A stretch of 51,647 nucleotides of DNA, taken from assembly GCA_013373085.1 (NCBI GenBank), contig JABXIM010000170.1:1-51647 (forward strand), given 5' to 3'. The stretch is from Oceanospirillaceae bacterium. GTDB lineage: Bacteria > Pseudomonadota > Gammaproteobacteria > Pseudomonadales > Balneatricaceae. Of this stretch, positions 1 through 51,647 are shown piece after piece. Made by a program: the position numbers and the translations under genes. Below the pieces are notes generated by a model. The model was not told the DNA's origin, made no database searches, and saw only the letters and a program-made list of their open reading frames with translations. How positions within the stretch are numbered: position 1 is the stretch's first letter; each line of letters begins with the position of its first letter.

Positions 1-1046
1 AGTTCCACCCGACCGGCATCGCCGGTGCCGGTGTCCTCGTGACCGAGGGTTGCCGAGGCGAGGGTGGCTACCTGGTCAACAAGGACGGCGAGCGCTTCAT
101 GGAGCGTTATGCGCCGAACGCCAAGGACCTTGCCGGCCGTGACGTTGTTGCGCGCTCGATGATCCTGGAAATCCTCGATGGCCGCGGTTGCGGTCCGGAC
201 GGCGACCACGTCTTCCTGAAGCTCGATCACCTGGGCGAGGAAGTGCTGCACTCCCGTCTGCCGGGTATCTGCGAGCTGGCGAAGACCTTTGCCGCCACCG
301 ACCCGGTCAAGGAGCCGATTCCGGTCGTACCGACCTGCCACTACATGATGGGTGGTGTCGCCACCAACATCGGCGGTCAGGCAATCGGCCTGGATGGACA
401 GGGCAACGATCAGATCATCGACGGCCTGTTCGCCTGCGGCGAAGTGGCCTGCGTATCGGTTCACGGCGCCAACCGTCTGGGCGGCAACTCGCTGCTCGAC
501 CTGGTGGTGTTCGGCCGTGCGGCCGGTCTGCACATCGAGAAGCAGCTCAAGGAAGGCTACGAGTGCCAGGACGCCACCGAGTCCGATCTCGAAGCGGCCA
601 TGGCGCGTCTCAACCGTCTCAACGACAGCACCGGCGGCGAGCGCGTTTCCGACGTGCGCAAGGAGCTCCAGAGCACCATGCAGCTGTACTTCGGCGTTTT
701 CCGCGACGGCGACAGCATGCAGAAGGGCCTGGGTCTGCTCAAGGAAATCCGCACCAAGGTCGAGAACCTGCATCTGGAAGACAAGTCCAAGGCGTTCAAC
801 ACCGCCCGCATCGAAGCACTGGAGCTGGAGAACCTCATGGAGGTTGCCGAAGCCACCGCGATCGCGGCGGAAGTTCGCAAGGAGTCCCGCGGTGCCCACG
901 CCCGCAACGACTTCACCGAGCGCGACGACGAAAACTGGCTGTGCCACTCCCTGTTCATTCCGGGCGAGAAACGCATCACCAAGCGCGAGGTTAACTTCGC
1001 GCCGAAGACCGTCGATGCCTTCCCGCCGAAAATTCGAACTTACTAA
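1..1046 (+). CDS. sdhA: Succinate dehydrogenase flavoprotein subunit (partial, 5' end outside window)
   Basis: Catalytic FAD subunit of complex II, oxidising succinate to fumarate at the inner membrane face. The window opens inside the gene: the frame is open from base 3 and about 347 C-terminal residues of a protein normally near 590 residues remain. Seen directly: FHPTG at the very start, then TEGCRGEGG with the catalytic arginine, TCHYMMGG with the substrate histidine, and [19 protein letters not shown] at the FAD/substrate site. The end matches the family ([15 protein letters not shown], then PPKIRTY). The stop is followed 12 bp later by sdhB, so the two are co-transcribed. sdhC and sdhD should lie upstream, outside the window. 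No sign of damage. Confidence 0.97.
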
Positions 1047-1058
1047 GGGGCTGTTACG

Positions 1059-1763
1059 ATGCTGGTAAGTGTATATCGCTACAATCCTGAGACCGACGAC
1101 GCCCCTTACATGCAGGATATCCATATCGATATCCCGGGCGGCAAGGACATCATGGTGCTGGACCTGCTCCAGCTGCTGAAGGACAAGGATCCGTCGCTGG
1201 CGTACCGCCGTTCCTGCCGTGAGGGCGTTTGCGGCTCCGATGGCATGAACATGAACGGTACCAACGGCCTGGCCTGCATCACCCCGCTGTCGGCGGTGGT
1301 CGAGAAGGACAAGCTGGTGTTGCGTCCGCTGCCGGGCCTGCCGGTCGTTCGCGACCTGGTGGTCGACATGACCCAGTTCTACAAGCAGTACGAGAAGATC
1401 AAGCCGTACCTGATCAACGATACGCCGGCACCGGCCATCGAGCGACTGCAGTCGCCCGAAGACCGCGCCGAGCTCGACGGTCTGTACGAGTGTATCCTCT
1501 GTGCCTGCTGTTCGACTGCCTGTCCGTCGTTCTGGTGGAACCCGGACAAGTTCGTCGGCCCGTCGGGTCTGCTGCAGGCCTACCGCTTCCTGGCGGACAG
1601 CCGCGATACCGCGACCCGCGAGCGACTGGCTGATCTGGATGACCCGTTCAGCGTGTTCCGTTGCCACGGCATTATGAACTGCGTCAATGTCTGTCCCAAG
1701 GGGCTCAACCCGACCAAGGCGATAGGCAAGATTCGCAATATGCTGCTAGCGCAGGCGACCTGA
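1059..1763 (+). CDS. sdhB: Succinate dehydrogenase iron-sulfur subunit
   Basis: Electron-transfer subunit of complex II, passing electrons from SdhA through three Fe-S clusters to quinone. 234 residues, close to the usual 235-240. Cysteine ligands are visible in order: RSCREGVCGSDGMNMNG plus LAC for the [2Fe-2S] cluster, CILCACCSTACPSFWWN, then CHGIMNCVNVCPKGLNP for the [4Fe-4S] and [3Fe-4S] clusters. The N-terminus (MLVSVYRYNPETDDAPYMQD) matches the family, so the ATG start is safe. It lies 12 bp after sdhA and ends just before a strong hairpin terminator, so it is the last gene of the sdh operon. Confidence 0.97.
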   Translation: MLVSVYRYNPETDDAPYMQDIHIDIPGGKDIMVLDLLQLLKDKDPSLAYRRSCREGVCGSDGMNMNGTNGLACITPLSAVVEKDKLVLRPLPGLPVVRDLVVDMTQFYKQYEKIKPYLINDTPAPAIERLQSPEDRAELDGLYECILCACCSTACPSFWWNPDKFVGPSGLLQAYRFLADSRDTATRERLADLDDPFSVFRCHGIMNCVNVCPKGLNPTKAIGKIRNMLLAQAT

Positions 1764-1772
1764 TCGAGAAAC

Positions 1773-1802
1773 AAAAAACGGCACCCCTGGTGCCGTTTTT
1801 TA
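1773..1802 (+). terminator. Rho-independent terminator after sdhB
   Basis: An 8-bp GC-rich stem (ACGGCACC/GGTGCCGT, 1778-1785 with 1789-1796) with a 3-base loop is flanked by an A run and followed by a T run. It starts about 10 bp after the sdhB stop and should end the sdh transcript, separating it from sucA. Confidence 0.9.
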
Positions 1803-1827
1803 TAGCTGATTTTTTCTAAGCAAAAAG

Positions 1828-1913
1828 ACAAGATATTTACATCTTGTTGATGATTGTTTTTGTTACAGAAGGGGCAATGGACTGTGTAAAGCCCGTGACA
1901 AAAGGCGTACAAT
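1828..1913 (+). promoter_or_regulatory. Probable sucA promoter region with inverted repeat
   Basis: The AT-rich gap before sucA holds a 7-bp inverted repeat (ACAAGAT at 1828-1834, ATCTTGT at 1841-1847, 6-bp spacer), shaped like a regulator site. A good -10-like TACAAT lies at 1908-1913, with only weak -35 matches about 17 bp upstream. Since sdhB ends in a terminator, sucA must have its own promoter here. The exact start is inference. Confidence 0.35.
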
Positions 1914-2056
1914 GTTGCCCGCGTTTGCGCGCTCAGAGCGCGTTTCGCGTGGCTACACGAAACGGTAACAAAGAGAGGACATCCAGCGGGTGTTCCGGGA
2001 GGAATTGGTGCATCCTCCCGTGCTGGTAAGCCTCTTGAGCCAGGGTGATCAACAGA

Positions 2057-4888
2057 ATGCAAGAAGGCGTAATGGAACAGTTATGGAAGAACGCCCACCT
2101 CTACGGGGGCAATCTTTCATACGTCGAGCAACTTTACGAAACTTACCTCATGGATCCCAATGCCGTTCCCCAGGAATGGCGCGAAGAGTTCGACCGACTG
2201 CCTAAGGTCGGTGAACAGATTTCACAGGATGTCCCTCACTCCACGATCCGTGAACATTTCCTCTATCTCTCCAAGAATCAGAACCGTTCCCGTCCGGTAG
2301 AAGTGTCCAGCGTCTCGTCCGAGCACGAGAAGAAGCAGGTCCGCGTGCTCCGCATGATCAACGCCTACCGCGTACGTGGACATCAGGTCGCCGACATTGA
2401 TCCGCTGAACCTGCTCAAGCGCGCGCCGGTGCCTGACCTCGAGCTGCGCTTCCACGAGCTGTCGGAAGCCGACAACGATACGGTGTTCCAGCTCGGCTCG
2501 CTGTTCTTCGGTCCTGAAGAGGCGCCGCTGAAGCAGATCGTCGCGGATCTGAAGCATACCTACTGCACCACCGTCGGTGCCGAGTACATGCATATCGTCG
2601 ATACCCAGGAAAAGCGCTGGATTCAGTCGCGCCTGGAACCGGTACGCTGTCACCCGGTACTGGGCGTCGAGGAGCGCAAGCACATCCTCGAGCGTCTGAC
2701 CGCCGCTGAAGGCCTGGAGAAGTACCTGGGCGCCCGTTACGCCGGCGCCAAGCGCTTCGGCCTCGAGGGTGGCGAGTCGCTGATTCCGCTGATGGACGAG
2801 CTGATCCAGCGCGCCGGTCGCGACGGTGCCCGGGAAGTCGTTATCGGCATGGCCCACCGCGGCCGTCTGAACATGCTGGTCAACATCTTCGGCAAGAACC
2901 CGGGCGACCTGTTCGGCGAGTTCGAGGGCAAGAAGACGATCGAGTCCTCCGGTGACGTCAAGTACCACCAGGGCTTCTCGTCCAACGTCATGACCCCGGG
3001 CGGCGAAATCCACCTGGCAATGTCGTTCAACCCGTCTCACCTGGAAATCGTTTCGCCGGTGGTCGAGGGCTCGGTACGCGCCCGTCAGGACCGTCGCGAA
3101 GACCCGGTCGGCAGTACCGTCGTACCGGTATCCATCCACGGCGACGCCGCCTTTGCGGGCCAGGGCGTGGTCATGGAAACCTTCCAGATGTCCCAGACCC
3201 GGGCTTACAAGACCGGCGGCACCATTCATATCGTGATCAACAACCAGGTGGGCTTCACGACTTCCCGCAAGGAAGACGCCCGTTCCACCGAGTACTGTAC
3301 CGATGTGGCCAAGATGGTTCAGGCGCCGATCCTGCACGTCAACGGCGACGACCCGGAAGCCGTGCGCTTCGTCACCCAGGTCGCGCTGGATTACCGCAAC
3401 GAGTTCAAGAAAGACGTCGTTATCGACCTGGTGTGTTACCGTCGCCGCGGTCATAACGAAGCCGACGAACCGTCCGGCACCCAGCCGCTGATGTACAGCC
3501 AGATCAAGAAACAGAAATCCACCCGCGAGCTCTACGCCAAGCGCCTGATCGAGGATTCGGTCATCACCGAAGCCGAGAGCAAGGAGATGGAGAAAGAGTA
3601 CCGTTCGGCGCTGGAAAGCGGCGATCACGTGGCCAAGTCGCTGGTGCTCGAGCCCAACACCGAGCTGTACGTCGACTGGCGTCCGTACCTCGGTCACGAG
3701 TGGTCGTTCGACTGCGATACCGGCGTCGACCTGAAACTGCTGCAGGAGCTGGCGGTCAAGGTCAACGAAGTGCCGGAGAGCTTCGCCGTCCAGCGTCAGG
3801 TGCAGAAGATCTACGAAGACCGTCGCCGCATGGCCGCTGGCGCCATGGAGGTCAACTGGGGCTTCGCCGAAACCATGGCCTACGCCACGCTGCTGGCCGA
3901 GGGCTATCCGGTTCGTCTCACCGGGCAGGACGTTGGCCGCGGTACCTTCTCCCACCGTCACGCGGTGCTGCACGATCAGAAGCAGGGCAACTGCTACGTG
4001 CCGCTGCAGAACCTGGCCGAAGACCAGCCGCGCATGACCATTTTCGACTCCTACCTCTCGGAAGAGGCGGTACTGGCGTTCGAATACGGTTACGCCACCA
4101 CCATCCCCAACGCGCTGGTGATCTGGGAAGCCCAGTTCGGCGATTTCGCCAACGGCGCCCAGGTGGTCATCGACCAGTTCATCACCAGTGGTGAACAGAA
4201 GTGGGGCCGTCTCTGCGGTCTGACCATGCTGCTGCCGCACGGCTTCGAAGGCCAGGGACCGGAGCACTCCTCCGCCCGTCTCGAGCGCTTCCTGCAGCTC
4301 TGTGCCGAGCACAACATCCAGGTCTGCACGCCGACCACGCCGGCACAGATCTTCCACCTGCTGCGCCGCCAGGTCGTACGTCCGCTGCGCAAGCCGCTGG
4401 TAGTGATGTCGCCGAAGAGTCTGCTGCGTCACAAGCAGGCGATCTCGACCCTCGAGGATCTGGCCGGCGGTTCCTTCCAGCCGGTGATTCCGGAAGTGGA
4501 TCAGCTGGATCCGGGCAAGGTGAATCGCCTGGTGCTGTGCGGTGGCAAGGTCTACTACGACCTGTACAACCGCCGCGCGGAGCTGGGTCTCGAGAATGTC
4601 GCCATCGTGCGCATCGAGCAGCTGTACCCCTTCCCGGAGGCGATTCTGGAGCAGACCATCGCCCAGTACACCAACCTCGAATCCGTGGTCTGGTGTCAGG
4701 AAGAGCCGATGAACCAGGGTGCCTGGTATTGCAGCCAGCACCACATGCGCAACGTGCTGCACCGCCACAATCCGGCGCTGCACCTGCATGGCATCGGGCG
4801 TCCGCACGCGGCGGCCCCGGCGGTTGGTTACATCTCGGTGCACCTGGAACAGCAAGAAGCACTGGTCAACGAAGCACTCAACGGTTAA
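2057..4888 (+). CDS. sucA: 2-oxoglutarate dehydrogenase E1 component
   Basis: Thiamine-diphosphate-dependent E1 subunit of the 2-oxoglutarate dehydrogenase complex, which decarboxylates 2-oxoglutarate and passes the succinyl group to SucB. 943 residues from the ATG at 2057. An in-frame GTG at 2045 would add four residues, but MQEGVMEQLW matches relatives and AGGG lies upstream, so the ATG is preferred. Seen: the E1o N-terminal arm, HRGRLNMLVN, GDAAFAGQGVVMET and NNQVGFTTS (cofactor site), RGTFSHRHA, and an intact C-terminal domain (ENVAIVRIEQLYPFP; QEEPMNQGAWY). It leads the suc genes, with sucB 52 bp downstream. Confidence 0.97.
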   Translation: MQEGVMEQLWKNAHLYGGNLSYVEQLYETYLMDPNAVPQEWREEFDRLPKVGEQISQDVPHSTIREHFLYLSKNQNRSRPVEVSSVSSEHEKKQVRVLRMINAYRVRGHQVADIDPLNLLKRAPVPDLELRFHELSEADNDTVFQLGSLFFGPEEAPLKQIVADLKHTYCTTVGAEYMHIVDTQEKRWIQSRLEPVRCHPVLGVEERKHILERLTAAEGLEKYLGARYAGAKRFGLEGGESLIPLMDELIQRAGRDGAREVVIGMAHRGRLNMLVNIFGKNPGDLFGEFEGKKTIESSGDVKYHQGFSSNVMTPGGEIHLAMSFNPSHLEIVSPVVEGSVRARQDRREDPVGSTVVPVSIHGDAAFAGQGVVMETFQMSQTRAYKTGGTIHIVINNQVGFTTSRKEDARSTEYCTDVAKMVQAPILHVNGDDPEAVRFVTQVALDYRNEFKKDVVIDLVCYRRRGHNEADEPSGTQPLMYSQIKKQKSTRELYAKRLIEDSVITEAESKEMEKEYRSALESGDHVAKSLVLEPNTELYVDWRPYLGHEWSFDCDTGVDLKLLQELAVKVNEVPESFAVQRQVQKIYEDRRRMAAGAMEVNWGFAETMAYATLLAEGYPVRLTGQDVGRGTFSHRHAVLHDQKQGNCYVPLQNLAEDQPRMTIFDSYLSEEAVLAFEYGYATTIPNALVIWEAQFGDFANGAQVVIDQFITSGEQKWGRLCGLTMLLPHGFEGQGPEHSSARLERFLQLCAEHNIQVCTPTTPAQIFHLLRRQVVRPLRKPLVVMSPKSLLRHKQAISTLEDLAGGSFQPVIPEVDQLDPGKVNRLVLCGGKVYYDLYNRRAELGLENVAIVRIEQLYPFPEAILEQTIAQYTNLESVVWCQEEPMNQGAWYCSQHHMRNVLHRHNPALHLHGIGRPHAAAPAVGYISVHLEQQEALVNEALNG

Positions 4889-4940
4889 TGGCGAGGCCGT
4901 ATCGCGGGATACGGCCTCTGCGGAGCACTAAGGAAAACAC

Positions 4941-6158
4941 ATGTCCATCGAAATCAAAGCCCCGACTTTTCCGGAATCCGTCGCGGACGGTACTGTCACA
5001 ACCTGGCACAAGCAGCCGGGCGAGGCCTGCGCCGCTGACGAGCTGATCGTGGATATCGAAACCGACAAGGTGGTGCTGGAAGTCGTCGCACCGGCCGACG
5101 GTGTCATCAAGGAAATCTTCAAGGGCGAGGGCGAAACCGTCCTTAGCGACGAGGTCATCGCGCAGTTCGAAGCCGGCGCCGAAGGTAGCGCGGCTGCCGA
5201 AGCTCCGGCAGCGGAAGCGGCACCGGCCGGCGACGCCGACAAGATCGGTCCGGCTGCGCGCAAGCTGATCGAGGAAAACAACCTCGACGCCAGCCAGATC
5301 CCGGGCACCGGCAAGGGCGGCGGCATCACCAAGGAAGACGTGCAGAACTTCCTGAAATCCGGCGCCAAGCCCGCTGCTGCTGCGGCGGCACCGGCTCCGG
5401 CTGCCGCCAAGGCCGCTCCGGCCCCGGCTGCTGCCGTCAGCGTACCGGCCGGCGAAAAGGTCGAAAAGCGCGTGCCGATGACCCGTCTGCGTGCGACCAT
5501 CGCCAAGCGTCTGGTCGAAGCGCAGCAGAACGCGGCCATGCTGACCACCTACAACGAAGTCAACATGAAGCCGGTCATGGATCTGCGCAAGCAGTACAAG
5601 GACCTGTTCGAGAAGGTGCACGGCGGCACCCGCCTGGGCTTCATGTCCTTCTTCGTCAAGGCGGCCACCGAAGCGTTGAAGCGTTTCCCGGCGGTCAACG
5701 CCTCCATCGACGGCAATGACATGGTCTACCACGGTTACCAGGACATCGGCGTTGCCGTTTCCACCGACCGTGGCCTGATGGTGCCGGTACTGCGCGACAC
5801 CGACAGCATGAGCCTGGCGGACGTTGAATCCACCATCGCCGACTTCGGCAAGCGTGGCCGTGACGGCAAGCTGGGCATGGATGACATGCAGGGCGGCACC
5901 TTCACCATCACCAACGGTGGTGTTTTCGGCTCACTGATGTCGACGCCGATCCTGAACCCGCCGCAAACTGCAATCCTCGGCATGCACAAAATCCAGGAGC
6001 GCCCGATGGCCGTCAACGGCGAGGTGGTCATTCTGCCGATGATGTATCTCGCTCTGTCATACGACCATCGTATGATCGACGGCAAGGAGGCTGTACAATT
6101 CCTGGTCACCATCAAGGACCTGCTGGAAGATCCGGCCCGTATGCTCCTGGATGTGTAA
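4941..6158 (+). CDS. sucB: 2-oxoglutarate dehydrogenase E2, dihydrolipoyl succinyltransferase
   Basis: Core of the 2-oxoglutarate dehydrogenase complex; moves the succinyl group from SucA to CoA by a swinging lipoyl arm. 405 residues. Domains in order: lipoyl domain 1-75 with the lipoylated lysine at 43 ([11 protein letters not shown]); Ala/Pro linker; peripheral-subunit-binding domain about 95-135 ([14 protein letters not shown], then [13 protein letters not shown]); a second Ala/Pro linker; and the catalytic domain with [13 protein letters not shown] near the end, holding the catalytic His and Asp. The linkers are rich in GCC/GCG repeats. It lies between sucA and lpd, as expected for one transcription unit. 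Confidence 0.97.
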
Positions 6159-6208
6159 GAAAGCAGCCCACCGCAATACCACGAGTGCATTGAAGGATAG
6201 GAAAATAG

Positions 6209-7648
<1,440 letters not shown>

Positions 7649-7795
7649 GCCGGCGATCCCGGCTTAGAGAGGAGGTCGGGCCCCAGTCCCGGCGTCCTCC
7701 ATTAGACGCTTGTCGAATAACAGCGTCCTCAGGTTTTCTGTATTCTGCATTACGCAGTTGCAGAATCCATTATTGTAGAGACAACGGACAAGAGC

Positions 7796-8962
7796 ATGAA
7801 CCTTCACGAGTACCAGGGCAAACAGCTGTTTGCCGCCTATGGTCTGCCGGTTTCCAAGGGATTCGCGGTAGATACTCCGGAAGAAGCTGCTGAAGCGGCA
7901 ATGAAGATCGGCGGAAGCCAGTGGGTCGTCAAGGCCCAGGTACACGCCGGCGGCCGCGGCAAGGCGGGTGGCGTCAAGCTGATCAACTCTCCGGACGAAG
8001 CGAAGGCGTTCGCCGAACAGTGGCTGGGCAAGAACCTGGTCACTTACCAGACAGACGAAAACGGTCAGCCGGTTTCCAAGATCCTGGTTGAGACCTGCAC
8101 CGATATCGCTCAGGAACTGTACCTGGGCGCGGTCGTCGATCGCTCTTCCCGTCGCATCGTGTTCATGGCGTCCACCGAGGGTGGCGTCGAGATCGAGAAG
8201 GTTGCTGAAGAGACTCCGGAAAAGATCCTCAAGGCCACCATCGACCCGCTGACCGGCGCTCAGCCCTACCAGGGCCGCGAGCTGGCGTTCCAGCTGGGCC
8301 TGCAGGGCGACCAGATCAAGCAGTTCGTCAACATCTTCCTCGGCCTGGCCAAGATGTTCGAGGAAAAGGACCTGGCGCTGCTGGAAATCAACCCGCTGGT
8401 CATCACCGAAGCCGGCAACCTGCACTGCCTGGATGCCAAGGTCGTGATCGACGGCAACGCCCTGTACCGTCACAAGGACCTGCAGGAAATGCACGACCCG
8501 TCGCAGGACGACGCCCGTGAAGCCCGTGCGGCCGAGTGGGACCTGAACTACGTCGCGCTGGACGGCAACATCGGCTGCATGGTCAACGGCGCAGGCCTGG
8601 CCATGGGTACCATGGACATCGTCAAGCTGCACGGTGGCCAGCCGGCCAACTTCCTCGACGTTGGCGGTGGTGCAACCAAGGAACGCGTTACCGAAGCGTT
8701 CAAGATCATTCTCTCCGACTCCGCGGTCAAGGCCGTTTTCGTCAACATCTTCGGCGGTATCGTACGTTGCGATCTGATCGCCGACGGCATCATCGGTGCC
8801 GTTAAGGAAGTGGGCGTTAACGTACCGGTCGTCGTTCGCCTCGAAGGCAACAACGCCGAGCTGGGTGCTCAGCGTCTGGCCGAATCCGGCCTGGATATCA
8901 TTGCAGCTAAGAGCCTGACCGACGGCGCCCAGCAGGCGGTCAAGGCAGCGGAGGGTAAATAA
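7796..8962 (+). CDS. sucC: Succinyl-CoA synthetase beta subunit
   Basis: ATP-grasp beta subunit of succinyl-CoA synthetase, converting succinyl-CoA to succinate with nucleoside triphosphate formation. 388 residues, the standard length. The N-terminus [20 protein letters not shown] and the ATP-grasp [20 protein letters not shown] are diagnostic, as are LEINPLVIT, the glycine-rich [11 protein letters not shown] and the C-terminal [10 protein letters not shown]. Its stop overlaps the sucD start by one base, indicating translational coupling. The 147-bp gap after lpd contains short inverted repeats (for example TTCTGCA/TGCAGAA just upstream) and may hold a minor promoter. Confidence 0.97.
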
Positions 8963-9843
8963 TGTCGATTCTGATCAACAAGGACACCAAGGTTATCTGC
9001 CAGGGTTTCACCGGTGGTCAGGGTACCTTCCACTCCGAACAGGCGATCGCGTACGGCACCAAGATGGTCGGCGGTGTCACCCCGGGCAAGGGCGGTACCG
9101 AGCACCTGGGCCTGCCGGTGTTCAACACCGTCAAGGAAGCCGTAGAAGCCACCGGCGCTGAAGCGTCCGTGATCTACGTTCCGGCGCCGTTCTGCAAGGA
9201 CTCCATCCTGGAAGCCGCCAATGCCGGCATCAAGCTGATCGTCTGCATCACCGAGCACATCCCGGTAATGGACATGCTGCAGTGCAAGGTGAAGTGCGAC
9301 GAGCTGGGCGTGCGCCTGGTCGGCCCGAACTGCCCGGGCGTCATCACTCCGGGCGAGTGCAAGATCGGCATCATGCCGGGTCACATTCACCTGCCGGGCA
9401 AGGTCGGTATCGTCTCCCGTTCCGGTACCCTGACCTACGAAGCGGTCAAGCAGACCACTGACGCCGGTTTCGGTCAGTCCACCTGTGTCGGTATCGGCGG
9501 TGACCCGATCCCGGGCTCCAACTTCATCGACATCCTGGAGATGTTCGAGAAGGACCCGCAGACCGAAGCCATCGTCATGATCGGTGAAATCGGCGGCTCC
9601 GCCGAGGAAGAAGCGGCTGCCTACATCAAGGCAAACGTCACCAAGCCGGTCGTTTCCTACATCGCAGGCGTCACCGCTCCGGCTGGCAAGCGCATGGGTC
9701 ACGCAGGCGCGATCATCTCCGGCGGCAAGGGTACTGCCTCCGAGAAGTTCGCCGCGCTGGAAGACGCAGGCGTCAAGACCGTCCGCTCCCTGGCCGACAT
9801 CGGCGCGGCCCTGGCCGAACTGACCGGCTGGGAAGTGAAGTAA
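8962..9843 (+). CDS. sucD: Succinyl-CoA synthetase alpha subunit
   Basis: CoA-binding and phosphohistidine subunit of succinyl-CoA synthetase. 293 residues. Seen: the N-terminal [19 protein letters not shown] Rossmann CoA site; [30 protein letters not shown]; and [20 protein letters not shown], which contains the phosphorylated histidine. It starts within the sucC stop codon (1-bp overlap) and is followed 26 bp later by a strong terminator, so it is the last gene of the suc operon. Confidence 0.97.
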
Positions 9844-9869
9844 TATTGCCTGATCCCGTCAGGTAATCG

Positions 9870-9895
9870 AAAAGGCAGCCTCGGCTGCCTTTTTT
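9870..9895 (+). terminator. Rho-independent terminator after sucD
   Basis: A 10-11 bp stem, AAAGGCAGCC/GGCTGCCTTT (9871-9880 with 9883-9892), with a 2-base loop and a T run. It ends the sucAB-lpd-sucCD transcript and marks the edge of the accessory region. Confidence 0.9.
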
Positions 9896-9927
9896 CGTTT
9901 TTGTATGGCGGTATACGCTTTCCCTTT

Positions 9928-9952
9928 GTGGGAGCCCGGCCCCCGGGCGAAT
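9928..9952 (+). repeat. REP-like palindrome
   Basis: GTGGGAGCCCGGCCCCCGGG (from 9928) contains GCCCGG-CCC-CCGGGC (9934-9948). A GTGGGAG head followed by a GC-rich palindrome resembles Pseudomonas-type REP elements. Only one copy was seen in the window. Confidence 0.45.
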
Positions 9953-10168
9953 CCGGCCTGCATTCGGGCTAATATAAAACCCCTCAGACCCTCGGTTGAT
10001 GATCGAACGCACGAACCGGAGGGTGGGTCTAGCGATGCATCGGCATGGCCTTTCCGATCCCTGCATGATGCGGGCATCGCGTAACCCGCAATATCGATCG
10101 TATTGCAGATCGATTGGTCTCGGTTGGCAGAACGCTAAACGGATAATTTAGGTTTCGCCTCTCGGCGA

Positions 10169-10210
10169 CTTACTTTTCTTTTGCGTGAAAAGAAAAGTAA
10201 GCAAAAGAAA
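10169..10210. repeat. Perfect 14-bp inverted repeat with loop GCGTG
   Basis: CTTACTTTTCTTTT (10169-10182) and AAAAGAAAAGTAAG (10188-10201) form a perfect hairpin with a 5-base loop, followed by CAAAAGAAAGC. Very similar sequences are, from memory, common dispersed intergenic repeats in gamma- and betaproteobacterial genomes. There is no second copy in this window. Confidence 0.6.
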
Positions 10211-10430
10211 GCACGCCCTAAGACGCCGGCCTTCGGCTTCACTGCGCGCTGGAAGTCGTTTCCGGGCGCAGCTCACGCCACGTCCCTGTGCCGGATCTGC
10301 GGCTCGGCATCCATGCCTCACCCCTAGCGGGCCTGATCGAAAAAGACTCCCAGTGCTCGTCGGAGTCTAAAGGGATCCCGGTCCCGGCTGATGTGCTCTG
10401 GAAATGTTTCGGACACTGTTGGCAAATGAT

Positions 10431-10465
10431 TTACGCCTTACGCCTTACGCCTTACGCCTTACGCC
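10431..10465. repeat. Five tandem TTACGCC heptads
   Basis: Five exact head-to-tail copies of the 7-mer TTACGCC. A related heptad array (TTACCAC) sits at the right end of the window. Function unknown. Confidence 0.9.
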
Positions 10466-10970
10466 TAACCGTCTGCCTCCACTCCATTCATCCTCCATAA
10501 AGGTTTACCCCGAAACCAATCGCCATTACTCTTTCCAATAGCGGCTATCGTGCAAGGAATGCATCCTCGTCCAGGGACCGGAATCGCAACCTCGGCGTGC
10601 TTCATCGCTACAACGAAGCCGTCCGCCGTTTTTGCCATCCTATCGATCCCGACAGGGCAGGACGGAGACGTCTCTGTCTCCATAGACATTCCTGCACGCT
10701 ATCCTTTGTTACCGGCCTGTGCTTTGGGCCTGATTCATTACCGGCTTTCCGCGAAACCGTACGGGCGGGCGGTAGCGTACCTGTTTTTCGGAATCCGGCG
10801 GCTGGAGCAGGTCTGTCGCCCCGTAGCCCGCTCCGCGGGCTAAGCGCAGGCCTGACACGCGCGCTACGCTCAATCGTACCGCCGGATTTTCGGCTCGAAG
10901 GGCTGGCCAGAGAAATGTGTTGCCTCCTTAACAGAATCGCATGGGCCGGGAACGACCTCAGGAGATAACG

Positions 10971-11624
10971 ATGACACTGAAGGTAATAGGTGCAGGTTTC
11001 GGCCGCACGGGGACGATGAGCATGAAAGCCGCACTGGAGCAGCTGGGCCTGGGCCCCTGCTACCATATGGTCGAGTGCCTTCCGCGCGGACCGGAACATT
11101 GGCGGAAGTGGACCGATGCGGCCAAGGGACATCCTGACTGGGACGCGATCTTCGATGGCTTCGCGTCTACCGTCGACTTTCCGGCCTGCTCCAGCTACAA
11201 GGCGCTCGCGGACTATTACCCCGATGCCAAAGTCGTCCTGACTGTCCGCGATCCCGAGCGCTGGTTCCAATCCACCCAGGACACCATCTTCGCGCCCCAC
11301 TGGATCGACTACCTCAGGACGGTCGAGATGGGCGAGTTCATCCAGGCGACTATCAATGACTATCTGCAGGACCGCATGCACGAGAAGGATCACCTGATTC
11401 GACGCTTCAACGAGCATATCGAGGAAGTGCGAGCTTCAATCCCGGCATCAAGGCTGCTGGTCTTTGAAGTGAAGGACGGATGGGAGCCCCTGTGCGACTT
11501 CCTGGAGAAGCCTGTCCCTGATACCGATTTTCCGCAGGTAAACGATACTGAAGCGACGAAAGAGATAATCAACAAGATTATCGAGCTGGGGCCCGAGGCG
11601 GTGTTTGGGTACAGCGGGGTTTGA
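10971..11624 (+). CDS. Sulfotransferase family protein (PF17784-like)
   Basis: 217 residues from the ATG at 10971. An upstream in-frame ATG at 10941 is less likely, because GGAG at 10961-10964 is well placed for 10971. The N-terminal VIGAGFGRTGTMSMKAALEQ is a P-loop-like nucleotide-binding loop typical of the sulfotransferase-fold family. Further on come YPDAKVVLTVRDPERWFQST, a conserved strand-loop with RDPE, and a C-terminal WEPLCDFLEKPVPDTDFP that is also typical. No signal peptide, so it is cytoplasmic. Whether it transfers sulfate and to what is unknown. The gene stands alone between the repeat-rich gap and the cassette cluster and has host-like GC. Confidence 0.8.
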   Translation: MTLKVIGAGFGRTGTMSMKAALEQLGLGPCYHMVECLPRGPEHWRKWTDAAKGHPDWDAIFDGFASTVDFPACSSYKALADYYPDAKVVLTVRDPERWFQSTQDTIFAPHWIDYLRTVEMGEFIQATINDYLQDRMHEKDHLIRRFNEHIEEVRASIPASRLLVFEVKDGWEPLCDFLEKPVPDTDFPQVNDTEATKEIINKIIELGPEAVFGYSGV

Positions 11625-11696
11625 AAAAGTAAAACGACTTGTTGGTTTTTGATGCTGTGGGTGTGGCTTATGGCGGGGAAGCAAATTGTTCTCCAT

Positions 11697-11887
11697 CTAG
11701 AATACCTTTTGGAGCAGGTGTAACGAGGTGAAATACCTTTTGGTACCTGGACGGATTTCTGTATGAATAATTTATTCAATAAAATCAACATGTTGTGGTT
11801 CCGTCACGAGAGTGGACTATGAATAAAAGGTATACCTTCTAATAATTATAATGAGGCCGAAGGCCTCATTAACAGGCTGTTATAGCC
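11697..11887. repeat. AT-rich leader of the cassette cluster with short repeats
   Basis: Base composition drops sharply after 11625. The stretch holds two copies of AATACCTTTTGG (about 11700 and 11733), an inverted relative AAAAGGTATA near 11826, a perfect palindrome TGAATAATTTATTCA (11764-11778), a hairpin AATGAGGCC-GAA-GGCCTCATT (about 11850-11870) and TAACAGGCTGTTATAG just before the first cassette gene. It may be a decayed attC or attI, or a promoter region for the cassettes. No gene is seen here. Confidence 0.4.
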
Positions 11888-11899
11888 GAGGATAGGTAG

Positions 11900-12292
11900 G
11901 TGCCATTTAATTTATCAGAAGAAAAATTATCCCAAACTGAAAAAGAGTTGGGAGGGAAGTTGCCACACGAATACCGTGAAGCAATGAAATTGGATAATGG
12001 TGGCGAAGTATCAACGGACGAAGATGATTGGGAGTTCTATCCGATTAAAGATACATCTGATAGAAAGAGGCTCTCGCGTACTTGCAACCACATAATTAAT
12101 GAAACTGAGACATGCAGAGGCTTTGGTAACTTCCCAGAAGAAGCGGTAGCAATTGCTGGTAATGGTTTAGGCGACCAAATGGTTTTTATCAAAGAGTCCG
12201 GCCAGTTCCAAAGTAAGGTTTATTTGTGGCTTCATGAAACAGGCGAGTTGCAGGAATTGGCAGGAACATTCAATGAGATTGAAAGGCTATAA
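11900..12292 (+). CDS. SMI1/KNR4 (SUKH) family protein, cassette gene 1
   Basis: 130 residues from a GTG start; GAGG at 11888-11891 is correctly spaced. The pattern LSEEKLSQTEKELGGKLPHEYREAMKLDNGG is the classic SUKH/SMI1-KNR4 N-terminus, followed by FYPIKDTSD and a central AIAGNGLGDQMVF. Such proteins often act as immunity factors against polymorphic or contact-dependent toxins. No toxin gene is adjacent, so an immunity role here is inference. It is cytoplasmic with no membrane segment. Its stop codon runs directly into attC site 1, and its low GC marks it as a transferred cassette. Confidence 0.85.
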   Translation: MPFNLSEEKLSQTEKELGGKLPHEYREAMKLDNGGEVSTDEDDWEFYPIKDTSDRKRLSRTCNHIINETETCRGFGNFPEEAVAIAGNGLGDQMVFIKESGQFQSKVYLWLHETGELQELAGTFNEIERL

Positions 12293-12364
12293 CAAGGCCA
12301 AGCAGCATCGCGCACTTCGTGCGCTGGACCTCGCTACGCTCGGCCGCTGTTGGCGGCGTTATGC
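12290..12364 (+). other. attC-like site 1
   Basis: 75 bp from TAACAAG (overlapping the stop of the preceding gene) to the core GTTATGC. Inner arms CCAAgCAGC and GCTGTTGG pair with one extra-helical G. The centre contains a GCGCAC-TTC-GTGCGC hairpin. Expected recombination point: after the G of GTTATGC. Confidence 0.85.
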
Positions 12365-12379
12365 AGTAAGGAGAAGTCG

Positions 12380-12796
12380 GTGCTAAAGCCCGTAATACAG
12401 GAAGAAAAAACAGGTTGCGGAATTGCGTCTGTGGCCAATATTCTGGGTAAAACCTACCCGGAAATGAAGGCAGTAGCAAACGCTATGGGGATCTATGCCG
12501 AAGATAAGTCGCTTTGGTCTGATACACAATATGTCAGGGAAATGTTGTCCAATGCAGGAGTCGAGACGTCTTCCGATGAAATTCCTTTTGAATCATGGGG
12601 CGGTCTGCCTGATCTGGCATTACTGTCCATCAAGCACCATCAGGAAGGTGGTAAAAATTTCTGGCATTGGGTTGTTTTCAAGCGCCTGGATGGCCAAGAG
12701 TTTGTTTTGGATTCAGCAAGTTACCTGGCATCCAACATTCGGACGGACTTCGATGAAATGCAGCCCAAGTGGTTTATTGAGGTCACAAATGTATAA
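12380..12796 (+). CDS. C39-like papain-fold peptidase domain protein, cassette gene 2
   Basis: 138 residues from the GTG at 12380. The frame is open from 12350, but that start lies inside the attC site, whereas AGGAG at 12369-12373 is ideal for 12380. The N-terminal VIQEEKTGCGIASVANILG has the Gln-then-Cys spacing of C39-type cysteine peptidases, WHWVVF supplies a candidate catalytic His and FVLDSA the Asp. So a complete Cys-His-Asp set seems present in a stand-alone cytoplasmic domain without transporter fusion. Such domains either cut double-glycine leader peptides or act in bacterial conflict; no substrate is visible. Its stop overlaps attC site 2. Confidence 0.75.
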   Translation: MLKPVIQEEKTGCGIASVANILGKTYPEMKAVANAMGIYAEDKSLWSDTQYVREMLSNAGVETSSDEIPFESWGGLPDLALLSIKHHQEGGKNFWHWVVFKRLDGQEFVLDSASYLASNIRTDFDEMQPKWFIEVTNV

Positions 12797-12880
12797 CAAG
12801 CCGCAGCAGTCGCTCCCGTGGGTCGCAGGGACCGCCAAAACGCTGCGCTTATTTGTCGGCCCCTGTGCGGGGCGTTAGCA
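12794..12880 (+). other. attC-like site 2
   Basis: 87 bp from TAACAAG to GTTAGCA. Arms CCGCAgCAG and CTGTGCGG pair with one bulged G. It starts in the stop codon of the C39-like gene. The terminal core departs from the GTTRRRY consensus at its last positions. Confidence 0.8.
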
Positions 12881-12897
12881 CTCAAGAGAGTTGAAGC

Positions 12898-13227
12898 ATG
12901 TCATCAGTCCCAGAGAAAGATTGGAAGACATTCAGAAAGCTCAAGGATGAGTTATTATCCAGTGCATGTGAACGTGTGTTTCAGAGAGTTAATGACTTGT
13001 CAGCATCTCGTACGGGTCGAGTACATAAAGCGTACTTGGAACTTTATAGCCTAATCCAAAAAGAAAACTTGGCTATCGAAGAAATGTTTGATGATCTTCG
13101 GCGTAGTAACGCTCTGTTAAAATTATCTGCTCTGCGGCGACATGGAATATTAACTGATGAGCATATGATAAAATTCACAGACGAAACTAGAAATAGAATC
13201 AATGAATTAGTCAATTTTATGTGCTAA
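12898..13227 (+). CDS. Hypothetical cassette protein 3
   Basis: 109 residues, ATG start 17 bp after attC site 2, with AGAG upstream. Rich in charged residues and predicted mostly helical (KDWKTFRKLKDELLSSACER, then KAYLELYSLIQKENLAIEEM). No signal peptide, membrane segment or recognised motif. AT-rich with non-host codon use. Proteins of this size and composition are common in integron cassettes and mostly have no known role. The stop runs into attC site 3. Not recognised beyond this. Confidence 0.75.
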   Translation: MSSVPEKDWKTFRKLKDELLSSACERVFQRVNDLSASRTGRVHKAYLELYSLIQKENLAIEEMFDDLRRSNALLKLSALRRHGILTDEHMIKFTDETRNRINELVNFMC

Positions 13228-13308
13228 CAGGACCATAAACTCGGACCCCAAAAAGCGCCGCTCCTTCGTCGCTCTGCTTTTTAGGCCCGGTTATGGCAGA
13301 CGTTAGAA
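13225..13308 (+). other. attC-like site 3
   Basis: 84 bp from TAACAGG (in the stop codon) to GTTAGAA. Arms ACCATAAaC and GGTTATGG pair with one bulged A, and the inner stem AAAAAGCG/GCTTTTT frames a variable centre. Confidence 0.8.
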
Positions 13309-13318
13309 GTGCTTAGAT

Positions 13319-13795
13319 ATGAGTGAAATTGAATTTGTAAGTTTCGATCAGGTAGAACCAGAAGATCTACTGCTTATTGTTAATAATCAGGCGTTGAGAA
13401 AACACTTGGTTGATCATCCACTCTTTGATTCTGTTAGCATTAAAGAGTGGATGAATGGAAAAATTCAAACAGATTCTATACCTGGCTGCCGCATTAGGGT
13501 GGTATTCGTAGGCGGGATACTTGCTGGCTGGTGTGGGATCCAGCCAGATGATAATGGCTTTGAAATAGCAATTGTTATCTCCAAAGAGTTTTGGGGTTTT
13601 GGTATCTCAGTATTCAGTTCCTTGATGTGCTGGGCCAAAGAGCTAGGGCACCAGGAAATAGTGTTTCATTTGCTGGAAACTCGCCCTGAATATAAGGCCT
13701 TAAAAAGAAAGGCTACCAAAGTTAAAAAAACAGAACTTTTGGGACGAAGGTTTACAACCTATTATATATCGGTAGATAAATGGTACGCAGAGTAG
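13319..13795 (+). CDS. GNAT-family N-acetyltransferase, cassette gene 4
   Basis: 158 residues, ATG start 10 bp after attC site 3. The fold pattern fits GNAT acetyltransferases: an N-terminal helix pair, VVFVGGILAGWCGIQPDDNGFEIAIVIS as strands beta3-beta4, then SKEFWGFGISVFSSLMCWAKELG in the position of motif A (normally Q/RxxGxG/A). Here that reads EFWGFGIS, so the acetyl-CoA loop is recognisable but slightly unusual. The C-terminal half is short and basic (KALKRKATKVKKTELL). Substrate unknown; GNAT genes are frequent integron cargo. attC site 4 follows 4 bp after the stop. Confidence 0.75.
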   Translation: MSEIEFVSFDQVEPEDLLLIVNNQALRKHLVDHPLFDSVSIKEWMNGKIQTDSIPGCRIRVVFVGGILAGWCGIQPDDNGFEIAIVISKEFWGFGISVFSSLMCWAKELGHQEIVFHLLETRPEYKALKRKATKVKKTELLGRRFTTYYISVDKWYAE

Positions 13796-13799
13796 CTTC

Positions 13800-13877
13800 T
13801 AACAAGTTGCAGCAGTTTGCGCCTGCGCCTGCGGCGCCGGACGCTCGTACCTCGCGCCGCTGTACTAAGCGTTATAT
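13800..13877 (+). other. attC-like site 4
   Basis: 78 bp from TAACAAG to GTTATAT. Inner arms TTGCAGCAG and GCTGTACTAA pair imperfectly around a GC-rich centre (GCGCCTGCGCCTGCGGCGCC). Weaker than sites 1-3 but with the same layout and strand. Confidence 0.7.
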
Positions 13878-13917
13878 CTTCATTCAACTCAATTGATAGC
13901 GAAACTACTGTAATCTG

Positions 13918-14514
13918 ATGTTTAAAACTAAGTCTCAAGCTACAGAATTTCATACTAAGCATGAAACACATAGAGAAACATTATTAAAGTTTATAGCTCT
14001 TGCACTAATTCTTGTGGCTTATTTTATATATATGAGCTGGAAGTATGATGCATCTACAGGCTTTGCCGTTGCAGTGTTGTCCTGGAGTTTTTTTGTACTA
14101 TGTACTCCGGTTGCAGATGGTGGTTTTATTTTAGCATTTCCAATTCGTTTACTATTTGGTATTAGGATGTCAATAACGCAGGTAGTGTTGTGGTTTGTTG
14201 CTATAGCTCTTAATGTGTTTATGTTGATTTCTGCATCCAATACATATGATTTGACATTTCTGACCAGGCTACTAAAGCATATTTTAACCGTGCCCTACCC
14301 ATACTGGGGTATTCTAATATTAAGCGCTGCGGGAACGCTTCTATCAATATATTTCGGTGATGAAATGATGGATGTGACATCACACAAAGACCGGGTAATG
14401 CATCATCGTCATGGTATGAAATACCGAACAGTTCTTGTCGCAGGACTAGGCATCTTAACCGTTATTTCTTACTACTATTTATTGGATAGTTTAAATGTAG
14501 TATTACCAAAATAA
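13918..14514 (+). CDS. Integral membrane protein of unknown function, cassette gene 5
   Basis: 198 residues, ATG start. About five hydrophobic membrane segments: FIALALILVAYFIYMSW, GFAVAVLSWSFFVLCTPV, VVLWFVAIALNVFMLIS, YWGILILSAAGTLLSIYFG and VLVAGLGILTVISYYYLL. A soluble histidine-rich loop (HKDRVMHHRHGMKYRT) precedes the last helix. No family recognised. Very AT-rich (host-unlike) and bounded by attC sites on both sides, so it is a cassette gene. The 40-bp leader has no strong ribosome site. Confidence 0.75.
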   Translation: MFKTKSQATEFHTKHETHRETLLKFIALALILVAYFIYMSWKYDASTGFAVAVLSWSFFVLCTPVADGGFILAFPIRLLFGIRMSITQVVLWFVAIALNVFMLISASNTYDLTFLTRLLKHILTVPYPYWGILILSAAGTLLSIYFGDEMMDVTSHKDRVMHHRHGMKYRTVLVAGLGILTVISYYYLLDSLNVVLPK

Positions 14515-14532
14515 TGTGACCGTGTATAAATA

Positions 14533-14601
14533 TAACAATACGCTCGTTCGGACGTTCACTACGCTGCACTTCGTTCTCGCTGCACAGCTTAGTCGTTAGG
14601 G
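14533..14601 (+). other. attC-like site 5
   Basis: 69 bp from TAACAAT to GTTAGGG. Arms TACGCTCG and CAGCTTAG pair partly, with internal CTCGTTCGG and TTCGTTCTCGCTGCA. It starts 18 bp after the previous stop, and the next gene starts 6 bp after it. Confidence 0.7.
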
Positions 14602-14606
14602 AACCT

Positions 14607-14920
14607 ATGATAATTCGGAGAGCGATAGGAACTGATGTGCCAAAATTAGCTAGCCTGGTTAGGTCACTTGCACATTACTACCTTAACGATCCAAGCGAAG
14701 AGTTACCTTCATGGCTCTCGGCAACCCTGACCCATGAGGCGTTTACATCGAGATTTGTAAATGCCGAGTACATGAACTTCGTACTTGAAGATGTTGGTTC
14801 TATAGTCGGCTATATCTCTATTAAGAAACCTGGAAATATTTACCATTTAAAGTTCGGTTTTTCAGAGTCAGGCGCTATTGGAACGAACGATGGTGTATCG
14901 TTTCAACCAATGGAGATTGA
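14607..14920 (+). pseudogene. GNAT acetyltransferase with internal deletion and lost 3' end, cassette gene 6
   Basis: The N-terminal half is a clear GNAT of the integron-cassette type (MIIRRAIGTDVPKLASLVRS to VGYISIKKPGNIYHL). The frame then jumps straight to FGFSESGAIGTNDG-VSFQPMEI, the normal C-terminal end of the same family. About 45 codons that should hold the acetyl-CoA-binding motif A are missing at about 14850, in frame. The family match stops near 14918, and the frame runs on into the 5' region of the M13 peptidase gene to a stop at 15041. Both the missing catalytic core and the fused tail argue it is inactive. Confidence 0.7.
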
Positions 14921-14961
14921 CGGAATAACTGAACGGGCTGGCGAGAAACGGAGGAAGCGTG

Positions 14962-17028
14962 ATGCGCAAGAGCAGGCTGCTGACGGGCACAATCGGAAGT
15001 TTCCTGTTGTTGACGAGCGTTTCTGCTCTTGCGGAAGATAGCGAGAATAGGGCCGATCCGGACAAGCTCGCTTTCTCGATCGAGAACATGGATCGGTCGG
15101 TTGATCCTGCAGACGATTTTCGGCGCTATGCGTCGGGCGGCTGGTTCGATCGCGTAGAGCGGCCTGCTGATCGGCCTGTCTATGGTTTCATGCAGATCAT
15201 GGGCGACACGATCAGCCAGCAGATGGCGAGCGTGCTGGCTGAAGCAGCCGCGACTTCCTCCTCGGCAGCAAAGGGAAGCCCGGCACAGCAGGTCGGTGCC
15301 TTGTACAACTCCTATGTCGATGTCGATCGGATCGATGGCACTGGCCTTGCCCCGATCGCCGGGGAGCTGGCGCGGCTGGAGGCCGTCGAAGGCAAGGAAG
15401 ACCTGGCCGCCTATCTGGGTGCCTTCTCGACGCGCACCGGGCAGTGGCCGTTCGTCAATGTGTCTATTTTCCAACATCTGTCCGACGTTACACGCAACGC
15501 GGTCTATTTCGAAATGGGCCACAGGGCGCTGACGATCAGCGCAATCTACGAAAGTCCGGAAGACTCGACGCTTCGCACGATCTACCGCGATTACGTGACC
15601 TCGATGCTGGAAGTGGCCGGTGTGCCTTCGGACCGCGCACGAGGGATGGCCGCAACGTCGCTCGCAATCGACACCCTGCTGCATGCAGGGCAACTTGATC
15701 CGGTCAAGAAGGTCGACAGACGCAACATAAACAACCCGCGGACGATTGAAGAACTGCGCGCTGAATCTGCCGATTTCGCAGTCGGAGCGTATCTCCAGGC
15801 TCTCGGATTGCAGATCCCGGACCGGGTTATCCTGATCGACCCGGATGCGGCCAGCACGCTTGGCAAGGTGATGGCCGCCTTCACCGTCGACGAACTAAAG
15901 GGCTATCTCAAACTGCGCCTGATCCAGTCCTTCGGGACAGTTCTGACCACGAAGTTCGAGGAGCCGAAGAAGCAGGTGAACATCGCGCTTCTTGGTGCCT
16001 ATGCCGAAAAACCGCGCGAAGAGTCGGTCGTCGAATTCATCCAGAAGACGCTGGGCCAGCCGCTGGGGCGACTTTACGTCCAGAACTTCTTTTCAAAGCC
16101 GCAGGTAGATGCGGGCCTGGACATGATCCGGCGCATCCAGGCCGCTTTTCGCAAGCGGATCGAAGCAAACGATTGGATGGCCGAAGAAACGCGCTCGGCC
16201 GCGCTGGGAAAGGTCGACGCGCTCTACTACCGTGTCGGTTATCCCGACCGTTGGATCGACTATGGCGAGGTCGAAATTGGCGACGATCCGGTGCAGAATG
16301 TGATCAACCTTCGCGAGTTTGAAATGGCCCGGATTGCGGCGAAGCAGGATGGGCCCGTCGAAATTTGGGCTTTCTCCGATCCGCTCCACACGGCCCCGAC
16401 CGTGGTCAATGCCGCCTACGATGCCCTTATTAACGGGTTCGAAGTCACTGCCGCCATCGCGCAGCCGCCCGCTTTTTCTGTAAACCGCGATGCGCCGCTC
16501 TATTTCTGCCGCCTCGGGGCAATTATCGGCCATGAAATGACCCACGGCTTCGATACCGGCGGGCGGAATTTCGATGCGAAGGGCAACCTTCGAAACTGGT
16601 GGACGGCGAGGGACGAGGCCCGTTTCGAGGCAGAGGCGCAGAAGCTGATCGACCAGGGTAATGCCTTCGAGGTGCTTCCCGGCACCTTCATGAACGGCGG
16701 TCTGACTGTGACCGAGAACCTGGCCGACATCGGCGGCATAACCCTAGCCCACGATGCCTTGATGAATTACCTCGAAGTGCACCCTGACGAGAACGTCGAG
16801 ATCGACGGCCTTAGCCCCAGCCAGCGCTGTTTCATCGCCTATTCTCAGCTCTGGGCGGAACAACGATCGGACGGGGCCATGCGGGTGCAGCTGGAAGACA
16901 ACCACGCTCCCGGCATCTATCGCGCCGTTGCCCCGCTGCAGCATCTCGAAGCCTTCTACGACGCCTTCGACATAGAAGAGGGCGATCCGATGTGGCTGCC
17001 ACCCGAAAAGCGGATCGATATCTGGTAG
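14962..17028 (+). CDS. M13 (neprilysin-like) family zinc metallopeptidase, secreted
   Basis: 688 residues, ATG at 14962 preceded by GGAGGA. Signal peptide: MRKSRLLTGTIGSFLLLTSVSALA then ED, so periplasmic or extracellular. Family marks in order: DRSVDPADDFRRYASGGW at the mature N-terminus; QPPAFSVNRDAPLYF; zinc motif HEMTHGFD with His524, Glu525 and His528; ENLADIGGITLAHDA with the third zinc ligand Glu585; and a C-terminal end GDPMWLPPEKRIDIW. The usual HEIGH is HEMTH here. GC and codon use differ from both the cassettes and the host core, and resemble sphingomonad-type alphaproteobacteria. A CPBP membrane protease gene follows 19 bp later. Confidence 0.9.
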   Translation: MRKSRLLTGTIGSFLLLTSVSALAEDSENRADPDKLAFSIENMDRSVDPADDFRRYASGGWFDRVERPADRPVYGFMQIMGDTISQQMASVLAEAAATSSSAAKGSPAQQVGALYNSYVDVDRIDGTGLAPIAGELARLEAVEGKEDLAAYLGAFSTRTGQWPFVNVSIFQHLSDVTRNAVYFEMGHRALTISAIYESPEDSTLRTIYRDYVTSMLEVAGVPSDRARGMAATSLAIDTLLHAGQLDPVKKVDRRNINNPRTIEELRAESADFAVGAYLQALGLQIPDRVILIDPDAASTLGKVMAAFTVDELKGYLKLRLIQSFGTVLTTKFEEPKKQVNIALLGAYAEKPREESVVEFIQKTLGQPLGRLYVQNFFSKPQVDAGLDMIRRIQAAFRKRIEANDWMAEETRSAALGKVDALYYRVGYPDRWIDYGEVEIGDDPVQNVINLREFEMARIAAKQDGPVEIWAFSDPLHTAPTVVNAAYDALINGFEVTAAIAQPPAFSVNRDAPLYFCRLGAIIGHEMTHGFDTGGRNFDAKGNLRNWWTARDEARFEAEAQKLIDQGNAFEVLPGTFMNGGLTVTENLADIGGITLAHDALMNYLEVHPDENVEIDGLSPSQRCFIAYSQLWAEQRSDGAMRVQLEDNHAPGIYRAVAPLQHLEAFYDAFDIEEGDPMWLPPEKRIDIW

Positions 17029-17047
17029 CACACAGAAGGATGGGATC

Positions 17048-17803
17048 ATGACTGAAGCGAAGGCAAATCCGGTCGACCACAGCCGGGACTATCCGTACTA
17101 CAACGGGCAGCCGGTCATGCTTCCCGGCACCCAGTGGCTCGTGCCGCTGGCGGGCGTAGTACTCGCCACATGGATTCTGCTCGGACAGTTTCCAATCTTT
17201 ACGGAAGGCTATTTACGGCTTGCTCCGAGCCTTCTGTTAGCGCTTCTTCCCATCATCGGTCTTGTCATCGTGGCCGGAAAGCACTGGACCGCGCTGTTCC
17301 GGAACGTTCATCTAAAAGACGTCGGATGGATGTTCGCCTTCGCGCTGTTGAATTATGCGATCGCGGTTCCGCTAGGTTTCATCACAATGGAGTTCATCGA
17401 GACCGAGCGGAATGCAGGCGTCAGCGGCTTGGCCGCCTCCGGAAATGCCGACAGGGTACTGTTCTTCGTAAACTCCATTCCCCAGCTCATCGGGGAGGAG
17501 TTGATCACGATCGTGCCGTTCCTCGCGATCCTGTACTACATGACGCAAAAGCTCGGGCTATCGATACGAAGCGCGGTGATCGCCGCCTGGTTGGCTACTG
17601 CAGTATGGTTCGCGGCTATCCACCTGCCGACTTATAACTGGAACATTCTCCAGTGCCTGATCCTTATTGGTGGAGCGAGGCTCGTGCTGACGCTCGCCTA
17701 CATCAAGACCAAGAACCTTTGGGTCTCTGCGGGGGCGCACATTCTCAACGACTGGACCACGTTTACGCTGGCACTGGTCGGCGCGAGCGTGGGGGCGGCT
17801 TGA
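17048..17803 (+). CDS. CPBP-family intramembrane (glutamic) protease
   Basis: 251 residues, ATG 19 bp after the M13 gene with GAAGGA upstream, so probably one operon. Six to eight hydrophobic helices. The CPBP/Abi signature residues are present: paired glutamates in IPQLIGEELITIVPF, a histidine in WFAAIHLPTYNW, and AGAHILNDW (His plus Asn) near the end. Relatives cleave prenylated or small membrane substrates or protect against self-made peptides. Its pairing with a secreted M13 peptidase suggests a joint peptide-processing or peptide-degrading role, which is inference. Confidence 0.85.
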   Translation: MTEAKANPVDHSRDYPYYNGQPVMLPGTQWLVPLAGVVLATWILLGQFPIFTEGYLRLAPSLLLALLPIIGLVIVAGKHWTALFRNVHLKDVGWMFAFALLNYAIAVPLGFITMEFIETERNAGVSGLAASGNADRVLFFVNSIPQLIGEELITIVPFLAILYYMTQKLGLSIRSAVIAAWLATAVWFAAIHLPTYNWNILQCLILIGGARLVLTLAYIKTKNLWVSAGAHILNDWTTFTLALVGASVGAA

Positions 17804-17947
17804 ATGTCAAGATGATAACGCCCGCACTATTTGGAAGGCTCCTGCCTGGTCGGTCGTCTTGATACCTCACGGGATCGGTCGGTTTCGTACCGTCCGGTCC
17901 AGTGGCTTTTCAGGCAGGCCACTTCGCCCCGTTGGCCGACGGCCTAT

Positions 17948-18241
17948 TCACCCGAATACCGCCATTCTCTCCAGGAAAACTCGATAGGACGCCAGCAATG
18001 CAAGTATCGCTCCGGCGGGCAGGGAAAAACAGAGCAGCCAAGGCCCGAAGCGCGGCCTGGGCCTGATCTGTAGAAGATGCGTGCCAGCCCCGATAGCGGC
18101 AAAAACCACGCCCATGGTCAGATTGCGGATTACACCGCCGGGATAGAGCAGGCCGCTGACGGATACGATCGCTGCCAGGCTCGTCCAGAGCACAAGCGAT
18201 GCGAGGTTCAGCCTTCGAAGAATCGACCTCCGGTTCATCAT
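17948..18241 (-). CDS. Small integral membrane protein
   Basis: 97 residues if it starts at the ATGATG near 18241, where AAGGGG is a good ribosome site; an upstream ATG at 18301 would add 20 residues. Three hydrophobic segments (LNLASLVLWTSLAAIVSVSGLL; NLTMGVVFAAIGAGTHLL; GPWLLCFSLPAGAILALLASY) with a basic N-terminus. No family recognised. It lies 73 bp downstream of the lipoprotein gene on the same strand and converges on the CPBP gene. GC and style match that block, so it probably arrived with it. Confidence 0.55.
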   Translation of the reverse strand: MMNRRSILRRLNLASLVLWTSLAAIVSVSGLLYPGGVIRNLTMGVVFAAIGAGTHLLQIRPRPRFGPWLLCFSLPAGAILALLASYRVFLERMAVFG

Positions 18242-18314
18242 TCCGCCCCTTGCCTTCGGGGCGTGCCATGCAGCCAGTTCTCGCCGATTGGAATTTTTCA
18301 ATGGTCTGGTCCGC

Positions 18315-19016
18315 CTATTCGGCGACGGCTTTCAGTTCGTAGCTGCGAGAAATACCCGCATCCCTGTCATTGCCCATCAGGTAGATTGTTACTTTGTATT
18401 CGCCCGTTTCCGGCGCCACGCCTGCCCAGAAATCGGCATTGTCGATCGCTCGCAAGCCGACATAAAGCGCCGCTCCGCCAGAGGGAGGCACGACATTGAA
18501 ATAGATGCTGCCGCGGCCATCGAGGCTTACATTGATAGTCTGCCCTTCGCGAGCCTCGAAGGTATATTCGGCCACCTCGTTGCCGGTCAGGGTGCCCCTA
18601 TGTGTTGTTGCGTCCGCCTCGGCCGGCGTTTCGGCCTTCGCCGGGACTGCGGGATCGAACGGGATGGAAATCATGGTGACGCCATCCACGTCACCGACAG
18701 CTTCTGCCCCCGTGCTGGCCAGCAGGGCCTTTGCTGCAGACGACGTGGCGACGCCGGGACATCCCACTAGCGTAGCTGAATCGTCGAGGTAATTGACGGT
18801 GGCATCGCTCTCGCCAAGTCGGCGGCAGGTATCGCCTGCCACCGGGTATCCATCGCCAATCACTTTCAGGGTTACAGGCCAAGCGAATTTCGCTGTTCCA
18901 GCGGTGGTCACCGCATCCGCGCTTTCGCCAGTGGCCGCATCGGTCTCGCCTTGCTGCGCGCAGCCTGCGGCGGCGAAAAGGCACGCAACCGACAGTCCAG
19001 TGAAAAAAATTCGCAT
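18315..19016 (-). CDS. Lipoprotein of unknown function
   Basis: 233 residues on the minus strand. The N-terminal MRIFFTGLSVACLFAAAGCA has a lipobox (AAGC) for lipid attachment, followed by a low-complexity Ala/Thr/Asp/Glu linker. A cysteine pair (TCRRLG and LVGCPG) sits in a first domain. A C-terminal beta-rich domain (YTFEAREGQTINVSLDGRGS to YKVTIYLMGNDRD) resembles bacterial pre-peptidase or inhibitor-type beta-sandwiches. Envelope location is firm; function is not. It diverges from the cassette-side remnant at 19.2 kb, and belongs by composition to the M13/CPBP block. Confidence 0.75.
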   Translation of the reverse strand: MRIFFTGLSVACLFAAAGCAQQGETDAATGESADAVTTAGTAKFAWPVTLKVIGDGYPVAGDTCRRLGESDATVNYLDDSATLVGCPGVATSSAAKALLASTGAEAVGDVDGVTMISIPFDPAVPAKAETPAEADATTHRGTLTGNEVAEYTFEAREGQTINVSLDGRGSIYFNVVPPSGGAALYVGLRAIDNADFWAGVAPETGEYKVTIYLMGNDRDAGISRSYELKAVAE

Positions 19017-19195
19017 CTAACGGTCTCCATTATCGAATATCGGGCAGCCAACAACAGTGACATCGAATTTTGCCTCGATGATATGCGTGACAAGTCCTGC
19101 GGCGACGTTACATGTATCTTGCATGAGTGCAAATTGCCGAGCAACATTCACAGTATGGCTTCGGAAATCAGCTATCTTGCGTTTCTGTATAAATT

Positions 19196-19386
19196 TCGAC
19201 GCCCGCGCACTCTGCTGGGGGCCTGTCGATGAAAGTGGTAAACACCCCGGTCTTGTTGTTCATAAGCTTGAAAGCCTAGCGGCCAAATTCTTATACGATC
19301 AAGTTACAGATGAAGAAGAGGAGTCCATTCCTAAAGAGGATATGGATTACATTTTTGATCAGTTCTATGCAGACAATATTCTTTAA
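19196..19386 (+). pseudogene. Possible 3' fragment of a lost gene
   Basis: A stretch of about 62 codons ending at the TAA at 19384-19386 reads like protein (GPVDESGKHPGLVVHKLESL, then acidic DEEEESIPKEDMDYIFDQFY) and is AT-richer than the block to its left. There is no plausible start or ribosome site in frame. It could be the tail of a gene cut when the M13/CPBP block was inserted. Family not recognised; chance coding is possible. Confidence 0.35.
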
Positions 19387-19405
19387 TTACGGGGACAGTA
19401 TACCT
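19385..19405 (+). repeat. 21-bp motif, inverted partner at 24910-24930
   Basis: AATTACGGGGACAGTATACC (plus one further T) occurs here and, as its exact reverse complement, at 24910-24930. A shorter relative GGGGGCAGTATACC lies at 19435-19448. Sequences of this kind are, from memory, found near REP-associated (IS200-like) transposase genes; none is in the window. Confidence 0.75.
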
Positions 19406-19712
19406 AACTCCATGATTTGACCTACCGCAGCTCCGGGGGCAGTATACCGATTTCTGCAGATCCCATCTGCGGTATCCGAATAACAGGACTCTTGCGGACA
19501 AGGAGGGACAGTTCGCTGCTCTCACCGGTATCCTGCGATATCATGCAGGCATGGTGCCTGCTCTTGCGCCCGAGACGATACAGGCTTGATAGTCGCAGAC
19601 GGTTGGGTCACCGACGCTGATGCCGGAAAAGTAGCCAGGGCCCCGGCGCGGCACGCCGCCGGTAACGCCGAATGTTCTCATCAACACATCATTCAACTCC
19701 GAGGTTACGCTG
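19406..19712. other. Gene-free stretch with a short hairpin
   Basis: No supported gene. It holds the GGGGGCAGTATACC relative (19435-19448) and a perfect hairpin GCAGGCA-TGG-TGCCTGC (19545-19561). The remainder shows nothing recognisable. Confidence 0.5.
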
Positions 19713-20204
19713 GTGATTTCATCCAAAGGTTTCTCGTCTGTTCTTGCCAAGTTCACCGCGCTTGCCTTGCTCTTTGTTCAGGCGGGCGTGTTTGCGGAAA
19801 CCTCGCAGGAACGGGTTCATAGCATGTCGCATCATGTGATGCCCTTTGAGATGGCGAAGACGGTGCACGTCTTCAAGATGACGGAGTCCGGCGGTATCCA
19901 GCGCGTCCTGGCACGGGACCCGAGCGACGCTGAGCAGATAGCACTGATTCGCCAGCATCTGAAACACGAAGCCGGAAGATTCAGTCATGGCGACTACTCC
20001 GATCCGGCCAATTTACATGGCGCTGACATGCCGGGGCTTGCAGACCTGCAGGCGAACCCCGCTGCGGTCGAGGTTTCCTACTCCGAACTGCCGGCGGGGG
20101 CCCAGCTTACCTTTGAGACGAAGGATCTGCGGTTGCTGACAGCGATACATCGGTGGTTTGGTGCCCAGCTTTCCGAGCATGGCGCCGATGCCCGGGCCGA
20201 ATAA
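19713..20204 (+). CDS. Conserved exported protein of unknown function
   Basis: 163 residues, GTG start with GAGG at 19701-19704. A signal peptide (FTALALLFVQAGVFA then ETSQ) places it in the periplasm. The mature part reads MSHHVMPFEMAKTVHVFKMT, a DPSDAEQIALIRQHLKHEA helix, HGADMPGLADL and LLTAIHRWFGAQLSEHGADA. This matches a conserved proteobacterial family that is sometimes mislabelled as aspartate carbamoyltransferase; it has no such active site. The several conserved histidines would suit metal binding, but that is only a guess. Host-like GC. Confidence 0.75.
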   Translation: MISSKGFSSVLAKFTALALLFVQAGVFAETSQERVHSMSHHVMPFEMAKTVHVFKMTESGGIQRVLARDPSDAEQIALIRQHLKHEAGRFSHGDYSDPANLHGADMPGLADLQANPAAVEVSYSELPAGAQLTFETKDLRLLTAIHRWFGAQLSEHGADARAE

Positions 20205-20280
20205 GGAACGCCGGGGGCCTTGTCGTTAATTGGGTAAATGCTGGATGATCGTTGCATGATTGATCTGCTGTTGTAAACCA

Positions 20281-20303
20281 ACAGGGACAGGTCTTGCCTT
20301 TTG
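20281..20303. repeat. Motif ACAGGGACAGGTCTTGCCTT, single copy
   Basis: A GGGACAG-type sequence similar in style to the 21-bp motif at 19385. From memory such sequences lie upstream of IS200-like transposases. It sits in the gap between the exported protein and the antitoxin-like gene; no transposase remains. Confidence 0.4.
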
Positions 20304-20363
20304 CACCGATCTCTTGGCTTGAAGCTCTTCGCATGAGTCTTATACTCGTTAATCTATACCCCG

Positions 20364-20693
20364 TCAGAGCACTCTCATCGCATCTATATGCCAGCAGATA
20401 CGTGCGAACAGGGTTAAATCTCCAGTACTGATCAGTTCCAGCGGCGATTTCCCTTCGAAATACGGGTCTTCATGAGGGCTCGACATGTAACCGTACACGT
20501 CCTCGGGGTCGTCGAAGATTGTGCCGAGGTCCGAGTGGATATTGAGCACGAAGGTCACGCGCTCACATTGTTCGTCACTGAGGACCTCGGGAAATGGCTG
20601 GTCAGGATCCAGCTGCAGGATAGCGAGCGCCTGATTGGGCGTGCACTGCCATTGGACCAGAATATGCAGTGCATCGGATAGGCCGTTGCTCAT
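20364..20693 (-). CDS. MbcA/ParS/Xre-type antitoxin domain protein (DUF2384), orphan
   Basis: 109 residues on the minus strand, ATG start. DALHILVQWQCTPNQALAIL is a helical N-terminal part, followed by SDEQCERVTFVLNIHSDLGTIF and the C-terminal FEGKSPLELISTGDLTLFARICWHIDAM. The last block is the toxin-binding motif of the MbcA/ParS family, the partners of RES-domain NAD-degrading toxins. No RES gene lies on either side, so it is an orphan or has been recruited for regulation. It has no clear DNA-binding helix-turn-helix. Convergent with the preceding exported-protein gene. Confidence 0.75.
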   Translation of the reverse strand: MSNGLSDALHILVQWQCTPNQALAILQLDPDQPFPEVLSDEQCERVTFVLNIHSDLGTIFDDPEDVYGYMSSPHEDPYFEGKSPLELISTGDLTLFARICWHIDAMRVL

Positions 20694-20836
20694 ATGTTTA
20701 ACCCCCGATCACATTCGTTAGGCTGTCCCGCCGGCATGTACCCGGCCACCGAACATGTAAATTACAGTATAGATGCAGCCTCCGTGCACTTCTCCAGCAA
20801 GGGGTGTCGCAGGCAGAGACACGGCCGCTCTCGGCG

Positions 20837-20861
20837 GGAACCTATGAATAAGTCCCCGTTG
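20837..20861 (+). repeat. Dispersed 20-bp motif, inverted partner at 30298-30317
   Basis: GGAACCTATGAATAAGTCCC is found here and in exact reverse complement at 30298-30317. The match continues for five more bases with one mismatch. It lies in the 272-bp gap between the antitoxin-like gene and the zinc-ribbon gene, which otherwise shows no gene. Confidence 0.8.
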
Positions 20862-20965
20862 ATTCGTTTATTGACCCGGTCGCGCCGCGCTTCGCGGGCC
20901 GGGGGCTTCCGCCTGATAAACCTCACTCGTCGGCCTGGAACAATGTTACCGCAGGAGATAATCCC

Positions 20966-21718
20966 TTGAAGTGTCCAAAATGTGGCTACCTGCGACAGGA
21001 TCAGGACAGTCATGTCATGGCGGGTGTCTGCCCCCAATGCGGTATCGCCTACTCAAAATGGAAAAAGAACCCGGTCACGGCGCACGAGCAGACGCCAGCG
21101 ACTGAGCCCGAGAATTTCAGCATCCAGCCACTGGAGCCCTGGTCGAAGCGCGTCTTGAACCGGCTGCTCGAAGTGCCCGAGTCGGTGGACTCACTGGCGT
21201 TCTGGGGCAGGGTCGCGCTTTTTGTCGCATTCTTCATCTGGGGCTGGTCGTTTATCCTCGGCGGTATCGACTGGCGCTCGATCGGTGGCTCATTTCTGCA
21301 CAACGTGAACCTGCCTTTCCACGAGTTCGGCCATGTGCTGTTCAGGCCCTTTGGCCGCTTCATGACGATTCTGGGCGGGAGCCTGTTCCAGGTACTGATG
21401 CCGCTGGGGCTGATGCTGGCGTTTATCCTCCAGCGGCGCGACACCTTTGCCGCCTCCATCATGTTATGGTGGTCCGGTCAGAACTTTATCGATGTTTCCC
21501 CTTATATCGCCGATGCGCCCCACCGCGCCATTCCTCTGATTCGAGGGTTGAGTGAGGCGTATCATGACTGGGGCAATTTGCTGGCGATGACCGGAAGTCT
21601 GCAGAGGGCTGGCCTGTACGCCGGTCTTTCCTTCGGTATCGGGGTTGCATTGATGCTGTTGAGCTTCTGCTGGGGCGGTTATCTGCTCTATCGTCAGCAT
21701 CCAAATATGGAAGCATAA
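20966..21718 (+). CDS. Zinc-ribbon membrane protein with HEFGH motif (possible metalloprotease)
   Basis: 250 residues from a TTG start, supported by GGAG at 20954-20957 and the sensible N-terminus MKCPKCGYLRQ. Two CxxC pairs (CPKCGY, CPQCGIAYSKW) form a zinc ribbon at residues 3-30. A linker leads to about five membrane helices. NVNLPFHEFGHVLFRPFG has an HExxH zinc-binding motif at a membrane edge, as in M50-type site-2 proteases, and WWSGQNFIDVSPYIADA could supply the third ligand Asp. Protease activity is inference. A 61-residue membrane protein follows and may be co-transcribed. Confidence 0.7.
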   Translation: MKCPKCGYLRQDQDSHVMAGVCPQCGIAYSKWKKNPVTAHEQTPATEPENFSIQPLEPWSKRVLNRLLEVPESVDSLAFWGRVALFVAFFIWGWSFILGGIDWRSIGGSFLHNVNLPFHEFGHVLFRPFGRFMTILGGSLFQVLMPLGLMLAFILQRRDTFAASIMLWWSGQNFIDVSPYIADAPHRAIPLIRGLSEAYHDWGNLLAMTGSLQRAGLYAGLSFGIGVALMLLSFCWGGYLLYRQHPNMEA

Positions 21719-21784
21719 ATAAACATAATCTCCGCTGAGTTAATAACGTTTCACGTTTTACACTAAAAGAAAGGGATTTATCTG

Positions 21785-21970
21785 ATGTCAGCTGAAAATG
21801 GAAAGCAGGAAGTAACGGTTGTTGATATAAAAATGCCATTTATGTCGATGGTCGTATTTATGGTTAAGTTTGCAATTGCGTCTATACCGGCGTTTATCAT
21901 TATCTCCATAATATTCAGTGTGTTTACTGCTATATTTGGTGGGATGTTTCACGGAATGGGTAGGTATTGA
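21785..21970 (+). CDS. Small single-helix membrane protein
   Basis: 61 residues, ATG preceded by AAAGGG. A polar N-terminus (MSAENGKQEVTVVDIKMPFM) leads into one long hydrophobic stretch (MVVFMVKFAIASIPAFIII and onward), ending GGMFHGMGRY. It lies 66 bp after the zinc-ribbon HExxH gene on the same strand and may be a partner subunit or substrate of it. No family recognised. Confidence 0.6.
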   Translation: MSAENGKQEVTVVDIKMPFMSMVVFMVKFAIASIPAFIIISIIFSVFTAIFGGMFHGMGRY

Positions 21971-21984
21971 ATGAGTGCCTGGTT

Positions 21985-22025
21985 AATTCGGGAAGCGTAT
22001 CCCTCACCACAGGCTTTCCCGAATT
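21985..22025. repeat. 10-bp inverted repeat after the small membrane gene
   Basis: AATTCGGGAA (21985-21994) and TTCCCGAATT (22016-22025) are perfect arms around 21 bp. There is no T run, so it could be a factor-dependent terminator or a protein-binding site. Confidence 0.5.
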
Positions 22026-22233
22026 TCCGGGGTAGGGGATAGCGCTCATCGCTCATATCAGGATATGTATACCCTGTACCGCGGCTGCTTGGTCAACGCC
22101 CTGTTTGCCGTCGTCCCGGTAGGTTCCTTAGACTGAGTTCCGCCGGTTGAGTCGCCCAATTGGCGCATTACTGTCCTTGTGTGGCCTAGACTTGAACAGA
22201 CGGAACCTTCACCCACCCAGCAAGGAGCGCCCC

Positions 22234-22344
22234 ATGGCATCTAAAACCCCTGTCAACGAGCAGATTACCGATGCTGTCACCCAGGCCAACGCCAAGTCCA
22301 TTGCCGAGTCCCCGGCCAGGCACTGGGTCACCCGCTATCAGTGA
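22234..22344 (+). CDS. Truncated RebB-like (R-body) protein
   Basis: 36 residues, ATG with AAGGAG 7-8 bp upstream. The sequence TPVNEQITDAVTQANAKSIAES matches the start of RebB-family proteins, the building blocks of refractile R-bodies, which normally begin with almost exactly this string and run to 70-100 residues. Here the frame ends after 36 residues (RHWVTRYQ, then stop), so the amphipathic rest is lost. No other reb genes are nearby. The good ribosome site means it may still be translated. It is most likely a fragment of an R-body locus. Confidence 0.6.
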   Translation: MASKTPVNEQITDAVTQANAKSIAESPARHWVTRYQ

Positions 22345-22398
22345 GTCAAAAGGCAAAACCTGCACCCCGTTAACCCCTGATGGAGCTGTGGGAATCTT

Positions 22399-23289
22399 AT
22401 GAAAGAAAGCCTGCTCAGAAATTTCATCCGGCCATTACTGGTCACAATCATCATTGCGATAGGGGCGTTCTCGGGAGTATTCGACTCGGATGCGGAAGCG
22501 TCCGTGGAGGCTGCGCTTAAACGCTCGCTCGTGACTTTCGGCGTCGCAAGAAGCCTCAACGCCGTGATTTCTGTCGCCCAGGGAACGGAAGTCAGCGTTA
22601 CCCCAATGGGTATGGGGGTTACGCTGGCGCCCGGGGAGGTCCTCGACCCTCTCAACGATTTGGTTGAGCGATTTTCCGGATTCATGTTGGTGAGCTCGGT
22701 GGCCTTGGGCACACAGAAAGTGCTGTTGGAAATTTCCAGCTGGTTACCCTATTCAATAGTCCTCGTGGTTATCGGTCTCGCGGCCGTTGCTTCAAGAGTG
22801 TTACCGGGAAGGGCCTTTGGATACTGGAAGCATTACCTTTGGAAAGTATTTCTGGTTCTGGCAATCCTGCGCTTTCTTCTCCCCGTTGCCCTTATCGGCT
22901 CTGAATGGATGTACTCTGGTTTCCTGAAATCCCGCCATATGGAGGCGGAAAACGGCATCACCCAGGCATCGCAGCATGTTCAGTCAATTAACGAAGAAAG
23001 AGCGGTGACCATCCCGGAAGAATCGGATGAAGGGGCTTGGAACGCTGTAAAAAGCTGGGCTGAAGGCGCAAAGAACAGGGCCACTTCGACTGTTGATCTT
23101 GAACGCTATTCGGAGGCGCTCAAGGAGACGGCCAAAGATACGATCGAGCTGATTGTCGTGTTCTTTTTAAGCACTTTCCTGTTTCCGGTGGCTATAGCCC
23201 TTGCGTTCTGGAAGTTTACAAAATGGGCGCTAACCCGACCCGCGGTGTCGGAGGCACCGGGCAATCCCGGCGGCCAAGTCGTAGAATGA
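22399..23289 (+). CDS. Membrane protein of unknown function
   Basis: 296 residues, ATG start. N-terminal helix (FIRPLLVTIIIAIGAFSGVF), a stretch with EASVEAALKRSLVTFGVARSL, then helices at about 95-115, 118-138 and 150-170. A soluble segment with acidic and amphipathic character follows (about 180-245), and a last helix (TIELIVVFFLSTFLFPVAIA) precedes a short cytoplasmic tail. No motif recognised. It starts 54 bp after the RebB-like fragment and could once have belonged with it, but nothing in the sequence proves that. Composition host-like. Confidence 0.75.
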   Translation: MKESLLRNFIRPLLVTIIIAIGAFSGVFDSDAEASVEAALKRSLVTFGVARSLNAVISVAQGTEVSVTPMGMGVTLAPGEVLDPLNDLVERFSGFMLVSSVALGTQKVLLEISSWLPYSIVLVVIGLAAVASRVLPGRAFGYWKHYLWKVFLVLAILRFLLPVALIGSEWMYSGFLKSRHMEAENGITQASQHVQSINEERAVTIPEESDEGAWNAVKSWAEGAKNRATSTVDLERYSEALKETAKDTIELIVVFFLSTFLFPVAIALAFWKFTKWALTRPAVSEAPGNPGGQVVE

Positions 23290-23324
23290 CCTGAAGACCC
23301 GACCACTCTTTAGTGGAGGCTGCG

Positions 23325-24233
23325 ATGCAGACCAAACCGGTAAAAAAGCGCGAACTTCATAACCATCATTTCGACTCGACCATCTGGAACGATTTTCAGT
23401 TTCGCGATGACGACATTGTTATCGCGACTTACGCCAAGTCGGGCACGACCTGGATGCAGCAAATCGTCGCCCAGTTGCTGTTCAGCGGTGCCGAGGGTCT
23501 GGACGTGGCTGAAATGTCGCCCTGGATGGATCTGCGGGTGCCTCCGAAAGCGATCAAGATTCCGGCTGTCGAAGCGCAGACCCACAGACGCTTTCTGAAG
23601 ACGCACCTGCCGGTCGACGCCCTGGTCGTATCCGATCAGGCAAAATACATCTACATCGGCCGAGACGGACGCGACGTGGTGTGGAGCCTGTACAACCATC
23701 ATCTCAATGCCAACCAGGCCTGGTACGATGCGCTGAATGGAACGCCAGGGCGGGTCGGACCCGCCATCGAGCCACCGCCCGAATCCATCAGTGACTACTT
23801 CGACCAATGGCTGGCGCTGGATGGCTTTCCATTCTGGTCGTTATGGGAGAATGTTCGCACCTGGTGGGATATCCGCGATTTGCCCAACGTGCACTTTGTG
23901 CATTTCGCCGACCTGAAAGCCGATATGGCCGTGGAGATTCGTCGCATCGCCGATTTTCTGGATATCCCCGTCGACGAAGACAAGTGGGCTGCGATCCTGC
24001 ACCATTGCAGTTTCGACTACATGAAGGCCAATGCAACCAGGAGCGTTCCGTTGGGCGGCGCTTTCTGGGAGGGCGGGGCCGAAACCTTTATTCACAAAGG
24101 CGTCAACGGTCGCTGGCGCGAAGTGCTGGCTGCGGAGCAAGTCGCCGCCTACGAGCAACGGGCCCTGGCTGAGCTGGGCGAGGCCTGTGCCGACTGGCTG
24201 GCTCATGGCGGCCGGGGAACTGGCGTAAGGTGA
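23325..24233 (+). CDS. PAPS-dependent sulfotransferase (Sulfotransfer_1 family)
   Basis: 302 residues from the ATG at 23325; GGAGG just upstream decides against the in-frame GTG at 23313. Cytosolic-type sulfotransferase: 5'-phosphosulfate loop VIATYAKSGTTWMQQIVAQL; catalytic-histidine strand RFLKTHLPVD; YIYIGRDGRDVVWSLYNH, which binds the 3'-phosphate; and the C-terminal FIHKGVNGRWREVL in place of the usual RKGxxGDWK. It would move sulfate from PAPS to a small alcohol, phenol or lipid. The acceptor is unknown and no PAPS-synthesis genes are nearby. Unrelated in sequence to the sulfotransferase-fold gene at 10971. Confidence 0.9.
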   Translation: MQTKPVKKRELHNHHFDSTIWNDFQFRDDDIVIATYAKSGTTWMQQIVAQLLFSGAEGLDVAEMSPWMDLRVPPKAIKIPAVEAQTHRRFLKTHLPVDALVVSDQAKYIYIGRDGRDVVWSLYNHHLNANQAWYDALNGTPGRVGPAIEPPPESISDYFDQWLALDGFPFWSLWENVRTWWDIRDLPNVHFVHFADLKADMAVEIRRIADFLDIPVDEDKWAAILHHCSFDYMKANATRSVPLGGAFWEGGAETFIHKGVNGRWREVLAAEQVAAYEQRALAELGEACADWLAHGGRGTGVR

Positions 24234-24384
24234 AAAACTGCTTTGACAGCCCGTTTTCCAGCAAGCCGTCCAGGAGCAGGTGGCCCATCCGGATATTATC
24301 GTCGGCAGGCATAGCCTCTCAGAAGGCAATGTCAGCCTCAAAGCGCCCGAGCCTTTGACCCTAAACCCCGATTGGACAGACTGA

Positions 24385-24603
24385 ATGAGCCAGCAGCAAC
24401 CGAACAATCCCTTACACGGCTTAACCCTTGAGAAAATCCTGACCCGTCTGGTGGAACACTACGGCTGGGATGGGTTGCACGAAAAGATCAATATCAACTG
24501 TTTCCGTAACGATCCCTCAATCAAGTCATCGTTGAAGTTCCTGCGCAGGACCCCGTGGGCCAGGGATAAGGTGGAATCGCTGTACATCAGAACATTTGCC
24601 TGA
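24385..24603 (+). CDS. VF530-family DNA-binding protein (DUF2132)
   Basis: 72 residues, ATG start. The pattern [40 protein letters not shown] and [12 protein letters not shown] is the complete VF530 domain, a small helical protein described as DNA-binding. Function in the cell is unknown. A stand-alone gene, conserved in many marine gammaproteobacteria. The 151-bp gap after the sulfotransferase gene holds nothing recognisable. Confidence 0.9.
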
Positions 24604-24957
24604 ACGATGAAGCCGAGCGGGGCAGACTCGTCATCTGCCGTCCGCTTTTCGGCACTGATCCCAGCCCGATGCAACGGTGCTTCGTCGCTGGTGCCACAAA
24701 TCACCGACTCCGCTCCTGCGGATCCTCTAGGCAGAATAAGCGTTAGCCATCACAGATAGCGCTCGCTCAGCAGGTTCACGCAAGCCCTTCACTGGCCGAC
24801 CGCGATACTCGTCGCCGCGGCATTGGTCTTGCGGCCCGGCGAATACGAGACCTGAGACATGGCCGTTCTGGAGTGCGTGGCTCTGCGCCTACTGTGGCGT
24901 AAGGTCGACAGGTATACTGTCCCCGTAATTCCTTTCACTACGGTTCTTCACCCGCCC
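24604..24957. other. 354-bp intergenic stretch
   Basis: No supported gene. It contains AAGCGTTAGCC near 24740, which resembles an attC core end but lacks a matching left arm, and the inverted 21-bp motif at 24910-24930 just before the metalloprotease gene. Confidence 0.5.
24910..24930 (-). repeat. 21-bp motif, inverted partner of 19385-19405
   Basis: Reverse complement of the motif at 19385-19405, exact over 21 bp. It ends 27 bp before the start of the YgjP-like gene, so it may affect that gene's expression. Confidence 0.75.
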
Positions 24958-25470
24958 ATGAGCCAGTCCAAAACATCCAACTACCTCAGCTGTTACAGTC
25001 CGCAGGTTCAGCAGCAGGCCCAGGCGTTGCTGGATAACAACAAGGCCGGCGCCTGGTTGCTGAAGAAGTATCCGCAGGTCCATGAGCTGGGGTCGGAGCG
25101 GGCGTTGTATGCATATGCCCAGGACATCAAGAGCCGGTTTATGCGCAGTTCTGCGCCGATCAGCAAGGTGATCTACGACGACAAGATTCACGTCATCAAC
25201 AATGCCTTGGGCCTGCACACCTATGTGTCGCGGGTGCAGGGCAGCAAGCTGAAGTCGAAAAACGAGATCCGGGTCTCGTCTCTGTTCCGCAAGGTGCCGG
25301 AGCCATTGTTGCGGATGATCCTGGTTCATGAGCTGGCGCATCTGCGCGAGAAGGAACACGACAAGGCATTTTACAAGCTCTGTTGTTACATGGAGCCGGA
25401 TTACCACCAGCTGGAGTTCGATCTGCGTTTGTACCTGTGTCACCGCGATCGTTTCGGCGATTTGTGGTGA
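24958..25470 (+). CDS. YgjP-like / M48-type metallopeptidase domain protein (DUF45)
   Basis: 170 residues from the ATG at 24958. The frame is open upstream to 24859, but that part covers the repeat motif and has no protein character. The zinc motif is ILVHELAHLREKEHDKAFYKL (HExxH then His about five residues on), typical of the YgjP/WLM clan. The C-terminal CCYMEPDYHQLEFDLRLYL also fits the family. N-terminal helix-rich part QVQQQAQALLDNNKAGAWLL. Cytoplasmic, no signal peptide. Substrate unknown. Confidence 0.85.
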   Translation: MSQSKTSNYLSCYSPQVQQQAQALLDNNKAGAWLLKKYPQVHELGSERALYAYAQDIKSRFMRSSAPISKVIYDDKIHVINNALGLHTYVSRVQGSKLKSKNEIRVSSLFRKVPEPLLRMILVHELAHLREKEHDKAFYKLCCYMEPDYHQLEFDLRLYLCHRDRFGDLW

Positions 25471-25918
25471 CGATCAACGGCTTCGTCGCGCCCTGCAAAG
25501 CGCTATTCACCCGGCTTGCAAATAGGATTTGCAAGTCACGCCGCTGAAACGGGCCAGGTACGCGGACATGCTGGTTTCTGTGGCGTTCGCATTGGCCTGC
25601 GGCCAATGGTGAAACATCCCTGTTTCTCCTATCAACCCGCCGGGCTAATAACGACGCGTCCGTACCGGTCGGGTCTCTCGTCCTGACGGCCCTGTAGAAC
25701 CTGTCGCCCCTTGTCTTGCGGACGGGATATGGCCGCCGGCTGTTGTTCCGGAGCCGCTACGCTTCCAGGTCCCCGGACCCTCGTCGGTCTGTTCCTGCCT
25801 GACGGTGCTCCCGTCGATGCGGGAGTCCCTCTCCCGCAAGCCTCCGAACCACAAAGCCCAGATCTCTATCCCCATCTATACTGCGATACCGTCACTGAGA
25901 CATGCAGAGGTGATCGAG
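25471..25918. other. 448-bp intergenic stretch with a hairpin
   Basis: A perfect 8-bp hairpin CTTGCAAA-TAGGA-TTTGCAAG lies at 25515-25535, 45 bp after the metallopeptidase stop, without a T run. The rest has open frames but no recognisable protein or ribosome site. Confidence 0.55.
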
Positions 25919-26383
25919 ATGAAAAGCGCAGTGCTGGCTAAGCACTTCCCAGCAGGCGAAGGCAAGAGCTACAAAGTTGGCCGGATGACCATGACGTTCA
26001 AGACCACGGCCTGTGAAGACTGGGACGCCTATACCATCTGCGACAACATCGTGCCGCCCGAATCGGGTGCGGGCTACCACCGGCATCCGACCTACGATGA
26101 GACATTCATCATTTGCGAGGGGCACTTCGATTTCCGTCTCGATGACAAGTTGCTGAAACTCGGGCCGGGTGACGTGGTATTTGTGCCGAGGGGAACACCG
26201 CACGGTTTTGTCAGCACTGGCCCTGAAGAGGGGCGACAGATCCTCATCAGCTCTCCCGGAGGCATCTTCGATGCGCTGGTGGCCGAAGCGACGGCGCTGG
26301 ACACCGGCAGCCCGTCGCGGCCCGCCGCTGCAGACGCAAAGGCTATCGCCACGAAGTATGGGGTCGAGTTTCTGCCCGATTAA
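25919..26383 (+). CDS. Cupin-domain protein
   Basis: 154 residues from the ATG at 25919, with GAGG 8 bp upstream. An open frame extends further upstream but lacks protein character. Conserved cupin motif 1 reads GAGYHRHPTYDETFIICEG (two His and the Glu metal ligands), and motif 2 PGDVVFVPRGTPHGF contains the third His. A single small beta-barrel, cytoplasmic, with a metal site complete for dioxygenase, isomerase or binding roles. The substrate cannot be told. The C-terminal helix (ADAKAIATKYGVEFLPD) is typical of monocupins. Confidence 0.85.
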   Translation: MKSAVLAKHFPAGEGKSYKVGRMTMTFKTTACEDWDAYTICDNIVPPESGAGYHRHPTYDETFIICEGHFDFRLDDKLLKLGPGDVVFVPRGTPHGFVSTGPEEGRQILISSPGGIFDALVAEATALDTGSPSRPAAADAKAIATKYGVEFLPD

Positions 26384-26495
26384 TCTGCGCCCGGTGCTTT
26401 CAATACCCTGTGCCAGGGCGCATCGAGGCACGAAAGCTCCCGTCGAGCGCCGCGCCTCCGGGAATTCCGGCGGCGTTATGCCTGAGGAGGATAGA

Positions 26496-27011
26496 TTGAG
26501 AACAATTCTACTGATCATAAGCGCGCTGGTGCTGGGTGGCTGCCTGGGTATGCCCGATTCGGTGAAGCCGGTATCGGATTTCGAGCTGAATAAGTATTTG
26601 GGTAAATGGTATGAAGTCGCGCGACTGGATCACTCATTCGAACGGGGATTGAGTCAGGTCACTGCCGAGTACAGTCGTAAAAACGATGGCGGTGTGTTGG
26701 TTGTAAATCGGGGTTTTTCTGAAGCTGATAACAGATGGAAAGAGGCTGAAGGTAAAGCGTATTTCGTGAATACAGATTCAGAAGGTTATCTGAAGGTTTC
26801 GTTCTTTGGACCATTCTATGGTTCTTATGTTGTATTTGAACTGGATCATCAAGACTATCAGTACGCGTTTGTATCGGGGCCTGATACGGACTATCTATGG
26901 CTTTTGGCAAGAACGCCATCAGTCGAGCCGGACGTTATGCAGAAATTTATCGAGATGTCTGAGGAACGGGGGTTCGATACAAAAAAATTGATTTACGTTA
27001 AGCAAGAATAA
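26496..27011 (+). CDS. blc: Outer-membrane lipocalin lipoprotein
   Basis: 171 residues from a TTG at 26496; GAGGAGG ends 5 bp before it and gives the N-terminus MRTILLIISALVLGGC, an ideal short lipoprotein signal. An ATG at 26478 would add six residues. Lipocalin signature: VSDFELNKYLGKWYEVARLD (GxW motif), then YSRKNDGGVLVVNRGF, VSFFGPFYGSYVVFELD, YAFVSGPDTDYLWLLARTP. Blc-type proteins bind fatty acids or lysophospholipids at the outer membrane. AT-richer than its neighbours, and directly preceded by GGCGTTATGCC, which looks like an attC core end. Confidence 0.9.
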   Translation: MRTILLIISALVLGGCLGMPDSVKPVSDFELNKYLGKWYEVARLDHSFERGLSQVTAEYSRKNDGGVLVVNRGFSEADNRWKEAEGKAYFVNTDSEGYLKVSFFGPFYGSYVVFELDHQDYQYAFVSGPDTDYLWLLARTPSVEPDVMQKFIEMSEERGFDTKKLIYVKQE

Positions 27012-27043
27012 TACTTGGCAAAAAGTTTATTGGGATACGCATC

Positions 27044-28246
27044 ATGCTGGAAACACGCACCGGCAATACACTAACGGTCGAGTCCGCTCAAGCCGCCGAC
27101 CTGTACCAGAAGGCCGTCGACTTGATCCTGGGATCGGAATCCGGTGCGGCACAGGCCCTGGACCGGGCGCTCGAGCTCGAACCGGCGTTCGCGTTGGCGG
27201 CAGCGGCTCGTTACTGCGTGGCGAAAGATGTTGGCGAGCCCGGGGCCGAAATCTACCGGGCGCTTGCAGAACGTGCCTCCCTGGCCGCATCCGACTGGGA
27301 GCGGGAACATGTCGATGTGCTGATCGGTATTATCGACCAGCCCGGCGCTACCTTGGCAAAGGCCCAAACGTACATCGAAACCACGCCTGCCGATCTATTG
27401 GTCGTTTCCCAGTTGGCGGGGTACCTGTTGTTCTACGGTGGACCTCACAAGCTGGAAGCGGTGCTGAACGTTTTCGAGTCCGTGGAAGGGGCGCTGAGCA
27501 ACGACTGGGCATTTCTGGCCCGGCTTGGATTTGCGGCCAGTGAAGCGGGACAACGCACACGCGGGCGCGAGCTGCTCGAGCGGGCTTTGGACATTCGGCC
27601 CCAGGCGCTCTATTCCATTCACGGTCTGGCGCACCTGTTGCACGATGAGGGGGCCGCTGAAGAGTCGGTCAAGGTGCTGGAGGACTGGCTCAGGGTCCAT
27701 GAAGCAGGCGCCCGTGAAGGGCAAATGTATGGGCATGTGCAGTGGCACCTGGCCCTGGCCGAGTGGCAGGTGGGCGACCGGGAAGCGGCAATGCGGCGTT
27801 ACCTGGCATACTGCGCTCCCAGCACCACGACCTGCGGCCCGATTCTGACCCTTGCCGACTGTGGCGGCTTCCTGCTGCGGGATTACCTGAAAAGCGGTCA
27901 GGCGAGTCCCTTGCAAACTGATGTTCTGGAGCATATCGAGCGCGTCTGGGGAATGATGGGCCATCCCTTCGTCGCGCTGCACGTTGCTGGCCTGTATGCG
28001 AGTGCCGGCGACCTGGGCGGGCTTCAACGCTGTGAACGGGCGCTTTTGGACAAAGCGGCCGGGGGGAATCCTGATGTATCGCTTGCGCTGGTGTCCGCAT
28101 TACGTGATTTCGTGGCTGGCGACTATCAGCACGCGGCCCGGACCCTCGCGACACTGTCCCCGAGCGCGCGTATCGGTATTGGCGGCAGTAATGTCGAGCG
28201 AATACTGGTCGACCTGCTTGAAACCCAGTGCAACGCGCGAAACTGA
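27044..28246 (+). CDS. TPR-repeat protein, TTC38-like
   Basis: 400 residues, ATG start 32 bp after the lipocalin. Built of helical repeats throughout: AADLYQKAVDLILGSESGAA, AAQALDRALELEPAFALAAA, RGRELLERALDIRPQALYSI. HGLAHLLHDEGAAEESVKVL and GHVQWHLALAEWQVGDREAA match the His-Gly-Leu-Ala-His and Trp-His signatures of the tetratricopeptide repeat protein 38 family, whose molecular role is unknown. No signal peptide; cytoplasmic. GC back to host level, unlike the lipocalin. Confidence 0.85.
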   Translation: MLETRTGNTLTVESAQAADLYQKAVDLILGSESGAAQALDRALELEPAFALAAAARYCVAKDVGEPGAEIYRALAERASLAASDWEREHVDVLIGIIDQPGATLAKAQTYIETTPADLLVVSQLAGYLLFYGGPHKLEAVLNVFESVEGALSNDWAFLARLGFAASEAGQRTRGRELLERALDIRPQALYSIHGLAHLLHDEGAAEESVKVLEDWLRVHEAGAREGQMYGHVQWHLALAEWQVGDREAAMRRYLAYCAPSTTTCGPILTLADCGGFLLRDYLKSGQASPLQTDVLEHIERVWGMMGHPFVALHVAGLYASAGDLGGLQRCERALLDKAAGGNPDVSLALVSALRDFVAGDYQHAARTLATLSPSARIGIGGSNVERILVDLLETQCNARN

Positions 28247-28279
28247 ACTATCAACGGTTTGGTTTCCAGGGAGGCAAAG

Positions 28280-28501
28280 GTGGCAGAAGTGATTTTGGAG
28301 TCCACAATCAGGTGTCCAAGGTGCGGTCATCAAAAAACGGAAACGATGCCGACTGACGCCTGCCTGTATTTCTACGAATGCGAGTCCTGCCATGCCCTCC
28401 TGAAACCGAAGTCTGGCGACTGCTGTGTCTTCTGTTCTTATGGCTCGGTCGCATGTCCGCCCATTCAAGAGGGGGCGGGCTGTTGTGGTTCAAGGCAATA
28501 G
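28280..28501 (+). CDS. GDCCVxC-domain cysteine-rich protein
   Basis: 73 residues from the GTG at 28280, with GGAGG 6 bp upstream. The frame opens at 28259 but that start lacks a ribosome site. Eleven cysteines: RCPRCGH, ECESCHALLKP, the family signature GDCCVFCSYGSVACPPIQ, and GAGCCG at the end. Small zinc- or metal-binding protein. Relatives are often carried near mercury or other metal-resistance genes, but none is seen here. 33 bp after the TPR gene, possibly co-transcribed. Confidence 0.85.
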   Translation: MAEVILESTIRCPRCGHQKTETMPTDACLYFYECESCHALLKPKSGDCCVFCSYGSVACPPIQEGAGCCGSRQ

Positions 28502-28531
28502 ACAACCGCATCAGTGTGCAGCCGATGCTAG

Positions 28532-28720
28532 GGTGGGACGTTAGTAATTGAGATTCCTGTTGCCAAGGCAACCTACCTGAACACCCAAAACCTATGGAAG
28601 CTGTTCTGGCAACGTGCTGATGTGGAGTGGCATGGTTACGAGCCCAATCTGACAATACCTTCGCTAAAAGAGTTTCTGGCTGTTGTTGACGTAGATGAAT
28701 GTGGCTGCTTTTGGCGTTAA
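28532..28720 (+). pseudogene. DUF3024 gene fragment (3' half)
   Basis: An open stretch with no start codon between an in-frame TAG at 28529 and a TAA at 28718-28720. It reads VIEIPVAKATYLNTQNLWKL, then FWQRADVEWHGYEPNLTIPS and LKEFLAVVDVDECGCFWR, the C-terminal half of the DUF3024 family (about 110 residues when whole). The N-terminal half is gone. The fragment is too short to be picked up as an ordinary gene and shows that this gap is the scar of a lost gene. Confidence 0.75.
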
Positions 28721-28961
28721 AAGGAAGACACTGCGGCATTACACCTGCGTCGTGTACTTCTTCAAATATGAGTGCTGGATGGTATGCAAGGGTCGAGCTC
28801 TTCGGCCTGCACTGTTCGCGCGTAAGCGGAATTATCCGATAGACTGGAGGCAAGGCTGCCGCTTTGACCGTTGACTACCATCTCATAGAAAATAAAAACA
28901 TGCTCAAAAAGGTCTATACTACCGTATCAATGTGCCCCAAAAAATCAGAATATGAGTTTGT
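28721..28961. promoter_or_regulatory. Upstream region of the APC permease gene
   Basis: No gene seen. An AT-rich tail (28870-28960) contains TATACT at about 28914-28919, a good -10 hexamer, and TTGACT near 28873. These are too far apart to form one promoter, so the -35 is uncertain. Confidence 0.3.
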
Positions 28962-30263
28962 ATGCACGTATCAAAAAAGCCAATAGGGTTCTGGTCAGCT
29001 GTTTCAATGGGTATTGGGGCAATGGTCGGGGCCGGTATTTTTGCGCTTCTGGGTGAAGCCAGTGTTATCTCCGGTAGTGCCGTTTATATTTCGTTTATCG
29101 TCGGTGGTATAGTTGCGTTGTTTAGTGGGTATTCTTTAGGCAAACTCGGGGCATGCTATCCGTCGTCCGGTGGGATTATAGAATATTTGTCTCAGGCTTA
29201 TGGGGCCGGTCTTTTTACCGGGAGCATGGGCGTGATGATGTACTTTGCTGCTGTAGTTTCTCTCAGTTTGGTTGCTAAGGCATTTGGAAATTACGCGATC
29301 ACTTTTTTGCCAGACCATGCAGCATTACAGATATGGCAGCACATTTTCTCAATTGGAGTTATAGTTCTATTTGTTTTGATTAATCTCGGGGGAGCAAAAG
29401 ATGTTGCTGTTTTAGAAAGAGTTACTGTCGGAATAAAATTTGTTGTTTTAGCTGGACTGTCTGTTGCCGGTATTATTGTTATTAAACCGGAACTGTTATC
29501 AACTTCGCACTATCCGCCAATAAATAATGTTTTTTTTAGTATTGCAATAACATTTTTTGCTTATGAGGGATTTCGGGTCATTACCAATGTGGCAGAGGAT
29601 ATGCCAGACCCATCCAAAACGCTGCCTCGTGCCATGGTCGCTGCTATTTTATTGGTTATGTTGCTTTATGTGATGATCGCGTTTGCCGTTTTTGGTAATT
29701 TGCCGGTTAGTCAGGTGATAGCCGCCAAAGACTTTGCGTTGGCGCAGGCGGCCTTACCCATATTTGGCCATGTCGGTTTTAGTGTGGTTGCGGTTACGGC
29801 GCTTATATCAACGGCATCTGCTATAAATGCCAATTTGTATGCGGTCACCAATGTTACTTATCAACTTGCTAAGGATGGCGAACTTCCAAGCTTATATGGA
29901 AAACCGATTGCTCATAGTCGAGAAGGGCTTGTTGTCAGTGGAGTTTTTATCATTGTATCTTTGCTATTGTTTGATTTGACTGAAATTGCTGCTATTGGCT
30001 CTGTATCGATCCTCTTTATTCATGCTGTGACACATATTGGACATCTGAAACTGATAAATGAAACAGGTGCATCAAAAATCATGATAATTCTGGCTGTACT
30101 GTCGAGCTCTATTGCGCTGGTGCTTTCATTTATTTACATATCCAGAGAGTTGGATCACATAATCATAATTCTTGCCGGATTTGTCGTTGTCGCAGCTGTT
30201 ACGGAGTTCTCGCTTCAAAAAATCAATAAAAAAGAAATCAGGCCAAGGATAAAAAATATTTGA
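28962..30263 (+). CDS. APC-superfamily amino acid permease
   Basis: 433 residues, ATG start. N-terminal KKPIGFWSAVSMGIGAMVGA continuing GIFALLGE is the APC consensus (glycine-rich first helix for substrate binding). About 12 membrane helices. Conserved AYEGFRVITNVAEDMPDPSK after helix 6 is the family's intracellular loop motif, and TASAINANLYAVTNVTYQLAKDG fits helix 8. Import of an amino acid or amine by cation coupling is likely; the substrate cannot be told. The gene is much more AT-rich than the core genes, with T/A third positions, suggesting acquisition. Confidence 0.88.
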   Translation: MHVSKKPIGFWSAVSMGIGAMVGAGIFALLGEASVISGSAVYISFIVGGIVALFSGYSLGKLGACYPSSGGIIEYLSQAYGAGLFTGSMGVMMYFAAVVSLSLVAKAFGNYAITFLPDHAALQIWQHIFSIGVIVLFVLINLGGAKDVAVLERVTVGIKFVVLAGLSVAGIIVIKPELLSTSHYPPINNVFFSIAITFFAYEGFRVITNVAEDMPDPSKTLPRAMVAAILLVMLLYVMIAFAVFGNLPVSQVIAAKDFALAQAALPIFGHVGFSVVAVTALISTASAINANLYAVTNVTYQLAKDGELPSLYGKPIAHSREGLVVSGVFIIVSLLLFDLTEIAAIGSVSILFIHAVTHIGHLKLINETGASKIMIILAVLSSSIALVLSFIYISRELDHIIIILAGFVVVAAVTEFSLQKINKKEIRPRIKNI

Positions 30264-30297
30264 TAAAAGGTTAATGACATACATGCAGACAACAACA

Positions 30298-30317
30298 GGG
30301 ACTTATTCATAGGTTCC
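30298..30317 (-). repeat. Dispersed 20-bp motif, inverted partner of 20837-20856
   Basis: Exact reverse complement of GGAACCTATGAATAAGTCCC. It lies just downstream of the permease gene, before the decayed methyltransferase. Confidence 0.8.
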
Positions 30318-30427
30318 GTATCTGCCGGACCCGACCCGAAACTCTTGAGAAACAGATGCGCAAGCGATTCCCACAGCACGCGAAGGGCACCTGCTAACTC
30401 ACTGCAGGCGGTCAGGAAACCGAGATC

Positions 30428-30890
30428 ATGTATCGGTTCGGCCATGAACTGCCCGAGTTCGCAATGTTCCCGTTGCTCGATCGGCCCGATGCACTCGCAG
30501 GGCTGAAGAGCATGTATGAGCGCCATCTCGAGACGGCAGCGGCCATCGGCTTTTCCGTCCTATCGGAGGCCTGGACAGGGCTGCTGAGGGCGACATTACT
30601 TCCTGAAACGTTAGTAAACACAATGGCGCGCGGGCGTCGATTTCGCTTCTGCCCTGCGCGACTGGTTCAAACGTATCCGCATGCTTCGCCCCAATGCCTC
30701 GGCAATGGACAAGATGGTGCTCTGCAGTATCGGACATCCGGAGGACGGCGATCCTGAGAATCTCGGGATGCTGATGGGCGAGCTGGCGCGGCGCTATCCA
30801 CACATCGACATCTGGGGAGGTTGCGGTGGAACCCGGGAGAAGCACCTCGGTCATATTGCCCGGCAAGTGGGAAAACCGGTCGCCAATTAA
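30428..30890 (+). pseudogene. Decayed homocysteine S-methyltransferase family gene
   Basis: Two pieces in different frames. The 5' piece (30428 to about 30570) reads GHELPEFAMFPLLDRPDALA then MYERHLETAAAIGFSVL, the start of the BHMT/homocysteine methyltransferase barrel. The 3' piece (30681-30890) reads ASAMDKMVLCSIGHPEDGDP, ENLGMLMGELARRYPHIDIW and GGCGGTREKHLGHIARQVG. Most of the barrel between them (about 200 codons) is deleted, and the N-terminal DGGMGT is missing. The zinc-binding GGCCGT is changed to GGCGGT. Clearly non-functional. Confidence 0.8.
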
Positions 30891-31030
30891 CCTGACGGAC
30901 ACATAGATGCTCTATCTGTTGGTCCAGCGCTTCGCGAAAACAGGCGGGGGTTCCCAAGCAATCATGGCTTGCAGCGGCGGTTGCTTGATGCCGCCGCTGA
31001 AGCCGATCAATACCTGTATCAGGGAGGATT

Positions 31031-31972
31031 ATGGAAATCAAAAGGAACATCGTCTTCGGTTCGGGGCCGTTGGGGCTCTGGGTCGCGCAAATGCTCGTTG
31101 AGCAATACAAACAGGTCGCGGTCGTTAACCGAAGCGGACAAGTGGCCCATAAGATCTCAGACCAGATAGACATCATTGCCGGGGATGGCAACGATTCTGA
31201 AAAGGTTTATGAGATCTGCAGAGGTGCGGATGCAGTATTTCATTGCGCAATGCCGCCTTATACGCAATGGCCTGAAAAATTCCCGTCACTGACGCGGGGA
31301 ATCCTTGATGGAGTGAAACGGGCCGGCTGTAAATTGATTTATGCCGATAATCTGTATGGGTACGGCGATACCGAGGGCTTGCCAGTAACGGAGTCGCTTC
31401 CCTATAGAGCGACCGGCCGCAAGGGAAAGGTCAGGGCGGAAATGGCAGAGATGCTGTTGAAGGAACCCGGCCTGAAGGTTGTAATTGCAAGGGGATCCGA
31501 TTTCTATGGGCCCATGGTCACGAATTCTGCCTTCGGCGGGATGTTTTTCAAGGCCGCGCTGTCGGGTAAACCGGCCAGCGTGCTGGGGAATGTGGATTTG
31601 CCGCATACCTATACCTACATAAAGGATTTCGCCAGGGCTCTGGTCAGGCTGAGCGACCAGGACGACGCCGTTGGCCAGGTGTGGCATGTCGCCAACCCTC
31701 CGACCGTTACCACGCGGCGACTGGTTTCGCTTGTCGAAGAGCATTTACAGAAACCGGTCAGGATACGGTCTGCAGGAAAGCGCATGGTCTCGTTTTTGGG
31801 GCTTTTCAATCCCATGCTGAAAGAGATGAGCGAGATGATGTATGAGTGGGAGCAGCCATACATCGTTGACCACAGGAAATACGAAGACCGGTTCGGCAAC
31901 GATAGCACCCCCCATGAGATAGCGATCCGGGAAACCCTGGAGTGGTACCGCGCCAGCCCGGATATCACATGA
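31031..31972 (+). CDS. NAD-dependent epimerase/dehydratase family protein (extended SDR-like)
   Basis: 313 residues, ATG with GGGAGG upstream. Rossmann fold start IVFGSGPLGLWVAQMLVEQY (GxGxxG in place of GxxGxxG), HCAMPPYTQWPEKFPSLTRG, and YADNLYGYGDTEG where extended SDRs have YxxxK-like residues. Then VVIARGSDFYGP (the usual RxxDFYGP), HTYTYIKDFARALVRL and GQVWHVANPPTVTTRRLVSL. Atypical catalytic residues make the reaction uncertain. It ends before a terminator, 740 bp upstream of the PKS, so it is probably a separate transcript. Confidence 0.82.
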   Translation: MEIKRNIVFGSGPLGLWVAQMLVEQYKQVAVVNRSGQVAHKISDQIDIIAGDGNDSEKVYEICRGADAVFHCAMPPYTQWPEKFPSLTRGILDGVKRAGCKLIYADNLYGYGDTEGLPVTESLPYRATGRKGKVRAEMAEMLLKEPGLKVVIARGSDFYGPMVTNSAFGGMFFKAALSGKPASVLGNVDLPHTYTYIKDFARALVRLSDQDDAVGQVWHVANPPTVTTRRLVSLVEEHLQKPVRIRSAGKRMVSFLGLFNPMLKEMSEMMYEWEQPYIVDHRKYEDRFGNDSTPHEIAIRETLEWYRASPDIT

Positions 31973-32069
31973 CAGATTTTCAGCTCGGCGTTCAATTCGC
32001 AGGCGGGAGCGCAGGCATATTCGTAAATTCTTGATTGTCGCCATACAGAGACGGTAATGGTGAGAACCT

Positions 32070-32107
32070 GACGCCCAATGGAGTTTATATTCTATTGGGC
32101 GTTTTCA
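32070..32107 (+). terminator. Rho-independent terminator upstream of the PKS cluster
   Basis: ACGCCCAAT (32071-32079) and ATTGGGCGT (32094-32102) pair perfectly over 9 bp around a 14-base loop, followed by TTTTCATT. It lies about 100 bp after the epimerase stop and isolates it from the PKS. Confidence 0.75.
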
Positions 32108-32714
32108 TTAGGTGTATTTAATATAAAACAAATGTTTGAAAGAAGCTGAGATATGCGTTAGATTCGACTGTGTTTAGCTAAAGTGCGGACTCCTGTGGTG
32201 CTCTGATCAATAGCAAAGGTAGTACACCTGGGCTGCAGCGAAGCGCCCTGTGCTAACGCCTGGAGACGACAGGATAGATTTTTTATATAGCAGATATATA
32301 TCAAAAAAATAACCAAGGATGGTATCAAAATGTTTGTAAATTTCGATTTTCATGTCACCAAAGCGCAATATGTTAAAGTTATCGTGCTGCACCTATAAAG
32401 CCCTCCCTGTGGCCTATCCAATAGCGGGAACCGGCTGTGGTGTAGCAATGGTATGCTGTTCGAATATTGCTGTCTAAAGTGCGGTTGGCGGCTTTAAATA
32501 AATTTATTATGGCGGTCGATCTTTTTCTGGCGAAGGCCTGCGGAATATTCTGGCGGGCATGCGTCGCTATGCAGTAATTGCTTCCAAGTCAACAATCGAA
32601 GAAAACCTTATTGGCTCGCCAAATGGGGCGGTTCGCGGTTGCTTTACGTTTAGGCTTGGGCGCCAGGGGCGGCGACCTTTATGGATCAATATTTCAGGTA
32701 AAAGGAGTTCGGTC
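32108..32714. promoter_or_regulatory. Leader region of the PKS cluster with an 11-bp direct repeat
   Basis: About 600 bp, AT-rich, no supported gene. CTAAAGTGCGG occurs at 32178-32188 and again at 32474-32484, in direct orientation. A TATTAT-type -10 candidate lies just after the second copy (about 32505). The PKS frame is open upstream to 32559, but AAAGGAG at 32700-32706 marks the real start at 32715. The promoter and any regulator binding are inferred. Confidence 0.4.
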
Positions 32715-35700
32715 ATGGAAAATGCTGAAGGCGCAACCAGCGATTATGAGCAAGTCAAAGTCGCGATTGTTGGCGCTGCGTGTAAATTTCCAGGCGGATC
32801 TAACAATCCAGAGCTGTTCTTTCAGAACCTGCTTTCCGGTAGAAACTATGCCAGCAAGATCCCCATGGATCGTTGGTCTCTGGATAAGTTCAGCAACGCC
32901 AGCGACTCTGCGGGTAAGGCGTATGTCGAGTTCGGGCACTTTCTGCACGACTACGACTACCGCGGCTTCGATGCCGAATTCTTCAACCTTTCACCGCGTG
33001 AAGTCGAATTCCTCGATCCGCAACAGCGGATGCTCCTGGAGCTGAGCTGGGAAGCGCTGGAGTCTGCCGGGCTCGACCCGGAGCAGATGGCCGGCTCCGA
33101 GACCGGGGTTTTTGTCGGCGGTTTCACGGTTGACCATCTGCTCAACCAGTTGGGGGCGGGGGCCAGGGACACCATTGGTTCCCACAGCGCGGCCGGCGCC
33201 ACCCTCACCATGCTGTCCAACCGAATTTCCTACGCGTTTGACTTCCATGGTCCCAGCTTTTCGCTGGATACGGCTTGCTCCTCGTCGCTGGTCGCCTTTG
33301 CCCAGGCGGTCTCGGCGATTGAGTCCAGCCAGTGTGAAACGGCGCTGGTGGGCGGTGTCAATTTCATGCTGCGCCCCGAATACACCATTGCCATGTCGAA
33401 GGGCCGCTTCCTGGCCAAAGATGGCCGCTCCAAGAGTTTCGATTCCCGTGCCGACGGCTACGGCCGCGGTGAAGGCGGCGGCGTGGTGGTACTGAAGAGC
33501 CTGGCCGCCGCAGAGCGTGACGGCGATCCCATCCTGGCGGTGGTCGAGGGCGTCGGCGTCAATCAGGATGGCCGCACCAGCGGCATCACCGTGCCCAACC
33601 CCAGCGCACAACGCGACCTCATGAAAAAGGTGTTGTCGACCAGCGGCTGCGATGCCGGAGGGGTCAATTACGTCGAGGCGCATGGCACCGGCACAGGGGT
33701 GGGCGATCCACTCGAGACAAAAGCGATCGCCGAGGTCTACGGGCGTGACAACGACTGCTGTGTCGGATCGGTCAAGGCGAGCATCGGGCACCTGGAAGCC
33801 GCTGCCGGTATTGCCAGTGTCATCAAGTCCGTAATGATGTTGCGCAACAATATGGTACCGCCGGTCGCGGGCCTGGAAACGGTCAACCCCGCGATACCGG
33901 AGCGGATTTTCCTGCCCCGGTCGCCGGTGCCCCTGGCGGCCGATGGCCAGTCGGCCAGGATCGCCATCAACTCCTTTGGCTACGGTGGCACCAATGCGCA
34001 TGTCATCCTGTCCGGCCGGCCCGGTTTGAACCGTCGCAACGGCGCAGCGGATGGCCTGTCCGGAGGCCAGCGGTTGCTGCCTGTCTCCGCGCGCGATGCC
34101 GACGCCTTGCGCGCGCGGGCCGCGCAGTTCGCGGCTCTGCTGGCCTCGGACGAGGTCGCGCTGGATGACGTCCTCTTCACGGCCTCGAACCGGCGTGCTC
34201 AGCTGTCGCACCGCCTGGCGGTCTGGGGCGATTCCAGGCAGGCGTTGCGGGAGGCGTTGCAGCAGTACCTCGAAGGCGAGTTGCCGCCGGGTGCGTCCCT
34301 GGGCGAGCGCGCCAGCTCCGGCGACAAGCGCATTGCCTTTGTCTACACCGGGATGGGGCCGCAGTGGCATGGCATGGGCCGCGAGCTATACGAACAAAAC
34401 GCGATCTTTCGCGCCACGCTGCAGGAGGCTGACGCGGTATTCAGCCAAATCGCCGGATTTTCCATTCTCGAGGAGATGCTCAAGGACGAGGAACACTCCG
34501 AGATCAAGCGTACCGACTATGCCCAGCCCGGCAATCTGATGGTCCAGCTGGGGTTGACCGCGGCACTGGCGGCTGAAGGGGTAACGCCCGATGCGGTTGT
34601 CGGTCACTCGGTTGGCGAGGTGGCTTCTGCCTGGGCCTCGGGCATGCTGACCCTGGAGGAGACCCTGCTGGTGAGCTGCCAGCGCAGCCGTATCCAGGCG
34701 ACCACGGCCGGGCAGGGCAAAATGCTGGCGCTGGGCGTCGGTGAGGCCACCGCGGCCGAGCTGATCGCACCTTACGCAGGCAAGGTCTCGCTGGCTGCAA
34801 TCAACTCGCCGGCCAGCGTGACCGTGGCCGGCGCTGCCGATTGTCTGGACGCAATCCTCGCATCCGCAATCGAGCAAAAGCTTTTTGCCCGTATGCTCGA
34901 TGTAGCCGTGCCTTATCACAGCCCGGTAATGGAGCAGCTCAAGCCCGAGCTGCGCAGGCAATTGTCGGTGCTGGACCCGGCCGAGGCCAGGACCGCGCTC
35001 TATTCCACGGTGACCGGCGGTCGCGTCGGGCACGCGGCCGACGCCCGCCGCTTCGATGCCAAATACTGGTGTGACAACGTACGCGAGCCGGTCCATTTCG
35101 CCGCGGCGATTCGCAGCATGCTGGCCGACGGCTACACGACGTTTGTCGAGATCGGGCCGCATCCGGTGCTGCGACGCGCAATCGAAGAGGTGTTCCAGGA
35201 GCAGGGCGCCGATGCCCGAGAGGTCGCCACGCTTTGGATGAACAAGCCTGAGGGCCTATCGGTGCACCAGGCGGTGGCCGATATCTACACGGCGGGCGGC
35301 GGCATCGACTGGCAGAGACGCGAAGGTGCCGGTCGCCTGATCGACCTGCCCGCGTATCCGTGGCAGCGCAAGCCGCTGTGGCGCGAGTCGCTGTGGCAGG
35401 CCAATGACCGCACGCATGAGCAACTCGATCCGCTGCACGGCCACGACGGCGCCGACCTCAACCTGAGCCGGCTCAACTACCTCGATGACCACAAGGTGGA
35501 CGGTGTCGCCATTATGCCGGCTGCAGGCTTCCTGGAGGCGTTGTGCGAGTCGGCGCGGGAACGGTGGCCGCAACTGGACGCACAGAGTGGCTGGAGCCTG
35601 CGCAATATCGAGATTCTCGAGGCGCTGATTCTCGACCGGGAGCGCGCGCTTCACCTCAGTGTCGCTTTCGACGACTTCACCAACGAGGCGAAACTGCTGG

Positions 35701-38700
35701 CCAGTGACAGCCTGTCCGAGCGCGAAGCGGTGGTTCATGCCCGGGCGCAGCTGTTCCCGCTGACGGTCAAGGCGGTTCCGCAGCTGGGCGAGCAGGCATT
35801 CGAGACCTTCGACGGGGAAGCGGTCGATAGTGCCCAGCTGTACCGGGAACTGGGCGAGCTGTCGCTGCAATATGGTCCCGCGTTCCAGTCGATCGTCGGC
35901 CTCAAGCGCAATCGTACGCGGGGCGAAGCGCTGGTGCTGCTGGAACGTCCCGAGATGGCGGGCGAGGACAGCTCGATGTATGTCCTGCATCCGTCGCTGC
36001 TGGATGGCTGCTTCCAGTCGGCGATCGCGCTGCTGGAGCCTGCCGACGGCGCGTACCTACCGGTGTCGATAGACGCGCTGCAGGTGTTCACGGCTGCCCC
36101 GGAAAGGATGCTCTGCAAGGTCAAAATTGTGGAAAAAAGCGCGGCGCAGATCCAGGTCGATTTTGCGCTGGCCGATGAGAGCGGAGCGGTGTTTGCCGTG
36201 GTGAAACGACTCACCTGTGCCGCGCTGAGGGGCGCTTCCGGGCCCGACCGTTTCCCGAAGGGCGACTATCAGCGGCGCTGGAACGAGCAGCCGGCACTCG
36301 AGACTGTCGATCCGAATGTGACGGCCCTGGCGGTCATAGCCAGCCCGGTGGACACGCTGGCCGATGCCCTGACGGAGGTCAGCGCCTCGGTCGGTATCCC
36401 ATGCCAGCGCTACTCCATGGAGGAACTGCATGATCTGTCCATACTGGCGTCCGCCTCGCACATAGCCTACATCGCCTGGTCCGGCCTGGATCCGGAGTGG
36501 GATCCGACCGGTCAGGGCAACGCCGCTGAACTGCTGGCGCTGGTGCAGGGTCTTAACAGCGCCGGCTACAACGGCAAGCTGCGCGTGGTTACCCGAGCCT
36601 CGTCGGCAGTGGTCGAGGGCGATCAGGTCATACCTGCGCAAACCGCCATTGCCGGCTTCGCCCGCGTCGCCCGCAACGAGCTGGAGGCGCAGGATATCGC
36701 CATTGTCGATATCAATCGGCTTTCAACGGACGAAACCTTCGGTCAGGCGCAGAGCCTGTTCGTCGAGATCATCAACGCGGCCACGATCGATGAGATTGCC
36801 ATCCGCGACAGCCGCCGCTATGCGGTGGAGCTGACCCGCTCCGCTGCGCTGGAGTCCGCCAGCGCGGTGCAGGTCGAGGACGTCACGGCGACCCCGGTCA
36901 GTCTGGTGATCGCGGGTAATGAGATCAGTGCCCGCGTACTATCGGCCATCCCGCGCCTGCGGGACAGCGAGTATCGCCTCCGCATCGACCGGCTGGCCCG
37001 CCAGCAGGGCAACGAGGCGATGATGGCGGTGTGCGCCACCGTGCTGGAGTGCGGCGCGGGTACGACCCGATTCAGCGTGGGTGAGCGTGTCGCCGGACTG
37101 TTGCCGTATCGGCTCGACTCGCAGCAAGTGGTATCCGAGCCGGAGGCGCTGCTGGTGTCCGCCGCCGCGGCCGCTCCGGACGTCCTGCAGGCAAGTCACG
37201 CCATCGTCGAGGTGCAGGCGGTGCTGCTCGAGCACGCCTGCGACGGTGTTGCCGGCGCCGAGGTGCTGGTGGATGACAGCGCCCTGGGCGGCGCCCTCGG
37301 TCGCCGCTTCGAGCGGGCCGGCGCCCGCGTGACCCGCTTCGCTCAGTTCGATGCCGCCGCCCAGCAGCGCTTCGATCTGATCGCGGGCCCGCTGGCCCAG
37401 TGGAGCCGTACCCTTGGTTTCAGCACCCTGGAGGAGGGCGGGCAACTGGTCGACCTCTGCTCGAAGCGACTGTCGTTCGCCCTGCCGTCCCACTGTGGCC
37501 GCCTGGTCAGGGTGGTATCCGACCTGGCGGGCCTGCAGAAGTCGCAGTCCTATGCTGCGGCGCTGGACAGCGTCATCCGCGAAGCGGCCGGGGGCCGGCT
37601 GCCGAAGGCCGCCGAGTGGACCCTGCAGGCGCTGCTCGATCAGGGCCAAGGCGCGTCGGCCCCGGGCGAGTGGCAGGAGCTCCTGCTATCCGCCGGGCAG
37701 GCGCCTTTCGCGGCCATGGGCCCGGATGTGCCGGCGTTTTCAGCCACTGGCAGCTACCTGGTGACCGGCGGCTTTGGCGGGCTGGGCGCCGAAGTGGCGC
37801 GCTGGCTGGCCGAGCATGGCGCGGGACATATCGCGCTGGTCAGCCGCCGCGGGGGGGCTACGCCCGGTGCCGATCTGCTGATTCGCGACCTGGAACAGGC
37901 CGGCGCCAGCGTCAGCACCCACGCGGTCGATATGGCTCAGGCCGGCGCGGTGGCGGAGCTTGTGCAGTCCCTGTGCCGTGACGCCGCGCCGCTGAAGGGC
38001 ATTTTCCACGCCGCCGGGGTGCTGGACGATCAGCTGCTGGCGGATATGCCGCCAGAGGCGCTGGCGCGGGTGATGGCGGTGAAAGCGGGCGGTGCGCGAA
38101 TCCTGCACGAGACGCTGGAATCGCTGCCGGTCGAGCTGGAACATTTCGTGCTGTTCTCGTCCATCGCCAACCTGGTGGGCAACAGCCGCCAGGGCAACTA
38201 CTGCGCCGCGAACGGTTACCTGGATGGCCTGGCGCACCTGCGACGGGCCCGGGGTTTGCCGGCGCTGAGCGTGAACTTTGGCGCCATTGCCGCCGTTGGC
38301 ATGCTCGAAGAGGACGCCCGCATCGGCCAGCACCTCACGCAGATCGGCCTGGCGCCGTTGCATGTGGGCACCGCCCTGCGGGGCCTGGGACGGGCGCTGG
38401 TGCAGGGGCAGACGCAGATTGCCATCGCCGAGCAGGTCGCCTGGGAACGCTGGGCCGCATACGAAACCGTGGGTGGCAACTCGCCGGCATTCGCTAAGCT
38501 GGTGGCTGAGAGCCGCGAAGCCGCGAATGGCGACGCTTCGCTGGTTGCGCAGTTGCACCAGGCGGTGAAATCCAGCCCCGAGGCGGAGGGCAAGGCCGTG
38601 CTGCAGAACCTGATCGCCGATGTGATCGCCATGGTTCTGAAAACCTCGGCCGAGCGGCTCAAACCCGACCTCGCGTTCGATGCGTTCGGCGTCGACTCGC

Positions 38701-38831
38701 TGATGTCCACCGAGATCCAGATCAATCTCGATCAGGCCATCGGCATCAGCTACTCGGTTGTCGAGCTGCTGGGTCACGCGACGATCAACGGTCTGGTCGA
38801 CAAGGCCTTTGCCGAGATCACCGAAGCCTAG
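32715..38831 (+). CDS. Type I iterative-type polyketide synthase, KS-AT-DH-(degenerate ER)-KR-ACP
   Basis: 2038 residues, ATG with AAAGGAG upstream. Domains: KS about 16-432 (Cys188 in DTACSSSL, HGTGTG, SIGHLEAAAG); AT about 539-828 (GHSVGE, Ser632; VPYHSP in the specificity loop, probably malonyl); DH about 905-1175 (HKVDGVAIMP, His926; HPSLLDGCFQ, Asp1097); a region about 1440-1560 shaped like an ER (CGAGTTRFSVGERVAG) without the NADPH-binding GGVGxA; KR from 1679 (TGGFGGLG, Tyr1829 in NYCAANGYLD); ACP about 1955-2038 (GVDSLM, Ser1995). No methyltransferase and no thioesterase. One module and no docking ends suggest iterative use, giving an unsaturated chain. It heads the cluster; the oxoamine synthase gene follows. 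Confidence 0.93.
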   Translation: MENAEGATSDYEQVKVAIVGAACKFPGGSNNPELFFQNLLSGRNYASKIPMDRWSLDKFSNASDSAGKAYVEFGHFLHDYDYRGFDAEFFNLSPREVEFLDPQQRMLLELSWEALESAGLDPEQMAGSETGVFVGGFTVDHLLNQLGAGARDTIGSHSAAGATLTMLSNRISYAFDFHGPSFSLDTACSSSLVAFAQAVSAIESSQCETALVGGVNFMLRPEYTIAMSKGRFLAKDGRSKSFDSRADGYGRGEGGGVVVLKSLAAAERDGDPILAVVEGVGVNQDGRTSGITVPNPSAQRDLMKKVLSTSGCDAGGVNYVEAHGTGTGVGDPLETKAIAEVYGRDNDCCVGSVKASIGHLEAAAGIASVIKSVMMLRNNMVPPVAGLETVNPAIPERIFLPRSPVPLAADGQSARIAINSFGYGGTNAHVILSGRPGLNRRNGAADGLSGGQRLLPVSARDADALRARAAQFAALLASDEVALDDVLFTASNRRAQLSHRLAVWGDSRQALREALQQYLEGELPPGASLGERASSGDKRIAFVYTGMGPQWHGMGRELYEQNAIFRATLQEADAVFSQIAGFSILEEMLKDEEHSEIKRTDYAQPGNLMVQLGLTAALAAEGVTPDAVVGHSVGEVASAWASGMLTLEETLLVSCQRSRIQATTAGQGKMLALGVGEATAAELIAPYAGKVSLAAINSPASVTVAGAADCLDAILASAIEQKLFARMLDVAVPYHSPVMEQLKPELRRQLSVLDPAEARTALYSTVTGGRVGHAADARRFDAKYWCDNVREPVHFAAAIRSMLADGYTTFVEIGPHPVLRRAIEEVFQEQGADAREVATLWMNKPEGLSVHQAVADIYTAGGGIDWQRREGAGRLIDLPAYPWQRKPLWRESLWQANDRTHEQLDPLHGHDGADLNLSRLNYLDDHKVDGVAIMPAAGFLEALCESARERWPQLDAQSGWSLRNIEILEALILDRERALHLSVAFDDFTNEAKLLASDSLSEREAVVHARAQLFPLTVKAVPQLGEQAFETFDGEAVDSAQLYRELGELSLQYGPAFQSIVGLKRNRTRGEALVLLERPEMAGEDSSMYVLHPSLLDGCFQSAIALLEPADGAYLPVSIDALQVFTAAPERMLCKVKIVEKSAAQIQVDFALADESGAVFAVVKRLTCAALRGASGPDRFPKGDYQRRWNEQPALETVDPNVTALAVIASPVDTLADALTEVSASVGIPCQRYSMEELHDLSILASASHIAYIAWSGLDPEWDPTGQGNAAELLALVQGLNSAGYNGKLRVVTRASSAVVEGDQVIPAQTAIAGFARVARNELEAQDIAIVDINRLSTDETFGQAQSLFVEIINAATIDEIAIRDSRRYAVELTRSAALESASAVQVEDVTATPVSLVIAGNEISARVLSAIPRLRDSEYRLRIDRLARQQGNEAMMAVCATVLECGAGTTRFSVGERVAGLLPYRLDSQQVVSEPEALLVSAAAAAPDVLQASHAIVEVQAVLLEHACDGVAGAEVLVDDSALGGALGRRFERAGARVTRFAQFDAAAQQRFDLIAGPLAQWSRTLGFSTLEEGGQLVDLCSKRLSFALPSHCGRLVRVVSDLAGLQKSQSYAAALDSVIREAAGGRLPKAAEWTLQALLDQGQGASAPGEWQELLLSAGQAPFAAMGPDVPAFSATGSYLVTGGFGGLGAEVARWLAEHGAGHIALVSRRGGATPGADLLIRDLEQAGASVSTHAVDMAQAGAVAELVQSLCRDAAPLKGIFHAAGVLDDQLLADMPPEALARVMAVKAGGARILHETLESLPVELEHFVLFSSIANLVGNSRQGNYCAANGYLDGLAHLRRARGLPALSVNFGAIAAVGMLEEDARIGQHLTQIGLAPLHVGTALRGLGRALVQGQTQIAIAEQVAWERWAAYETVGGNSPAFAKLVAESREAANGDASLVAQLHQAVKSSPEAEGKAVLQNLIADVIAMVLKTSAERLKPDLAFDAFGVDSLMSTEIQINLDQAIGISYSVVELLGHATINGLVDKAFAEITEA

Positions 38832-39007
38832 GCTGGGCGCAGCGCGCGCAGATGCATTTCAAATCAAACGTATCCGCTGTTTGAACGGTCCCGGTCAATG
38901 CCCTGGCGCGTCGGCCGGGGCCTTGCGGGGCTACCGCCGGGCATTCCGAAAACCGGGGCCCGGGGCAGGCAGCGAGATGATTCACCTTTTTACTGGACGT
39001 TATTCCC

Positions 39008-40303
39008 GTGACCACACAAAAGTCATCCATGGACAGTTTGCTCAACCAGATCCGGGCAAAAATACAGACTGCTGAGGCCGCGCCGGCACAGGAGCACGCG
39101 CCGCTGCAGGTCCAGGATTATCCCGAGCATGCGATGCTGCAGCGCATCCACTCGCTTTACAGCAACGGCTCGACGCTGCGCAACCCCTATTTTCTGCCGC
39201 GCAGTGGCACCGTCTCCAGTGTGCTGGAAATCGAACAGGAGGAGTATGTCACCTTCTCCAATTACAACTACCTGGGCCTTTCCAACGATGAGCGCGTGAA
39301 AGAGGCCGCGTGCGCCGCTATTCACCGCTACGGTACCCATGCCGGCGCTGCACGAATGGTGGGGGGAGAGTGCGAGCTACACCGCGAGCTGGAGCGTGCA
39401 TTGGCCGATTTCACCGGCTTTGAAGCCGCCACGGTCGGCGTGGGCGGTTACAGCACCAATGTCTCCGCCGTGGGATACCTGCTCGATAAGCGTGACCTTA
39501 TCCTGCACGACGAGTACATGCACAACAGTGGCGTGATGGGCGCCGTGATGTCCGGGGCCCGGCGCATCGCCTTCCCGCACAATGACATGGCGGCGCTCAA
39601 ACGCCTGCTCAGCGACAATCGCAAGCAGCACCGCAAGACAGTCATTCTGGTCGAAGGCGCCTACAGCATGGATGGCGATCTGGTCGATCTGCCCAGCCTG
39701 ATCGAGCTGAAAAAAGAGTTCGGCGCCTGGTTGATGATTGACGAAGCGCACTCCTGCGGCACCGTTGGCGCAACCGGTCGCGGCGTTTGCGAGCATTTCG
39801 GCGTGCCCACCTCCGAGGTTGAGCTTATCGTCGGCACGCTGTCGAAAAGTTTTGCCAGCTGCGGGGGCTTTCTGGCCGGTTCCCGGGAATTGATCGAACT
39901 GCTGCATCACTTCTGCCCGGGCCTGCTGCTCTACAGCACCGGGATAAGTCCGGCGAACACGGCGGCGGCGCTGGCCGCTGTGGAGATTGCCAAAGCCGAG
40001 CCCGAGCGCGTGCAGCGCCTGCAAAACAATGCACGCACCTTCAAGCGGCTGGCCGAGGCCGAAGGCCTGGATTGCCGCACCAGCGTGCCCGGCGTGCCCA
40101 TCGTGCCGCTGATGATCGACGACGACAAGGCGCTGCATTTGATGTCCTCGCTGCTCGAGCAGCGCTTTATCTCCCATGCCGTTATGCACCCGGTTGTGCC
40201 GCGTGAAGCGGCCCGCCTGCGCTGTTTTATCAGTGCCGATCACACGGAAGAGATGATGGCCCGAATGTTACGGCTCATAGCCACTTCAGATAAAACCAAT
40301 TAA
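39008..40303 (+). CDS. PLP-dependent alpha-oxoamine synthase (PKS off-loading candidate)
   Basis: 431 residues from the GTG at 39008; MDSLLNQ at 39029 is an alternative start and neither has a strong ribosome site. Related to BioF, Kbl, CqsA and serine palmitoyltransferase: TFSNYNYLGLSNDERVKEAA, GTHAGAARMVGGECELHREL, ILVEGAYSMDGDLVDLP, MIDEAHSCGTVGATGRG, and GTLSKSFASCGGF with the PLP lysine 280. The family joins an acyl thioester to an amino acid with loss of CO2, giving an alpha-amino ketone. Placed 176 bp after a PKS that lacks a thioesterase, it likely releases the ACP-bound chain, as in prodiginine or fumonisin-type pathways. The amino acid used is not predictable here. Confidence 0.88.
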   Translation: MTTQKSSMDSLLNQIRAKIQTAEAAPAQEHAPLQVQDYPEHAMLQRIHSLYSNGSTLRNPYFLPRSGTVSSVLEIEQEEYVTFSNYNYLGLSNDERVKEAACAAIHRYGTHAGAARMVGGECELHRELERALADFTGFEAATVGVGGYSTNVSAVGYLLDKRDLILHDEYMHNSGVMGAVMSGARRIAFPHNDMAALKRLLSDNRKQHRKTVILVEGAYSMDGDLVDLPSLIELKKEFGAWLMIDEAHSCGTVGATGRGVCEHFGVPTSEVELIVGTLSKSFASCGGFLAGSRELIELLHHFCPGLLLYSTGISPANTAAALAAVEIAKAEPERVQRLQNNARTFKRLAEAEGLDCRTSVPGVPIVPLMIDDDKALHLMSSLLEQRFISHAVMHPVVPREAARLRCFISADHTEEMMARMLRLIATSDKTN

Positions 40304-40313
40304 GGATATCGAC

Positions 40314-41123
40314 ATGTTAAAAGCCCAATACCTTCCACTGACGGTTGCCTCGTTGATCGCGGCCAATATCGCTGTCGCCAATACGCAGGCTATCGATTTC
40401 GATGAGCGCGGCCGCGAAATTGCCCATAGCGTCGATCGCAACGATGCGGGTTTCGAAGACTATGTCGTGGTCGGGAAAATGACTGTCAACCGCCCCGGTG
40501 GCGTGAGCGCTTCGAGGGTGTTCGAGATGAACACCCTGGAGCTGCGCGACGATGGCGACAAGCGCCTCGTGGTATTTTCACAGCCGCGTGATCTGGCCGG
40601 GTTCGTATCGCTGACCTACACCCACCCCAATGCGCCCGACGACCAGTGGATCTTTCTGCCGGCGACCAATCGCTCCAAGCGGCTGGCTTCCCGGGATAAA
40701 ACCGGTTCCTTCGCCGGGTCGGAGTTCTCCTACGAGGATATCGCCACCTGGGAGCTGTCCAACTATGACTACAAGTTCATTCAGGACGAGCCCTGTGGCG
40801 AGCCGGCAACCACCTGCCATACGATCGCCAATATTCCCAAATACGAACATTCGGGCTATCAGAAGCTTGTCGAGACCATCGATCCGCGCATCTGGCAGCC
40901 GGTCCGCATCGTCTATTTCGACCGCCAGGGTCGCGAGCTGAAAAAGCTCGAGTTCTTCGATTACAAAGAGTACGAGGACAAGCACTGGCGTCCGGATCGC
41001 ATGGTGATGACCAACCTGCGCGACGGTTCGTACTCGGAAATCGTTTGGGACGATTACCGCTTCAAAACGGGCCTGAGCGAATCTGACCTGACCGACACCC
41101 GCCTGGAGTACTGGTCTCGATGA
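40314..41123 (+). CDS. LolA-like outer membrane lipoprotein-sorting family protein (PF17131-like)
   Basis: 269 residues, ATG with AAGGA. Signal peptide: TVASLIAANIAVA then NTQA, so periplasmic. The mature protein is beta-rich: FEDYVVVGKMTVNRPGG, RLVVFSQPRDLAGFVSLTYT, DDQWIFLPATNRSKRLASRD, KTGSFAGSEFSYEDIATWEL and VYFDRQGRELKKLEFFDY. This is the family that accompanies RND/MMPL exporters and resembles LolA, which carries lipids across the periplasm. Here it would shuttle the cluster's hydrophobic product. It starts 10 bp after the oxoamine synthase, and its stop overlaps the next start (ATGA). Confidence 0.85.
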   Translation: MLKAQYLPLTVASLIAANIAVANTQAIDFDERGREIAHSVDRNDAGFEDYVVVGKMTVNRPGGVSASRVFEMNTLELRDDGDKRLVVFSQPRDLAGFVSLTYTHPNAPDDQWIFLPATNRSKRLASRDKTGSFAGSEFSYEDIATWELSNYDYKFIQDEPCGEPATTCHTIANIPKYEHSGYQKLVETIDPRIWQPVRIVYFDRQGRELKKLEFFDYKEYEDKHWRPDRMVMTNLRDGSYSEIVWDDYRFKTGLSESDLTDTRLEYWSR

Positions 41124-42313
41124 GATTGCGCGTTGCCGCGACGGTGCTGCAGGGTGCAGCACTGTTGCTCTCAGTGGATGCGTGGGCGGGCCCGCCGCGC
41201 GGGAATCTGGCGCTGGATGTCGCCGCCTACCCGGACGAGCCGCTGTTTGAGGATCAGAATGACAGCGTTCTGCAATCCAGCCTTTCGGCCAGTATCGACT
41301 GGACAGCCCGCCTGTCCAGGGACGTCAGGTTCGATCTCAGTGCCCGTGGCCGGGTCAGTGCAGACACGGAAGACAGGCTGTTCGGCGATATCAAGGAGGG
41401 CCTGCTGCGCTTCAGAGTGGCGGATACCGACTTCAAGGCCGGTGTGGTGCAAGAGAACTGGAGTGTACTCGAGGCCTGGAATCCGGTGGACATCGTCAAC
41501 CAGCGCGACCTGGTGGAAGACTACCAGGGCGATGCCAAGCTGGGTCAGCCGGGCGTGACCGCCACGACCGTGTACAACGACTGGGTGCTCTCCGCTTTCG
41601 TGCTGCCCTACAGCCGCGAGAGGCGTATAGCCGAAGGCGAAGACCGCCTGCGGAACCTGCCCGCACCGGTTCAGGACGCAGTGTTCGAGGATGGCCAGGG
41701 GCGCAGCAGCCTCGCGCTGAGGGGGCAGTATCGGCTGGGCGACTTTGACCTGGCGCTGTCGTACTTCAGGGGGCATGCACGGGAGCCCATCTACCGGCCG
41801 ATTATTGACCGGGAGGGACTCTCTGGTTTCGACGAAGTGTACGAGAGCATCTCTCAAACAGGCGTCGAGCTGCTGTACGTGATCGGTGACAGTGTTCTCA
41901 AGGGCGAAGTGATTTATCGCAGTGCCGACTCGGATGAATTCGCCGCCGCCGGCATTGGTTCTGAAACGACCTTCAATCAGCTTACCAACGGATTCGATTC
42001 GATCACGCTGTATCTCGAGGGGTATTACGACGGGCGTAACGATCGGGCCGCGTTAACGCCGTTTCAAAGGGATGTCTATGTCGGTGCTCGGTATAACCGC
42101 AACGATGTCTATGACTCCCTGGTCGACGTTCGCGTTACCCACGACCTGGAGTTTCATTCCAACCTGGTCGATATTCGCGCGTCGCGGCGGTTTGGGAAAC
42201 AGCAGACCCTCGAGCTGCAGCTGCTGGCGCCTTTATCGGTCGATAACGACAGGGCACTGCAGGGTTATGAAAACGACCAGCGCGCGAAGCTCAGTTGGGC
42301 CTGGTACTTTTGA
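41120..42313 (+). CDS. Outer-membrane beta-barrel protein of the PKS cluster
   Basis: 397 residues, translationally coupled to the preceding gene by ATGA. Signal peptide: VLQGAALLLSVDAWA then GPPR. The mature protein has alternating beta strands (SSLSASIDWTARLSRDVRFD, LRGQYRLGDFDLALSYFRG) and ends in SWAWYF, with the terminal aromatic residue typical of outer-membrane barrels inserted by the Bam complex. Such proteins recur between LolA-like and RND genes in lipid-export loci. It probably receives or displays the product at the outer membrane. No close family name recognised. Confidence 0.75.
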   Translation: MRLRVAATVLQGAALLLSVDAWAGPPRGNLALDVAAYPDEPLFEDQNDSVLQSSLSASIDWTARLSRDVRFDLSARGRVSADTEDRLFGDIKEGLLRFRVADTDFKAGVVQENWSVLEAWNPVDIVNQRDLVEDYQGDAKLGQPGVTATTVYNDWVLSAFVLPYSRERRIAEGEDRLRNLPAPVQDAVFEDGQGRSSLALRGQYRLGDFDLALSYFRGHAREPIYRPIIDREGLSGFDEVYESISQTGVELLYVIGDSVLKGEVIYRSADSDEFAAAGIGSETTFNQLTNGFDSITLYLEGYYDGRNDRAALTPFQRDVYVGARYNRNDVYDSLVDVRVTHDLEFHSNLVDIRASRRFGKQQTLELQLLAPLSVDNDRALQGYENDQRAKLSWAWYF

Positions 42314-42360
42314 GCCGGTATTCCGGCAGGCGTAAATGGAAACGTCAGGGAGATTTTGCG

Positions 42361-44748
42361 ATGGGTAACTTACGCACAGGCCGACGCGAGCAGGGCGGCA
42401 CAGGTGAGGTTGCAGGCTGGAAACGCTTTGTCGTGCGGTACCTCACTTTTGTCACCGATAATCCTGTCAAGGTATTGATCGGATCGGTCATATTGGCGGC
42501 CCTGCTCATGGCTGGCATGTCGCAGCTGACATTCCGCAGCGACAACCGGGTGTTCTTCGCCGATGACAATCCCGAGTTACAGCAGCTGGAACGGTTTGAG
42601 CAGCTGTACGGTCGGGACGATAATTTGATTTACGTGGTAAAAGCCCTAAAGGGGGATCTGTTTACCCCCGAACGGCTGCACGCGATCAATGAAATAACCG
42701 ACGCCGCCTGGGCGCTGCCGGATGTTAAGCGGGTCGATTCGGTGACCAACTTTCAGCGGGTTCGCGCGGTTGGCGATGACATCGAGATCGACCATCTGGC
42801 GCGCTCCGGCGATCCCCTGACGACGGCGCAGGCGCGTCAGCTGAAAGCGGACGCAGCGCTGGAACCGCTGTTAACCGACCGGCTGCTGTCTAAAGATGGC
42901 GCCCTGGGTCTGGTGGTGGTGCAATTCAACTTCCAGGCCGAAACCGCGTCCAGCCAATCTGAGGCGGCCATGGCTGCCGGCCAGGAAATCCTGGATCGGT
43001 TTGCGCAGACGTACCCGGACCTGGAGCTCGGTCTGTCGGGATCGGTGGCGCTTGATCACGCCTTTGTCGAGGCGAGCACCTACGATAGCTCGGTGTTGCT
43101 GCCCATCATGCTGGTCATACTGCTGCTGATCATCGTGGTTGCGCTGCGCTCGGTCGTCGGGGCGGTCGCGACCTTCCTGGTGATCCTGCTGAGCACGCTG
43201 TGCGCACTCGGTCTCGCCGCCATGCTGGGTATTCCGCTGTCCTCGCCGAGCGTCATCGCACCCAATATCATTCTCACCCTGGCGACCTGCGACTGTATCC
43301 ATATCTGTGCCGGTATGATGCGCCACCGTCGCAGTGGCCGCAGCCGGCCGGATGCCGTCAAAGTGGCCCTGCTCGAATGCTGGTGGCCGGTCACGCTGAC
43401 CACCCTGACCACGGCGATCGGTTTCCTGACGCTCTCGTTCAGCGCCGTGCCGCCTTTCGCACACCTCGGTATCATCGTTGCGATCGGCTCGCTGATGGCC
43501 TGGTTCCTGTCCGTGAGTTTCTTCCCTGCGCTGCTCTGCGTGCTGCCCTGGCGCGGTAAAACTGCGTCCTTGCCGGCAGAGCGCTTCAGTGGCGCCGTGG
43601 CCCGCATTGTGCTGGCGAACCCGCGTCGCTTGCTGGTCGGCATCAGCGCAGTGGCTGTGGTGCTCTGTTCGCTGGCATTCACGAACGTGCTGGACGACCG
43701 CTACGTGCGTTACTTCGATCAGAGTTTCAGCTTTCGGGAAGCTACCGATCGCATGAACGAAGACCTGGGCGGGTTTTATATTCTGGAGTTTTCGCTCGAT
43801 TCCCGGGAGGAGGGCGGCATCGCGACACCGCAGTACCTGCAGGAGGTCGATGCCTTTGCCGACTGGCTGCGGCAACAGCCAGGTGTGACGCATGTGCACG
43901 GGTTGCCCGATATCATGAAAACCGTCAACCGCGCGATGCAGGGGGGCGACGCCAGTGCCTACGTGCTGCCGGGCAACCGGGATCTCGCGGCGCAGTATCT
44001 GGCCCTGTACGAGATGTCGCTGCCGTTCGGTACCGATCTGCGCAACCAGCTCACGGCCGACAAGCGCTACAGCCGGCTTTCGGTGAGCCTCAACGATATC
44101 TCCACCCGGGATATGACCGATCTGCAGGCGCGCGCCGAAGCCTGGGCGGCCGACAATACCAGGGTGATCGCCGCATCGGCCAAGGCTACCGGGACATCGC
44201 TGCTCTTCGCTCATATCGGCAACCGCAATATTCAGGAAATGCTGCAGGGCATTGCGATGGGCGTACTGGTGGTCTGGGTCATTTTCCTGGTCGCCTTCCG
44301 CTCGCTGGTATTGAGTCTGGTCGGCACCTTTGCCAACTTCATTCCCTGCCTGGCAACGCTCGGCATCTGGGCGCTGATTAACGGCGAGGTGGGCATGGCG
44401 GTGGCGACGGTGGCCTCCGTGACCTTTGGCGTGGTGGTGGATGCGACCATCCACATGCTCTCGAGTTTCGTGCGCATTCAGCGGGAAGAGGGGGCCGGCA
44501 GCGCAGCGGCGGTGCGCGCCACCTTCGAGACGGTGGGGCCTGGCCTGGTGACGATGACGCTGTCGCTGGCGGCTGGCTTTCTGTGCCTGGCGTTCTCCGG
44601 TTTCCAGATCAACGCCTGGATGGGCACGATGGCGGCGCTGACGATTTTCGTCGCGCTGCTGTTCGATCTCTTCTTCATGCCCGCCATTCTGTTGCTGTTG
44701 AAGTCGCGCGAGCAATGTCGCGGCAGGCTGGCGATGGAGGCACAGTGA
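42361..44748 (+). CDS. RND/MMPL-superfamily exporter
   Basis: 795 residues from the ATG at 42361 with AGGGAG upstream; the frame is open to 42295 but that start lies in the gap without a ribosome site. Twelve membrane helices in two halves: helix 1 (PVKVLIGSVILAALLMAGM), a large periplasmic loop (FRSDNRVFFADDNPELQQLE), helices 2-6 (SSVLLPIMLVILLLIIVVAL; TTLTTAIGFLTLSFSAVPPF), then a second half with a similar loop and GVVVDATIHMLSSFVRIQRE. Resembles MMPL and hopanoid-transporter (HpnN-like) exporters, driven by the proton gradient. With the LolA-like and barrel proteins it forms a likely lipid-export path. Confidence 0.9.
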   Translation: MGNLRTGRREQGGTGEVAGWKRFVVRYLTFVTDNPVKVLIGSVILAALLMAGMSQLTFRSDNRVFFADDNPELQQLERFEQLYGRDDNLIYVVKALKGDLFTPERLHAINEITDAAWALPDVKRVDSVTNFQRVRAVGDDIEIDHLARSGDPLTTAQARQLKADAALEPLLTDRLLSKDGALGLVVVQFNFQAETASSQSEAAMAAGQEILDRFAQTYPDLELGLSGSVALDHAFVEASTYDSSVLLPIMLVILLLIIVVALRSVVGAVATFLVILLSTLCALGLAAMLGIPLSSPSVIAPNIILTLATCDCIHICAGMMRHRRSGRSRPDAVKVALLECWWPVTLTTLTTAIGFLTLSFSAVPPFAHLGIIVAIGSLMAWFLSVSFFPALLCVLPWRGKTASLPAERFSGAVARIVLANPRRLLVGISAVAVVLCSLAFTNVLDDRYVRYFDQSFSFREATDRMNEDLGGFYILEFSLDSREEGGIATPQYLQEVDAFADWLRQQPGVTHVHGLPDIMKTVNRAMQGGDASAYVLPGNRDLAAQYLALYEMSLPFGTDLRNQLTADKRYSRLSVSLNDISTRDMTDLQARAEAWAADNTRVIAASAKATGTSLLFAHIGNRNIQEMLQGIAMGVLVVWVIFLVAFRSLVLSLVGTFANFIPCLATLGIWALINGEVGMAVATVASVTFGVVVDATIHMLSSFVRIQREEGAGSAAAVRATFETVGPGLVTMTLSLAAGFLCLAFSGFQINAWMGTMAALTIFVALLFDLFFMPAILLLLKSREQCRGRLAMEAQ

Positions 44749-44749
44749 C

Positions 44750-45514
44750 ATGAGCGGCGCTTCCCTATTCGTCACGCCGGAGGCCCGACCGGCCGCGACG
44801 GCCCGGTTGATTTGCTTTCCCTTCGCCGGCGGGGATATCAACGCCTATCTGCCCTGGCTGTCCCGGCTCGACCCGCAGCTGGAACTGGTCATCGTTCAGC
44901 TTCCGGGACGCGGTCAGCGCGCCAGGGAGCGGCCCTTTGCCCGGATGGACCTGCTGGTGGACGAGCTGTTTGGCAATATGCTCACCCGGCTCGACAAGCC
45001 GTTCGCTTTTTTCGGTCACAGCATGGGGGGCAAAATCGCCTACGAGCTGGCGAAACGGCTGCAGCGTGAGCAGCTGCCCCTGCCGGAGTTATTTGTCGCC
45101 TCCGGCAGTGGCTCGCCCTGTCTGCCGCGACGCAGTGCACCCGTCCACCGGCTTCCGGACGCCCTGTTCAAGGAAAAGATCCGCGAGCTGTCCGGGGTGC
45201 CCCGGCAGGTGCTCGAAAACGAAGAGCTGATGGCCTTTATTCTGCCGATCCTGAGGGCGGACTTTAAACTGGTCGAAAGCTATGTCGGCAAATACGAGTC
45301 GCCACTGTCGTCGCGGTTGCTGATTCTGGGTGGAGAAGAGGATAGCCTGGTCGCCCGGGACGACCTGCTGGCCTGGCGCGACCTCTTTATTGAGGTGGAC
45401 GCGGTCCGCCTCTACGAGGGCGGGCATTTCTTTATCAACCACCACAGTCACGACATTATCGACATGATCAATGCCCGTCTGGATAAAGGCATGTCGTTGA
45501 ATCGGGCCTCATAA
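44750..45514 (+). CDS. Type II thioesterase
   Basis: 254 residues, starting one base after the exporter stop. Alpha/beta hydrolase of the PKS/NRPS editing type: RLICFPFAGGDINAYLPWLS, VIVQLPGRGQRARERPF, AFFGHSMGGKIAYELAKRL with nucleophile Ser91, LLILGGEEDSLVARDD with the acid, and RLYEGGHFFINHH with the catalytic His. Its usual job is to remove wrong or stalled acyl groups from the ACP. As the PKS has no built-in thioesterase, it might also release product, but the oxoamine synthase is the better candidate. Last gene of the cluster. Confidence 0.92.
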   Translation: MSGASLFVTPEARPAATARLICFPFAGGDINAYLPWLSRLDPQLELVIVQLPGRGQRARERPFARMDLLVDELFGNMLTRLDKPFAFFGHSMGGKIAYELAKRLQREQLPLPELFVASGSGSPCLPRRSAPVHRLPDALFKEKIRELSGVPRQVLENEELMAFILPILRADFKLVESYVGKYESPLSSRLLILGGEEDSLVARDDLLAWRDLFIEVDAVRLYEGGHFFINHHSHDIIDMINARLDKGMSLNRAS

Positions 45515-45566
45515 TGGATGCCGTTGGCTCGGACGGTTCCGGGTCAACGGCGCAGCACCTTCCGGC

Positions 45567-45593
45567 ATCGCGAACCCGGTCCCGGGTCGCGAT
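45567..45593 (+). terminator. Strong hairpin after the PKS cluster
   Basis: ATCGCGaACCCGG and CCGGGTCGCGAT pair over 12 bp with one bulged A and a 2-base loop, 53 bp after the thioesterase stop. No T run, so factor-dependent termination or transcript protection is possible. Confidence 0.45.
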
Positions 45594-45758
45594 CCGATAA
45601 CCGCCCGGGATGCCGTTGCGCGCACCCACCACTCAGGCTTCGAGTTCACGCGGGTCCAACCGTGTCGACGCCCAAGACGCCGGCACGCAAAATCTGGATA
45701 ATGGGCGCCAATTCGGGCTTACCGTCCGCCAAGTTCCGCAACCCTGGTACCCTCCGGC

Positions 45759-47951
45759 ATGGAAATCAAAGTCAACTTTCTCGACAATCTCAGACTTGAA
45801 GCCAAGTTTGACGATTTCACCGTCATCACCGACCAGCCCATCCGTTACAAGGGCGATGGTTCGGCGCCCAGCCCGTTCGACTACTTCCTGGCGTCGTCGG
45901 CGCTCTGCGCGGCTTATTTCGTCCGGGTGTACTGCCTGTCGCGCAACATCCCCACCGACAACATCCGCCTGTCACAGAACAACATCGTCGATCCGGAAGA
46001 CCGCTACAACCAGATCTTCAAGATCCAGGTCGAGTTGCCCGAGGACATCTCCGAGAAGGACCGTGCCGGCATCCTGCGCTCGATCGATCGCTGCACCGTG
46101 AAGAAGGTGGTGCAGACCGGACCCGTGTTCCAGATCGACGCGGTCGAGCACCTGGACCAGGACGCGGAAGCCCTGCTGATGGAAATGCCCGCCGGCGAAT
46201 CCAGCACCTACATCCTCGGCAAGGACCTGCCGCTGGAGCAGACCATCGCCAACATGACCGGCATCCTGGCGGAGCTCGGCATGAAGATCGAGATCGGCTC
46301 GTGGCGCAATATCGTGCCCCACGTCTGGTCGCTGCATATCCGCGATGCCGCCTCGCCGATGTGTTTCACCAACGGCAAGGGCGCCAGCAAGGAAAGCGCG
46401 CTCTGCTCGGCGCTGGGCGAATTCATCGAGCGCCTGAGCTGCAACTTCTTCTACAACGACCAGTACTTCGGCGAGGCGATCGCCAACAGCGCCTTCGTCC
46501 ACTACCCGGACGAGCGCTGGTTCGAGCTGCGCCAGGATGACGGGCTGCCCGAGGGGATTCTCGACGACTACTGCCTGGGAATCTACAACCCGGACGGCGA
46601 ACTGTGCGGCTCGAACCTGGTCGACACCAACTCGGGCAACTTCGAGCGCGGCATCTGCTCGCTGCCGTTCGTGCGTCACTCCGACGGCGAGGTGGTCTAC
46701 TTCCCCTCCAACCTGATCGAGAACCTGTTCCTCAGCAACGGCATGAGCGCCGGCAACACCCTGTTCGAGGCGCAGGTGCAGTGCCTGTCGGAGATCTTCG
46801 AGCGGGCGGTGAAGCGGGAGGTGATCGAAGGTGAAATCGCGCTGCCGGATGTACCCGCCGAGGTGATCGCTCGCTATCCCGGCGTCCTCGCGGGCATCAA
46901 GGCGCTGGAAGCCCAGGGTTTTCCGGTGCTGGTCAAGGATGCCTCGCTCGGCGGCCGCTTCCCGGTGGCCTGCGTTACGCTGATGAACCCGCGAACCGGC
47001 GGCGTGTTCGCCTCCTTTGGCGCCCATCCGAGCTTCGAGGTCGCGCTGGAGCGCAGTCTCACCGAGCTGCTGCAGGGCCGCAGCTTCGAGGGCCTGAACG
47101 ATGTCCCGCCGCCGACTTTCAGCAGCCTGGCCGTGACTGAGCCGAACAACTTCGTCGAGCACTTCATCGACTCCACCGGCGTTGTGTCCTGGCGTTTCTT
47201 CAGCGCCCGCTCGGACCACGAGTTCTGCGCCTGGGATTTCTCGGGCAGCAACGAGGAAGAGGCCGCGGGCCTGTTCGGCATCCTCGAAGAGATGGGCAAG
47301 GAAGTGTACATGGCCGTCTACGAGGACCTGGGGGCGCCGGCCTGTCGCATCCTGGTGCCCGGTTACTCGGAAGTGTACCCGGTCGAGGACCTGATCTGGG
47401 ACAACACCAACATGGCGCTGGACTACCGCGAGGAAATCCTCAATATCCACTCGCTGAGCGACGACCAGCTGGCCGAGCTTGTGGAACGCCTTGAGGAGAG
47501 CCAGCTCGACAACTACAAGGACATCATCACCCTGATCGGTATCGAATTCGACGAGAACACCGTCTGGGGACAACTGACGATCCTGGAGCTGAAGCTGCTG
47601 ATCTACCTGGCGCTGCAGCGTCACGAGGAAGCGCTGGAGCTGGTGGAGAGCTTCCTGCAGTACAACGACAACACCGTCGAGCGCGGGCTCTTCTACCGCG
47701 CGGTGAACGCGGTGCTGGAAATCGCCCTCGACGACGAGCTGGAACTGGACGACTACATCGTCAACCTCCGCCGCATGTTCGGCGACGACACCATGGAAGC
47801 GGTGGTCGGCTCGGTGGACGGCAGCGTGCGCTTCCACGGCCTGACGCCGACCAGCATGCGACTGGACGGTCTGGACAAGCACCTGCGCCTGGTCGAAAGC
47901 TACAAGAAGCTGCATGCGGCGCGCGCCGCGCGGGCGGGGATCGAACTGTAA
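45759..47951 (+). CDS. ycaO: OsmC-YcaO fusion, ribosomal S12 methylthiotransferase accessory protein
   Basis: 730 residues. N-terminal OsmC-like domain about 1-140 (ITDQPIRYKGDGSAPSPFDY, SSALCAAYFVRVYCLSRNIP), then the YcaO ATP-binding domain with NGKGASKESALCSALGEFIE and FEAQVQCLSEIFERAVKREV, which supply the Mg-ATP glutamates and basic residues. A C-terminal TPR-like helical part runs from about 560 on. E. coli YcaO is linked to the beta-methylthiolation of S12 by RimO; other YcaO proteins activate amide bonds of peptides. No precursor peptide is visible here, so the housekeeping role is favoured. It belongs to the core genome flank and has no coupling to the PKS. Confidence 0.92.
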   Translation: MEIKVNFLDNLRLEAKFDDFTVITDQPIRYKGDGSAPSPFDYFLASSALCAAYFVRVYCLSRNIPTDNIRLSQNNIVDPEDRYNQIFKIQVELPEDISEKDRAGILRSIDRCTVKKVVQTGPVFQIDAVEHLDQDAEALLMEMPAGESSTYILGKDLPLEQTIANMTGILAELGMKIEIGSWRNIVPHVWSLHIRDAASPMCFTNGKGASKESALCSALGEFIERLSCNFFYNDQYFGEAIANSAFVHYPDERWFELRQDDGLPEGILDDYCLGIYNPDGELCGSNLVDTNSGNFERGICSLPFVRHSDGEVVYFPSNLIENLFLSNGMSAGNTLFEAQVQCLSEIFERAVKREVIEGEIALPDVPAEVIARYPGVLAGIKALEAQGFPVLVKDASLGGRFPVACVTLMNPRTGGVFASFGAHPSFEVALERSLTELLQGRSFEGLNDVPPPTFSSLAVTEPNNFVEHFIDSTGVVSWRFFSARSDHEFCAWDFSGSNEEEAAGLFGILEEMGKEVYMAVYEDLGAPACRILVPGYSEVYPVEDLIWDNTNMALDYREEILNIHSLSDDQLAELVERLEESQLDNYKDIITLIGIEFDENTVWGQLTILELKLLIYLALQRHEEALELVESFLQYNDNTVERGLFYRAVNAVLEIALDDELELDDYIVNLRRMFGDDTMEAVVGSVDGSVRFHGLTPTSMRLDGLDKHLRLVESYKKLHAARAARAGIEL

Positions 47952-48014
47952 CGCTAAAGACCGCATCGGGACATTGTTCGCAGCTGTTCCGCCGGCGTCC
48001 GTTGAAGCCGCAGA

Positions 48015-48030
48015 GGCAGCCTCGGCTGCC
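48015..48030 (+). terminator. Short hairpin between ycaO and the ZIP gene
   Basis: GGCAGCC-TC-GGCTGCC followed by CTGGTTTTG. A 7-bp stem with a poor T run; weak terminator candidate. Confidence 0.4.
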
Positions 48031-48060
48031 CTGGTTTTGTGTTGAGGGAAGGAAGTCTCG

Positions 48061-48786
48061 ATGCCCGAAGTCCTGCTGATCGTATTGCTGACCTCCGCCG
48101 CCGGTGCCTGTATTCCGGTGGGCGGCCTGCTCGCCAGTCTCGAGCACATCCAGCCGAACTGGCTGGAAGAGGAGCTGCGGCATTTCGTGATCGCGCTCGG
48201 CGGCGGCATCCTGCTCGGCGCCGTGGCGGTGGTGCTGGTGCCGGAGGGGATGACCGCTCTCGGGCAGGCGTATTGGGGTATCCCGTTGCTGCTCGCCGGC
48301 GGCATCGTCTGCTTCGCAATCGAGCGCTCTATGGGGCTGCGGCGGCGACAGGCGCCGCAGCTGATGGGCATGCTGCTGGACTATGTACCCGAAGCGGTGG
48401 CGCTGGGCGGTATGCTCGCGGTCGACGCCCGGCTGGCGCCGTTGCTGGCGGTGCTGATCGCGCTGCAGAACCTGCCGGAGGGCTTCAACGCCTACCGTGA
48501 GCTGACGCCACTCAACGGCAACAGCCGCGCCCGCACGCTGGGCATGATGTGCGCACTGGTGCTGCTCGGGCCGCTGGCGGGCGTACTCGGCTATCTGTTT
48601 CTCGCCGCCTATCCGGCGGTACTGGGGGCTGGCATGCTGATCGCGGCCGGCGGAATCCTCTACCTGGTATTCCAGGATATCGCGCCGCAGTCTCGACTGG
48701 ACAAACACTGGGGACCGCCGCTCGGCGCCGTGATCGGGTTCAGTATCGCGGTGTTCGGCGACATGCTGACACGGCATTTCGGCTGA
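48061..48786 (+). CDS. ZIP-family metal transporter
   Basis: 241 residues, ATG start. Seven to eight membrane helices: LLIVLLTSAAGACIPVGGLL, HFVIALGGGILLGAVAVVLV, YWGIPLLLAGGIVCFAIE. The ZIP signature helices are seen as GMLLDYVPEAVALGGMLAV and IALQNLPEGFNAYREL, where the usual HNxPEG is QNLPEG; the loss of that His may change metal choice. Inner-membrane uptake of zinc or another divalent metal is likely. 109 bp after ycaO on the same strand. Confidence 0.85.
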   Translation: MPEVLLIVLLTSAAGACIPVGGLLASLEHIQPNWLEEELRHFVIALGGGILLGAVAVVLVPEGMTALGQAYWGIPLLLAGGIVCFAIERSMGLRRRQAPQLMGMLLDYVPEAVALGGMLAVDARLAPLLAVLIALQNLPEGFNAYRELTPLNGNSRARTLGMMCALVLLGPLAGVLGYLFLAAYPAVLGAGMLIAAGGILYLVFQDIAPQSRLDKHWGPPLGAVIGFSIAVFGDMLTRHFG

Positions 48787-48815
48787 GGCGGTAAGTCGAT
48801 GCCTGTGGGGCGCCT

Positions 48816-49394
48816 TTATTCGTCCCAGTCGATGGCGTCGTCGATCAGCTGCAGGCGTTTGCCGGCACCCTCGCAGGCCAGCAGTTCCTGTTTGTCATCG
48901 GCGGTGAAGGGCAGCCAGTCGGCAAGACGAAATCCGAGGCTGACCGCGTTCTCGATTTCGGCTTCTCCGGCCAGCGGTTTCAGCGCCGGGTGCTTGATCA
49001 TCTCCCGCAACAGCTGCTGCAGGGTCTCGAACCGGGACGGCACGGCTTCGGCGCTCTCATCCGGCAGCCATTCGCATTGCCCCATCAGCAGGTTGTCCTC
49101 TTCGGCATGGACCTGCCCGATGCGCACCCGCCGCCGCCCATGAACCACGATGCCAAGACGGTCGTTGGGCAGGGGGCTGAAATCGACGATCTCGCCGTAA
49201 CCGCCGACGTCGTAGAACGGCGTCTGGCCGTCGACCGGTTCGGTGTCAGGGCGGGTCTGGACGATCACGAATCCGTGCCCCTCCTTGAACGCGTCGGACA
49301 CCATTCGCAGGTAGCGCGGTTCGAAAATCTGCAGTGGCATACGCGTGCCCGGAAACAAAACCACGGGCAGCGGAAACAGCGGCAGTGTGACCAT
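48816..49394 (-). CDS. LON peptidase N-terminal (substrate-binding) domain protein
   Basis: 192 residues, minus strand. TLPLFPLPVVLFPGTRMPLQ, IFEPRYLRMVSDAFKEG and GEIVDFSPLPNDRLGIVVHG are the LON N-domain pattern. The length fits a stand-alone domain without AAA ATPase or Ser-Lys peptidase parts, so it is not itself a protease. Cytoplasmic; role unknown but widely conserved in gammaproteobacteria. Convergent with the ZIP gene, 29 bp apart. Confidence 0.92.
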   Translation of the reverse strand: MVTLPLFPLPVVLFPGTRMPLQIFEPRYLRMVSDAFKEGHGFVIVQTRPDTEPVDGQTPFYDVGGYGEIVDFSPLPNDRLGIVVHGRRRVRIGQVHAEEDNLLMGQCEWLPDESAEAVPSRFETLQQLLREMIKHPALKPLAGEAEIENAVSLGFRLADWLPFTADDKQELLACEGAGKRLQLIDDAIDWDE

Positions 49395-49475
49395 GGGACT
49401 CTCCGAAGTGGTCGGGTCATCGTCTTTCTACCATAGCGCACCCTATCGGCATTCGCCGATACGCAGGCTATGCGG

Positions 49476-50813
49476 TCACAGCAGCTGTTCGAACAACGCC
49501 AGCATTGCGCAATCCAGCGCCAGCAGCACCAGGCAGAAACGCCAGTTCCACGCCATCAGCCGATAGCCGCTGACGCCGAAACGGCCCTGCATGGCCAGGT
49601 GCATGCCGGAGCAGGGCGAGACCATGACCCCGAGCGACCAGCTCATCAGGCAGGCGAGGGCCAGCAGCTCGGGGCTGTCGGCGACCGGCAGCAGCATCCC
49701 GGCGGTGCTGCTGAGGGTAATCAGCGGATGGATACCGATCACGGCCGCGAGGCCACTGACGGCGACCAGAGCTGCGGCCTCGAGCGCGCCGAAATGCGCC
49801 AGCCGCAGACTGAAGTCGCTGATATCGACCCAGGCGGCAATGCCGGCGGTGAGCACGCCCGCGGCGAGGAACAGCAGCAGTTCGCCGGCCATGCCGGGGA
49901 CCGCCTGCTCGATATGACGGCGGTATTGCCGGCCGGCAGCGGCCGGACCCGAGCGCTGCAGCAGCGCCAGCAGCGGCAGCAGCAGGGCGCTGATGGTGAT
50001 CATCGTGATGATGGACAATTGTGGCACCAGCCAGTGCCCGGCCATGACGATCAGCACCAGCAGCAGCGGCAGACGCAGTGCTTCCATCCGCATCGGATAG
50101 CCGGCGAAGGTCGCGCTATCGTCTCGCCGGGCGAGGCGCATACCGGTCAGCAGCAACGCCGGTATCGCGACCGCCAGTCCGGCGAGGCTGATCGGCAACA
50201 GGTCGGCGCCGGGGGCAAGCGTCAATGCCAGGGCCATGGCGACGAACATGGGCGACCACAGCGATGCCAGGCCAAAGCCTCTCGACAGTACGATCGCCTG
50301 TGTCGGCAGCAACGGTCTGATGGCGTGCAGACGGTCGCCGATAATCGCCAGCGCGGAAAAGTTGATGGCGGCGCCGAACAGGTGGGTGCCGAGCAATGTG
50401 TGCCAAAGCGCCCGTGGTCCCTGCGGCAGGGTGCTATCCGGGGTGACATCGCGCAGCGCGATCAGGCGCAGAAAGCCCACTGCCACCAGCAAGGAGATCA
50501 GCCCCTGGCTGTTACCGATGGCGCGGATAGCATGACCGGGCCCCGCGCCTTCCAGTGCAGCTGCCACCAGACCGCTAAGACCGACGGTCAGCATCACGCC
50601 GACCTGAATCCGCTGCAGCCGGCCGATGCGGCGAAACAGCAGCAGGCCGGCACACCAGGCCAGCAGGCCCGGCACCAGGGCGGGCAGCAGGCCGGTCAAT
50701 GCCACGACGACGGAGCAGACGGCGGTGAGCAGCAATAACCAGCCGGCGACAGGACCCGTACGTGGGCTTAGCCACGGCAGCAAGCGGCAGCCGACGGCTT
50801 CGGACTCATTCAC
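49476..50813 (-). CDS. Polytopic membrane protein, transporter-like
   Basis: 445 residues, minus strand. About eleven hydrophobic helices spread over the whole length (GWLLLLTAVCSVVVALTGLL, SQGLISLLVAVGFLRL, ELLLFLAAGVLTAGIAAWV). Helix-breaking loops such as VLSRGFGLASLWSPMFVAMA and SWSLGVMVSPCSGMHLAMQG sit at matching places in the two halves, as in ion-transporter (IT) superfamily carriers. Substrate unknown and family assignment tentative. Its start overlaps the end of the upstream hemoglobin gene by 8 bp, so the two are coupled. Confidence 0.75.
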   Translation of the reverse strand: MNESEAVGCRLLPWLSPRTGPVAGWLLLLTAVCSVVVALTGLLPALVPGLLAWCAGLLLFRRIGRLQRIQVGVMLTVGLSGLVAAALEGAGPGHAIRAIGNSQGLISLLVAVGFLRLIALRDVTPDSTLPQGPRALWHTLLGTHLFGAAINFSALAIIGDRLHAIRPLLPTQAIVLSRGFGLASLWSPMFVAMALALTLAPGADLLPISLAGLAVAIPALLLTGMRLARRDDSATFAGYPMRMEALRLPLLLVLIVMAGHWLVPQLSIITMITISALLLPLLALLQRSGPAAAGRQYRRHIEQAVPGMAGELLLFLAAGVLTAGIAAWVDISDFSLRLAHFGALEAAALVAVSGLAAVIGIHPLITLSSTAGMLLPVADSPELLALACLMSWSLGVMVSPCSGMHLAMQGRFGVSGYRLMAWNWRFCLVLLALDCAMLALFEQLL

Positions 50814-51228
50814 GGTTACGGCAGCGTTCTGCCGGTACGCTCAGCGCCCGGATCAGGTAGGCCTTGAAGTCATCCTGCCAGGGCTGCCGTGCCAGGGCTT
50901 CGCGCATGCACAGCAGCCAGGCATCGCGCTCGGCGCTGCCGATGGCAAGATGCGCGTGTGCCGACGGAATGCTGATCGGGCCGTACTTTTCGCGATAGCG
51001 TCTCGGCCCGCCGAGCCAGCCACAAAGGAAACGGCTGAGCTTGTCGCGCGATTCGTCCAGGTCTTCGGGGTGCATGGCGCGAATGGCAGCGGCCTCGGGC
51101 AGCCGTTCCATCCGGTCGTAGAAGTCGTCCACCAGACGCCGGATACCGGCTTCGCCGCCGGCGGCAAGAAAGGATGTGTCGCCATCGCCGTACTGGCGCT
51201 GACCGGGCTCGGAAATCTGCATGCTCAA
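50806..51228 (-). CDS. Group II truncated hemoglobin
   Basis: 140 residues, minus strand. GGEAGIRRLVDDFYDRME (helix B with the conserved Phe-Tyr), AMHPEDLDESRDKLSRFLCG, WLGGPRRYREKYGP and IPSAHAHLAIGSAERDAWLL (proximal heme His in AHAHL) match trHbII globins. Binds heme and may handle O2 or NO. Its stop overlaps the start of the membrane-protein gene; such a pairing hints at a shared response but nothing more can be read. Confidence 0.92.
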   Translation of the reverse strand: MSMQISEPGQRQYGDGDTSFLAAGGEAGIRRLVDDFYDRMERLPEAAAIRAMHPEDLDESRDKLSRFLCGWLGGPRRYREKYGPISIPSAHAHLAIGSAERDAWLLCMREALARQPWQDDFKAYLIRALSVPAERCRNRE

Positions 51229-51250
51229 CCTGTTGCTATGGGGAAAGGTG

Positions 51251-51568
51251 TCAAATGCGGTGCGGGGGTACCTGAATGGATTCTACTCGATCGCCGAGCG
51301 TCACGACACGGCCCCGGTAGCGGTCGTCGCCACTGGAGGTGAACTCGAAGTTGTAGGATCGCCACCAGCGCAGCCGTCCGCTGCCGTCGCGTTTCAGCCA
51401 GATCGCGCGCAGCCCGATGCTGTCGTCCAGCAGCTGCAGGTCCAGCTCCTCGCAGTGCCGGCGGGTCGCGCGCAGCGCAATTTCCTTGGTTTTCTGGCCT
51501 TGCCACCAGTGCAGTCCCAGCAGCACGATAAGGCTGAGCCAGAACAGGTCCTTGAGTTCAAAGTACAT
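51251..51568 (-). CDS. DUF3301 membrane-anchored protein
   Basis: 105 residues from MYFELKDLFW at 51568; the frame is open to 51640, but the extra part covers heptad-like repeats. One N-terminal membrane helix (LFWLSLIVLLGLHWW), then the family core KEIALRATRRHCEELDLQLL, GLRAIWLKRDGSGRLRWWRS and YNFEFTSSGDDRYRGRVV. Inner-membrane anchored with a cytoplasmic domain. Function unknown, conserved in gammaproteobacteria. 22 bp upstream of the hemoglobin gene on the same strand. Confidence 0.9.
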   Translation of the reverse strand: MYFELKDLFWLSLIVLLGLHWWQGQKTKEIALRATRRHCEELDLQLLDDSIGLRAIWLKRDGSGRLRWWRSYNFEFTSSGDDRYRGRVVTLGDRVESIQVPPHRI

Positions 51569-51626
51569 GAGTAAGCGGTGAGTCATCCGTGGTGAGTTGT
51601 GAGTCGCAAGGCGGCTATCATATCTT

Positions 51627-51647
51627 CTACCACTTACCACTTACCAC
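51627..51647. repeat. TTACCAC heptad array reaching the window edge
   Basis: CTACCAC followed by two exact TTACCAC copies, cut by the end of the window. GTGAGTT/GTGAGTC heptads occur just inside at about 51590. Similar in unit length to the TTACGCC array at 10431. Confidence 0.7.

Follow-up and report, generated by a model that had tools for sequence, protein, structure and literature searches.

What does a cluster of six genes, beginning with a lone polyketide synthase (PKS) and ending with a stand-alone thioesterase, make in an Oceanospirillaceae bacterium, and where does the product go? The window, i.e. the whole 51,647-nucleotide stretch of contig JABXIM010000170.1 analysed here, carries on its plus strand intact genes for, in this order, a PKS, an alpha-oxoamine synthase (AOS), a LolA-like protein, a putative outer-membrane barrel, an RND/MMPL transporter and a thioesterase; coordinates and, for all but the barrel, Pfam matches confirm their original prediction (Table 1). 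Our main reading of the sequence, to which we assign a probability of about 0.6, is that they constitute a dedicated lipid biosynthesis-and-export operon, with an unsaturated alpha-amino ketone as the product and RND/LolA/barrel export. Put in broader terms, this marine bacterium probably uses the set to make an unsaturated lipid akin to sphingolipids and to move it outwards, with an exporter of its own and perhaps a different amino acid.

Table 1. Positions of the six genes and of their domains and sites within the window
Feature	Coordinates	Strand	Basis
Type I PKS, single module	32715..38831	+	Pfam, catalytic motifs, hhalign of DH-KR linker
Ketosynthase (KS) domain, aa 12-435	32748..34019	+	PF00109/PF02801; TACSSS
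Acyltransferase (AT) domain, aa 539-845	34329..35249	+	PF00698
Dehydratase (DH) domain, aa 905-1185	35427..36269	+	PF21089, PF14765; HxxxGxxxxP and DGCFQ
Relic enoylreductase (ER), aa 1415-1672	36957..37730	+	hhalign; shortened; cofactor loop GGVG lost
Ketoreductase (KR) domain, aa 1676-1925	37740..38489	+	PF08659; GGFGGLG and YCAAN
Acyl carrier (ACP) domain, aa 1960-2030	38592..38804	+	PF00550; DSL site
Alpha-oxoamine synthase	39008..40303	+	PF00155 (Aminotran_1_2); GTG start or, alternatively, ATG 39029
AOS amino-acid gate codon, Ala115	39350..39352	+	aligned to ThAOS Val79
LolA-like protein	40314..41123	+	PF17131, 157.8 bits; PDB 3bk5, 7.6e-55
Putative outer-membrane barrel	41120..42313	+	homology to the third member of two further sets with a LolA-like gene
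RND/MMPL transporter	42361..44748	+	PF03176; ORF from TTG 42295, likely start ATG 42361
Stand-alone (type II) thioesterase	44750..45514	+	PF00975 (Thioesterase)

The tight spacing claimed for the last four genes largely stands: the LolA-like frame from 40314 begins 10 bp after the end of the AOS gene and overlaps the barrel gene by 4 bp, and 1 bp separates the RND and thioesterase genes, but the 47 bp between the barrel and RND genes hold only if the RND protein starts at ATG 42361, where the alignment of its relatives begins. The PKS-AOS gap, measured to GTG 39008, is 176 bp. The order PKS-AOS-LolA-barrel-RND recurs in eight other loci (two from Marinobacterium, three from another Pseudomonadales family and three from the Pseudomonas family), five of which also have the thioesterase; it is thus present in six of the nine clusters and missing from L087, L194 and L197. 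This recurrence and the dN/dS of 0.04-0.19 for all six genes (NG86, against M. nitratireducens, whose type strain has the cluster, and against M. sedimentorum, each), indicative of purifying selection, place the cluster beyond chance. The opening 8 kb of the window have a GC content of 0.61-0.62, and the cluster is close to it at 0.60-0.66, which gives no clear sign of recent import. Scans for promoters (6 found against 2.9 expected, sd 1.7) and terminators (10 found against 10.6 expected) were uninformative.

Phylogenetic trees set the nine loci apart in each case: they form one clade among 71 AOSs (nine rows, 100/100), one in a KS-AT tree that does not include modular references (100/99) and one in an RND tree against seven paralogs (100/100), the KS-AT and RND trees both carrying long-branch warnings. 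Synteny in nine loci, together with the matching PKS, AOS and RND clades, bears out the earlier view of the genes as one biosynthetic unit. It also bears on the idea that the PKS is a stray module of a modular assembly line. The best PDB matches of the PKS are indeed modular DEBS constructs (705 bits), with mycocerosic acid synthase close behind at 656 bits; however, a second PKS gene was not seen in the stretches examined around the nine loci (~20 kb each, some reaching only 2 kb to the upstream side), and all nine share a constant gene set. We accordingly disfavor the stray module as very improbable.

The PKS is a protein of 2038 residues with the architecture KS-AT-DH-(psiKR)-(relic ER)-KR-ACP, of which Pfam recovers KS, AT, DH, KR and ACP; no second carrier, loading or thioesterase domain was found within it. 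Alignment with other PKSs, 29 in all, shows the active-site motifs TACSSS, GHSVGE, HxxxGxxxxP, DGCFQ, YCAAN and DSL, as had been claimed. The acyltransferase has VPYHS where 17 of the 18 aligned Sga-type PKSs have YAFHS. The region between DH and KR matches the ER of Sga-type PKSs in hhalign (probability 88.6, E 2.6e-6, 141 columns), has no ADH match in Pfam, and shows a dN/dS of 0.26-0.34, as compared to 0.05-0.08 for the ketosynthase. As the ER is a relic, the product chain of the PKS is likely to be unsaturated, though a trans-acting ER encoded elsewhere could saturate it. Iterative action is suggested by the lone module.

The closest precedent is the PKS+AOS pair SgaAB of Pseudomonas fluorescens MYb115, which makes sphinganines with C24-C28 bases; the reaction of SgaB was shown with acyl-CoA and serine (PMC12134224). 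PKS-made bacterial sphingolipids were reported there, in 2025, and no transporter is named in the available text of that report (PMC12134224). The published sgaA forward primer (PMC12134224) matches L199, L205 and L207 without mismatch, which anchors our comparison set of Sga-type loci. The window cluster shares with SgaAB(C) a lone, presumably iterative type I PKS adjoining a chain-releasing AOS, and differs from it as follows. An ER-stretch query (residues 1401-2050 of the L036 PKS) matched 30 of 30 Sga-type loci, a count that is partly by construction as the group was set after earlier ER matches were seen, although the trees support the group, and matched none of the nine loci here and neither of the two loci of a sister group. 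ADH domains were found by Pfam in the PKSs of L207 and L059. An SgaC-like SDR (at least 38% identity) is present in 23 of 30 Sga-type loci against 0/9 here, with weak matches of 24-31% in L086, L173 and L194, and an LTA-synthase-like gene in 24 of 30 against 0/9. Conversely, LolA, barrel and RND homologues accompany all nine loci here and none of the 30. In the AOS tree the SgaB-type enzymes form a clade of their own (25 rows, 97/98, with three ungrouped rows nested). Membership of the Sga family was rejected on the ER, clade, SDR and transferase evidence; the window cluster is, by sequence, a separate lineage with a PKS+AOS core already known in kind. Hence the earlier statement that no cluster with exactly this set has been described stands for the exact set, but its PKS+AOS pair had been published as SgaAB (PMC12134224). 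Among the matches listed in open-licence PMC, no title or abstract describes PKS, AOS, LolA and RND together.

The AOS matches the NCBIfam bioF, SPT and related models, each below cut-off, and has ThAOS and SPT as its neighbors in the PDB. Its active site is intact as claimed: Lys280, His172, Asp245 and His248 (counted from GTG 39008), which we take to be the catalytic residues, are conserved in 9/9 rows of the clade, as is Arg405, which aligns with ThAOS Arg366. The gate residue, which helps to select the amino acid, aligns with ThAOS Val79, the sole difference between the structures 7poa and 8s1y in that region; it is Ala in 9/9 rows here and Ser in 25/25 SgaB-type rows; Ala is also seen in L039, outside the clade. 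Since this gate differs from that of SgaB-type enzymes the amino acid need not be serine, and the substitution suggests either another amino acid or a loose choice; in ThAOS, V79A widens amino-acid use (PMC11906848). The original prediction of a PKS-derived, unsaturated, sphingoid-like amino ketone therefore fares well as to AOS release and probable unsaturation, the latter from the relic ER, but less so in the serine that "sphingoid-like" implies, the gate being unlike all 25 SgaB-type rows compared.

A plain Sga-like pathway, using serine to give a long-chain 3-keto-sphinganine that is saturated by a trans-acting ER or mildly unsaturated and is then reduced by a general SDR, would leave the exporter as the only novelty. 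In its favor, the window AOS is 38-46% identical to Sga-type AOSs with the HNS and Arg kept, SgaB has a near-exclusive preference for serine over alanine and glycine (PMC12134224), the V79A variant of ThAOS is still at its most active with L-Ser (PMC11906848), and the same genome encodes an SgaC-like SDR on contig C72. Against it stand the separate AOS and PKS clades, the relic ER and the Ala gate in all nine loci. Moreover, the five non-Marinobacterium genomes searched (that of L087 lay outside the search) all have this kind of AOS and none of the SgaB type. The window genome also has an Sga-type cluster on another contig. We regard this plain pathway as unlikely, though it deserves some weight.

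Turning to the export genes, the LolA-like protein has an N-terminus that by eye resembles a signal peptide and also matches PF07044 (DUF1329/LolA-like; 25.9 bits, cut-off 23.1). The putative barrel finds no Pfam family, DUF1302 included, but is recovered by hhalign against the L195/L196 proteins (99.9, E 1e-37) and ends in an aromatic residue in six of the nine loci. The RND protein scores 185.7 bits against the HAE3 model TIGR00921, below the cut-off of 351.9. RND and LolA-like genes, mostly with a barrel, also form sets in related genomes where the stretches examined contain no PKS, so it is by synteny that the exporter is tied to the amino-ketone product; an export role of the set is, by comparative analysis, plausible. 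The set might instead serve as general efflux or self-protection against hydrophobic molecules, in which case the product would be secreted to the medium rather than placed in the outer membrane. Castellaniella tolerates monoterpenes less well once AmeABCD, which combines an HAE3 RND with DUF1329 LolA-like and DUF1302 outer-membrane proteins, has been deleted (PMC6394551), and in Thalassolituus growing on C28 alkane an MMPL/LolA-like-domain protein and a porin are induced (PMC6304351). The AmeABCD exporter resembles the window set in joining RND, LolA-like (DUF1329) and outer-membrane partners, but as described in the available text lies outside any biosynthetic cluster (PMC6394551); an AmeC-like gene, or any fourth transport gene, is absent among the six window genes. 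As the set here accompanies PKS and AOS in nine loci, and its RND clade is apart from seven paralogs, general efflux appears unlikely to us, about as much so as the plain Sga-like pathway; between secretion and membrane placement sequence cannot tell.

In the operon that we prefer, the lone module would iterate, with KS and AT extending and KR and DH reducing and dehydrating the chain, and the relic ER would leave double bonds in place, giving an unsaturated, perhaps polyene, acyl-ACP. The AOS would then take the chain off the ACP and fuse it to an amino acid in a decarboxylative condensation, yielding a long alpha-amino ketone, while the thioesterase, where present, may remove stalled chains. 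By analogy, the RND pump could lift the lipid out of the inner membrane, the LolA-like protein ferry it across the periplasm and the putative barrel insert it into the outer membrane or pass it across. A relative of a PKS sphingolipid synthase would thereby be coupled to transport genes whose products may together bridge both membranes and the periplasm, which makes lipid export testable with one operon. ER loss and the changed amino-acid gate, two enzyme features common to the nine loci, amount to a natural experiment. It is also conceivable that the product is short, an amino ketone that cyclises to a pyrrole or dihydropyrazine or yields a signal molecule. Chain length is unreadable from sequence, and the AOS does match the NCBIfam alpha-hydroxyketone quorum-sensing synthase, at 161.8 bits against a cut-off of 428; but a LolA-like carrier and MMPL pump suit a hydrophobic lipid, and the characterised PKS+AOS pair makes long bases (PMC12134224), which renders a short product improbable.

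Other systems share parts of this arrangement. Aryl-polyene clusters place a LolA-like protein, an RND transporter and a thioesterase (ApeL/ApeM/ApeK) beside a polyene synthase, and their product is an outer-membrane one; they use separate enzymes and an aryl starter, and their gene table has no AOS (PMC8253772). Pfam finds none of their separate ketosynthases, dehydratases, reductase or ligase among the six window genes. RerAB of Rhodococcus is a bacterial iterative PKS without ER and makes conjugated polyenes of up to C22, but with another domain order, tandem ACPs, a thioesterase and, in the available text, no AOS (PMC11563203). For the vitroprocines of Vibrio, PLP-dependent chain release with the non-serine amino acids Tyr and Phe was proposed, with no cluster assigned to them in the available text (PMC4523872). 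Tentatively, and with rather more doubt than belief, we raise the possibility of a new class of outer-membrane lipids, polyene chains capped as non-serine alpha-amino ketones or alcohols that the six-gene operon makes and delivers to the surface: a shield of the aryl-polyene kind, put together with sphingolipid chemistry, which in Marinobacterium would lie beside a separate Sga pathway in the same cell.

The sister group, L213 and L215, has an ER-less PKS, an AOS and a PF17131 LolA-like protein in both loci, and the L215 cluster also has an MDR reductase, an ABC ATPase and an FtsX permease. The ABC-type genes suggest that a different pump has here been combined with a synthase of this kind, giving two kinds of pump for one chemistry. 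A relation of the barrel-like protein of these loci to the window barrel is undetectable (hhalign 0.1). The window cluster lacks a 3-keto reductase; L086 has a same-strand SDR upstream that shares 50% identity with its counterpart upstream of L213, but whose best match in the window genome is only 33%. An epimerase gene at 31031-31972 lies upstream of the cluster, from which we exclude it since only L084 and L085, among the eight other loci, have a neighboring homologue. The YcaO gene downstream of the cluster is ordinary.

The six-gene unit is real: the polyketide synthase (PKS), alpha-oxoamine synthase (AOS), LolA-like, putative barrel, RND/MMPL and thioesterase genes, which the original prediction had placed on the plus strand, were all found there, and its intergenic spacings match our recount. 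The PKS has KS, AT, DH, KR and ACP domains (Pfam) with motifs kept in alignment, the AOS keeps all five tested residues, and selection on all six genes is evident from dN/dS values of 0.04-0.19 (window against the loci L084 and L085). Calling the fourth protein a barrel is our guess from its place in the cluster and from homologues in two further LolA-like gene sets; its C-terminal residue is aromatic in 6/9 loci. No 3-keto reductase is present in the window cluster.

Features of the window and of two comparison loci
Stretch	Coordinates	Feature	Family or basis
Window	32715-45514 (+)	six-gene cluster	
Window		third gene of cluster, LolA-like protein	PF17131 (Pfam)
Window		fourth gene, putative barrel	without Pfam family
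Window		fifth gene, MMPL transporter	Pfam
Window		sixth gene, thioesterase	Pfam
Window	10941-11624, 23313-24233	two sulfotransferase-family genes	PF17784, PF00685
Window	26169-27011	lipocalin-domain protein	PF08212
Window	45759-47951	OsmC-YcaO protein, S12 methylthiotransferase accessory factor; ordinary	TIGR03549, 1489.7 bits
L059 (own genome, contig C72)	9134-10492	AOS of Sga-type cluster	
L059	10489-18177	PKS of Sga-type cluster	
L086	2229-3062	upstream reductase (SDR)	50% identical to SDR beside L213
L086	16598-21272	downstream FAD-linked oxidase, then two further genes	

The gene order is identical in eight further loci: L084 and L085 from Marinobacterium nitratireducens and M. sedimentorum, the closest by AOS (95% identity); L086 from a Pseudomonadales MAG (contig identical to L174 of genome G612); L172 and L173 from two further members of family f111, to which this MAG belongs; L087 from Pseudomonas sp. 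Irchel 3E20; L197 from genus g41; and L194 from a different genus of the same family as L197. The first five genes occur in 9/9 loci and the thioesterase in six, being absent from L087, L194 and L197. The cluster is nonetheless uncommon. It is found in 3/57 relatives, 3/15 genomes of the family of genome G512, and 1/25 and 1/398 genomes of two genera of the Pseudomonas family, and among 398 genomes drawn from the phylum the 5.78 Mb host genome of the 51,647 bp window (contig C185) is the sole carrier. A LolA of at least 78% identity occurs in 4/390 genomes of the order (8/390 at the E-value limit), and a pattern-based scan of named genomes gave four loci at least 64% identical among the 80 matches listed, where the next locus had 49% over partial length. 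No publication of this gene set was among the matches listed from the open-licence PMC literature; the Marinobacterium genus paper, in the portion available, names T1PKS among antiSMASH classes and describes none (PMC10868613).

The closest known pathway is SgaAB of Pseudomonas fluorescens MYb115, where the SDR SgaC is proposed for the reduction step and phosphoglycerol forms were detected (PMC12134224). The printed sgaA forward primer has zero mismatches to L199, L205 and L207, which anchors an Sga-type group of 30 loci, L059 of the window's own genome among them, assembled after the first matches to our enoylreductase (ER) query had been seen; genus g41 holds such primer matches. In an AOS tree of 71 sequences the nine rows form a single clade (100/100), sister (100/96) to L213 + L215, and 25 SgaB-type rows (97/98) stand apart. 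A KS-AT tree of 29 rows, built without a modular outgroup and carrying a long-branch warning, recovers the same three groups.

Gene content separates the groups likewise. Of the 30 Sga-type loci, some of whose stretches end early, 23 have an SgaC-like SDR and 24 an LTA-synthase-like gene, against 0/9 in this clade for both; weak SDR matches (24-31%) lie near L086, L173 and L194, and the own genome's top match to the L086 SDR is 33% identical. Conversely, LolA, barrel and RND homologues are found in 9/9 loci here and 0/30 there. A LolA profile, built with this clade's sequences included, had no match in the 30 Sga-type loci and three among 70 further AOS loci above 9 kb (L050, L051 and L174), each of which duplicates a locus already in this clade. 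The AT motif is VPYHS in the window PKS versus YAFHS in 17/18 Sga-type PKSs. As all five genomes searched outside Marinobacterium have this clade's AOS and no SgaB-type one, the cluster is independent of Sga. The own genome also has an Sga-type cluster (L059, with ER, SDR and LTA-synthase-like gene all present), and therefore one cell may produce two PKS-AOS lipids.

The PKSs of this clade have lost the ER. ADH_N and ADH_zinc_N domains were found in both Sga-type PKSs scanned (Pfam) and not in the window PKS, and an ER-covering query (L036 PKS residues 1401-2050) matches 30/30 Sga-type loci, each to its end, against 0/9 in this clade and 0/2 in the sister group. In the window PKS the DH-KR linker contains a psiKR (hhalign 97.0) and, after it, a shortened stretch. 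The latter aligns with the Sga-type ER (hhalign 88.6, E 2.6e-6, 141 columns) but lacks the cofactor loop. This stretch changes at a linker-like rate (dN/dS 0.26-0.34 versus 0.05-0.17 in KS, AT, DH, KR and ACP).

From these features we infer the product's chemistry and transport: the PKS would work iteratively to give an unsaturated chain, the AOS would free it as an alpha-amino ketone, and the RND protein, LolA-like protein and barrel would move the product outwards. An ER-less iterative PKS that makes polyenes is a precedent for the chain (PMC11563203), and an aryl-polyene cluster resembles ours in its LolA-like protein, RND and thioesterase (PMC8253772). A further precedent is an RND partnered by a LolA-like protein and an outer-membrane protein, whose loss was reported to lower monoterpene tolerance (PMC6394551). 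L043-L049 and L195 also carry RND genes together with LolA-like ones, in most cases alongside a barrel homologue, with no PKS within the stretches examined.

The amino acid admitted is determined in part by Val79 in the Thermus AOS, where E. coli AONS and S. paucimobilis SPT have Ser; V79A accepts more amino acids, with highest activity on serine (PMC11906848). By alignment the window counterpart is Ala115. In the 71-row alignment the residue is Ala in 9/9 of this clade, Ser in 25/25 SgaB-type rows, Gly in L213 and L215, Ser in L216 and L037, Ala in L039, and Ser (6), Val (4) or Phe (1) in 11 outgroup rows; it is Ser in 20/21 further AOS rows, the exception being the same gene as L215. As the gate is Ala and not Ser, while V79A still favours serine, serine is not transferable from SgaB to this AOS, whose substrate may be serine or another amino acid.

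The sister loci L213 (genus g41) and L215 (family f38), with an ER-less PKS and AOS, are a third kind of PKS+AOS cluster. In L215 these genes are followed by an MDR-type reductase (a possible trans ER), then by genes for an ABC ATPase and FtsX permease, a LolA-like protein (PF17131) and a no-family protein; L213 has a LolA-like protein (Pfam) and neighbours resembling those of L215 by eye. By hhalign the protein in barrel position has no detectable kinship to the window's. Thus, a LolA-like protein and ER-less PKS+AOS are found with two kinds of pump, RND in the window clade and ABC ATPase/FtsX in L215. The sister group is rare: with the L215 LolA-like protein as query, it was found in 1/299 genomes of its family. 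The two genes after the L086 FAD-linked oxidase look, by reading of sequence, like glycerol-3-phosphate dehydrogenase and glycerol kinase.

Sga-type PKS+AOS genes with SDR and LTA-synthase-like protein also lie on plasmids of Pseudomonas (L036) and Burkholderiaceae (L035, L038). Nearby are capsule proteins, kdsA, kdsB and KpsF (L036), genes for polysaccharide export and wecB/wecC (L035), and one capsule gene (L038); a phosphoglycerol sphinganine could serve as a capsule lipid anchor. Another AOS-PKS cluster is L217 (Burkholderia glumae plasmid pWSGX3), where the AOS adjoins a bioB-annotated gene, a carbamoyltransferase and a PKS.
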